From the IMG/VR virus record IMGVR_UViG_3300006875_000082, positions 1 through 32,147 of that record: DNA of 32,147 nt; one strand, 5' to 3'. Of the stretch, positions 1 to 32,147 are shown piece after piece (position 1 is the first letter of the stretch; every line of letters starts with the position of its first letter). Below the pieces are notes generated by a model. That model saw only the letters and a list, made by a program, of their open reading frames with translations. It made no database searches and had not been told where the DNA came from. Made by a program: the position numbers and the translations under genes. Source of the stretch: a virus.

Positions 1-215
1 GCAGTATCCAGAAACGCTTCGTTGACGGCCGATGAGAGATAGTAATTGTTGTAGAACGTCACGTATGCCAGCACGCGAGATAGCAACCGCAATCCGCTGC
101 CGGAGAAGTCGTAATCGGAAAATGCCGGATCCGCTTTCATGAACTCGACGAGATTCTGGAGAATCTGATCGTAATCGAGTTCCGCAATCCGAATTTGTGA
201 CGCTGGTGTAGCCAT
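1..215 (-). CDS. 6: Baseplate wedge protein gp6-like (N-terminal part only)
   Basis: The first 71 residues of a protein that runs off the left edge. It starts at ATG 215-213, three bases after the stop of the gp25-like gene, so the two are probably translated together. The N-terminus carries the pattern typical of T4-type gp6 proteins: a 'DYDQILQNLVEFM' helix, then 'FSDYDFSGSGLRLL', then 'FYNNYYLSSAVNEAFLDT'. In T4, gp6 (a baseplate-J-like protein) forms the inner ring of baseplate wedges and joins them around the hub. The gp25 neighbour is the expected partner, since gp25, gp6 and gp53 form the wedge core. The call rests on this N-terminal block and on gene order. The rest of the gene is outside the window. 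Confidence 0.82.
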   Translation of the reverse strand, partial: MATPASQIRIAELDYDQILQNLVEFMKADPAFSDYDFSGSGLRLLSRVLAYVTFYNNYYLSSAVNEAFLDT

Positions 216-218
216 AGG

Positions 219-629
219 TTATCGCAGTCGTGAAAGATACAGAGTGAACGTCACCGGCGTGGTTTGGTTCACCATTGAGAAGACCAGATTGACTTCATAC
301 CGCTGCTCATCTGCCGACGGAAGCACTACCAGTTGTTGAATCTGCACCCGAGGTTCGAATGAGCGAATCGTCGTTTCGATCTCACGCTGTAGCAGTACGG
401 TAGTAATCGGATCAATGGGTTCGAACAATAGCCGCTTGATGCGGGTACCAAACTCCGGAAAAAACGGGGTTTCGCCCGTATCGACAGAAAGCAGCAAGCG
501 CAACGAGCGTTTCACCGCTTCCGCACCACTCACACTCACAACATCGCTCGTAATGGGATTCCGCGCAAACGTCAGTGACAGATCCTTGTACTGACGAGTG
601 ACGTTGAATGTGGTTGATATCTCGGCCAT
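219..629 (-). CDS. 25: Baseplate wedge protein gp25-like (GPW/gp25 family)
   Basis: 136 residues, close to T4 gp25 (132). The middle has the family signature 'ETPFFPEFGTRIKRLLFEP' followed by a run of helix residues and a 'VNLVFSMVNQTTPVTFTLYL' beta region. gp25 joins wedge to hub and helps start sheath assembly; the old name 'lysozyme-like' does not imply enzyme activity. It precedes gp6 and follows the M15-peptidase gene in the baseplate operon. A TAAATA box at 644-639 lies nine bases upstream of the ATG, so the message from that promoter would have almost no leader. No ribosome binding site is visible in those nine bases. Confidence 0.9.
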   Translation of the reverse strand: MAEISTTFNVTRQYKDLSLTFARNPITSDVVSVSGAEAVKRSLRLLLSVDTGETPFFPEFGTRIKRLLFEPIDPITTVLLQREIETTIRSFEPRVQIQQLVVLPSADEQRYEVNLVFSMVNQTTPVTFTLYLSRLR

Positions 630-638
630 AGATATGAG

Positions 639-644
639 TATTTA
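639..644 (-). promoter_or_regulatory. T4-type late promoter box (TAAATA) for the gp25/gp6 pair
   Basis: Minus-strand CACTAAATACTC. T4 late promoters are built around TATAAATA with transcription starting about six bases downstream. Here that predicts a start near 632, only about three or four bases before the ATG at 629. The same TAAATA core recurs before other late genes in this window. Confidence 0.5.
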
Positions 645-650
645 GTGTGT

Positions 651-2054
651 CTAATACCAATCGTTTTTCGTGTACCGAGGCATATCGACGCCCCATCCCG
701 GTGATGCTGTGTCGGAACCCGCGCCGACAATGAAATCGACTGCGGTGACCGTCTTTCCGTTGTATTGTACGCCTTCCGGATCGCCGGGAAGGCCGAGGAA
801 CGCCAGTACGTCTGTCGCGTGCCCTGCGTATTGGGTTTGACCCGCATTCTTGCGCAGGTGACCCCACTGCGACCCATACGCGCTCTTGCTGCGTAGTTCC
901 GCGAGGGCAGCTTCCGTGAACCGGCCGCAGTCGTCATCTGATGAGAAGTTATACTGATCTCGCGTCGCAGCGAAGAGTGCGGCCACGATACCGCGATCAT
1001 CCGGCACCACACCCGGCGCGCCAGTGTCTCCGTCACCATCACCACCGGTTGTTTCAGTTGTAGGCGACGCATCCCCAATTGTGACGGGCGGGTTGAGTTT
1101 ATTTTGCCGTGCTTTTTCGATTTCTAATTCTGCATTGATTCGCGTCAAGAGCGCCGCGGATTCTCGTTGCGCCTGTGCATACGCTTCACCGGTCAATCGA
1201 GTAATCAAATGCACGCCGTCGAGAAAACTATCGTCGTAGTTTCGCGTCAACACCTGACGTCGCAATGACGTCGCGGAAAACGAGACATGGATCCACGAAA
1301 TTGCAGGTTCGTCGCAATAATGCAGAATCAATTGATCAAACTGTAATGACTTGGCAATGTAGTCAGCAATCTCATATAAGAGTTCTGGCGTTTGATTGCG
1401 CACTTGCAGATCAACGGCTTCACCCTTTTCGTGCTGGCTCAAACCTGTATTGACTTGACGAAATCCACTGACAATAACAATGTTGGGATATTTTCGTTTC
1501 AATGGTTGCAGCACGTTAGTGGCTAGCAACGCAAGGTTATACAGAATGTCGTCTTCCAGCAATCCAAGTTGCGGAGTGATGCCAACGGCGGCGGATGCCG
1601 AAGCAGATACGGCGGCCTTGTCAGGCACCACCGTCGTCACCGTCTGTGGAATTCTGCTGGTATCTATCGTCGAGGTATCTGTGACATCCGCAGACGATGA
1701 GACGGCATAGAGCCACGGAAATAAGATTCGCTGTTCCCAATACCACCCATCGGTTGGCGACCATCCGGTTGCCGCCGGGCCGGGTATTGCATTCCGCGTG
1801 GCCAATTCTTCATCCGTCCACAACGCACCCCAACCACTATCACGCCCGATAATTTGCACCATCCAAAAATCAAGTTCACGTGGTGTCGGAAGACCCGACC
1901 AATATGGTTGCCCTGAGGGCCCATCCGCTGAAAGTGGATTGGCGCGCCATCCCGATTGCTCCATGATGGAACGGTATTGTTCACGTTTCGCATATGCCGC
2001 TTCGATCTGCGTTCGCACATACGTAGGTTCATACGGGTTCTGATAGTCAGTCAT
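651..2054 (-). CDS. Baseplate/tail protein with M15-type peptidase domain
   Basis: 467 residues, placed between the spike gene and gp25, so probably a baseplate or tail-tip part. Residues about 165-275 look like a zinc-dependent M15 D,D-peptidase: 'SGFRQ' at 196-200, 'SQHEKGEAVDL' giving the expected zinc ligands His208 and Asp215, and 'WIHVSF' giving His256. Such enzymes cut peptide cross-links of peptidoglycan, which would fit local wall opening during infection. After a Gly/Asp/Thr linker (about 325-350) there is a second conserved-looking domain (about 352-467) with Cys376, His399, the 'GHATD' motif at 411-415 and 'AVDFI' at 438-442. Its function is unknown. The start at 2054 is two bases past the spike stop, so coupling is likely. 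Confidence 0.7.
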   Translation of the reverse strand: MTDYQNPYEPTYVRTQIEAAYAKREQYRSIMEQSGWRANPLSADGPSGQPYWSGLPTPRELDFWMVQIIGRDSGWGALWTDEELATRNAIPGPAATGWSPTDGWYWEQRILFPWLYAVSSSADVTDTSTIDTSRIPQTVTTVVPDKAAVSASASAAVGITPQLGLLEDDILYNLALLATNVLQPLKRKYPNIVIVSGFRQVNTGLSQHEKGEAVDLQVRNQTPELLYEIADYIAKSLQFDQLILHYCDEPAISWIHVSFSATSLRRQVLTRNYDDSFLDGVHLITRLTGEAYAQAQRESAALLTRINAELEIEKARQNKLNPPVTIGDASPTTETTGGDGDGDTGAPGVVPDDRGIVAALFAATRDQYNFSSDDDCGRFTEAALAELRSKSAYGSQWGHLRKNAGQTQYAGHATDVLAFLGLPGDPEGVQYNGKTVTAVDFIVGAGSDTASPGWGVDMPRYTKNDWY

Positions 2055-2056
2055 GA

Positions 2057-4177
2057 TTAGATAGACGGTTCGGTATTAGGTTGACGTACATCTCCACCTG
2101 CACCACCGGATGTTGTGTTTGGTGTAGAGGTGGTTGACGCAGTAGCATCAGGCTCACCATTCACAGTGATGCCTGTATCACTGGGTTCAATGCTATCTGT
2201 CGCCGCGAAATTTGCGACATCTGCCCGCGATAAACTATCGACGAGATCCGCAACGGTGAATGAAGTATTCGCAAGTACTGCGGAAGGAGTGAATGTGTAT
2301 ACACCACGATAGGTATCGCGGTTCAGAAAATCAACCAACGGCAGTATTGCTGGTGCGATAATATTCGTGTTTGGTTGCGACGCTGCACCGCCAATCACAT
2401 TCATGTAGGTATTCGCAACATCCTTTAGTGCTTTTCGCGTATCGAGATGCGCTTGATATAAATCCGTGGCGCGCATTTCTTCAGGTGTATCAAGTTGTAC
2501 CGCACGGTAATTGACTGCGGCTTGCGTGGTGGCGTTATAGATCAACGGATTAGCCAACGGGCTGGTCTTCGGAACGCGATCTGCGGGAATGGGTTCGGAT
2601 TTCGCGTTGAGTACTTTTAGAAACGCCGCGGCGCCGAGTGATACCAAATCGATCTGCTTCAAGGTATCCTTTGTCGCAGACAGAATCTTCGTCGCCATCG
2701 CTGTCGTGCCTGCTGACGGTGACGCAGGTGTCGCGAGCGCCGCGGCCGCGGCCAGTTCTGTGCCCATCTTCGTGGTAATCACTGCGGCACTCTTCGCAAT
2801 CGCACCTTTATATTCTGCTGTAGCTAGAGTGATCGCCCGCGCAAACAATGGAAAGTCAACCGCGAGCGCCTTCAGATCGACGAGAGGCGCCACACCGCCA
2901 GGCACCGGAGCGACCGGCATACCCTCACCCAGTTTCACATATCGAAGATCCACAACGGAGCCATCGACGGTGGTTTTATTTTTAGAGCGAAGCGCAATGT
3001 TGCCTTCCGCAAACACATTGAAGTCTTTCGTTGTGTGAATGCTCACATCGTTTTCACTCTTAATATCCACTTTATTCTTTGCATAGAGCGTCACATCACC
3101 TTCCACACTGACGTGGCAACTACCATCAACCTTGACGTATTGATTGCCATGTGTGACGGTATAGCCATCCGCAAACGACTTATAGACCACGGTGCCGTTG
3201 GGATGCATTTCGATAAAGGAACCTGACCGATGAAAAATGTGAATACGCTCTGCACCGGGCGTATTGTCGTATTCGACAATGTGCCCGGATGAGGTTTTCA
3301 CGACGGTGTTATATGGATACTGTGCGGCATACGGCGGTGCAGGTTCACTCCATCCTGCTTGACGTGACTTATCCGTAAAGACCACATTCAACGTCGAGTT
3401 GTAACCGGGAGCTTTTGAAAAATCTGCTAGTTGTTTGAAGCGACTCCAAAAACTCGGTTTGCCAGACGCAATCGCATTACCCGCAGAAACGGATTTTTGT
3501 TTATCCGCTAACGCGGGCTCTTTCGCCGCCGCGGTGCCGCCCTCCGCTAATGGCGCGACAGAGGGCGCCCCAATCTCTGATGGCTTGGGATAGGTCGTAC
3601 GAGCGGTATTTTCTTGCACCCGAGCGCCGGTGCCTGTCGTGATATCGTTTTTCTTTTTCTCAAGGCTTTGCTGTACATTTTGAAGCTGCCGCTTGCGCTC
3701 TGCTAATACCGCGGCCGCTTCTGCTAACTGTGCAGCCGACGTGACGAATCCTGGCGGCATGCCCGAGATCTGCACCATCTCCGTTGCGGAAGGAAACGTG
3801 GTGGCCGACGTATTTGCTGCTTGCTGTAATCCTGCAATGATCGTATCTTGCTGCGGAATGGTGCCTCGCAACACACCCTTCGACGCGACATCAAATGATG
3901 TGAGTGTCTGCGTAACGGAAGTACTCAGTGCGGTGAGTTGATCTTTTTGTTGAAACGTTTTCTTATACGCATTGATCGAGGCACCACCAAGACTTATGGC
4001 CGTGCTGACGGTGCCAAGCGCACGTTTGGCTTTGTCGAGAAACGAAAGCTTCTTTGTCGGTGGCGCGGGTTCACGTGAAACCGGTTCATCCGGTGCAATC
4101 GCCAGTTCTGCTGGCGTGCGCATATCGCGGCCGCCATCATTCTTATTTGCCGTGCTCGCAGTATTCGCAATCGCCAT
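2057..4177 (-). CDS. Central spike protein, gp5 C-terminal beta-helix type
   Basis: 706 residues. The region around 265-410 has the short alternating repeats of a gp5/VgrG-type triple-stranded beta-helix: 'GHIVEYDNTPGAERIHIFHR', 'FIEMHPNGTVVYK', 'DVTLYAKNKVDIKSENDVSI', 'GNIALRSKN'. That fold forms the membrane-piercing needle beneath the baseplate. The flanking parts are Ala/Ser/Thr-rich and not recognised. There is a possible coiled coil near residues 150-180 (rich in Lys, Gln, Glu). The OB-fold domain that normally begins gp5 is encoded separately by the next gene upstream (4180-4530). No lysozyme domain is seen here, so wall cutting may be supplied by the M15 protein and the GH19 domain elsewhere. 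The gene is tightly packed between its neighbours. Confidence 0.75.
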   Translation of the reverse strand: MAIANTASTANKNDGGRDMRTPAELAIAPDEPVSREPAPPTKKLSFLDKAKRALGTVSTAISLGGASINAYKKTFQQKDQLTALSTSVTQTLTSFDVASKGVLRGTIPQQDTIIAGLQQAANTSATTFPSATEMVQISGMPPGFVTSAAQLAEAAAVLAERKRQLQNVQQSLEKKKNDITTGTGARVQENTARTTYPKPSEIGAPSVAPLAEGGTAAAKEPALADKQKSVSAGNAIASGKPSFWSRFKQLADFSKAPGYNSTLNVVFTDKSRQAGWSEPAPPYAAQYPYNTVVKTSSGHIVEYDNTPGAERIHIFHRSGSFIEMHPNGTVVYKSFADGYTVTHGNQYVKVDGSCHVSVEGDVTLYAKNKVDIKSENDVSIHTTKDFNVFAEGNIALRSKNKTTVDGSVVDLRYVKLGEGMPVAPVPGGVAPLVDLKALAVDFPLFARAITLATAEYKGAIAKSAAVITTKMGTELAAAAALATPASPSAGTTAMATKILSATKDTLKQIDLVSLGAAAFLKVLNAKSEPIPADRVPKTSPLANPLIYNATTQAAVNYRAVQLDTPEEMRATDLYQAHLDTRKALKDVANTYMNVIGGAASQPNTNIIAPAILPLVDFLNRDTYRGVYTFTPSAVLANTSFTVADLVDSLSRADVANFAATDSIEPSDTGITVNGEPDATASTTSTPNTTSGGAGGDVRQPNTEPSI

Positions 4178-4179
4178 GA

Positions 4180-4530
4180 TTAGCTATTTCCACCTTGAGA
4201 ACCTGTTTGATTATCTGACGGATATGCGGGTAGCTTCCCAAAGATAATCGGTTGCTGACCTAACTGTGCATCAAGAAAGAATCCAATCACCCAATCACCT
4301 TCGCGAATATCAATAGGCATGCGACTGTGTGTCAGTGGAAGTAGCGGCATCGCCCACGGCAAATGATCGGTAGGCAGAATCGAGGTATCCATTTCGTGCC
4401 ATCCGAGAATGCGCACTTTGCTGCGAAACAGATGCAGAGGATCGCCGCCAATTTTTTCCACAATCCCGACAAACCAGATGAACCCATCCATGCCGGTGAA
4501 GTAAGACATTGCTGATGATGATGCATCCAT
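4180..4530 (-). CDS. gp5 N-terminal OB-fold spike/hub protein, separate gene
   Basis: 116 residues matching only the first domain of T4 gp5. 'FTGMDGFIWFVGIVEKI', 'DPLHLFRSKVRILGWHE', 'LPTDHLPWAMPLLPLT' and 'REGDWVIGFFLDAQLGQQPI' are the beta strands and loops of the OB-fold that sits between the gp27 torus and the needle. In T4 this is fused to lysozyme and beta-helix; here the beta-helix is the next gene (start 4177, two bases after this stop). Start 4530 is preferred over Met at 4509 because TAAATA (4541-4536) ends exactly five bases before ATG 4530. Transcription would therefore begin at about the A of the ATG. No good ribosome site precedes either Met. Confidence 0.85.
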   Translation of the reverse strand: MDASSSAMSYFTGMDGFIWFVGIVEKIGGDPLHLFRSKVRILGWHEMDTSILPTDHLPWAMPLLPLTHSRMPIDIREGDWVIGFFLDAQLGQQPIIFGKLPAYPSDNQTGSQGGNS

Positions 4531-4535
4531 ATTGC

Positions 4536-4541
4536 TATTTA
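4536..4541 (-). promoter_or_regulatory. T4-type late promoter box (TAAATA) abutting the OB-protein ATG
   Basis: Minus-strand GTGTAAATAGCAATATGG. Five bases separate TAAATA from the ATG, so a T4-like late start would give a leaderless message. This promoter would also transcribe the spike, M15, gp25 and gp6 genes downstream. Confidence 0.5.
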
Positions 4542-4557
4542 CACATTCTCGATGAGA

Positions 4558-5943
4558 CTATAATCCACGCATCGGTACACTTAACGAGTCATTATTGACG
4601 CGCAATGCCATCCGATAGTCAAATTCGCCGGGGGTTTTAATAACCATGATGTGATGTACCGATGACACCATGTGATTGCCGCTATGCGCAGTCGTGCGTG
4701 CCGTTGGTCGAACACTTTGTGTCGTATCAGTACCATCCGCGCCCGCTAAGGCATTCGTCATCGGATATATCACGCGCACCACGCTACCGGCGCGTATTTG
4801 TGGTTGACCGGGCAATTCCACCAACGATTCGATTTGGCGCAGTTCGCGCAATTGACGGTTTCGATGGATGATCGATTCGTGCATCAATTGTTCTTGCTGG
4901 AATGCTTTCTGGCCTGCGGGTGTGCTGGTATTCGCGGTCGACCAGACATTCGTCGGCACCATGAACTGTTGTACACTCGGGCCAATCTCGCGGTCATAGT
5001 TCTCTGGATACAACGGATATGTATTCAGATGTGATGAAGCTGTGTCTTTGAACGCATCGGTATACAAACTATCGGTAACAGACAACTTATGTGCGTTGAT
5101 TTTCTGTGCGAGAAAGTCGAAATGGATCATACGCGAACGATACATGCCGGACGCAATACCCCCAAGCAAGTCGAACGCATGCTCCTGTTGAAACCGAAAA
5201 ATCGCGTTACGCGCATTGTCGGTATTTTCCGAAGACGACGACTGCGTTAAATTCACGTGCAACACCGGCAATTGCTGTGCCTGCGTTTTTCCGTGTTCGA
5301 TCAGGCGGTGCAAACTGGAGAAATGAAACCCGTCGAGTGTTTCAAAAAATAAATATCCGCCACTTTGCCGGTTTTCGTTACGTAACGATAGCATCGCAAA
5401 ATAATTGATCGCCCGAAGCGGTGTGTAATTGGGAATGACGACATCGATCTTTCCCCATGTCGGCTCGGGCGAACCCGGCACGAACTTAGAGGTAAACTGT
5501 TTTGTCTCGTCTGTTGTACCCAAATATTGATTCACAATCGTTTTCACCGCGTCGGCACACGTTATATCGTGAAACCGATGACAGATACGTCGCGACGTGC
5601 TGGCGACAAATTCCGGAGTGGCAAACTCGATGATAAAGTCACGCAAGTCGTTACGCAGAAACACTTGGTCGTGAACTTTCGTAATGCGAAATACGCGTCG
5701 AAACCGCGTGTTCGTTCCGTCAATCGCAAAGTCCAGAAAGAGATGTTCGACCCCGACAATCGGCAGCAGTTCAACAAGACCCGCTTTGTCAGTGACGGCG
5801 ATACTTCCGGAAATGGTATTCTGAAAAATGCTTTCGTACACATCGATACGGCGCACACCATCTAAGATCGAGACGGGCACCGGTTGATTCGGTGTCAGAA
5901 TACTGCAGTCAATAATTTTAACTTGCCGTTGTCTCAAAGACAT
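4558..5943 (-). CDS. Baseplate hub protein, gp27-like
   Basis: 461 residues. The N-terminal part has a pattern common in myovirus hub proteins: 'VYESIFQNTISGSIAVTDK' then 'GLVELLPIVGVEHLFLDFAI', followed by beta-rich segments and 'FFETLDGFHFSSLHRLI'. This matches the gp27/VgrG-type hub ring that sits on the spike. The gene lies immediately upstream of the gp5-type OB protein, its expected partner, and downstream of the gp53-like wedge gene. T4 gp27 is shorter (391 residues), so about 70 extra residues are present, possibly in the less conserved C-terminal third. Assignment is from the N-terminal motifs and synteny. A different hub/tail protein of the same architecture remains possible. Confidence 0.65.
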   Translation of the reverse strand: MSLRQRQVKIIDCSILTPNQPVPVSILDGVRRIDVYESIFQNTISGSIAVTDKAGLVELLPIVGVEHLFLDFAIDGTNTRFRRVFRITKVHDQVFLRNDLRDFIIEFATPEFVASTSRRICHRFHDITCADAVKTIVNQYLGTTDETKQFTSKFVPGSPEPTWGKIDVVIPNYTPLRAINYFAMLSLRNENRQSGGYLFFETLDGFHFSSLHRLIEHGKTQAQQLPVLHVNLTQSSSSENTDNARNAIFRFQQEHAFDLLGGIASGMYRSRMIHFDFLAQKINAHKLSVTDSLYTDAFKDTASSHLNTYPLYPENYDREIGPSVQQFMVPTNVWSTANTSTPAGQKAFQQEQLMHESIIHRNRQLRELRQIESLVELPGQPQIRAGSVVRVIYPMTNALAGADGTDTTQSVRPTARTTAHSGNHMVSSVHHIMVIKTPGEFDYRMALRVNNDSLSVPMRGL

Positions 5944-5951
5944 GCATGTGC

Positions 5952-6479
5952 CTATCGATACAATTCGCGCAATGTGTTGGCAATCTGCGGAGCCGCTAAT
6001 GCGGATACTACCTTGATGCGACGTTTCGCTTCGTTCAGCGAGACTTCATACTCATACGGCGTCTGAATCGCGCCACGACGTGTAGGAGTCAGTTCCGTGT
6101 ACGTGATCGCGTCTACTTGATCGCCGTCGATGGTGAAATAATAGGGAGTGCCTTCACGTGCTGCGGCGAGACTACCATACTTACTGCGCAGATAGCTTGC
6201 CATTTCCGTTTCTGTCAGCGGCCAGTCGTACAGCGAAAGAATGTTGTTCACCACCAGAATGATCCATGTGTAGCTCACCGTGTTGTATAACTTCATCGAG
6301 ACAGTATCTGGGCGCTCATCGTCGGCAATGATGTAATCATACAGCGACACCTGCACTTGCTGCAATCGCTGCGCCAACTTCGTACGCGACGTAATGCGGG
6401 AAACGAGCACATCGTACGGCGCACCATCTTCCGTACGATACGTGTAGGGAACGACGGGAAAGTTTGAGAAGTAATTCAT
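5952..6479 (-). CDS. 53: Baseplate wedge protein gp53-like
   Basis: 175 residues (T4 gp53 is 196). Typical features are the opening 'MNYFSNFPVVPYTY', the 'LYDYIIADDERPDTVSMKLY' block, 'YTWIILVVNNILSLYDWPLT' and the C-terminal 'EVSLNEAKRRIKVV'. gp53 clamps the wedge core formed by gp6 and gp25. Its ATG overlaps the stop of the gp48-like gene by one base (TAATG), indicating translational coupling. The gp27-like gene follows eight bases downstream. All flanking genes are baseplate components. Confidence 0.88.
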   Translation of the reverse strand: MNYFSNFPVVPYTYRTEDGAPYDVLVSRITSRTKLAQRLQQVQVSLYDYIIADDERPDTVSMKLYNTVSYTWIILVVNNILSLYDWPLTETEMASYLRSKYGSLAAAREGTPYYFTIDGDQVDAITYTELTPTRRGAIQTPYEYEVSLNEAKRRIKVVSALAAPQIANTLRELYR

Positions 6480-7588
6480 TACTTTTTACCCCCCTCTGTG
6501 ATCATCTTCTTGGCAACGTCCGCGAGCCTGACGCGACTCGGGTCGGGGAAATTACCAACATCTCCTCGGTCAATAAGACCTTGACCGCTTGCTGAGGTAT
6601 CTGCACTTTCTTCGTCGCGAGCCAGCAGCCGTACCTCTTGAAACTCCAAAGAAAGTTTGGTGACCGCTGGAAATAATTCGCCGTTTGATGCTCGGAAAAA
6701 TGCTACTTGAGAAGCACCGGCATGGTCGACGGAGACATTTTGCAACACCGACCGGCCAATTTTGTTAAAGTGGTGCATGCTCGGCTTCGATTCGCTCCAA
6801 AACGATATTTCAAATTCATACGGAAACCCCATGAGCATTCCTTCAATATCCTGATTAGTGCCGACTGCGGGACTGTATGCGGGAAGCATGTAAAATTGAA
6901 AGAACTTGATAATACCATCAACAGCCCGCGCCTCTTCTTCACTTCGGGGAATAAGCACAAACTCCATACGATGTGTGCGATATCCGATATGTGAAAACAA
7001 GACGTCTGTACGAGGATTAGGCCGAACACCGAGAGCTTGGGGAAGGCCACCCTGAAACTTCTCATCAACCATCTGCAATACTTTTGCAAGAGCCGCTTGC
7101 CTTACGGTGGCACCACCACCAGCTTGTGTAATGGTTCCTAGACCAGCTTGCCACAGACTGCTAACTGCAGAACCGGCATCAGAAATTGTTTTCCCTAGAT
7201 CTGCTGAAGCGCCACCGGGCAGTAAACCCAATATATCGTCTGCAACCGCGCCAATACCTTTGAACGCCGATATTAACTCAGGCTGTCGCGCACCCGCTTC
7301 GGACAACACTCCCATAAACGGGCCCAAGTCGTTGGTATCGTACGTCGCAGCAATCTGTGAATTTAAAGCTTCGGCGGGCACATACAACTGCACACTGGCT
7401 AGAGTTCGATCTTGCTGCCCATTTCCTTCAGAGGCCAATCCACGTCTACCTGCGTGCCGACTGCTACGTGCCTCAAACAGCATCCATTTTTCAAAGGGCC
7501 CGGGTGTCCCGAGTTCCATTGGATATTTCGTGGGGATTGGTGCATTAGATATCGTCGAAGAAGATTGAAGTAGTGGTTCGTCGGCCAT
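6479..7588 (-). CDS. 48: Baseplate-tail tube junction protein gp48-like
   Basis: 369 residues, against 364 for T4 gp48. Recognised segments are 'VQLYVPAEALNSQIAATYDT' near residue 68, a low-complexity middle, and a C-terminal tube-like domain with 'IGYRTHRMEFVLIPRSEEEA', 'FKFF'-like 'IIKFFQFYMLP' and 'PYEFEISFW'. gp48 and its relative gp54 cap the hub and start the tail tube. It is the first gene of the minus-strand baseplate block, and the divergent plus-strand block begins with the head nuclease. A TAAATA box at 7641-7636 supplies a plausible late promoter with a leader of about 40 bases. gp54 is a related alternative, but length and the 'LYVPAEAL' region favour gp48. Confidence 0.8.
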   Translation of the reverse strand: MADEPLLQSSSTISNAPIPTKYPMELGTPGPFEKWMLFEARSSRHAGRRGLASEGNGQQDRTLASVQLYVPAEALNSQIAATYDTNDLGPFMGVLSEAGARQPELISAFKGIGAVADDILGLLPGGASADLGKTISDAGSAVSSLWQAGLGTITQAGGGATVRQAALAKVLQMVDEKFQGGLPQALGVRPNPRTDVLFSHIGYRTHRMEFVLIPRSEEEARAVDGIIKFFQFYMLPAYSPAVGTNQDIEGMLMGFPYEFEISFWSESKPSMHHFNKIGRSVLQNVSVDHAGASQVAFFRASNGELFPAVTKLSLEFQEVRLLARDEESADTSASGQGLIDRGDVGNFPDPSRVRLADVAKKMITEGGKK

Positions 7589-7598
7589 GAGTGCTCTC

Positions 7599-7604
7599 TA
7601 AATA
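7599..7604 (+). promoter_or_regulatory. Late promoter box (TAAATA) for the plus-strand head/tail operon
   Basis: Plus-strand CTCTAAATACTCC. A T4-like start would be near 7610, giving a leader of about 55 bases before the GTG at 7666. This leader contains the opposing minus-strand promoter box at 7636-7641. Confidence 0.45.
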
Positions 7605-7635
7605 CTCCAAGATGTGAAATGAGGCATCGTCTTTC

Positions 7636-7641
7636 TATTTA
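7636..7641 (-). promoter_or_regulatory. Late promoter box (TAAATA) for the gp48 baseplate operon
   Basis: Minus-strand GACTAAATAGAAAG. The predicted start is near 7630, about 40 bases before the ATG at 7588. It faces the plus-strand box at 7599-7604, so the two divergent late transcripts would overlap by about 20 bases at their 5' ends. Confidence 0.45.
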
Positions 7642-7665
7642 GTCACACATCACATAAGGGTATCG

Positions 7666-8103
7666 GTGGCATATCAAGGTCGGTACATACCGCAGCATCC
7701 GGAAAAATACGCCGGGGATACGACGAACATTATCTATCGCTCCAGTTGGGAGCGAAAGTTTTTTGTCTATTGCGACACCACTCCGGGCGTCCTCCGCTGG
7801 GCGTCAGAAGAGTTCTGCATTCCGTATCTACATCCTGTCGATGGTCGCATACACCGGTACTTTCCTGACGTGCTAATGGAGGTGCGCACGACGAATGGCG
7901 CACAAACGTTTCTGATCGAAATCAAACCCAAAGCACAGTCAGAACTGCGTCACGTCAAACGCAAATCAAAAAAGTTCCTACAAGAATCCATGACCGTCGC
8001 GATCAACCACGCAAAATGGGATGCTGCGGAACGATTCTGTAACGAACGCAAATGGGTGTTTCAAGTGCTCACCGAAGAGCATTTGTTCGGAAAAGGTATC
8101 TAA
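7666..8103 (+). CDS. 4: Head completion nuclease, T4 gp4 (gp50/4) family
   Basis: 145 residues (T4 gp4 is 150). It matches the family along its length: 'GRYIPQHPEKYAGDTTNIIY', 'SSWERKFFVYCDT', 'PVDGRIHRYFPDVLMEV', 'FLIEIKPKAQ' and 'AKWDAAERFC'. The spaced acidic residues Glu29, Asp68 and Glu85-x-Lys87 form a TnsA/PD-(D/E)XK-like nuclease core. In T4 this protein is needed to finish filled heads before tail joining. The start is GTG at 7666, preceded by ATAAGGG seven bases upstream; no closer ATG gives the conserved N-terminus. It is the first gene of the plus-strand operon and abuts the next gene (stop 8101-8103, next ATG 8104). Confidence 0.88.
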   Translation: MAYQGRYIPQHPEKYAGDTTNIIYRSSWERKFFVYCDTTPGVLRWASEEFCIPYLHPVDGRIHRYFPDVLMEVRTTNGAQTFLIEIKPKAQSELRHVKRKSKKFLQESMTVAINHAKWDAAERFCNERKWVFQVLTEEHLFGKGI

Positions 8104-8763
8104 ATGGCGTCTGTTGGCATTTTCGAAACGCTTCGACAACGTATTCTCGACAGCAACGGGTTGCTCCCACAAGAACGACGAGCGATGCTCTGGTTTCGTG
8201 AGTATGCAACGACGTTGCGAGCATGGCAAAATAGCTACTCCAATCGGATCACCTACACGCAGTTAGCGAAAGACACATCCTACGCAAAACGGTTGGTGCC
8301 GGTGTCGCAAGCACGTCCCGGCCGACTGTACTTCTATGTCTACCAGCCTGAGCATGCAAGAACATTAGAATACTATGATCGGTTTCCGTTCACCCTTATC
8401 ATTGACCGCAGCCCGACGCACCTCTTGGGATTGAACTTTCACTACCTTGATAATCTGTATCGCGCTAAGTTATTTGATGCACTCTACACTCGCGCACGCA
8501 ACGTGCAAAAGAACCCGAAGACACCCGCAGACACGCTAAATACCTATATCGCAGTTGACTACGATCTGTTAAATGGTGTGCGACGGTTTGCGCCGTTTCG
8601 GCCATGCATTCATTCGTATCTGCGAAAGAACATCCGCACACCCTTGCTGCAAGTGGGCGAAAGTGAATGGGATATCGCATTGTTCCTGCCTGTGGAGCGA
8701 TTTGCAAAAGAAACACGCAGCACGGTGTGGGCAGAGTCACGAAAGAAGATTACACGAGGATAG
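8104..8763 (+). CDS. Conserved T4-type structural protein, possible DNA end protector (gp2-like)
   Basis: 219 residues. The pattern 'ARPGRLYFYVYQPEHA', 'YYDRFPFTLIID', 'LLGLNFHYLDNLYRAKLFDA', 'RFAPFRPCIHSYL' and C-terminal 'EWDIALFLPVERF' looks like a conserved family in T4-type phages. I cannot name its biochemical function from sequence. In T4, gene 2 (which protects packaged DNA ends from RecBCD) lies next to gene 4, as this one does, which makes gp2 the best positional guess. The family is usually smaller than T4 gp2 (274 residues). There is no spacer from the gp4 stop. An AAAAGG within the gp4 end serves as ribosome site. Confidence 0.5.
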   Translation: MASVGIFETLRQRILDSNGLLPQERRAMLWFREYATTLRAWQNSYSNRITYTQLAKDTSYAKRLVPVSQARPGRLYFYVYQPEHARTLEYYDRFPFTLIIDRSPTHLLGLNFHYLDNLYRAKLFDALYTRARNVQKNPKTPADTLNTYIAVDYDLLNGVRRFAPFRPCIHSYLRKNIRTPLLQVGESEWDIALFLPVERFAKETRSTVWAESRKKITRG

Positions 8764-8774
8764 AGCGCACGCGT

Positions 8775-9692
8775 ATGCCTAATCTACAGAAGTTTATGTC
8801 GGAGGTCGGTCAATACGGATTTCAGAAATCAAATTGGTTTGATTTCCGGATTAGCGCATTACCGTTTATTGATCCAAATTATGCCTCACGCAATCAAATT
8901 TATGGCCCTCAGTATGGAACAACACAATTCGGGTTTGAGAATTTCCTTCAACAAGGTTTAGTGTGCACGTCCGTTTCATTACCGGGTCGAGGGTTTGCGA
9001 CGGCCGATCAATCTATCTACGGGTTCACTCGCAAAGTTCCATATTTTAGTGAATTTCCCCCACTCTCATGCACATTCGTTGTGCCCATTGGGCCTGATGG
9101 AACAAATTTTGGTGCATCATACTTTAGAGCATGGATGAATCAAATACAAAATGTGCCGCAAAATGAAACAAGCCAAGAAACCGTTGACGTGGGGCAAGGC
9201 GCATTCGATATGGCATTTCCGGAGACGTATTATGCGGAAGCGGAAATCCGCCAGTACAGTTTTATTGATGTGAGTCAAACGGATACAACCGCTCAAATCA
9301 ATATGCACACCAATACGCTGAACGGTTCGTCTACACTGGGAAGAGCCGCAACAACATTTGCAGATGCGTATCTGAGCAAAAATGAACCATCGAACCCAAA
9401 TGCTGGGCAAACCATTCGACAAGTATCATTACGACATCGGTTTTATCAACTCTATCCGGCATCGATTGAAGCCACGCCATTAAATTGGGCCGATACGGAT
9501 TCTTTCACGCAGATAACAGTCACATTCAACTATAGTTATTGGGTGGATATGGGATTGTCCGCAGATACGGAAGATAATATCTTAGCATATTCGCGTGGTA
9601 AAGACGGCACGCCGTCGAAGATTGAAAAGTTTTTTGGCACACTGAAAGACGCTGCATTAGACGAAGCTCGATTCCGTGGATGGATTAAATAA
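8775..9692 (+). CDS. 19: Tail tube protein, gp19-like, enlarged
   Basis: 305 residues from ATG 8775, about twice T4 gp19 (163). The tube fold is visible at both ends: 'CTSVSLPGRGFATADQSIYG' and 'FTRKVPYFSEFPPLSCTFVV' in the first half, then 'FYQLYPASIEATPLNWADTD' and 'ITVTFNYSYW' near residues 240-275. Between them lies an extra stretch of roughly 90-100 residues rich in Asn, Thr and Gln that may decorate the tube or lie in its wall. The frame is open back to 8667, but the longer start would overlap the previous gene by about 100 bases. ATG 8775 follows GAGGA at 8756-8760 and gives the expected N-terminus. It sits just before the gp26/PF12322 gene, as tube genes often precede tail chaperones. 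Confidence 0.8.
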   Translation: MPNLQKFMSEVGQYGFQKSNWFDFRISALPFIDPNYASRNQIYGPQYGTTQFGFENFLQQGLVCTSVSLPGRGFATADQSIYGFTRKVPYFSEFPPLSCTFVVPIGPDGTNFGASYFRAWMNQIQNVPQNETSQETVDVGQGAFDMAFPETYYAEAEIRQYSFIDVSQTDTTAQINMHTNTLNGSSTLGRAATTFADAYLSKNEPSNPNAGQTIRQVSLRHRFYQLYPASIEATPLNWADTDSFTQITVTFNYSYWVDMGLSADTEDNILAYSRGKDGTPSKIEKFFGTLKDAALDEARFRGWIK

Positions 9693-9716
9693 TAACTTTC
9701 TCTGAGGTGATACACA

Positions 9717-10481
9717 ATGGCACTCCCTAAACTGACGACGCCGGAATATACCATACAATTATTAAGTCTTGCGAAACCGGTTCGGTTTCGACCCTATCTT
9801 GTGCGCGAAGAAAAGATTCTGCTCATGGCACAACAGGGTGAGGATAAAAAAGAAATCGAGAGTGCCGTCAAGCAGATTTTGCGTGCTTGCACGTTTGACG
9901 CGGTTGATATAGATGCGCTGCCATCATTTGATCTGGAATATCTGTATCTGCAACTGCGGGCCCGCTCAGTGAACAATATCATTGAGACGCGGTTCCAGTG
10001 TCAGAACATTGTGCGAGGTCTTTCTGAGGGAGAGCCGCTTCTCAACGCAAATGATGACGGTCGGTGTAAGACGCTCGTCACCGTGCAAGTCAATTTAGAC
10101 GACGTGCGAGTACAGACGACTGAAGGGCATACCAAGCAGATCATGATTACCGATGATATTGGATTGGCGTTGCGCTATCCGACCGCGGCGGTGCTGGATA
10201 CATGGGTCAATGAAGCGTCAACGGGATTAGCGGTATTACGCGTACTGAATGAATGTATCGAACATGTGTACACTGCCTCGGGTGACGTTTATGAGTTTCG
10301 CGATCAAACGGAACAAGAGCGTCAAAATTTTATTGAATCGTTAAGCGTATCGCAGTTAGAAAAAGTGAGCGCGTTTTTTCAGACAATGCCGGTACTTTCA
10401 CATTCGGTGCCGTTTCGATGCCCGAAATGCGCGTATGAAGAGACGATCACACTACAGGGGCTTGACAGTTTTTTCGGATAG
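9717..10481 (+). CDS. 26: gp26/PF12322-type baseplate hub or tail assembly chaperone
   Basis: 254 residues. 'KPVRFRPYLVREEKILLMAQ', 'VDIDALPSFDLEYLYLQLRA' and the closing 'FRCPKCAYEETITLQGLD' (a CxxC pair) match the T4 'base plate protein' family PF12322, which includes gp26. T4 gp26 promotes hub assembly and is not in the final particle. GAGGTGAT lies six bases before ATG 9717. The gene ends in a T TTT TTC slippery run followed by a strong hairpin, so a fraction of ribosomes should shift to -1 and add 65 residues (see 10469-10504 and 10475-10672). The position between tube and tape-measure genes is that of the lambda G/GT tail chaperone, so a chaperone role is more likely than a structural one. 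Confidence 0.8.
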   Translation: MALPKLTTPEYTIQLLSLAKPVRFRPYLVREEKILLMAQQGEDKKEIESAVKQILRACTFDAVDIDALPSFDLEYLYLQLRARSVNNIIETRFQCQNIVRGLSEGEPLLNANDDGRCKTLVTVQVNLDDVRVQTTEGHTKQIMITDDIGLALRYPTAAVLDTWVNEASTGLAVLRVLNECIEHVYTASGDVYEFRDQTEQERQNFIESLSVSQLEKVSAFFQTMPVLSHSVPFRCPKCAYEETITLQGLDSFFG

Positions 10482-10504
10482 GGCAGAGCCACGAAACTCT
10501 GCCC
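10469..10504 (+). promoter_or_regulatory. Programmed -1 ribosomal frameshift signal
   Basis: The zero-frame codons AGT TTT TTC contain a canonical -1 slippery heptamer, T TTT TTC (10469-10475). Five bases later starts a perfect 8-bp GC-rich hairpin, GGGCAGAG (10481-10488) with CTCTGCCC (10497-10504) and an 8-base loop. The zero-frame stop TAG (10479-10481) lies between the two. Slippery run, spacer and stem match the standard arrangement. There is no T-tract after the stem, so it is not a simple terminator. A shift enters a 65-codon frame with no credible start of its own. Confidence 0.8.
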
Positions 10505-10672
10505 AACTATTATACGCTGAACTTTAATCTGATTAAACATCATGGATTCTCATTGACAGAGTTGGAAGATATGCTCCCGTTCGAACGAGATGTATATGTC
10601 GTGCTACTGCGTCAGTGGCTCGAACAACAAGAAGAAATCGCTAAACGACAAGCGCAACAAGCACGACGATAG
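10475..10672 (+). CDS. -1 frame extension of gp26-like protein (GT-type fusion part)
   Basis: 65 codons in the -1 frame relative to the gp26-like gene, ending at TAG 10670-10672. The sequence is protein-like from the shift point: 'NYYTLNFNLIKHHGFSLTEL' then 'EDMLPFERDVYVVLLRQWLE' and a charged Gln/Arg-rich tail, resembling the small ORFs that follow gene 26 in other T4-like phages. The only in-frame ATG (10571) would drop the first half, and no ATG, GTG or TTG with a ribosome site lies near the left end. The frameshifted product would be about 318 residues (253 + 65). By analogy with lambda gpGT, the extension would contact the tape-measure protein encoded next. Confidence 0.7.
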   Translation, partial: RIGQSHETLPNYYTLNFNLIKHHGFSLTELEDMLPFERDVYVVLLRQWLEQQEEIAKRQAQQARR

Positions 10673-10686
10673 GAACACTAACGCGT

Positions 10687-12891
10687 ATGGCAGATACCAA
10701 ATTCGCAGAACTTAAAACCGCGATTCGACAAGCAGAATTGCAGCGAGAGATTGCCGATTTACCGTCGTCGCCCAAAGCATTGCGTACGCTCATCACCATT
10801 CTTTCTGAGCAAGGTTCCGCAATCCTGAAGACGGACACAGGGTTCGGATATCTTCGAGCGATTACCTCCGTCACGAAGACTTTGGAAGATGTTCCGCCGC
10901 GGCTGTGGGGAAACGCCACACAAGAAATCGAATATATTCTGAGCTTTGCTGACAGAGACTCCTTTCTTGCACCAGATGAACTAGAAGTGCTAAAGAGCAC
11001 CGCGCAGGCACTGACGAGAGAGATCACGCGTCAATCGAGACTCGCAGTTCGCACCGCTGGAATGCTGGCGCGAGGCGTCAAGCGCCTTGGTGAGGGAATA
11101 CTGGAGCGCGGTGCCGGTTCGCAAAACATCGTCGTTCGCATGGGTTCGAAGTTAGCACTCGCTTCGATTGAGCGTCGGCGCACCACCAAGGAAGTGGGTA
11201 AGGAGTTTGCGCGAACCCGCGCCGGAGCATTAGGCGCCATCAGCAGCTATCGCACTCCCTTCGCGCCGTTGGGGGGTTCTCCGCTCGGTAACACGAATGG
11301 CGATAGTTTCAGTAGAGTACCTACAGGAACAGCAAGTGGCGAGGCCACCCAACTTCGTCTCCCTATTGAGTTCGAACAACTCAGTGAACTGAAAAAGATC
11401 AATAGAACACTTGTTCGTCAAATCGGAGTTGCTGAAAACATTGACGAAGAGAACGACAAGCAACGCGCAATTGAGCAAAGTCGTTTAGGCTTTGGAGAGA
11501 TGGAAAGGGGGATTGAAACGCCTCGAATGACATTGGCGAGCATTTCTTCCGCCTCTACATCTACCACTAAAACGCCGTCTGGAAGTATATTCAGCGATTT
11601 ATTGAAAGTGTTCAGTGAAGGTATCGGTGGGGTATTAAAAAATATTATGCCTTTTGGTGAAGCTCTTGCTGGTGTAATTCCTGCGGCTCTTGGTGCGGCG
11701 CCGGCTCTTTTGGGAATAACCGCGGCCGCCTACGGTGTAAAAAAAGTTATGGATATGTATAGTGCTTATAAAGGCTATACCGAAGGGCAATCACAACTTG
11801 TTAAAGACCAAGCAGTCGGAGCAGGAATTGACGCTAAAAACATAGAAAGAAGTCGCAAACTTGCCATCGAGAGAGCAAAGGCATTGGGTGAGAACCCAGA
11901 TGCTCCGGGTGGCGCATTTCTTTCACCAACATTTTATCTTAGTAAAACGAATAAAATGGGGATATTCAAACCCGGTTCCGCAGAACTTTTACCGGGAAAA
12001 GAATTACCAAGTAAAGAAGCCGCACCTGCACCACTTACACCATCACGTGTATTTGGAGCAGAAATGCTTCCCGCACCGCCGATGACACCATCACAAATCA
12101 GCGGCGGGGATATGCAGTATAATTTGCGTCAATCGTTGGCGTCGCAAGGTATTCTTGATCCAAAGGCACAAGCAAACATTTTTGCTCAAATACAGGGTGA
12201 ATCGCAATTTGAATTGAAAGATGAGTCGCTGAATTATAGCCCTCAACGATTGTTTGAATTGTTTGGTGTGGGAAATAAATTTGGCAATAAAGTTCGTTTG
12301 AAAACAATAAAGGATGCGGAAAAAATTGTTGCACAAGGCCCTGTTGCCATCGGCAATCTTCTGTACGGTGGCCGAATGGGAAATGCGAGTAGTGAAGGAT
12401 TCTTATATCGAGGTCGTGGTTATATCCAACTGACAGGAAAAGACAATTATAAGCGCGTCGGTGATATGATTGGTGTCGATCTCGTTACGCAACCAGATTT
12501 GGTCAACGACCCCATTATCGGCGCTCAAGTGGTGGCGGCATATTATAAAATGCGGGCGGGGAAAACTGGAGATTTGACTGATATCAGTGCCGTCAATCGA
12601 ATGACGGGTTTTGCGACAGGTAGTAAAGAAGGCGCACGTCGTATGCAGAGTAGCGCGGATTTCTTATCCTCATTCAATGTGGAACCGAGTGTGAATCGCA
12701 ACGCCTTCCCCGTCAGTACACTGACTGGTGCACTCACGTCACAAGGGCAGAATGTGATGGTAATGAATGCGCCGACGATGGCGCCAATTGTGAATGTGCA
12801 GGGAGGCGGATCGACAGTCGTACCGATGCCGATCCGTACGGAGCCGTTAGAAAATACGTTACTCGCGCTGACGCGTTTGAACTATGTGTAA
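10687..12891 (+). CDS. Tape-measure-like hub protein with C-terminal GH19 lysozyme domain
   Basis: 734 residues. The N-terminal two thirds are helical and charged, with a strongly hydrophobic stretch at about 319-355 ('GVIPAALGAAPALLGITAAA'). This is the usual make-up of a tail tape measure, and the gene follows the tube and chaperone genes. Residues about 478-690 form a GH19 chitinase/lysozyme-like domain: 'IFAQIQGESQFE' with the likely catalytic Glu505, 'DESLNYSPQRLFELF', and the hallmark 'YRGRGYIQLTGKDNY' at 574-588. The enzyme could cut peptidoglycan glycan strands as the tape is ejected. T4 gp29, the tape measure of T4, has no such domain. ATG 10687 is preceded by AGGAAC 10 bases upstream. 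Confidence 0.75.
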   Translation: MADTKFAELKTAIRQAELQREIADLPSSPKALRTLITILSEQGSAILKTDTGFGYLRAITSVTKTLEDVPPRLWGNATQEIEYILSFADRDSFLAPDELEVLKSTAQALTREITRQSRLAVRTAGMLARGVKRLGEGILERGAGSQNIVVRMGSKLALASIERRRTTKEVGKEFARTRAGALGAISSYRTPFAPLGGSPLGNTNGDSFSRVPTGTASGEATQLRLPIEFEQLSELKKINRTLVRQIGVAENIDEENDKQRAIEQSRLGFGEMERGIETPRMTLASISSASTSTTKTPSGSIFSDLLKVFSEGIGGVLKNIMPFGEALAGVIPAALGAAPALLGITAAAYGVKKVMDMYSAYKGYTEGQSQLVKDQAVGAGIDAKNIERSRKLAIERAKALGENPDAPGGAFLSPTFYLSKTNKMGIFKPGSAELLPGKELPSKEAAPAPLTPSRVFGAEMLPAPPMTPSQISGGDMQYNLRQSLASQGILDPKAQANIFAQIQGESQFELKDESLNYSPQRLFELFGVGNKFGNKVRLKTIKDAEKIVAQGPVAIGNLLYGGRMGNASSEGFLYRGRGYIQLTGKDNYKRVGDMIGVDLVTQPDLVNDPIIGAQVVAAYYKMRAGKTGDLTDISAVNRMTGFATGSKEGARRMQSSADFLSSFNVEPSVNRNAFPVSTLTGALTSQGQNVMVMNAPTMAPIVNVQGGGSTVVPMPIRTEPLENTLLALTRLNYV

Positions 12892-12892
12892 C

Positions 12893-12913
12893 GGGTAGAC
12901 GGAACGTCTACCC
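12893..12913. terminator. Hairpin between convergent late genes
   Basis: Perfect 8-bp stem GGGTAGAC (12893-12900) / GTCTACCC (12906-12913) with loop GGAAC, directly after the plus-strand stop and overlapping the last codons of the minus-strand gene. The T-run is short (TTT), so it may act as a bidirectional, weak terminator or as an RNA 3' end protector. Confidence 0.55.
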
Positions 12914-14311
12914 TTTGAACTTCAGATAATCATGCACGGCAAGAATACTGGAATCCGCATCCGTAATCTTTGCCTGCACCCATGCAGGCAGTTCACCCGC
13001 TGTTGCGAGCATCTGCTTCAGCGCATCCGCCCGAGCGACTAACGACGACAGTTGTGCATGCGCCATTGACGTATCGTCATCGCCGTTGACGTCTTCGTGC
13101 ATTCGCACATCTTTTGCAGATTCCGACTTGCCTTTGTGATAGAGATTCCACGCAGTCGCATACAGCACCTCGTCACCGCGGTCGCCATACTCTTTACGGA
13201 ACCGCGCCTTGTTCTTGCGAATCCAATCTTCCATGCCCGGAGGGCCCACTTCGGAAACGTACTGGCCCGGCAGTGCAGGTTTGACCTCGACGGTTTCGGG
13301 TTGTTCACGGAGATGATCTTTGAAAGAAGGCACTGACATGGTAGTATGCTCCTGTTGTTTGAAATATTGCACTTGGCGATCGCGTTTTTCCGCTTGCGCT
13401 TTAGTCGGATAGGTACCGAGATTTTCCCCCGTCTGTTTAGAAACGAGTCGGTACCCATCTTTCACTTTGACGATATGCTCGTTCATCGAACGCATCGGCA
13501 CCACATCTATCTGCTCTTCGTATTCGTCGTCGCTATCCTTACCCCACACGCGCCCCTTGTTGTGCGCGACACATTTTGCGCACACGCGGTCACCACGCTG
13601 AAACTCTTTTGAAGACAGTTTATGGCCACACTGTTGACAGTTGGGATTGCGTTCCCATGCTTCGGATTGGCCCGGCGTATCGTGCTTGTAGATCTTGACG
13701 AGTGAATCCGTGCCCCACTCACGATCCGCAGGCGTGTTCGATTCTTGCGCGGGTGTTTTTCCGGCACGCTTCATTGCAATCGCAATAGCCGCTTGTTGCG
13801 CAGGAGACGTCGCCTCATGCTGCTCAGACGACCACCCGCCACCATGTTCTTTGTACCACTTAGCCGCCCACCCGTTGGCATACGCAGACGGGTATACGTC
13901 GAATTTTGATTTTGCGAGGCTTTTTGCTTTCGACCACAGTGCAGGGTTGGTGGGCGTATTCTTTTCAACAATAGTGGCGTCGTCAATTCGATTACTAACC
14001 GGTCGTGGTGCGCCTCCGGTACCCTTTCGGTCTGTCACCGGATCCTGTGTCTTTTTACGTTTGACCGCATTTGCAATTGCTTGTTTGCCGCCCTGTGCGC
14101 GAAGTTGTGCCGCTTTCTGTGTGGAGAGACACTTTGGTTTTCCTTCACCGGCGCCACCGCGGTCTTCCGCGTCGCCACATTTCCCAATGCGCTCACCTTT
14201 GGTGTTGTACCGATCCCATCCGCCGCCGCCGACGCCTCCCTCTTTCCCTTTACCAAACCAATTGCGAAGGTCTTCGTCGAGGTGTGCTGAAAATGTGGGA
14301 ATCTTAGACAT
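12908..14311 (-). CDS. DUF5872-like multidomain phage protein, function unknown
   Basis: 467 residues. The start contains 'LRNWFGKGKEGGVGGGGWDR' and 'YNTKGERIGKCGD', a DUF5872-type segment. Further on come 'YPSAYANGWAAKWYKEHGGG' (about 140-160), a zinc-ribbon-like 'CQQCGHKLSSKEF...CAKC' (about 228-250), a 'GYRLVSKQTGENLGTYPT' strand unit and a final helical part. The make-up suggests several small nucleic-acid- or core-binding modules. Similar proteins are found near head genes in cyanophage-like genomes, but I cannot assign a role. The TAAATA box ends six bases before the ATG, so it should be a late, leaderless gene. A second GAxxF-type motif, 'TMSVPSFKDHLRE' at about 330, echoes the N-terminal 'MSKIPTFSAHLDE' and may mark an internal duplication. 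Confidence 0.6.
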   Translation of the reverse strand: MSKIPTFSAHLDEDLRNWFGKGKEGGVGGGGWDRYNTKGERIGKCGDAEDRGGAGEGKPKCLSTQKAAQLRAQGGKQAIANAVKRKKTQDPVTDRKGTGGAPRPVSNRIDDATIVEKNTPTNPALWSKAKSLAKSKFDVYPSAYANGWAAKWYKEHGGGWSSEQHEATSPAQQAAIAIAMKRAGKTPAQESNTPADREWGTDSLVKIYKHDTPGQSEAWERNPNCQQCGHKLSSKEFQRGDRVCAKCVAHNKGRVWGKDSDDEYEEQIDVVPMRSMNEHIVKVKDGYRLVSKQTGENLGTYPTKAQAEKRDRQVQYFKQQEHTTMSVPSFKDHLREQPETVEVKPALPGQYVSEVGPPGMEDWIRKNKARFRKEYGDRGDEVLYATAWNLYHKGKSESAKDVRMHEDVNGDDDTSMAHAQLSSLVARADALKQMLATAGELPAWVQAKITDADSSILAVHDYLKFKG

Positions 14312-14317
14312 GTACGT

Positions 14318-14323
14318 TATTTA
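14318..14323 (-). promoter_or_regulatory. Late promoter box (TAAATA) for the DUF5872-like gene
   Basis: Minus-strand CCTAAATAACGTACATG. Six bases lie between the box and the ATG, so a T4-like start coincides with the start codon. Confidence 0.5.
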
Positions 14324-14327
14324 GGAA

Positions 14328-15086
14328 CTATAGATTCGGAAAGCACGAAAGATCCACATCGTTCTTTTGAATCGTAACGCCGCTTCCTTTTTTGAGAGGG
14401 CCGATGTTGTACGGCGATTTTTGACGCACACGGAAACTCATCTCAAACGTGAACTGATACGCACCGCCGCCTTTACTCTGCACACGCGCTCGCCAACCTG
14501 CTTCCGCAGACGTCGAGAACAACGGCACATTCTTCAACTTCAGGGGATTGTCAGTGCCGAACAAATAGAATCCATGCGTACCGATGTTCACATAGAATGT
14601 GTCTTTTTTATTGTAGTACTCTTCGATTTTTTTAGCCGGAATCGAACCCTTTAGTTCAGGGAACAGTTTATGGTCGCGTTCGTATTGTGCTCGTGGATTG
14701 TTCTTATACTTCCCCACGCGCCCCTGCCATGCTGCGTCTTGAAACTCTTTATCAACTTTCCATGGCGTATTGTTCCATTGCTTTCCGATGATCTTGAACA
14801 GACCGACAAATTCTGCCAACTCTTTGATAAACTGCTTTTCTTTTTCTTCCGGATCAATATTTCCAAACCCCCACTTTTTTGTTTTGGGGTTATACTTTAG
14901 CACTAAAGAACCCGCAGAGGCATCCGTGATCTTTAGTTCACAACCCGCTTTCGTCTTGTTATATTTGAGCATCAAGTCAGGCTGACCGTGACCAGCACCC
15001 GCCGGTTTAAACTCCGCAGGTACTAATTTATACGGTTTGAGATACTCCGCCACATTTTCTTCGTAAACAAAACCTTGCTGTGCCAC
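14328..15086 (-). CDS. PD-(D/E)XK nuclease-like protein
   Basis: 252 residues. 'GHGQPDLMLKY' (Asp37) followed 12 residues later by 'GCELKI' (Glu50-x-Lys52) is the core of a PD-(D/E)XK nuclease fold. The remainder is basic and aromatic, ending in a beta-rich 'YQFTFEMSFRVRQKSPYN' region. No specific family is recognised; a role in DNA processing or packaging is possible, and loss of activity cannot be excluded. The start is GTG at 15086, with AAGGGGG five bases upstream. The late box at 15112-15107 gives a leader of about 15 bases that keeps this ribosome site. The gap to the next gene downstream (ATG 14311) is 16 bases. Confidence 0.55.
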   Translation of the reverse strand: MAQQGFVYEENVAEYLKPYKLVPAEFKPAGAGHGQPDLMLKYNKTKAGCELKITDASAGSLVLKYNPKTKKWGFGNIDPEEKEKQFIKELAEFVGLFKIIGKQWNNTPWKVDKEFQDAAWQGRVGKYKNNPRAQYERDHKLFPELKGSIPAKKIEEYYNKKDTFYVNIGTHGFYLFGTDNPLKLKNVPLFSTSAEAGWRARVQSKGGGAYQFTFEMSFRVRQKSPYNIGPLKKGSGVTIQKNDVDLSCFPNL

Positions 15087-15106
15087 ATTGCCCCCTTCTT
15101 GGAATA

Positions 15107-15112
15107 TATTTA
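15107..15112 (-). promoter_or_regulatory. Late promoter box (ATAAATA) for the nuclease-like gene
   Basis: Minus-strand CTGATAAATATATTCC, the closest match to the T4 late consensus TATAAATA in the window. Predicted start about 15 bases before GTG 15086. Confidence 0.5.
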
Positions 15113-15172
15113 TCAGTTTCCATACAGCACGTCAAGGGTTATCTGCCGTTATAGTTCTGCCACATTTTCCCC

Positions 15173-15201
15173 TTGACACGACGACGCACCTGCGGTATAG
15201 T
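15173..15201 (+). promoter_or_regulatory. Sigma-70 promoter, TTGACA-17-TATAGT
   Basis: -35 TTGACA at 15173-15178, 17-bp spacer, -10 TATAGT at 15196-15201. The expected start (seven bases past the -10) is 15208, one base before ATG 15209. No palindrome like those in the right-hand cassettes is seen upstream. Confidence 0.75.
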
Positions 15202-15208
15202 AGCATCC

Positions 15209-15478
15209 ATGTCAAAAACACGCACACACCATCAGACGCACGAAGAACCTTTCCGCAAAGAAACTACGGCAGAGTTTTTGGCTCGCGGCGGCACCATTAC
15301 CGTTGGCACTCCTGCCACTGGCATTCCCTGTGAGACGCACGAATTGATCGACCGTATTCTTGGCGCATCGTATGATGACGCGCTCACGCAACGTGTCTCG
15401 GCCTTTACCGTTGCCGCGGAGATTCGCAGTGCGATTGCCGAACATCCGCAGTCTATCACAGAACCCGAATACGTATAA
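15209..15478 (+). CDS. Small phage protein with FLARGG motif
   Basis: 89 residues, unknown function. 'TTAEFLARGGTITVGTPATG' near residues 19-38 carries the short FLARGGxI motif seen in many small phage proteins, and it is shared with the protein at 27409-27651. An upstream in-frame ATG at 15173 lies within the -35 box and cannot be transcribed from this promoter, so ATG 15209 is the start. With transcription predicted to begin at about 15208 the message is leaderless, and no ribosome site is seen. Confidence 0.6.
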   Translation: MSKTRTHHQTHEEPFRKETTAEFLARGGTITVGTPATGIPCETHELIDRILGASYDDALTQRVSAFTVAAEIRSAIAEHPQSITEPEYV

Positions 15479-15513
15479 CCTATATACTAACGAATGCATT
15501 AGTGCTTCCATCA

Positions 15514-15522
15514 TGATAGAAT
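15514..15522 (+). promoter_or_regulatory. Extended -10 promoter (TGATAGAAT) before the glycosidase pair
   Basis: TG one base before TAGAAT (15517-15522) forms an extended -10 element; no good -35 box is present at 17 bp. Predicted start 15529, two bases before ATG 15531. Confidence 0.45.
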
Positions 15523-15530
15523 AGGTGTCT

Positions 15531-16337
15531 ATGCCATCACGTCACTCTACGCTCCCTGCTCTACGCTGCGGCCTCAATGCGGGATTCGGAGAAACCCTCG
15601 CTCATGAGTTAGCGGGTATCGACGCACATCGGTTTACCGAAGTGCGACAGGATTTGATGCCTGTCTCAGATCCGCATGCACTACGCTCACTCATGAACGA
15701 GATGCGCGTCGGCAACATCTGCCCGCTGTGGATCATGCGCGAGAACCAAGTCGTGCTTGCGAAGCCCTGCGAACGTGTCGAGTTCTATAACGAACCCGAT
15801 CTCAATGGGTTCTCCCCCACGCAATATGCGGAAGCGTGGAATCGTGTCGCAGAGACCGCATACGAGCGAAACGTGCTGTTGTTTGCAGGCAGTATCTCAA
15901 ACCTCAATAAGTCAGCATTAGCGTGGTTGCGCACCGCATGGAAACTGATGACGCCGACGCCGCGCTATGTGAGTGTGCATCGCTATCCTGAAACCACCGG
16001 CGGCAGTCAGAAGCCACATTCGGGATTCGCGAATCGCGAACAGGAAGTCGATGCGCTGCGACAAATTGTCGGAGACGTCACAATTGCCGTCACAGAATTT
16101 GGATACCACACCGGCCCGCGTAAACGGTGGGGGTGGTGGCCGCTGCGCCCGTACACGGATGCAGAAGTCGCGCAGTATGTTCGCGAAGATTGGCAGTTCT
16201 GGTCATCGCAGAATGTCGAAAGTGCATATCTCTATCAACTCAACGATGGTGTTGATGGAGATCCTATCAATCGCTACGGTATTCGAAATCTGAACGGCGT
16301 CTGGAAACCCTCCGCCACCGCACATTACTCACGGTAA
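15531..16337 (+). CDS. Clan-A-like glycoside hydrolase (TIM barrel)
   Basis: 268 residues. 'VEFYNEPDLNGF' (Glu88) and 'IAVTEFGYHTG' (Glu189) match the acid/base after strand 4 and the nucleophile after strand 7 of clan-A (retaining) glycosidases. 'YVSVHRYPE' between them fits strand 6. There is no signal peptide or tail-fibre repeat, so it may act in the cell, be exported at lysis, or ride on the particle as a surface-sugar depolymerase. The family within clan A cannot be named. A GTG at 15525 is in frame but lies before the predicted transcription start, so ATG 15531 is preferred. The next gene is also a glycosidase, 11 bases downstream. Confidence 0.6.
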   Translation: MPSRHSTLPALRCGLNAGFGETLAHELAGIDAHRFTEVRQDLMPVSDPHALRSLMNEMRVGNICPLWIMRENQVVLAKPCERVEFYNEPDLNGFSPTQYAEAWNRVAETAYERNVLLFAGSISNLNKSALAWLRTAWKLMTPTPRYVSVHRYPETTGGSQKPHSGFANREQEVDALRQIVGDVTIAVTEFGYHTGPRKRWGWWPLRPYTDAEVAQYVREDWQFWSSQNVESAYLYQLNDGVDGDPINRYGIRNLNGVWKPSATAHYSR

Positions 16338-16348
16338 AGGAATCACAC

Positions 16349-18073
16349 ATGGCTATCGATATCACGTTCGTCACCGATGATGAGAAGATTGATCTGCAGC
16401 AAAACATCTCCTTCATGATCGAAACCGCGCAGTCGGATCGCGATTTGCGTCAACTGTCGCATCTCGACGCAGGCACATGGTATGGTCGCCGTCGGGCAGT
16501 CAATCAGCCCCATGCGGATGCGGTCACGTCGGTTCAGTATTTGTGCACCGTATGGTTTGACTTGAAACCGCATTTCTGTGACGTCCCGCCGCCGCAGCCT
16601 CTCGTAGACGTGACGGGTGATGAAATTGTGGCGCTCCATGACGTAGTGAAGCCGATCATGGATGCGCACAACCCTGACGCCTCATACGCAACGGAGTGCG
16701 TAGATATTGGATGCTCGTATGGCATCTATCGTCAGAATGGTGTCGCACCTGACGCCGCGCGTCGTGCATGTCTGGCGATTGTGTGCGGATGGTATGGCGT
16801 GCCGGTTCCTGCACCGCCTGCGCCGGCATTTGGGGGTATCGTCGGTCAACTGCGTGTGGATCATCTTACGTATCGCGACGACAACGGCTATGTGTTGCCG
16901 GTATTGTGCCACTTTGGAGAAGCGTTCAGTGCGTATGTGCGTCGACCGGATGACGTGCGGGTGGAGTTAGATCGCATTCGTGCGGCCGGTTATGACGGCA
17001 TTCGTTTTTGGGATGTGCTGGGCTACTACGATAAGAACCGCCCCGGTGACGCGAACAAGTGGAGCGCCTGGCAAGGTCGCGAAGTCACCCCGGTATCTTT
17101 TGTGGCGTTTTCGGGTGACACTAAAGCTCCAACCCCCAACTACTATGACCATCTCAAAGCGTTCTTGATCGAACTGCGGGATCGGCAGTTGGTGGCGCAT
17201 CACTCACGCGGCGACCTGAATAGCTGGAAGTGGGATCAGGTGATTGCACACTGCCGTCGTGTCGGTGAGATTCAGCGTGAAGTTGGCGCACAGGTGATCG
17301 CGCTCAATGAATCGTGCAATGAAGCCTGGCAGAATGGTGTGCCAGAACCATCCAAGCTGCGAGAGATGGGGGATGCGTTGGGAAATCATGCCCTTCGCGG
17401 AAACTCCTGTGGCGATGATGGGTATGGTGGTGAGACACCAGATGAATTGAACCGCATGAAGCGCGATGTTGCGATCATTCATGGCCATCGTAACGGTGAG
17501 TCATATAACCGCATTGGTCACATTCATGCGGTGGGCTACGAAACGCTATCTCACGCAAAAGTTCCTGCCTGGCAAGGTGAACCCGCTGGCCCGGGCGATG
17601 GCGTCAGTGTGGGTCGTGAAGAGCATCCCGAAGCACTGTGTCTCATGGCCGCGATGTCACTCGCCACGCATCAAGCATGGGTTTACATGTCCGGTCACGG
17701 CGTCTTCTGGAACGGCAGTATCAGTGAGATGATCGCGTTTCGTGAAGTCGCGAAGGTGCGTGACTATCTTCCCAAAGACATTATGGCGTGGCCGACCATC
17801 ACACACGGTGGTGATCGATGGCGCGGCACTCGCGTGTTTGTGGCAAATGGAGACGGTTCTCTTCGCTGCGATCATATCTTGACGAACGATGGCCGCTTTG
17901 TCGCCTTAGTTTACGGTGCACCAAAGTCATGGTCGATACCCGTCGAGCGGAGTTTCGACGGAGACGTCATTCATCCAGTGACGGGTGAACGGCAACCGTT
18001 GTCGCTCAACGCAGGGCAGACATGGAATGTGAATTTCGAACGTGGTCGGATCGTGATCGGAACATTGCGATAA
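16349..18073 (+). CDS. GH5-like glycoside hydrolase with N-terminal extra domain
   Basis: 574 residues. Residues about 1-150 are an unrecognised N-terminal domain, joined by a Pro/Ala-rich hinge ('PVPAPPAPAFGG' near 153-164) to a barrel-like domain. In the barrel, 'VIALNESCNEAWQ' supplies an Asn-Glu acid/base and 'VPAWQGEPAGPGDG' a candidate nucleophile Glu, as in GH5-type enzymes. The last 80 residues are beta-rich and may be an accessory domain. AAAGGAAT sits just before ATG 16349, in contrast to the leaderless first gene, and the two genes form one operon. A surface glycan substrate is likely but cannot be read from sequence; the N-terminal domain could be the particle anchor. Confidence 0.55.
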   Translation: MAIDITFVTDDEKIDLQQNISFMIETAQSDRDLRQLSHLDAGTWYGRRRAVNQPHADAVTSVQYLCTVWFDLKPHFCDVPPPQPLVDVTGDEIVALHDVVKPIMDAHNPDASYATECVDIGCSYGIYRQNGVAPDAARRACLAIVCGWYGVPVPAPPAPAFGGIVGQLRVDHLTYRDDNGYVLPVLCHFGEAFSAYVRRPDDVRVELDRIRAAGYDGIRFWDVLGYYDKNRPGDANKWSAWQGREVTPVSFVAFSGDTKAPTPNYYDHLKAFLIELRDRQLVAHHSRGDLNSWKWDQVIAHCRRVGEIQREVGAQVIALNESCNEAWQNGVPEPSKLREMGDALGNHALRGNSCGDDGYGGETPDELNRMKRDVAIIHGHRNGESYNRIGHIHAVGYETLSHAKVPAWQGEPAGPGDGVSVGREEHPEALCLMAAMSLATHQAWVYMSGHGVFWNGSISEMIAFREVAKVRDYLPKDIMAWPTITHGGDRWRGTRVFVANGDGSLRCDHILTNDGRFVALVYGAPKSWSIPVERSFDGDVIHPVTGERQPLSLNAGQTWNVNFERGRIVIGTLR

Positions 18074-18118
18074 CATCGATTCATAAAAAAATGTTATGGT
18101 GTATAAGTATTATTGTAC

Positions 18119-18147
18119 TTGACAGACACCGCGATTTCCTATATACT
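18119..18147 (+). promoter_or_regulatory. Sigma-70 promoter, TTGACA-17-TATACT
   Basis: TTGACA at 18119-18124 and TATACT at 18142-18147 with a 17-bp spacer. Start predicted at 18154. An AT-rich inverted repeat (TAACAT 18071-18076, ATGTTA 18091-18096) lies upstream, where it could be an operator or a weak terminator of the glycosidase operon. Confidence 0.7.
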
Positions 18148-18192
18148 CTTATACATCGTGGTGATCGTATTACCACGAATGGCAAAGGAACA

Positions 18193-18339
18193 ATGATGCG
18201 ACCCCAACCGATCCACAGCACCGCACCGCAACATACGAGCACACGGCTCGTCGCGGCCGGCGTGTATCTGATGGGGTGGACGACACTCACCCCATACATT
18301 GCTGAAGATAATATGCCAGCAGGGGAGTATCCATCTTAG
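18193..18339 (+). CDS. 48-residue hypothetical protein
   Basis: Short frame from ATG 18193 with AAAGGAA five to nine bases upstream. The peptide has a hydrophobic centre ('LVAAGVYLMGWTTLTPYIA') that could be one membrane segment. It is the only coding candidate in a self-contained unit of roughly 250 bases bounded by the promoter at 18119 and the terminator at 18365. Its leader has a 7-bp hairpin, TCGTGGT (18156-18162) / ACCACGA (18172-18178), that could influence translation or stability. Nothing is recognised. The transcript could also act as a small RNA. Confidence 0.45.
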   Translation: MMRPQPIHSTAPQHTSTRLVAAGVYLMGWTTLTPYIAEDNMPAGEYPS

Positions 18340-18364
18340 CGAAAATCACTTCGCGACGATAGTG

Positions 18365-18401
18365 AAACCCCTGCCGGAGTAAAATCCCGCAGGGGTTTTT
18401 T
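18365..18401 (+). terminator. Rho-independent terminator
   Basis: Stem AAACCCCTGC (18365-18374) / GCAGGGGTTT (18389-18398) with a 14-base loop, continuing into a run of six T. It separates the 48-residue gene from the tRNA array. Confidence 0.85.
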
Positions 18402-18416
18402 GTTTTCTGAGAACTG

Positions 18417-18425
18417 TGGTATACT
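18417..18425 (+). promoter_or_regulatory. Extended -10 promoter of the tRNA array
   Basis: TGG followed by TATACT (18420-18425) makes an extended -10 element right after the terminator and 27 bases before the first tRNA. The second tRNA promoter (21567-21575) has the same TGGTATA core. Confidence 0.5.
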
Positions 18426-18452
18426 TCGAAAATGCTACAGTAATGCATATAC

Positions 18453-18528
18453 GAGCTTGTAGCTCAATTGGCAGAGCAGCAGCCTCTTAAGCTGTTGGTT
18501 GAAGGTTCGACTCCTTCCGGGCTCACCA
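18453..18528 (+). tRNA. tRNA-Lys(CTT)
   Basis: Cloverleaf with acceptor GAGCTTG/CGGGCTC (two G-U pairs), anticodon loop CTCTTAA and encoded CCA. Confidence 0.9.
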
Positions 18529-18562
18529 CGTTTTTTGACAACTGCATATCATCCGAAAATGG

Positions 18563-18639
18563 CGCGGGAATGGAGCAACGGTGGCTCATCAGCCTCATAA
18601 CCTGAAAATCGGTGGGTTCAATTCCCACTCCCGCAACCA
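18563..18639 (+). tRNA. Initiator-type tRNA-fMet(CAT)
   Basis: 77 bases, anticodon CAT at 18596-18598. Acceptor CGCGGGA / TCCCGCA leaves a C1 x A72 mismatch, the main mark of bacterial initiator tRNA, and the D stem GAGC/GCTC gives the initiator-type A11-U24 pair. The three G-C pairs normal at the bottom of the initiator anticodon stem are not kept: here they read A-U, G-C and a C x C mismatch. CCA is encoded. Confidence 0.85.
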
Positions 18640-18640
18640 T

Positions 18641-18714
18641 CCGCATGTCGCTCAATGGCAGAGCAGCACGTTTACACCGTGCCTATGGGAGTTCGATTCT
18701 CTCCGTGCGGACCA
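18641..18714 (+). tRNA. tRNA-Val(TAC)
   Basis: Acceptor CCGCATG/CGTGCGG, anticodon loop TTTACAC, encoded CCA. It begins two bases after the CCA of the initiator tRNA. Confidence 0.88.
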
Positions 18715-18719
18715 GTTGT

Positions 18720-18803
18720 ACCGATGTGGCGGAAAGGCATACGCGCTAGTCTGAGATACTAGTGGGGCAACCCATAAGAGTTCGACTCTCTTCATCGGTA
18801 CCA
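18720..18803 (+). tRNA. tRNA-Leu(GAG)
   Basis: Acceptor ACCGATG/CATCGGT, stem CTAGT/ACTAG with loop CTGAGAT, long variable arm, CCA encoded. Confidence 0.88.
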
Positions 18804-18808
18804 GATAG

Positions 18809-18894
18809 GCCCGATTGGCGTAATTGGCAGCCGCGCTTGCCTTAGAAGCAAGTGTCTTATTGACGTGTAGGTTCGACTCCTACATCGGGCACCA
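18809..18894 (+). tRNA. tRNA-Leu(TAG)
   Basis: Acceptor GCCCGAT/ATCGGGC, stem CTTGC/GCAAG with loop CTTAGAA, long variable arm, CCA encoded. Confidence 0.9.
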
Positions 18895-18903
18895 GATTGT
18901 CAT

Positions 18904-18993
18904 GGAGAGTTGGCTGAGTGGCCGAAAGCAGCAGGTTGCTAACCTGTCGTGGTGTCACAACCACCACTGGTTCGAATCCAGTACTCTCCGCCA
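18904..18993 (+). tRNA. tRNA-Ser(GCT)
   Basis: 90 bases with long variable arm (GTGGTG/CACCAC region). Acceptor GGAGAGT/ACTCTCC, loop TTGCTAA, discriminator G, CCA encoded. Confidence 0.9.
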
Positions 18994-18996
18994 GTT

Positions 18997-19073
18997 GGGG
19001 TTGTAGTTTAGTTGGTGAGAACACTCGCCTGTCACGCGAGAGGTCGCGGGTTCGATCCCCGTCAACCCCGCCA
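18997..19073 (+). tRNA. tRNA-Asp(GTC)
   Basis: Acceptor GGGGTTG/CAACCCC, stem CTCGC/GCGAG with loop CTGTCAC, discriminator G, CCA encoded. Confidence 0.92.
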
Positions 19074-19078
19074 AATAT

Positions 19079-19152
19079 TGGGATGTAGTGTAATGGGAGC
19101 ACCGGAGTCTCTGAAGCTCTTTGTCTAGGTTCGAATCCTAGCATCCCAGCCA
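19079..19152 (+). tRNA. tRNA-Gln(CTG)
   Basis: Acceptor TGGGATG/CATCCCA, anticodon loop CTCTGAA, discriminator G, CCA encoded. Confidence 0.88.
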
Positions 19153-19160
19153 GATTTCAT

Positions 19161-19234
19161 TACCATGTCGTCCAATGGCAGGACAACGGACTTTGAATCC
19201 GTGAATGGTGGTTCGAGTCCACCCGTGGTAGCCA
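19161..19234 (+). tRNA. tRNA-Gln(TTG)
   Basis: Acceptor TACCATG/CGTGGTA, stem ACGGA/TCCGT with loop CTTTGAA, CCA encoded. Confidence 0.88.
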
Positions 19235-19240
19235 CGTTTT

Positions 19241-19325
19241 GCCGGGTTCGCATAGTGGCGATTGCACCGCTCTTGTAAGGCGGCGAGGAAACTCCACGTC
19301 GGTTCGAGTCCGACACCCGGCTCCA
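19241..19325 (+). tRNA. tRNA with TGT (Thr) anticodon but long variable arm
   Basis: Acceptor GCCGGGT/ACCCGGC, stem CCGCT/GGCGG with loop CTTGTAA, so the anticodon reads TGT (Thr, ACA). A 14-base variable region contains a GAG-GAAA-CTC hairpin, which is class II structure expected for Leu, Ser or Tyr, not Thr. The D arm is nearly identical to the tRNA-Tyr at 19840-19925. Discriminator T, CCA encoded. The amino acid identity is uncertain. Confidence 0.75.
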
Positions 19326-19329
19326 GTAT

Positions 19330-19405
19330 GCCATCGTAGCTCAATTGGGAGAGCAAGACTTTCGTAAAGTCGAGGTTGGAGGTTCAAGCCCTCTCGATGG
19401 CTCCA
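19330..19405 (+). tRNA. tRNA-Thr(CGT)
   Basis: Acceptor GCCATCG/CGATGGC, anticodon loop TTCGTAA, discriminator T, CCA encoded. Class I shape. Confidence 0.88.
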
Positions 19406-19408
19406 TCT

Positions 19409-19485
19409 CGGAACGTAGCTCAGTTGGTTAGAGCAATCGCTTGATAAGCGATAGGTCGCTGGTTCGACTCCAGCCGTTCCGACCA
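19409..19485 (+). tRNA. tRNA-Ile(GAT)
   Basis: Acceptor CGGAACG/CGTTCCG, stem ATCGC/GCGAT with loop TTGATAA, CCA encoded. Confidence 0.9.
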
Positions 19486-19492
19486 CACATGT

Positions 19493-19566
19493 GGGTCAGA
19501 AGTGTTATGGTAGCACAGTGGCCTCCAAAACCGCGAGCGTAGGTTCGACTCCTACCTGATCCGCCA
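19493..19566 (+). tRNA. tRNA-Trp(CCA)
   Basis: Acceptor GGGTCAG/CTGATCC, anticodon CCA in loop CTCCAAA, discriminator G as in bacterial Trp tRNA, CCA encoded. One mismatch at the top of the anticodon stem. Confidence 0.82.
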
Positions 19567-19591
19567 ATTTATTGCGAGTTATTTAATTTAC

Positions 19592-19666
19592 GGCGGTATC
19601 TTCTAATGGTTAGGAAAGTGCTCTTTCAAGGCAACAATCGGGGTTCGATTCCCCGTACCGCTACCA
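19592..19666 (+). tRNA. tRNA-Glu(TTC)
   Basis: Acceptor GGCGGTA/TACCGCT (terminal G-U), anticodon loop CTTTCAA, T arm GGGG/CCCC, CCA encoded. Outermost anticodon-stem pair is a G-A mismatch. Confidence 0.82.
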
Positions 19667-19679
19667 GTATTTTGATTAT

Positions 19680-19754
19680 GCCGCTTAGGCTTAGACAGCG
19701 AAGCACGACATTGGTAATGTCGAGAGCAGGGCGCACGTCCCTGAAGCGGCTCCA
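19680..19754 (+). tRNA. tRNA-Thr(GGT)-like with non-canonical D and T loops
   Basis: All four stems pair perfectly: GCCGCTT/AAGCGGC, GCTT/AAGC, CGACA/TGTCG and CAGGG/CCCTG. The anticodon loop TTGGTAA reads GGT (Thr, ACC); discriminator T and CCA are encoded. The D loop (AGACAGCG) lacks the GG pair, and the T loop (CGCACGT) lacks the TTC motif. GCG in the D loop could pair with CGC in the T loop, replacing the usual contacts. Confidence 0.72.
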
Positions 19755-19758
19755 TTTC

Positions 19759-19834
19759 GGGCCCGTAGCTCAGTTGGGAGAGCGCCGCCTTTGCAAGGCG
19801 GATGTCGCAGGTTCGATCCCTGTCGGGTCCACCA
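19759..19834 (+). tRNA. tRNA-Ala(TGC)
   Basis: Acceptor GGGCCCG/CGGGTCC, stem CCGCC/GGCGG with loop TTTGCAA, CCA encoded. Confidence 0.92.
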
Positions 19835-19839
19835 GTTTC

Positions 19840-19925
19840 GGCGCGTTCGCATAGCGGCAATTGCATCTGGCTGTAAACCAGACGACCCACGGTCTACGGT
19901 AGTTCGAGTCTACCACGCGCCACCA
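19840..19925 (+). tRNA. tRNA-Tyr(GTA)
   Basis: Acceptor GGCGCGT/ACGCGCC, stem TCTGG/CCAGA with loop CTGTAAA, long variable arm as in bacterial Tyr tRNA, CCA encoded. Confidence 0.92.
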
Positions 19926-19927
19926 TC

Positions 19928-20007
19928 TTTACCGACCGATACGTGTAGAGTATATCCACACGCAGTAAGTCCATCAAGGGTCGCAACCTTGGGCAACGGT
20001 CGGTAAA
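19928..20007 (+). ncRNA. Unassigned structured RNA inside the tRNA array
   Basis: An 11-bp perfect closing stem (TTTACCGACCG 19928-19938 with CGGTCGGTAAA 19997-20007) encloses two hairpins. One has CGTGT/ACACG (19942-19946/19958-19962) and the other CAAGG/CCTTG (19975-19979/19987-19991) with a 7-base loop. They are joined by a 12-base single-stranded stretch. The T-rich TCTTTTTG follows. It is not a cloverleaf: the second hairpin does not abut the closing stem, and there is no anticodon arm in place. It fills the only large gap in the array, between tRNA-Tyr and tRNA-Asn. Confidence 0.6.
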
Positions 20008-20016
20008 TCTTTTTGT

Positions 20017-20091
20017 TGGGATGTAGCTCAATGGCAGAGCGTTCGGCTGTTAACCGAATGGTTGTAGGTTCGAGTCCTACCGTCCCAGCCA
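20017..20091 (+). tRNA. tRNA-Asn(GTT)
   Basis: Acceptor TGGGATG/CGTCCCA, stem TTCGG/CCGAA with loop CTGTTAA, discriminator G, CCA encoded. Confidence 0.92.
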
Positions 20092-20101
20092 TCTCTAAAA
20101 C

Positions 20102-20175
20102 GCGGCATTGGTGTAGTGGAAGCATGGAACCTTGCCAAGGTTCAGGTATCGGATCGTTACCGATATGCCGCTCCA
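20102..20175 (+). tRNA. tRNA-Gly(GCC) with altered T loop
   Basis: Acceptor GCGGCAT/ATGCCGC, stem GAACC/GGTTC with loop TTGCCAA, CCA encoded. The T loop is ATCGTTA: positions 54 and 58 read A and T where T and A are standard, as if the reverse-Hoogsteen pair were swapped. D-loop GG and T-loop TC are kept. Confidence 0.85.
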
Positions 20176-20176
20176 C

Positions 20177-20247
20177 GCGGGTATGGTATATCGGTTGTGC
20201 CTCGGCCTTCCAAGCCGAAGAAGTCGGTTCGACCCCGACTACCCGCT
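20177..20247 (+). tRNA. tRNA-Gly(TCC)
   Basis: Acceptor GCGGGTA/TACCCGC, stem TCGGC/GCCGA with loop CTTCCAA. CCA is not encoded (TTAC follows), so the 3' end must be added. It starts two bases after the CCA of tRNA-Gly(GCC). Confidence 0.85.
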
Positions 20248-20263
20248 TACCCAATCCATTTTT

Positions 20264-20338
20264 GTGCCGTTGGCTGATTGACGAGGCGAACGCCTGCAAA
20301 GCGTTTTCAAGATGGTTTGATTCCATCACGGCACTCCA
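20264..20338 (+). tRNA. tRNA-Cys(GCA)
   Basis: Acceptor GTGCCGT/ACGGCAC, stem AACGC/GCGTT with loop CTGCAAA, CCA encoded. T loop is TTTGATT (T in place of C56). Confidence 0.85.
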
Positions 20339-20343
20339 TCTAT

Positions 20344-20419
20344 GGTGGTATAACTCGATTGGAACAGAGGGCAGACTGTGACTCTGCTGAAGCGGGTTCG
20401 ATTCCCGTATACCACCCCA
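20344..20419 (+). tRNA. tRNA-His(GTG)
   Basis: Acceptor GTGGTAT/ATACCAC with an extra G at -1 opposite C73, the identity mark of His tRNA. Stem GCAGA/TCTGC with loop CTGTGAC, CCA encoded. Confidence 0.9.
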
Positions 20420-20422
20420 TAT

Positions 20423-20499
20423 CGGAGAGTGGGCTAAAGGCTGGCCGCCTGCCTTGGGAGCAGGATATCAAGCGAGTTCGATTCTCGCCTCTCCGACCA
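20423..20499 (+). tRNA. tRNA-Pro(TGG)
   Basis: Acceptor CGGAGAG/CTCTCCG, stem CCTGC/GCAGG with loop CTTGGGA, CCA encoded. Confidence 0.9.
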
Positions 20500-20503
20500 T
20501 CTT

Positions 20504-20578
20504 GGGTCGTAAGCATTCGTGGTGATGCTCTAGACTTTTAATCTGGCGAACCGAGTTCGACTCTCGGACGACCCACCA
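20504..20578 (+). tRNA. tRNA-Lys(TTT)
   Basis: Acceptor GGGTCGT/ACGACCC, anticodon loop CTTTTAA, CCA encoded. Confidence 0.9.
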
Positions 20579-20606
20579 TTTATCTTTCGGATGATATGCA
20601 GTATAT

Positions 20607-20682
20607 GTCGGTGTGGTCTAACGGAGAAGGCACGGTGTTTCTACCACCGAAGATGTGGGTTCGACTCCTACCACCGACACCA
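20607..20682 (+). tRNA. tRNA-Arg(TCT)
   Basis: Acceptor GTCGGTG/CACCGAC, stem CGGTG/CACCG with loop TTTCTAC, CCA encoded. Confidence 0.9.
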
Positions 20683-20686
20683 GTAT

Positions 20687-20761
20687 ACCAGTGAAGCCGA
20701 TTGGCGAGGCGCGACGCCCATACCGTCGTTGTAGTGGGTTCGATTCCCTCCGCTGGTACCA
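20687..20761 (+). tRNA. tRNA with CAT anticodon (elongator Met or Ile2), C33
   Basis: Acceptor ACCAGTG/CGCTGGT, perfect stem CGACG/CGTCG with loop CCCATAC, so the anticodon is CAT and position 33 is C in place of the near-universal U. A1-U72 is paired, so it is not an initiator. Met or lysidine-modified Ile2 cannot be decided from sequence alone. CCA encoded. Confidence 0.82.
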
Positions 20762-20762
20762 C

Positions 20763-20840
20763 GGGCACCGAGCGAGTCTGGTGATTCCGCGCCTGTCTGA
20801 AGAGCAGGAGAATGTGGTTCGATTCCACAGGTGCCCACCA
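20763..20840 (+). tRNA. tRNA-Phe(GAA)
   Basis: Acceptor GGGCACC/GGTGCCC, stem CCTGT/GCAGG with loop CTGAAGA, CCA encoded. Confidence 0.9.
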
Positions 20841-20847
20841 CATGTAC

Positions 20848-20930
20848 ACCCGCGTGTCGTAATGGCAGCCGAGGTAGACTCAAAATCTACTGCTCGAAAG
20901 AGCGTACTGGTTCGATTCCAGTCGCGGGTA
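20848..20930 (+). tRNA. tRNA-Leu(CAA)
   Basis: Acceptor ACCCGCG/CGCGGGT, stem GTAGA/TCTAC with loop CTCAAAA, long variable arm (GCTC-GAAA-GAGC). CCA is not encoded (ACTA follows). The HNH gene starts 13 bases later. Confidence 0.88.
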
Positions 20931-20943
20931 CTATCTAAGTACA

Positions 20944-21495
20944 ATGAGCGCAGATATGGAACAGACACTCTTACTCAACGCAACCTACGAACCAATGGAC
21001 GTCGTGCACTGGCAACGAGCGATGACGTTATGGTGTCAGGGAAAAGTGGAAATCGTCGAAACACATGATCGCGAAGTGCATGCGGTGACGTTCTCCTTCA
21101 AACTACCGTCTGTGGTGCGACTCCTTCGGTGTGTGCGTTCCAAGCGGCGGCCTGAAGTACAGTTCACACGGGCGAACATCTATGCCCGAGATAACTATAC
21201 CTGTCAATACTGTCGTCAGACCTATGCCACGCACGAACTGACATTTGATCATGTGCTGCCAGTCTCCCGAGGCGGGAAACGTAGTTGGGATAATATCGTC
21301 ACGTGTTGTCTTCCGTGCAATCGTTCCAAAGGTTCCAAGACGCCACACGAGGCGCAGATGGTGTTGCTGCGTAAACCTGCGAAACCCGCGTATACACCGG
21401 TGTTTCGTATCACACTCGGTATGCGGAAGACGCCCGAGAACTGGCGCGACTATTTGTATTGGTCAACAGAACTTGTCAACGACAACGATGCATAA
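20944..21495 (+). CDS. HNH endonuclease inside the tRNA array
   Basis: 183 residues. The HNH core is 'RDNYTCQYC' (Cys87, Cys90), 'LTFDHVLPVSRGG' (Asp102-His103), 'SWDNIVT' (Asn117) and 'CCLPCNRSKG' (Cys122/Cys125, Asn126). Two CxxC pairs would hold a structural zinc. The N-terminal 60 residues ('LLLNATYEPMDVVHWQRAMT') match the bacterial/cyanophage HNH type, not GIY-YIG or LAGLIDADG enzymes. It interrupts the array between tRNA-Leu(CAA) and the last tRNA, as free-standing homing nucleases often do, though nothing shows homing here. The start may be Met20944 or Met20956; neither has a good ribosome site. The message may arise by 3' processing of the tRNA just upstream. Confidence 0.82.
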   Translation: MSADMEQTLLLNATYEPMDVVHWQRAMTLWCQGKVEIVETHDREVHAVTFSFKLPSVVRLLRCVRSKRRPEVQFTRANIYARDNYTCQYCRQTYATHELTFDHVLPVSRGGKRSWDNIVTCCLPCNRSKGSKTPHEAQMVLLRKPAKPAYTPVFRITLGMRKTPENWRDYLYWSTELVNDNDA

Positions 21496-21566
21496 CAGGA
21501 GATCGTGACGGATGCTCTCTGAATTGGGAGACATTGCTATGGCGTGGTTTCGTTCAACCTTTTTTG

Positions 21567-21575
21567 TGGTATAAT
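21567..21575 (+). promoter_or_regulatory. Extended -10 promoter for the last tRNA (and perhaps the OmpA gene)
   Basis: TGG followed by TATAAT (21570-21575). No clear -35 box. Predicted start 21582, fifteen bases before the tRNA. Confidence 0.55.
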
Positions 21576-21596
21576 ATGTCTCGTGTAACATTGTAT

Positions 21597-21683
21597 TGGC
21601 GTGTGTCCGGAATGGCATCGGCCCTGACTGTTAATCAGTGCGCCCGAAAGGGAATGTAGGTTCGAATCCTACCACGCCAGCCA
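21597..21683 (+). tRNA. tRNA with GTT (Asn) anticodon and long variable arm
   Basis: Acceptor TGGCGTG/CACGCCA, anticodon stem CTGA/TCAG with loop CTGTTAA, variable arm with CCC-GAAA-GGG, T arm GTAGG/CCTAC, discriminator G, CCA encoded. Anticodon reads Asn, but the class II arm fits Leu, Ser or Tyr. A normal tRNA-Asn(GTT) exists at 20017-20091, so identity here is uncertain. Confidence 0.72.
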
Positions 21684-21733
21684 TCTCTAAAACGCGTTGT
21701 TTGGTATGAACGTTGCATCGTTACCACTAAAAC

Positions 21734-21750
21734 GTGTGCATATCGCACAC
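21734..21750. repeat. Inverted repeat before the OmpA-like gene
   Basis: GTGTGC (21734-21739) and GCACAC (21745-21750) around ATATC. It lies just upstream of a TATAAT (21755-21760) and may be an operator or a 3' hairpin of the tRNA transcript. Confidence 0.45.
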
Positions 21751-21771
21751 CACATATAATAAGGAATAGTC

Positions 21772-22434
21772 ATGAGGAAAAAATTACTCGTTTTCAGCTT
21801 CATCAGTCTTCTGAGTGCCGCCTGTGCAACCAAGACATTTGTGCGCCAGTCCGTACAGCAAGTCGAACAGCGTGTCGAGGATCAAGAGCAGCGCACACAG
21901 CAGAAGATTGATGCCTTGAACGCAGGGTTGTCACAGCAGCAGGATCGGCTCGCAGGCACCCAAGAACACGTCGGTCGTGTCGAAACCCATGCCGCGTCGG
22001 CCGAGAAACACGCACAGACAGCGCAGGCGTCAGCGGATGGGGCCCATCAGCGTACGCAGGCACTCGAACTCACGCTGTCCAATGTGAATCGTCAGGTCGT
22101 GCTGGCGGATCGGGCACAGGGGTTCACTCGCAACTCGGCGCGGCTGTCGCGTGAGACGCAGGCGGCGCTCGATGCGTTTGTGGATGAAGTGCGTCGCCAG
22201 CAACTGGTCTGGATTGAAATTGAAGGGCATACCGACAATACCGGCAACGCGGCCTATAACGCACAGTTGAGTGTGGCTCGTGCAGAAGTGGTGCGTCAGT
22301 ATCTGGCGTCGAAAGGTGTGCCGCTACACAAGATGACCGTGATTGGGTATGGTGTGACGCGCCCGGTGGCGCCGAATCGCACTCGCGGCGGTCGCGCACA
22401 GAATCGTCGCGTCGTCGTACGAGCGGTGCGCTAA
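21772..22434 (+). CDS. OmpA-domain lipoprotein (Pal/OmpA-like)
   Basis: 220 residues. A positive start and hydrophobic run end in 'LLSAAC', a slightly imperfect lipobox with Cys18, so an outer-membrane lipoprotein is likely. Residues about 24-105 are Gln/Glu/Ala-rich with heptad character, a predicted coiled coil as in Lpp-type spacers. Residues 110-220 form an OmpA C-terminal domain: 'IEGHTDNTGNAAYNAQLSVA' contains Asp155 and is followed by Arg170, the pair (15 apart) that binds diaminopimelate in peptidoglycan, and the end is 'GRAQNRRVVV'. AAGGA lies six bases before the ATG. The gene may have been taken from a host; possible roles are envelope remodelling, superinfection exclusion or blocking a receptor, none shown by sequence. 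Confidence 0.82.
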   Translation: MRKKLLVFSFISLLSAACATKTFVRQSVQQVEQRVEDQEQRTQQKIDALNAGLSQQQDRLAGTQEHVGRVETHAASAEKHAQTAQASADGAHQRTQALELTLSNVNRQVVLADRAQGFTRNSARLSRETQAALDAFVDEVRRQQLVWIEIEGHTDNTGNAAYNAQLSVARAEVVRQYLASKGVPLHKMTVIGYGVTRPVAPNRTRGGRAQNRRVVVRAVR

Positions 22435-22450
22435 TACGTGTGTGGGGATG

Positions 22451-22472
22451 CCCGCTCAGTCACCTGAGCGGG
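22451..22472. terminator. Hairpin between convergent OmpA and protease genes
   Basis: Perfect 9-bp stem CCCGCTCAG / CTGAGCGGG with loop TCAC, 17 bases after the plus-strand stop and four before the minus-strand stop. No long T-run on either side, so termination strength is uncertain. Confidence 0.6.
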
Positions 22473-22475
22473 TGT

Positions 22476-23252
22476 CTACTCAGCCAGCACTTCTTTCGGT
22501 CGATACCAGCGATATCGCTTCTCTTGCCATGCTTTCAATGCCACTCGAAACCGACTCACGGGAATCGCGACAATCGTACTTTCGCCAATCGACCCCACCA
22601 GAAATCCAATAATCGTACGCTGCGTCTGAGAGACTAACGCACTGCCGGAGGAACCGCCATTGACACCCGCTTGCTGCAAGACGAGAGAGTGCTGCCAGTT
22701 GATGTCATTCTGCTTGACAGGGCGATCCAGATCCAGACTGGTAACGCTGCCAGAGAAGACTTGTTTGCCAAGACCGAGCGGTGACGCAATATTCCAATAC
22801 AATGCAGGGATCACTTCATGCTGCTCATCGCCGAGTGGAATGACAGGCCAGTGTTTGGTCGTCTCCACCTCAAACACGGCGAAGTCTTCGCCACGCGACT
22901 GGTATCCGATGAACACCGGTTCCGCAGGCCAAAACGTTTTCTCAGCATGTTCGTCGAACGTGATGAAGAACGGCGTTTCCGCAGACGCACTTAATTCTTT
23001 GTCACGATTGTCGGAGCCGATGCAGTGCGCGGCCGTGACGAATCGATACCCCGTCTTGATGCGCTCGTATGCGGTCGCCGTACACGCCATGCGCATGCTC
23101 CCGGATTGATCCTGGCTATAGAGCAAGCCCACCGCATTCTGAATTGTCGTAATGAACTCGGTATCTGACTGTCGTGATTGTGCACGACCACTCTGAGTAC
23201 TCAGGAGCATCACGATCACGGCACATATCGACCATACGCGAAGATGAGACAT
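22476..23252 (-). CDS. Exported trypsin-like serine protease
   Basis: 258 residues from ATG 23252. A signal peptide ends near 'GRAQS' (about residue 24). The chymotrypsin fold is marked by 'FVTAAHCIG' (His76), 'GEDFAVFEV' (Asp123) and 'GVNGGSSGSALV' (Ser202), with 'ASPLGLGKQVFSGSV' between, all in order and apparently intact. AAGGAG sits 9-14 bases before the ATG, and the late TAAATA box is just upstream, so this should be a late, exported enzyme. It could digest envelope or extracellular proteins during lysis or host takeover, or act on particle proteins if retained. The longer open frame to 23363 has no ribosome site and would hide the signal peptide. Confidence 0.82.
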   Translation of the reverse strand: MSHLRVWSICAVIVMLLSTQSGRAQSRQSDTEFITTIQNAVGLLYSQDQSGSMRMACTATAYERIKTGYRFVTAAHCIGSDNRDKELSASAETPFFITFDEHAEKTFWPAEPVFIGYQSRGEDFAVFEVETTKHWPVIPLGDEQHEVIPALYWNIASPLGLGKQVFSGSVTSLDLDRPVKQNDINWQHSLVLQQAGVNGGSSGSALVSQTQRTIIGFLVGSIGESTIVAIPVSRFRVALKAWQEKRYRWYRPKEVLAE

Positions 23253-23271
23253 GAGAATTTCTCCTTGAGCA

Positions 23272-23277
23272 TATTTA
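23272..23277 (-). promoter_or_regulatory. Late promoter box (CTAAATA) for the protease gene
   Basis: Minus-strand TGCTAAATATGC. Predicted start about 13 bases before ATG 23252, leaving the AAGGAG ribosome site in the message. Confidence 0.5.
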
Positions 23278-23306
23278 GCAGAAACGCGGTTCTCACCGCA
23301 TGAATT

Positions 23307-23485
23307 CCTATAACGTGTTGATATGACAGATGTTACGGGTAGTCTATACATATTTTGCATCAATCCATCCGGGTCGATACAATAAATATATCATCACGGG
23401 TGCTCGTAAGTCGTAGAATCTACACCACTTATACGTCATCATTCGTCTGCCCGGAGTTGACATCTTCATACACAGTCACTATAAT
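23307..23485 (+). promoter_or_regulatory. Cassette E: two operators and two promoters before the small-gene operon
   Basis: Operator 1 is a 33-bp palindrome-like site at 23307-23339, aligned base by base with those of the other cassettes. Promoter P1: TTGCAT (23355-23360), 17 bp, TACAAT (23378-23383). Operator 2: 23405-23435, with half-sites CGTAAGTCGTAGA and TCTACACCACTTATACG. Promoter P2: perfect TTGACA (23457-23462), 17 bp, TATAAT (23480-23485). P2 start is predicted at 23492, the A of the ATG. Operator 2 here is 22 bp from the -35, one helical turn more than the 12 bp in the other cassettes. Confidence 0.75.
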
Positions 23486-23491
23486 ACACGC

Positions 23492-23605
23492 ATGCTTAAT
23501 CATCAGTTTTCATTGACGGTATGGGATATTGTCGTACTGTTCATCGATGCGACATTCTTTGCTCTTGGGATTGGGTTTTACCTGCTACATATGGGAGTCA
23601 TCTAA
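23492..23605 (+). CDS. 37-residue membrane peptide, first gene of an operon
   Basis: MLNHQFSLTV... with one hydrophobic helix of about 24 residues ('VVLFIDATFFALGIGFYLL'). Function unknown. The ATG coincides with the predicted transcription start of a perfect sigma-70 promoter, so the gene would be read from a leaderless message. The next gene starts two bases after its stop. Confidence 0.6.
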   Translation: MLNHQFSLTVWDIVVLFIDATFFALGIGFYLLHMGVI

Positions 23606-23607
23606 TC

Positions 23608-23814
23608 ATGCATCGTCTCCGTCGCGTCTCGTCGCGATCATCAGTGCCTTCGTTTCAGTTGTTTCGTGTCGTCGAGCGGCATCCCGTCACGGGAGAGTTT
23701 GTCGTGAGTGCCTCTCTGACGCTGCGAGATGCGGAAGCGTTAGCGGATCGGTGTCTCGCGAGTCGGCCGCCGCAGTCGCGTGTACTGTATGCGGTTGAAC
23801 CGATGGGTCGCTAA
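23608..23814 (+). CDS. 68-residue basic hypothetical protein
   Basis: Starts two bases after the previous stop. Arg/Ser-rich N-terminus, then 'FRVVERHPVTGEFVVSASLT' and an Ala-rich helix. Not recognised. A longer in-frame start near 23521 would overlap the membrane peptide and lacks support. Confidence 0.55.
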   Translation: MHRLRRVSSRSSVPSFQLFRVVERHPVTGEFVVSASLTLRDAEALADRCLASRPPQSRVLYAVEPMGR

Positions 23815-23825
23815 CGGAATCGCGC

Positions 23826-24053
23826 ATGTCCGCCACAGGTTCATTACTCAGTCTCAGTGAAGAGGAACTACTCTTATTGCATGAGTTATTGACGTTTGTG
23901 ATTACGCATTACGAAGGCACCGATGCTATGACGGATGACGCGCTCGATGCGTTTATGAGATTGCAACAGAAGATCAACTTTCTGTTGGAAGTGACAGCGT
24001 TTCAGCGCGCCGTGACGCTACCCCATAGTAACACGTCATCACAAGTACATTAG
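23826..24053 (+). CDS. 75-residue acidic hypothetical protein
   Basis: 'LLSLSEEELLLLHELLTFVI' near the start resembles 'LHLTEDELTFLLELVHN' of the protein at 28913-29122, so the two may be distant relatives. Predicted all helical. No function known. Starts 11 bases after the previous stop. Confidence 0.55.
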   Translation: MSATGSLLSLSEEELLLLHELLTFVITHYEGTDAMTDDALDAFMRLQQKINFLLEVTAFQRAVTLPHSNTSSQVH

Positions 24054-24073
24054 TGAGGAGAAAAGAGATAAAG

Positions 24074-24355
24074 ATGATTCGAATGTATCAGCATATTGTG
24101 TGTGCGGATGGTGCCTCGGTGAGCATTCAGGCGGGTCGGCATATGTACTGCACTCCGCGTGATGACCGTGGCCCCTACACGCACATCGAAGCAGGGTTTC
24201 CCTCGGTGGAACCGCCCGCGTCGTGGCGCGAGTATGCGGAAGACCTCGACGCACTGACCGAGACAGTCTACGGCTACATGCCGTTCGACTGCGTGGATGA
24301 GTTCATCAACATCCACGGTGGCATGGTGAGCGGGGAACTGCCGCAGAGAGCATAA
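24074..24355 (+). CDS. Conserved phage protein of unknown function (93 residues)
   Basis: 'YQHIVCADGASVSIQAGRHM' followed by 'YCTPRDDRGPYTHIEAGFPS' and 'TVYGYMPFDCVDEFINIHGG' is a pattern common in small early phage proteins of unknown role. Start at ATG 24074 with GAGGAGAAAAGAG upstream. An in-frame start at 24053 would lie inside the preceding stop region. Confidence 0.65.
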   Translation: MIRMYQHIVCADGASVSIQAGRHMYCTPRDDRGPYTHIEAGFPSVEPPASWREYAEDLDALTETVYGYMPFDCVDEFINIHGGMVSGELPQRA

Positions 24356-24370
24356 GGAGAGGGTGAGAGT

Positions 24371-24802
24371 ATGTTTATCACACATCGCAACGGGTCGGTC
24401 ATTACTGACCAGTATGCATCGGTCGCTGACGCGGTTCATGCCGGCGTGGATCTGTCGTATGCGAATCTGTCGGATGCGAATCTGACGGGTGCGAATCTGA
24501 CGGGTGCGGATCTGACGGGTGCGAATCTGTCGTATGCGAATCTGACGGGTGCGAATCTGTCGTATGCGAATCTGACGGGTGCGAATCTGACGGGTGCGGA
24601 TCTGACGGGTGCGGATCTGTCGTATGCGAATCTGTTGGGTGCGAATCTGTGGGGTGCGAATCTGGCGTCAGCACATCTGTATCGTGCGGTTCTGACGGAT
24701 GCGGTTCTGACCCGTGCGAATCTGGCAGGTGCGAATCTGTTGGGTGCGACTCTGACGGGTGCGTGGACGTTTCTCGGTAATCAACTCGTGTCGTTGGCAT
24801 AG
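24371..24802 (+). CDS. Pentapeptide-repeat protein 1
   Basis: 143 residues. After a short N-terminal cap ('HRNGSVITDQYASVADAVHA') come about 20 A(N/D)LxG/S-type pentapeptides, giving a four-sided beta-helix. At DNA level this is a 15-base unit (GCGAATCTGACGGGT and variants). Such proteins can mimic DNA and inhibit gyrase (Qnr, MfpA), but many have unknown targets. AAGGAGAGGGTGAGAG precedes the ATG. The C-terminus 'WTFLGNQLVSLA' matches the cap of the next gene's product, so the two are a duplicated pair. Confidence 0.85.
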   Translation: MFITHRNGSVITDQYASVADAVHAGVDLSYANLSDANLTGANLTGADLTGANLSYANLTGANLSYANLTGANLTGADLTGADLSYANLLGANLWGANLASAHLYRAVLTDAVLTRANLAGANLLGATLTGAWTFLGNQLVSLA

Positions 24803-24820
24803 AGGAGAGAGAGAGAACCC

Positions 24821-25324
24821 ATGACCATTTATCATAAGAACGGTACGGTAATTACGGATCAGTATGACAGCATCGGAGCAGCCGTCAAGGCGGGAGCGGA
24901 TCTGGCAGGTGCGACTCTGGCAGGTGCGACTCTGGCAGGTGCGGATCTGACGGCCGCGAATCTGACGAATGCGGATCTGCGGAGTGCGAATCTGCTGGGC
25001 GCGAATCTGACGAATGCGGATCTGCTGGGCGCGAATCTGACGAATGCGAATCTGCGGGGCGCGAATCTGACGAATGCGGATCTGTGGGGTGCGGATCTGC
25101 GGAGTGCGGATCTGACGAATGCGGATCTGTGGGGTGCGGATCTGCGGAGTGCGAATCTGCTGGGCGCGAATCTGACGAATGCGGATCTGCTGGGCGCGAA
25201 TCTGACGAATGCGAATCTGCGGGGCGCGAATCTGACGAAGGTGAATCTGTGGGGTGCGAATCTGACGAAGGTGAATCTGACGGGTGCGATCATCTGTCTG
25301 GGCAACCGCCAGGTGACGCTGTAA
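24821..25324 (+). CDS. Pentapeptide-repeat protein 2
   Basis: 167 residues. N-cap 'HKNGTVITDQYDSIGAAVKA' and C-cap 'ICLGNRQVTL' are homologous to pentapeptide protein 1. The repeats are longer and richer in Asn/Asp-Leu-Thr-Asn units. A 104-bp direct repeat inside the gene (24971-25074 and 25136-25239) shows recent growth of the coil by whole turns. GAGGAGAGAGAGAG lies before the ATG. Gyrase inhibition is a known role for some relatives, but is only a possibility here. Confidence 0.85.
   Translation: MTIYHKNGTVITDQYDSIGAAVKAGADLAGATLAGATLAGADLTAANLTNADLRSANLLGANLTNADLLGANLTNANLRGANLTNADLWGADLRSADLTNADLWGADLRSANLLGANLTNADLLGANLTNANLRGANLTKVNLWGANLTKVNLTGAIICLGNRQVTL
24971..25074 (+). repeat. 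104-bp direct repeat, copy 1
   Basis: Identical by reading to 25136-25239, offset 165 bp (11 units of 15 bp), within pentapeptide protein 2. In-frame internal duplication. Confidence 0.85.
25136..25239 (+). repeat. 104-bp direct repeat, copy 2
   Basis: Second copy of 24971-25074. Identity ends where the second copy enters the divergent 'LTKVNLW' segment. Confidence 0.85.
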
Positions 25325-25340
25325 AAGAAGAAGAGAGAAT

Positions 25341-25604
25341 ATGATCATCACTCGCTGCTCGAACTGCGACCGCGTATTGACGACGGCACACGGGGTGCGT
25401 CTGGAAAGTGCCAACTTCTCGTCTGCACTTCCCACGCGACCTGCGACGACGACCATCACGTATGCGTGGTGTGATGGCTGTCTTGTCGATGCGTCTGGGC
25501 AAGATCGGGAGAGTTATACCGATACACAAGATCGCGCCAACTATCATGAAGAACAGGACACCGAACACATCGATGACGATCACACCTGCACAGATATTCG
25601 ATGA
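25341..25604 (+). CDS. Small zinc-finger-like protein
   Basis: 87 residues. 'TRCSNCDRVL' and 'AWCDGCLV' provide two CxxC pairs about 35 residues apart, so one zinc ribbon is likely. The C-terminal half is very acidic and His-rich ('HEEQDTEHIDDDHTC'). Function unknown. A GAAGAAGAGAG ribosome site precedes the ATG. Confidence 0.6.
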   Translation: MIITRCSNCDRVLTTAHGVRLESANFSSALPTRPATTTITYAWCDGCLVDASGQDRESYTDTQDRANYHEEQDTEHIDDDHTCTDIR

Positions 25605-25980
25605 GGCCTGTGGCGATTACCTGCGCTTTCTTGAACGGGATTATCATATTGTTCAGGATTTTCAGAATATCCCTCGCGCCCATCGGCACTGTGTGTTCGT
25701 GCTGCGTCATGGTACGTTGTTGCACTATGTGCTGCGCGTGATGCGGCACAGCGACGACGCATATACGCGCTCGGTGCATTCCTGTCTGGTGCGCCACGAT
25801 CATCCACGCATGCGGTTGCGGGCGGGAGATCTCTTACGCTATGCGGGTGTGCGCACACTGCGGACGTCTGCGGTGTATGGCAACATCTTTCAGTCGGACA
25901 GCTATCTCCGGTATGCACGATGGCATGATGACGTGTCACTGACGACACCGGTGCCGAACTCGATCTCGGAGACGTGGTAA
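25573..25980 (+). CDS. Hypothetical protein, paralogue of 27904-28248
   Basis: 135 residues from ATG 25573 (ATG 25546 is an alternative, giving 144). It overlaps the zinc-finger gene by about 32 bases. 'RSVHSCLVRHDHPRMRLRAG', 'DLLRYAGVR' and 'GNIFQSDSYLRYARW' line up with 'RSCHAFVVLTHPKFRTGD', 'LLKPATWKAP' and 'GNVLEPSSYRAQW' of the protein at 27904, so both belong to one small phage family. No known function. Confidence 0.55.
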   Translation: MTITPAQIFDEACGDYLRFLERDYHIVQDFQNIPRAHRHCVFVLRHGTLLHYVLRVMRHSDDAYTRSVHSCLVRHDHPRMRLRAGDLLRYAGVRTLRTSAVYGNIFQSDSYLRYARWHDDVSLTTPVPNSISETW

Positions 25981-25981
25981 C

Positions 25982-26467
25982 ATGTCATCAACCTTGACAC
26001 CGCTCTTCAGTAAAGCCAGTGATCTGTGGGGCACCCCCGCAGCCGTCTTTCAGCATTATCATACGCGCTATGGGTTCACCATCGACGCGGCCGCGAATGC
26101 ACAGATGACGCTGCTGCCGCGCTGGTGGGGGCCTGACTCGCGGTTGAGTACAGACGCGTTAGCCGTCTCATGGGCGGGAGAAACGTGTTGGTTGAACCCG
26201 CCGTATTCTCGCGTCAAAGACTTCACGCGCAAAGCGCGCCTCGAACAACTCGAACAGCGCGTCACCACGGTGATGCTGATTCCAAGTCGTACGGATACCG
26301 CGTATTGGCATGACTACATTTGGAATACCGCCGCGCACACCTGGCAGCATGGCATACAGGGGCAGTTCCTCCGTGGACGATTGAAGTTTCGTGATGCGCG
26401 AGGAACATCCATGAACCCGGCACCCTTTCCCAGTGTGGTGATCGTGTTTGACGGAGCGACCGTCTAA
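25982..26467 (+). CDS. dam: DNA N6-adenine methyltransferase, phage Dam-type
   Basis: 161 residues. 'DLWGTPAAVFQHY' and 'GFTIDAAANAQMTLLPRWW' are the opening of the phage Dam family (PF05869), and 'CWLNPPYSRV' (residues 69-78) is the catalytic NPPY motif. It methylates adenine in DNA, usually at GATC in this family, probably to protect phage DNA from host restriction or to mark replication. It starts one base after the previous stop, and its own stop overlaps the next ATG (TAATG). Confidence 0.82.
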   Translation: MSSTLTPLFSKASDLWGTPAAVFQHYHTRYGFTIDAAANAQMTLLPRWWGPDSRLSTDALAVSWAGETCWLNPPYSRVKDFTRKARLEQLEQRVTTVMLIPSRTDTAYWHDYIWNTAAHTWQHGIQGQFLRGRLKFRDARGTSMNPAPFPSVVIVFDGATV

Positions 26468-27057
26468 TGCCCTCACGCACCATTACGTCAGCACATATTC
26501 GTCAGTATGCCACGTCAGAGGACAGAGTGGATCATTATGATGATGCGATCGAACTGCGCCGATTCGTGTCTCTTCTGCATGCACACGTCTTTCCGAATCC
26601 GCAGCAGCGCGAGATCCGCATCAAACCGTATGGAAAGACCGGCGTCGATATCGGCGTCTTCGACCCCCGCTCCCGTGCGCTGGTCTGTGCGTTTGACGTC
26701 GAACGCTGTATGATATGGCAAGCGGATTGGCCCGCGCATTGGCGGTGTCTCAGTTTTCTCGCACGAAAAGAGAAGTACTTGCGGTTTCCGCAGTTTGGCA
26801 TGGTCTGGTTCAATCGCTCGGTCACGACGTGCGCCGTCGCATGGAAAGAGGATCTGGTGTCCGCGCCTCTCGTCACGCGTCGATTCTCCCGTCGTACCTA
26901 CACCGATCAGGTGCGAGAACTTCCATGTGCGGCCGGGACCTTGATCGGGCAGACGTTTGGTGTGCGTGAAACAGCACTGTTTACCAACCGTCGGACGTTC
27001 GATTTCACACAATCCGACGCACGACCCGCTCGGGAACAGATGCCCGTAACTCGTTGA
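26467..27057 (+). CDS. Hypothetical protein co-translated with the methylase
   Basis: 196 residues. 'KTGVDIGVFDPRSRALVCAF' and 'DVERCMIWQADWPAHWRCL' give a beta-rich core with acidic residues that could be a degenerate nuclease fold, but the PD-(D/E)XK signature is incomplete. The TAATG overlap with the methylase suggests related roles (a modification partner or nuclease), which is inference only. Operator 1 of cassette A (27043-27075) overlaps its last codons. Confidence 0.5.
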   Translation: MPSRTITSAHIRQYATSEDRVDHYDDAIELRRFVSLLHAHVFPNPQQREIRIKPYGKTGVDIGVFDPRSRALVCAFDVERCMIWQADWPAHWRCLSFLARKEKYLRFPQFGMVWFNRSVTTCAVAWKEDLVSAPLVTRRFSRRTYTDQVRELPCAAGTLIGQTFGVRETALFTNRRTFDFTQSDARPAREQMPVTR

Positions 27058-27209
27058 CAATCAAGCACATACGGGAATCGCATGCATGCAGCGCATCCTG
27101 CGGCAGACATTCATACAATCTTTGCATCCCAAACCCTCCTGTAACCCCTTGATAATCAAGCACTTACACGCATCCTCGATTTGACACTGCTGGCAGAATC
27201 TCCTATACT
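27043..27209 (+). promoter_or_regulatory. Cassette A: two operators and two promoters
   Basis: Operator 1: 33-bp palindrome 27043-27075 (ends CCCGTA and TACGGG, core GTTGACAATCAAG). P1: GCGCAT (27091-27096), 17 bp, TACAAT (27114-27119). Operator 2: 27140-27168, half-sites TGTAACCCCTTGA and ATCAAGCACTTACA. P2: TTGACA (27181-27186), 17 bp, TATACT (27204-27209), start about 27216. Operator centres are 95 bp apart; operator 2 ends 12 bp before the -35. Confidence 0.78.
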
Positions 27210-27217
27210 GTATGCAG

Positions 27218-27406
27218 ATGATGACTCGTAAACATTTTGTGCTGATTGCACACCTCTTCAAATCCACGAAGCCTGACGCGTCGAACACTGTCGCTATGCG
27301 GCAGTGGGAATCCACCGTCATGCAGTTCGCGCATGCGGGTGTCACGATGAATCCGCGTTTCAATGCCACTCGGTTTCTCAAGGCGTGTGATCTGTGGCTG
27401 CGCTAA
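27218..27406 (+). CDS. 62-residue small phage protein
   Basis: 'MTRKHFVLIAHLFKS' at the start and 'NPRFNATRFLKACDLWL' at the end match a small protein family common in phages and plasmids, function unknown. ATGs lie at 27212, 27218 and 27221. The predicted transcription start at 27216 removes the first, so 27218 or 27221 is favoured, giving a leaderless message. Confidence 0.6.
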   Translation: MMTRKHFVLIAHLFKSTKPDASNTVAMRQWESTVMQFAHAGVTMNPRFNATRFLKACDLWLR

Positions 27407-27408
27407 AC

Positions 27409-27651
27409 ATGCAGACGGAAACCGTGAGCGCATTTCTTGCCCGTGGTGGGCGCATCGTGCGGTGTGCGCCGTCGAAGCGCCCCGCGTATCGACCGACAAA
27501 GCTGCTCAACATGAAGCGCGGTCATAACCTGACCGGTCGCATCGTGCGCGTCGCGAATGCGCTGCCACCCTCGGATGGCCCTCGCGTGTCGTCACTGGAG
27601 CGATTGTCACAGTATCAGTGCAAGTACCGCCACTTACAGCGGATGCAGTAG
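27409..27651 (+). CDS. 80-residue protein with FLARGG motif
   Basis: 'VSAFLARGGRIVRCAPSKRP' near the N-terminus shares FLARGGxI with the protein at 15209. Basic, with Arg-rich C-terminal half. Starts two bases after the previous stop. Function unknown. Confidence 0.55.
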   Translation: MQTETVSAFLARGGRIVRCAPSKRPAYRPTKLLNMKRGHNLTGRIVRVANALPPSDGPRVSSLERLSQYQCKYRHLQRMQ

Positions 27652-27665
27652 AGGAGCAGAGAAAG

Positions 27666-27935
27666 ATGTATCGTTCAAACGTAGAGTGGTGGTGGAGTTG
27701 TGAAGCGGTGGCCGTCGGTGTCAATAAGCACGGGATTGCACAGGATATCGACGTCGCGACCCGAGAACCGGGACGCAAGAACATCGCCCGGCGCAGACTG
27801 CGCATGTATTTGGATGACGCCGCGCGGGCCACATGCGCGGAGCATGGATTGACGTTTGTGGGGTATCGTGAGGAGCCGAGTTATGACGGTGAGGGGATGG
27901 AATATGACGAATATTATGACGAATATGACATTTGA
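27666..27935 (+). CDS. 89-residue hypothetical protein with acidic tail
   Basis: N-terminal 'SNVEWWWSCEAVAVGVNKHG' then a basic helix and an acidic Tyr/Asp/Glu tail ('YDEYYDEYD'). ATG 27666 follows GAGGAGCAGAGAAAG. Not recognised. Confidence 0.55.
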   Translation: MYRSNVEWWWSCEAVAVGVNKHGIAQDIDVATREPGRKNIARRRLRMYLDDAARATCAEHGLTFVGYREEPSYDGEGMEYDEYYDEYDI

Positions 27936-28248
27936 ACTCAAAACGGCGATTGATCAGTACCTCGCCGCGTGTGAAGCGGATTACACGCGCATGTCGTATG
28001 CTTCCATGCGGCAGATTCGGTTTATACTCGATCCCGGTCGGAAGTTCATCCGCATCTGGCGCCAGTTCGATGGCGAGTCGAGTCGGTCGTGCCATGCGTT
28101 TGTGGTGCTCACGCATCCAAAGTTTCGCACTGGTGACTTGCTGAAGCCCGCGACGTGGAAAGCGCCCGCAATGAACGCGGCGCGTGGGAATGTGCTGGAA
28201 CCGTCGTCGTATCGTGCGCAGTGGACGGGCCCCGAGTATTTGCGCTAA
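27904..28248 (+). CDS. Hypothetical protein, paralogue of 25573-25980
   Basis: 114 residues from ATG 27904 (GAGGGG eight bases upstream; ATGs at 27916 and 27925 also possible). It overlaps the previous gene by 32 bases, just as its relative overlaps its own upstream neighbour. 'IRFILDPGRKFIRIWR', 'SCHAFVVLTHPKFRTGDLL' and 'ARGNVLEPSSYRAQW' define the shared family. Function unknown. Confidence 0.58.
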   Translation: MTNIMTNMTFELKTAIDQYLAACEADYTRMSYASMRQIRFILDPGRKFIRIWRQFDGESSRSCHAFVVLTHPKFRTGDLLKPATWKAPAMNAARGNVLEPSSYRAQWTGPEYLR

Positions 28249-28273
28249 GAGAACCATAGAGGAGTCGAGAGAG

Positions 28274-28723
28274 ATGATTACCACAGCGTTTGCGTTTGCA
28301 GGTCGTGCGTCGTACGTGATCGAGAACCCGAAAGGGGAATCCGTCACTGTCAAGTTGAGTCGGTCGAAGGCGGGGAACGTGAATCCCTACACCGGCCAGC
28401 CGTACGCGGAAACGTTCTTTGTCTCGCTGCGACACAATAACGCGCCGTGGATGTTTGTCGGAAAACTCGATGCGCAGCGGCGCAAGATTCTCGCGACGTC
28501 AAAGGTGGAAGCCTACTGCGACCTGGTGGAAGCCTACTGGCAGTCGCCGGCGGGTGCGCGAGCGATTGCCATCGCGCAGTGGTCGCTGGATCTCATCCAT
28601 GCACGGGCGACGGTGCCTGCGGGCTATCGTCTCGCGCATACCGGTCGCTGCGGAAAGTGCGGGAAGTTGCTCCGGGATGCGGAAAGCATTGCGCTCGGAT
28701 TAGGGCCGGTGTGCCGCGGGTGA
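28274..28723 (+). CDS. Small protein with C-terminal DUF6011-like zinc finger
   Basis: 149 residues. The last 30 residues, 'GRCGKCGKLLRDAESIALG' ending 'GLGPVCRG', hold three cysteines in the CxxC...C pattern of DUF6011-type zinc motifs. The N-terminal 'FAGRASYVIENPKGESVTVK' and 'GQPYAETFFVSL' region is beta-rich and common in phage proteins. GAGGAGTCGAGAGAG before the ATG. Possibly nucleic-acid-binding. Confidence 0.62.
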   Translation: MITTAFAFAGRASYVIENPKGESVTVKLSRSKAGNVNPYTGQPYAETFFVSLRHNNAPWMFVGKLDAQRRKILATSKVEAYCDLVEAYWQSPAGARAIAIAQWSLDLIHARATVPAGYRLAHTGRCGKCGKLLRDAESIALGLGPVCRG

Positions 28724-28739
28724 TTCCCCGTCGCACAGA

Positions 28740-28906
28740 CCCGTAACGCGTTGCACATCACGCACATACGGGAATCGTATGCATGGTGCGCATGGTGCTC
28801 GACGATGGCATACAATCTTTGCATGTCAAAACTTCCTGTAACTCCTTGAAAATCAAGCACTTACAGATACCCCTGATTTGACAGGTTCGCGGGTTTCGCA
28901 TACACT
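28740..28906 (+). promoter_or_regulatory. Cassette B: two operators and two promoters
   Basis: Operator 1: 33 bp at 28740-28772 (CCCGTAACGCGTTG ... ACATACGGG). P1: GCGCAT (28788-28793), 17 bp, TACAAT (28811-28816). Operator 2: 28837-28865. P2: TTGACA (28878-28883), 17 bp, TACACT (28901-28906). Start predicted at 28913, the A of the ATG. Operator centres are 95 bp apart. Confidence 0.78.
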
Positions 28907-28912
28907 ATACCT

Positions 28913-29122
28913 ATGAGTAACGACATGACTGGCACGTTGCATCTCACGGAAGACGAACTGACGTTCCTGCTGGAACTAGTGCACAACGAGATGTACACTG
29001 CGAATACGAACATCGTGCTTGCGGAGAATCTCGCGGCTCGGCTGTCTCGCGATCTGCACCATGTGCGGATGGAGAACGAAGACGCAGAGGCCGTCGCTGC
29101 ATGGGATGCGGTGTCGTGGTAA
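28913..29122 (+). CDS. 69-residue acidic hypothetical protein
   Basis: 'TLHLTEDELTFLLELVHNEM' and an all-helical acidic remainder; distantly like the protein at 23826-24053. It is the only gene between cassettes B and C. The ATG lies exactly at the predicted transcription start, so the message is leaderless. Function unknown. Confidence 0.58.
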   Translation: MSNDMTGTLHLTEDELTFLLELVHNEMYTANTNIVLAENLAARLSRDLHHVRMENEDAEAVAAWDAVSW

Positions 29123-29140
29123 CGCGCATCGATGCCATGT

Positions 29141-29259
29141 GCGCATGGTTCGGATGCGAGCCATAGAATGTTCGCATCCCAAACTCGTCTGTAAGTCGTT
29201 GATAATCAAGCACTTACAGACACCCAACATTTGACAGATTGTTTGAAAGGGAGTACACT
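29141..29259 (+). promoter_or_regulatory. Cassette C: P1, operator 2 and P2 (no operator 1 seen)
   Basis: P1: GCGCAT (29141-29146), 17 bp, TAGAAT (29164-29169). Operator 2: 29190-29218, the most symmetric copy, with half-sites TGTAAGTCGTTGAT and AATCAAGCACTTACA. P2: TTGACA (29231-29236), 17 bp, TACACT (29254-29259). Start predicted at 29266, the A of the ATG. A separate inverted repeat GGATGCGA/TCGCATCC (29152-29159/29172-29179) brackets the P1 -10. Confidence 0.75.
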
Positions 29260-29265
29260 TTAGGT

Positions 29266-30597
29266 ATGAAAAATGCTCGGTATGCAGTGATTCTTGAGAT
29301 TGCGCGTCAAAACAACGGTATGGTGCGGTGTGACGATCCCGCGTTGATTGCGGGTTTGGGTGATACCGCGTATCGGTTGCCGACCTATATCGGCGACATT
29401 CGTCGCAAAGAGGGATTGACAGTCGAACCCCTCAAGTCAGGTCGTACCGTCGTCGCGTACACCTTCCCGGCGTTTGCAGACGGCTCCGCGCCGGTTTCCG
29501 CACCTGTCGTCGCAGTCAAGACGGCAAAGCCCGCAAAAGGGCCGAAAGCCGCTCCTGTGGTGGTTCCTGCGGTCGATGTGGAATCGCTGGTCGCGAGTAC
29601 TGACAACGCGTCAAGTCTGTCACTGACGGCGAGTGCCGCGAGTTCGAAGTCGGAGATTACCGCATTACTGCGAGAACTCGCGACGGGTGACAGTGCACTG
29701 GTGAAGGTGCCTGCCAAGCTGCGCGAGTTTGTGCCCTTCGGTCAGTATGACGTCGTGCATCGGATTGTCTCGTCTCGCGTCTTCTGCCCGATCTTCATCA
29801 CCGGACATTCCGGAAACGGCAAGACGCTGCAAGTCGAACAGGCGTGCGCGGCGGCGAACCGCGAGTTTTTGCGCGTGAACGTGACGGCTGAGACGGATGA
29901 GGATGCGCTGATCGGTGGATTCCGTCTCAAGAACGGCAATACCGTGTTTGAGTTTGGCCCTGTCGTACAGGGTATGATTCGCGGTGCGGTGCTCCTGCTC
30001 GACGAAATCGATCTTGCGGGGCCGAAGATTCTCTGCTTGCAGTCGCTGATGGAAGGCAAGCCGATGGTGATCAAGCCGCTCGGCATCACGATTGCGCCTG
30101 CGCCGGGGTTCACCGTCGTCGCGACCGCCAACACGAAGGGTCGCGGGTCTGACGATGGCAAGTATATCGGGACCGGCCCGCTCAATGAAGCGTTTCTCGA
30201 ACGGTTTCCGATGACAATCGAGCAGGAATATCCGGGCGCCGCTGTGGAGAAGAAGATTCTCACGAAGACGTACGAGTCGTATGGCGGTGTCGTAACGGAT
30301 GGTGTCCTGACGTTTGCGGATACGCTCACGAAGTGGGCAGACGCGATTCGTGCGACGTTCAACGAAGGGGGTATCGAGGATGTCATCTCGACGCGCCGTC
30401 TGTGCCACATCATGCGCACGTATCAGATTTTCGGTGATGAATCGAAGGTGCTGGCGCTCTGCTTGAACCGCTTCGACAAGTCGGTGCAAGCGAAGTTCTT
30501 GGATCTGTATGCCAAGTTGTCGCCGAGCGCAGCGGGTGCGGCGGCCACGTCCGTCAGTGACGATCCTCGCGTCATTGCTGCCCCGGTGAACTTCTAA
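29266..30597 (+). CDS. cobS: CobS/MoxR-like AAA+ ATPase
   Basis: 443 residues from ATG 29266. N-terminal 1-65 looks like a winged-helix domain; 70-130 is a Pro/Ala/Ser linker. The AAA+ core has 'TGHSGNGKT' (Walker A, Lys186), 'AVLLLDEIDLAGP' (Walker B, Asp246-Glu247), 'GFTVVATANTKGRG' (sensor 1) and 'LNEAFLERFPMTI' (arginine-finger region). This is the CobS/MoxR class found in cyanophages, whose partner is a CobT-like protein with a metal-ion-binding domain; such a partner is encoded at 31077. Role in phages is unknown: cobalt chelation or remodelling of another complex. A longer frame from 29239 begins within the promoter and is rejected. Confidence 0.82.
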   Translation: MKNARYAVILEIARQNNGMVRCDDPALIAGLGDTAYRLPTYIGDIRRKEGLTVEPLKSGRTVVAYTFPAFADGSAPVSAPVVAVKTAKPAKGPKAAPVVVPAVDVESLVASTDNASSLSLTASAASSKSEITALLRELATGDSALVKVPAKLREFVPFGQYDVVHRIVSSRVFCPIFITGHSGNGKTLQVEQACAAANREFLRVNVTAETDEDALIGGFRLKNGNTVFEFGPVVQGMIRGAVLLLDEIDLAGPKILCLQSLMEGKPMVIKPLGITIAPAPGFTVVATANTKGRGSDDGKYIGTGPLNEAFLERFPMTIEQEYPGAAVEKKILTKTYESYGGVVTDGVLTFADTLTKWADAIRATFNEGGIEDVISTRRLCHIMRTYQIFGDESKVLALCLNRFDKSVQAKFLDLYAKLSPSAAGAAATSVSDDPRVIAAPVNF

Positions 30598-30614
30598 TCG
30601 AAAGGGATCCCCAC

Positions 30615-30893
30615 ATGCATCTGACACCAGAAACACTGAAACTCTACGATCTCGTGGCCTCGCAGATCAATACGCTCGCGTGGACATGCTTGCTGGCGTA
30701 TGTCGCACGGCTCACGCAGCAGTACCTGATGCACCGTTTGACGGTGCTGCAGCATGGGATTCTCGAAGCGGTGAGTGATTGCGGGTGTGCGCCGCACACG
30801 GATACCGATGCGACAGCGCCCGGGTCGTCCACCGGGACGAATGCGATTGGATTCCACCATGCGGTCGAGGAACCCGATGAGGATGACGACTAA
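30615..30893 (+). CDS. 92-residue hypothetical protein with acidic tail
   Basis: A helical first half ('LYDLVASQINTLAWTCLLAY') with one possible amphipathic or membrane-leaning segment, then a Cys pair ('DCGCAP') and a very acidic end ('EEPDEDDD'). AAAGGGAT lies before the ATG. It follows the AAA ATPase gene closely, and operator 1 of cassette D starts eight bases after its stop. Not recognised. Confidence 0.5.
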   Translation: MHLTPETLKLYDLVASQINTLAWTCLLAYVARLTQQYLMHRLTVLQHGILEAVSDCGCAPHTDTDATAPGSSTGTNAIGFHHAVEEPDEDDD

Positions 30894-30900
30894 CCGCTCT

Positions 30901-31066
30901 CCCGTAAGTGCTTGAAATACAAGCATTTACGGGGATGTATGCGTCACACGCATACTGGTCGGGAGAGTATAGAAAGTTTGCATACTAAAATACCCCGTAA
31001 GTCGTTGAAAATGCAGGGGTTACGGATATCCCCGGTTTGACAGGGATGCCGGTTTCGGAATATACT
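30901..31066 (+). promoter_or_regulatory. Cassette D: two operators and two promoters
   Basis: Operator 1: 30901-30933, nearly perfect palindrome (CCCGTAAGTGCTTG ... CAAGCATTTACGGG). P1 weaker: ACGCAT (30948-30953), 16 bp, TAGAAA (30970-30975). Operator 2: 30996-31024. P2: TTGACA (31037-31042), 18 bp, TATACT (31061-31066). Start about 31073, four bases before ATG 31077. Operator centres are 93 bp apart. Confidence 0.75.
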
Positions 31067-31076
31067 ATACGTATCA

Positions 31077-32147
31077 ATGATGATGAATCACTCCTCCTCT
31101 CCCACGAACTGGTCAAAACATGTGCAGTTGGATGATCAGAAGCGTGGCCTTGCGCGTCTCATGGCGCGTGAGAATATCACCGTCGAACATGGTGCATACG
31201 AGACAGCTTCCTTTGACGTCGAGACTCGCGTGTTACGGCTCCCGCTGTGGGACAATGTGACGCTCGATCAGTATGACCTCCTGATTGGTCATGAAGTCGG
31301 TCACGCGTTGTATAGCGACGATTTGTCGTTTATTGACGATTGCAAAGCCGCTCCCGGTTTGCATACCTTCATTAACGTGCTTGAGGATGTGCGCATTGAG
31401 CGCCGCATCAAGGATGCGTTTCCTGGCATGCAGGGTGCGTTTCAGCGCGGCTACCGTGACTTCTTCGAACACGGCCCGCTGTTTCAGTTGACGAAGCCGG
31501 TTGCGGAATACAGCTTCATTGACCGCATTAACATCCATTACAAGATTGGTGCGCACGTGACGGTACCGTTCACGGATGATGAACGTGCGATTCTCGCGAA
31601 GGTCGACGCCACGCGTACGATGGGTGACGTCATTGCGCTGGCCAAGGAACTGTACGGCGCTGCCAAGTCTGAACAGAAGAAGCAGAATCCTGAGTCGGGA
31701 TCGCAGTCGTCGAAGCCGTCTTCTGACGAAACGACTGGCCAGTCGCCGACGGCGAAGTCGTCGGATTCAGAGTCTAATTCAGAGTCGGACTCAGAGTCTA
31801 ATTCAGAGTCGGATTCAGAGTCGGACTCAGAGTCTAATTCAAAGTCGGATTCAGAGTCTAATTCAGAGTCGGATTCAGAGTCGGATTCAGAGTCGGATTC
31901 AGAGTCGGAATCGAGTTCGGATTCAGAGTCGGATTCAGAGTCGGAATCGAGTTCGGATGCGACGTCAGAATCGGATGTGACGTCGGATGCGCCGCATGCG
32001 GAAACGGATATGGCGAACGCCGCTGCCATGAAGACGATGCAGTCTGCGACGTCTGACGTGCGCACCGTGACGCATGTGCCGCTGACGAAGAGTGAAGCGG
32101 ATGCCTACACCGTGAGTGTCGCGGACGTCGTGCGCGAAGCGGTGCGG
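31077..32147 (+). CDS. cobT: CobT-like protein with HEVGH zinc motif (partial, runs off the right edge)
   Basis: 357 residues visible, C-terminus beyond the window. 'LLIGHEVGHALYSDDL' holds an HExxH zinc site (His72, Glu73, His76), and 'FINVLEDVRIERRIKDAFPG' about 25 residues on supplies a likely third ligand and is typical of CobT-like/VWA partner proteins of MoxR ATPases. Residues about 229-294 are a Ser/Asp/Glu repeat linker. A VWA domain is expected after it but not seen. Pairing with the CobS-like ATPase under the same type of cassette suggests one complex. ATGs at 31077, 31080 and 31083 are all possible. Confidence 0.72.
   Translation, partial: MMMNHSSSPTNWSKHVQLDDQKRGLARLMARENITVEHGAYETASFDVETRVLRLPLWDNVTLDQYDLLIGHEVGHALYSDDLSFIDDCKAAPGLHTFINVLEDVRIERRIKDAFPGMQGAFQRGYRDFFEHGPLFQLTKPVAEYSFIDRINIHYKIGAHVTVPFTDDERAILAKVDATRTMGDVIALAKELYGAAKSEQKKQNPESGSQSSKPSSDETTGQSPTAKSSDSESNSESDSESNSESDSESDSESNSKSDSESNSESDSESDSESDSESESSSDSESDSESESSSDATSESDVTSDAPHAETDMANAAAMKTMQSATSDVRTVTHVPLTKSEADAYTVSVADVVREAVR
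31761..31957 (+). repeat. Ser-Asp-Glu/Asn coding repeat
   Basis: Units of 12 and 18 bases around TCGGATTCAGAG and TCTAATTCAGAG in the CobT-like gene, giving an acidic low-complexity linker (SDSES, SNSES). Likely variable in length between isolates. Confidence 0.8.

Follow-up and report, generated by a model that had tools for sequence, protein, structure and literature searches.

Paired palindromes upstream of putatively leaderless promoters recur in phages of different lineages

Five genes of the window (the whole 32,147-bp stretch of viral DNA analysed here) are each preceded by a repeated cassette, usually two 27-bp palindromes followed by a strong promoter and then the gene. What are the palindromes for: do they bind a protein that controls the genes, form hairpins, or reflect no more than duplication of one promoter region?

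Five promoter cassettes of the window

The features are listed by cassette (A–E); + denotes the gene strand, and palindromes carry no strand.

23307–23339, no strand: site A1, degenerate 33-bp palindrome, core 23310–23336; score 5.6; 96 bp from A2
23406–23432, no strand: site A2, 27-bp palindrome; score 16.1 (7.8 with independent PWM)
23457–23485, +: promoter A, TTGACA-17-TATAAT; ATG 23492, 6 nt past -10
27043–27075, no strand: site B1, 33-bp palindrome, core 27046–27072; score 31.6 (independent PWM 28.1)
27114–27127, +: conserved block TACAATCTTTGCAT in the B1–B2 gap, the weak promoter of the initial annotation; equivalents at 28811, 29164 and 30970
27141–27167, no strand: site B2, 27-bp palindrome; score 36.9 (independent PWM 42.3)
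27181–27209, +: promoter B, TTGACA-17-TATACT; ATG 27218
28740–28772, no strand: site C1, degenerate 33-bp palindrome, core 28743–28769; score 10.8 (independent PWM 6.1); 95 bp from C2
28838–28864, no strand: site C2, 27-bp palindrome; score 38.5 (independent PWM 41.5)
28878–28906, +: promoter C, TTGACA-17-TACACT; ATG 28913
29191–29217, no strand: site D2, 27-bp palindrome; 27/27 identical to a site of another phage (L036:1881, record G029:18160-18186)
29231–29259, +: promoter D, TTGACA-17-TACACT; ATG 29266 (CobS-like AAA+ gene)
30901–30933, no strand: site E1, 33-bp palindrome, core 30904–30930; score 28.7; 12/13 arm positions complementary
30997–31023, no strand: site E2, 27-bp palindrome; score 27.9
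31037–31066, +: promoter E, TTGACA-18-TATACT; ATG 31077 (CobT-like gene)

The initial annotation had described five homologous cassettes with palindromes upstream of sigma70-type promoters, and both the PWM scans and the promoter boxes bear this out. With a first PWM, trained on viral contigs other than the window, eight of the nine sites score at least 5, compared with 0.02 per shuffled window. A refined PWM (419 training sites, seven of them from the window) returns exactly the nine claimed sites as the top nine positions of the whole window, with scores of 40.8, 38.5, 36.9, 31.6, 28.7, 27.9, 16.1, 10.8 and 5.6. In 300 Markov-1 simulated windows the top score averages 2.5 (s.d. 3.9) and reaches 17.5 at most. 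Six of the nine sites far exceed chance, A2 (16.1) is borderline to good and C1 (10.8) is weak, while A1 (5.6) is not significant by itself and rests on the 96-bp distance to its mate A2.

Centre-to-centre spacings of the paired palindromes, given earlier as 95, 95, 93 and 97 bp, measure 96 (A), 95 (B), 95 (C) and 93 bp (E). One cassette does lack its first site, but it is the one before 29266 (D), where an upstream search for a first site found none, and not the one before 28913, which has the site at 28740–28772. The second operator lies one helical turn farther out in one copy, as described: in A its centre is 38 bp upstream of the -35 box, against 27 bp in the four other cassettes. All five strong promoters have the TTGACA box, with TATAAT, TATACT or TACACT at 17–18 bp. 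As to the weak promoter placed between the palindromes, a TASAAW block is present in five of five cassettes but only that of A (9/12) passes a promoter scan. Cassettes B, C and D (E less so) are 70–83% identical across about 60–95 bp; they therefore go back to duplication followed by divergence, and their equal spacings cannot be counted independently.

In all five genes the start codon is found 6–10 nt past the -10 box, a feature missed by the initial annotation, so that the cassette transcripts are probably leaderless. Among the genes thought to be controlled, those for the CobS-like and CobT-like proteins directly follow cassettes, whereas neither the gene for the Dam-type methylase (25982) nor those for pentapeptide proteins (24371, 24821) have a cassette of their own; all three share the orientation of A and are found 0.9–2.5 kb downstream of it.

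Distribution of the motif and its position relative to promoters

The motif GTAAsTCsTTGA-NNN-TCAAsGAsTTAC occurs in well over 100 IMG/VR contigs, with up to 27 copies per contig. A pattern comparable to GTAASNSNTTGAWAATCAASNSNTTAC is present in 52 viral stretches and strict pairs in at least 120; the prokaryote genomes (257 Gb) contain just eight exact matches of GTAASNSNTTGAWAATCAASNSNTTAC, and the backward-read pattern, used as a control, gives about zero matches in 49 viral records. The eight cellular loci are single matches without arrays; several are directly 3' of tRNA genes and resemble terminator hairpins that match by chance. About ten single sites that look genuine are present in one Verrucomicrobiota-like MAG. 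The single cellular matches, together with the variation of copies within a phage, argue against CRISPR-repeat mimics (Racr, PMC10651486). BLAST of named phages and plasmids gave essentially no match to the element, and no description of this sequence as a phage element was found in the papers searched.

In other phages the motif is usually paired at a phage-specific, fixed spacing of 41–60 bp, most often 50; within one phage the copies vary in sequence, yet their spacing is usually constant to the base (49, 50, 41–42 or 52 bp). The nine-turn spacing emphasized in the initial annotation is thus specific to the window, the commonest value elsewhere corresponding to 4.8 turns. Nor does the tandem weak promoter extend beyond it: no other viral contig matches the strict combination of window-type block and palindrome, and in those contigs the gap between paired palindromes is a GC-rich spacer that can sometimes form a hairpin. 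A sigma54-like element (TGGCACG-N4-TTGC), considered as a promoter directed into the palindromes, is seen near some pairs.

Clusters of sites are intergenic and usually precede a co-directional gene (78 of the 109 clusters having both neighbours called), with the first palindrome often at, or tens of bases from, the stop codon of the upstream gene. Alignment breakpoints are twofold enriched at sites (0.113 versus 0.057). The motif is common to the lineage of the window and to an unrelated, operator-rich phage clade, none of whose core genes is present in the window; three relatives of the window's own lineage, covering mainly structural genes, have no normal copy of the site.

A promoter scan of the site flanks yields 123 promoters with a score of at least 24 compared with 22 in shuffled sequence, and the distance from -10 to ATG in the scanned flanks has a sharp maximum at 6 nt. 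Of the strong leaderless promoters, about 230 are downstream of palindromes and two are not; overlap of a palindrome with the -35, the -10 or the start is very rare. Promoters apparently reading into the palindromes via TTGACA were discarded as mostly the reverse complement of the TTGTCAAG element, with gene starts called on the opposite side.

Helical phasing, suggested earlier for the window, is now seen in other phages across 146 non-redundant promoters (R = 0.275, period 10.75 bp, p < 2e-4 against a jitter null). The phase is equal across three distance bins, with significance in the nearest bin only, and a small independent set gives p = 0.16 (n = 16). Preferred positions in relatives are about -65, -76 and -87; the window has its site centres at -62 in four cassettes and at -73 in one, two distances mutually in phase but some 90–140 degrees (depending on the period) off the face that relatives prefer. 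Class I placement at a constant distance of about -62 does not hold as a general rule, since the distance in relatives spans about 0 to 190 bp.

Candidate mode of action and binder

The explanation that we favour, and consider probable, is an upstream regulatory module in which dimer-bound palindromes act on a strong sigma70-type promoter and set the output of the gene. A dimeric DNA-binding protein would occupy the 27-bp palindrome, usually in two copies per cassette; the strong promoter downstream would start the transcript at or beside the start codon; and the bound protein, upstream and confined to one helical face, would contact RNA polymerase or bend DNA towards it. Numerous small genes, each standing singly, could in this way share control of their level or timing. 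Sites, usual pairing, phage-specific spacing, upstream position with hardly any overlap, phasing and leaderless starts are read from the sequence itself; that a protein binds the sites and controls transcription is what we infer. The downstream, non-overlapping and phased promoters support an upstream-acting dimeric regulator. Of the class I activator proposed in the initial annotation, the upstream site and the phasing are retained; activation is one possibility beside repression, and near-consensus promoters with strong -35 boxes call for no activator.

Such promoters would suit repressor operators that switch the cassette genes off from upstream, by looping between the two sites or by contact with polymerase, as would paired sites at fixed spacing and genes of accessory type. 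Ordinary repressor operators, however, overlap the promoter, which these sites almost never do, and the distances are spread over about 190 bp; we rate repression as somewhat unlikely. Sites at or near upstream stop codons, in numerous intergenic copies, might alternatively be boundary elements that halt transcription from the upstream gene as a roadblock, like mycobacteriophage stoperators. This is distinctly improbable, as a boundary needs no helical phasing to the downstream promoter, and L5-type stoperators are asymmetric 13-mers, bound by a monomer and oriented with transcription (PMC9283540), whereas the present sites are symmetrical and usually paired. Covariation is absent both between the arms of a site and between the two sites of a pair, and half-sites of this kind are read as protein-bound DNA, which supports the protein-binding palindromes of the initial annotation. 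An RNA hairpin or terminator was rejected on this absence and on the location upstream of promoters, and no T-run terminator-like site was found on the gene strand at the window cassettes. Hairpins in the wider sense (terminators, RNA structure, recombination hairpins or attC-like cassette sites, in RNA or single-stranded DNA) would fit the near-perfect inverted repeats, the spacers and the enriched breakpoints, but are very improbable given palindromes that fall outside leaderless transcripts, lack a U-run and are helically phased. Chance or plain recent duplication within the window, to which the related cassettes B, C, D and partly E might point, is scarcely conceivable when the same motif and layout arise independently in more than 100 other viral contigs and D2 matches the site of another phage at every base.

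Within the favoured upstream module, the binder has about an even chance of being a dimeric regulator of phage or host; a host IHF/HU-type bender on symmetrical IHF-like sites is a lesser but substantial candidate, and anything else is fairly improbable. Both arms carry the half-site TCAA-N4-TTA, which is identical to the core of the IHF consensus WATCAANNNNTTR; the full consensus is found on at least one strand in 520 of 948 sites and on both in 64, and B2, C2 and D2 include AATCAAGCACTTA. When 30 kb of lambda was scanned, the IHF-consensus sequence of attP at 27605 came second by the trained half-site; by the full motif, the one at 27751 came fourth and that at 27605 sixth, all with low absolute scores. 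Host IHF, or an HU/IHF-like homodimer, may thus bind the palindromes as architectural sites, modulating the promoters through upstream DNA folded by paired bends. This reading, which names a binder within the best explanation, is possible though not probable. A common host factor would account for a motif held in common by unrelated phages, and for variable distance, missing overlap and phasing, and the lack of PF00216 in nearly all phage records searched agrees with it. Strict palindromy and the conserved S-G-A-S between TCAA and TTAC, however, go beyond the needs of IHF, lambda scores are low, and the strict motif is nearly missing from host chromosomes. A phage-encoded HU/IHF (DNABII, SPO1 TF1-like) was rejected, PF00216 being found in only one of the 31 records searched, several of them fragments, and not in the window fragment. 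A conserved 350-aa protein that adjoins a sigma factor in operator-rich phages has an AlphaFold model with a helix-turn-helix-like N-terminus and a coiled coil (pLDDT 81) without significant fold match; its candidacy is weakened by just 9 of 59 protein-selected loci of at least 9 kb carrying two or more sites. A Pfam scan of 100 proteins from operator regions showed no shared HTH family among 25 listed of 45 families. Among 50,697 named phage records, two core proteins conserved in the operator-rich clade lack any relative, and a third has a partial ERCC4 match.

The shared cassette points to a so far undescribed mode of phage gene control. If so, a regulatory layer recognizable by sequence alone would span many uncultivated phages of different lineages, and would help to predict co-regulated genes (mostly without assigned function) and leaderless start codons and, should the factor be a host protein, possibly hosts. 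How such phages time their accessory genes would become open to direct experiment, for which a single DNA fragment and a lysate suffice. More tentatively, the cassettes might constitute a promoter code across lineages, in which one DNA-bending or DNA-binding factor on paired symmetrical sites, at phage-specific spacing and phased to strong leaderless promoters, joins single-gene accessory units into one regulon, and in which the factor is a host protein and so underlies the sharing.

Comparison with known systems

The PeSL of T4-type phages are reportedly mobile promoter–terminator cassettes, with an early promoter and a terminator-like stem-loop. Both are repeated intergenic promoter cassettes before small accessory genes, possibly spreading with them (compare the enriched breakpoints); the present element differs in having a protein-type palindrome pair upstream of a leaderless promoter, with no terminator and no covarying arms, and in being common to unrelated phages. 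Two studies of PeSL, Arbiol 2010 and Comeau 2014, are cited in PMC4503421. IHF sites share the half-site core, and the IHF-consensus sequences of lambda attP rank high, but IHF sites are asymmetric and degenerate, whereas the sites described here are symmetric and carry some 30 bits of information. At CRP class I promoters a dimer site at -61.5, or whole helical turns farther upstream, allows contact with the polymerase alpha subunit. The cassettes resemble these in a dimer-type site upstream of -35 at helical steps and differ in having no fixed set near -61.5, paired sites, strong promoters and a putative binder. Mycobacteriophage L5 has more than 20 copies of one operator/stoperator site in promoter and short intergenic regions (PMC9283540), a comparable distribution; in place of an asymmetric, oriented 13-mer, the motif here is a 27-bp symmetric palindrome, usually paired at fixed spacing and phased to the promoter.

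Paired palindromes in the window

The window is a complete IMG/VR record of 32,147 bases, a tailed-phage fragment which encodes a tRNA cluster and a CobS/CobT-like pair. It also contains:

18453-21683, + strand: 28 tRNA genes, most amino acids being covered
24371-25324: two pentapeptide-repeat proteins side by side, with 15-bp DNA repeats within
31770-31960: long serine-aspartate/glutamate repeat of the CobT-like protein, coded by tandem GATTCAGAGTCG-type units

The five regions of common architecture described in the initial annotation, preceding the genes at 23492, 27218, 28913, 29266 and 31077 (cassettes A to E), are present. Scanning the whole window with the refined motif returns exactly the nine claimed palindromes as the nine best-scoring positions. 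When the motif is trained solely on other viral contigs, eight of these nine score at least 5 (shuffled windows give a mean of 0.02 such matches); the first sites of A and C are weak taken singly, and the second site of D matches a palindrome of another phage at all 27 bases. It is D (before 29266), rather than C as annotated, that lacks a first palindrome, and the first-to-second spacings are 96, 95, 95 and 93 bp. The regular promoter distance also holds: in B, C, D and E the centre of the second site lies 27 bp ahead of the -35 box, and in A 38 bp. Equal spacing within the window says little in favour of constraint, because cassettes B, C and D (E less so) are clearly related in sequence. 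The proposed tandem weak promoter is unsupported. In all five cassette genes the ATG lies 6-10 nt past the -10 hexamer, from which the messages should be leaderless.

Other assemblies of the same phage are 100% identical over the first part and stop short of the region of cassettes B to E, which three remoter relatives do not cover either. In two stretches from relatives of this phage (L213:266-292 and L215:730-756) one variant palindrome, GTAAGTCCTGCGTTTGCAACAACTTAC, precedes a T4-late-like TATAAATA and an ATG.

Distribution and layout of the motif

The core GTAASNSNTTGA-NNN-TCAANSNSTTAC is characteristic of phages. One related pattern matches 52 viral-contig stretches and the strict pair pattern at least 120, with up to 27 copies per record among 49 whole viral records and almost none for the reversed control pattern. 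Only eight exact matches occur in 257 Gb of prokaryote genomes. In two phyla scanned for a strict symmetric form, a single genome out of 289 has it in the first and none out of 398 in the second. A Verrucomicrobiota-like MAG (G051; L202-L209, L060) shows that a bacterial genome can hold the motif too, in some ten copies that stand alone and not in pairs; one of them (L203:3538) is followed 42 nt further on by a perfect TTGACA-17-TATAAT and, after one nt, ATG. On the Bordetella parapertussis plasmid BPP5P1 (L200:7250-7276) a perfect copy and an adjoining GC hairpin precede a mobilization gene, and a good one lies in a non-coding stretch of the single-stranded DNA phage Microviridae MG945696 (L201:2107-2133).

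Copies in relatives are mostly paired, and any one phage usually keeps its pair spacing exactly, to the single base, despite sequence differences between copies. Modal spacings across loci are 41-42, 48-50, 52-53 and 58-60 bp, 50 being dominant; in L087-L162 the pair spacings cluster at 42, 50, 58 and 66 bp, a step of 8 bp and not a helical turn. GC content is high in the spacer (73% vs 42% for the loci). Pairs are intergenic, usually near the stop codon of the preceding gene and 50-190 bp ahead of the next start, with a sigma70-type promoter downstream (123 strong, vs 22 in shuffled flanks). The -10-to-ATG distance peaks at 6 nt, and all but two of about 230 strong leaderless promoters lie downstream of palindromes. 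Typical cassette-region cargo of operator-rich loci are GP88 and DUF932 genes, with 39 positive and 0 negative loci for GP88 and 32 and 0 for DUF932. In L068, L086 and L012 a sigma54-like TTGGCACG-N4-TTGC near the pairs ends 12-15 nt from the palindrome and points toward it; among these loci CTTGTCAAG plus A-tract elements sit between pair and promoter.

Candidate binding proteins

The half-sites vary independently, with arm agreement at positions 6-8 of 0.71, 0.58 and 0.41 (composition expectation 0.71, 0.59 and 0.39). Such independence is what a site for a protein dimer would show, and a hairpin would not. The outer arms of the two sites in a pair likewise agree no more than composition predicts.

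A search for the binding protein did not find one. Operator-rich phages share a core of PhoH-like, zinc-ribbon, sigma-factor-like, 350-aa and ERCC4 nuclease proteins, none of which is encoded in the window; for three core proteins searched among named phages, two gave no relative and one a partial match. The conserved 350-aa protein is encoded by at least 590 viral stretches (L220-L299), a large phage group without isolates in the named-phage collection. It is an unlikely binder, since most contigs picked by it lack sites. A host protein common to unrelated phages would explain this pattern. IHF is a candidate: its consensus core is the half-site TCAA-N4-TTA, found on both arms of the palindromes, and within the initial 30 kb of lambda, the full motif, trained only on operator-rich phages and the window, ranks the attP IHF-consensus sequences at 27751 fourth and 27605 sixth, the half-site ranking 27605 second. 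They correspond to lambda's H' and H1 IHF sites, which the lambda record itself does not annotate. The strict symmetry and extra conserved positions of the palindromes, however, argue against IHF. HU/IHF proteins are mostly not encoded by the phages with sites.

Probable mode of action

In relatives the -10 box lies at distances from the last palindrome that vary over more than 150 bp, yet these distances are periodic: with 146 promoters left after removal of related ones, R reaches 0.275 at 10.75 bp, exceeding every jittered control. The preferred phase is equal in near, middle and far promoters, and individually significant in near ones only; a second, protein-selected promoter set (n = 16, p = 0.16) is too small. 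From this periodicity the bound protein, an activator or a repressor, most likely exerts its effect from an upstream position and on one particular DNA face. The window's own distances from palindrome end to -10 (36 and 47) are one turn apart and off the face preferred in relatives. The activator suggested in the annotation is partly supported, by the upstream position and the helical phasing, and its fixed -62 position is unsupported. The paired palindromes are genuine, occur widely and have been too little described; they form a variant of the regulatory sites that phages carry in many copies.
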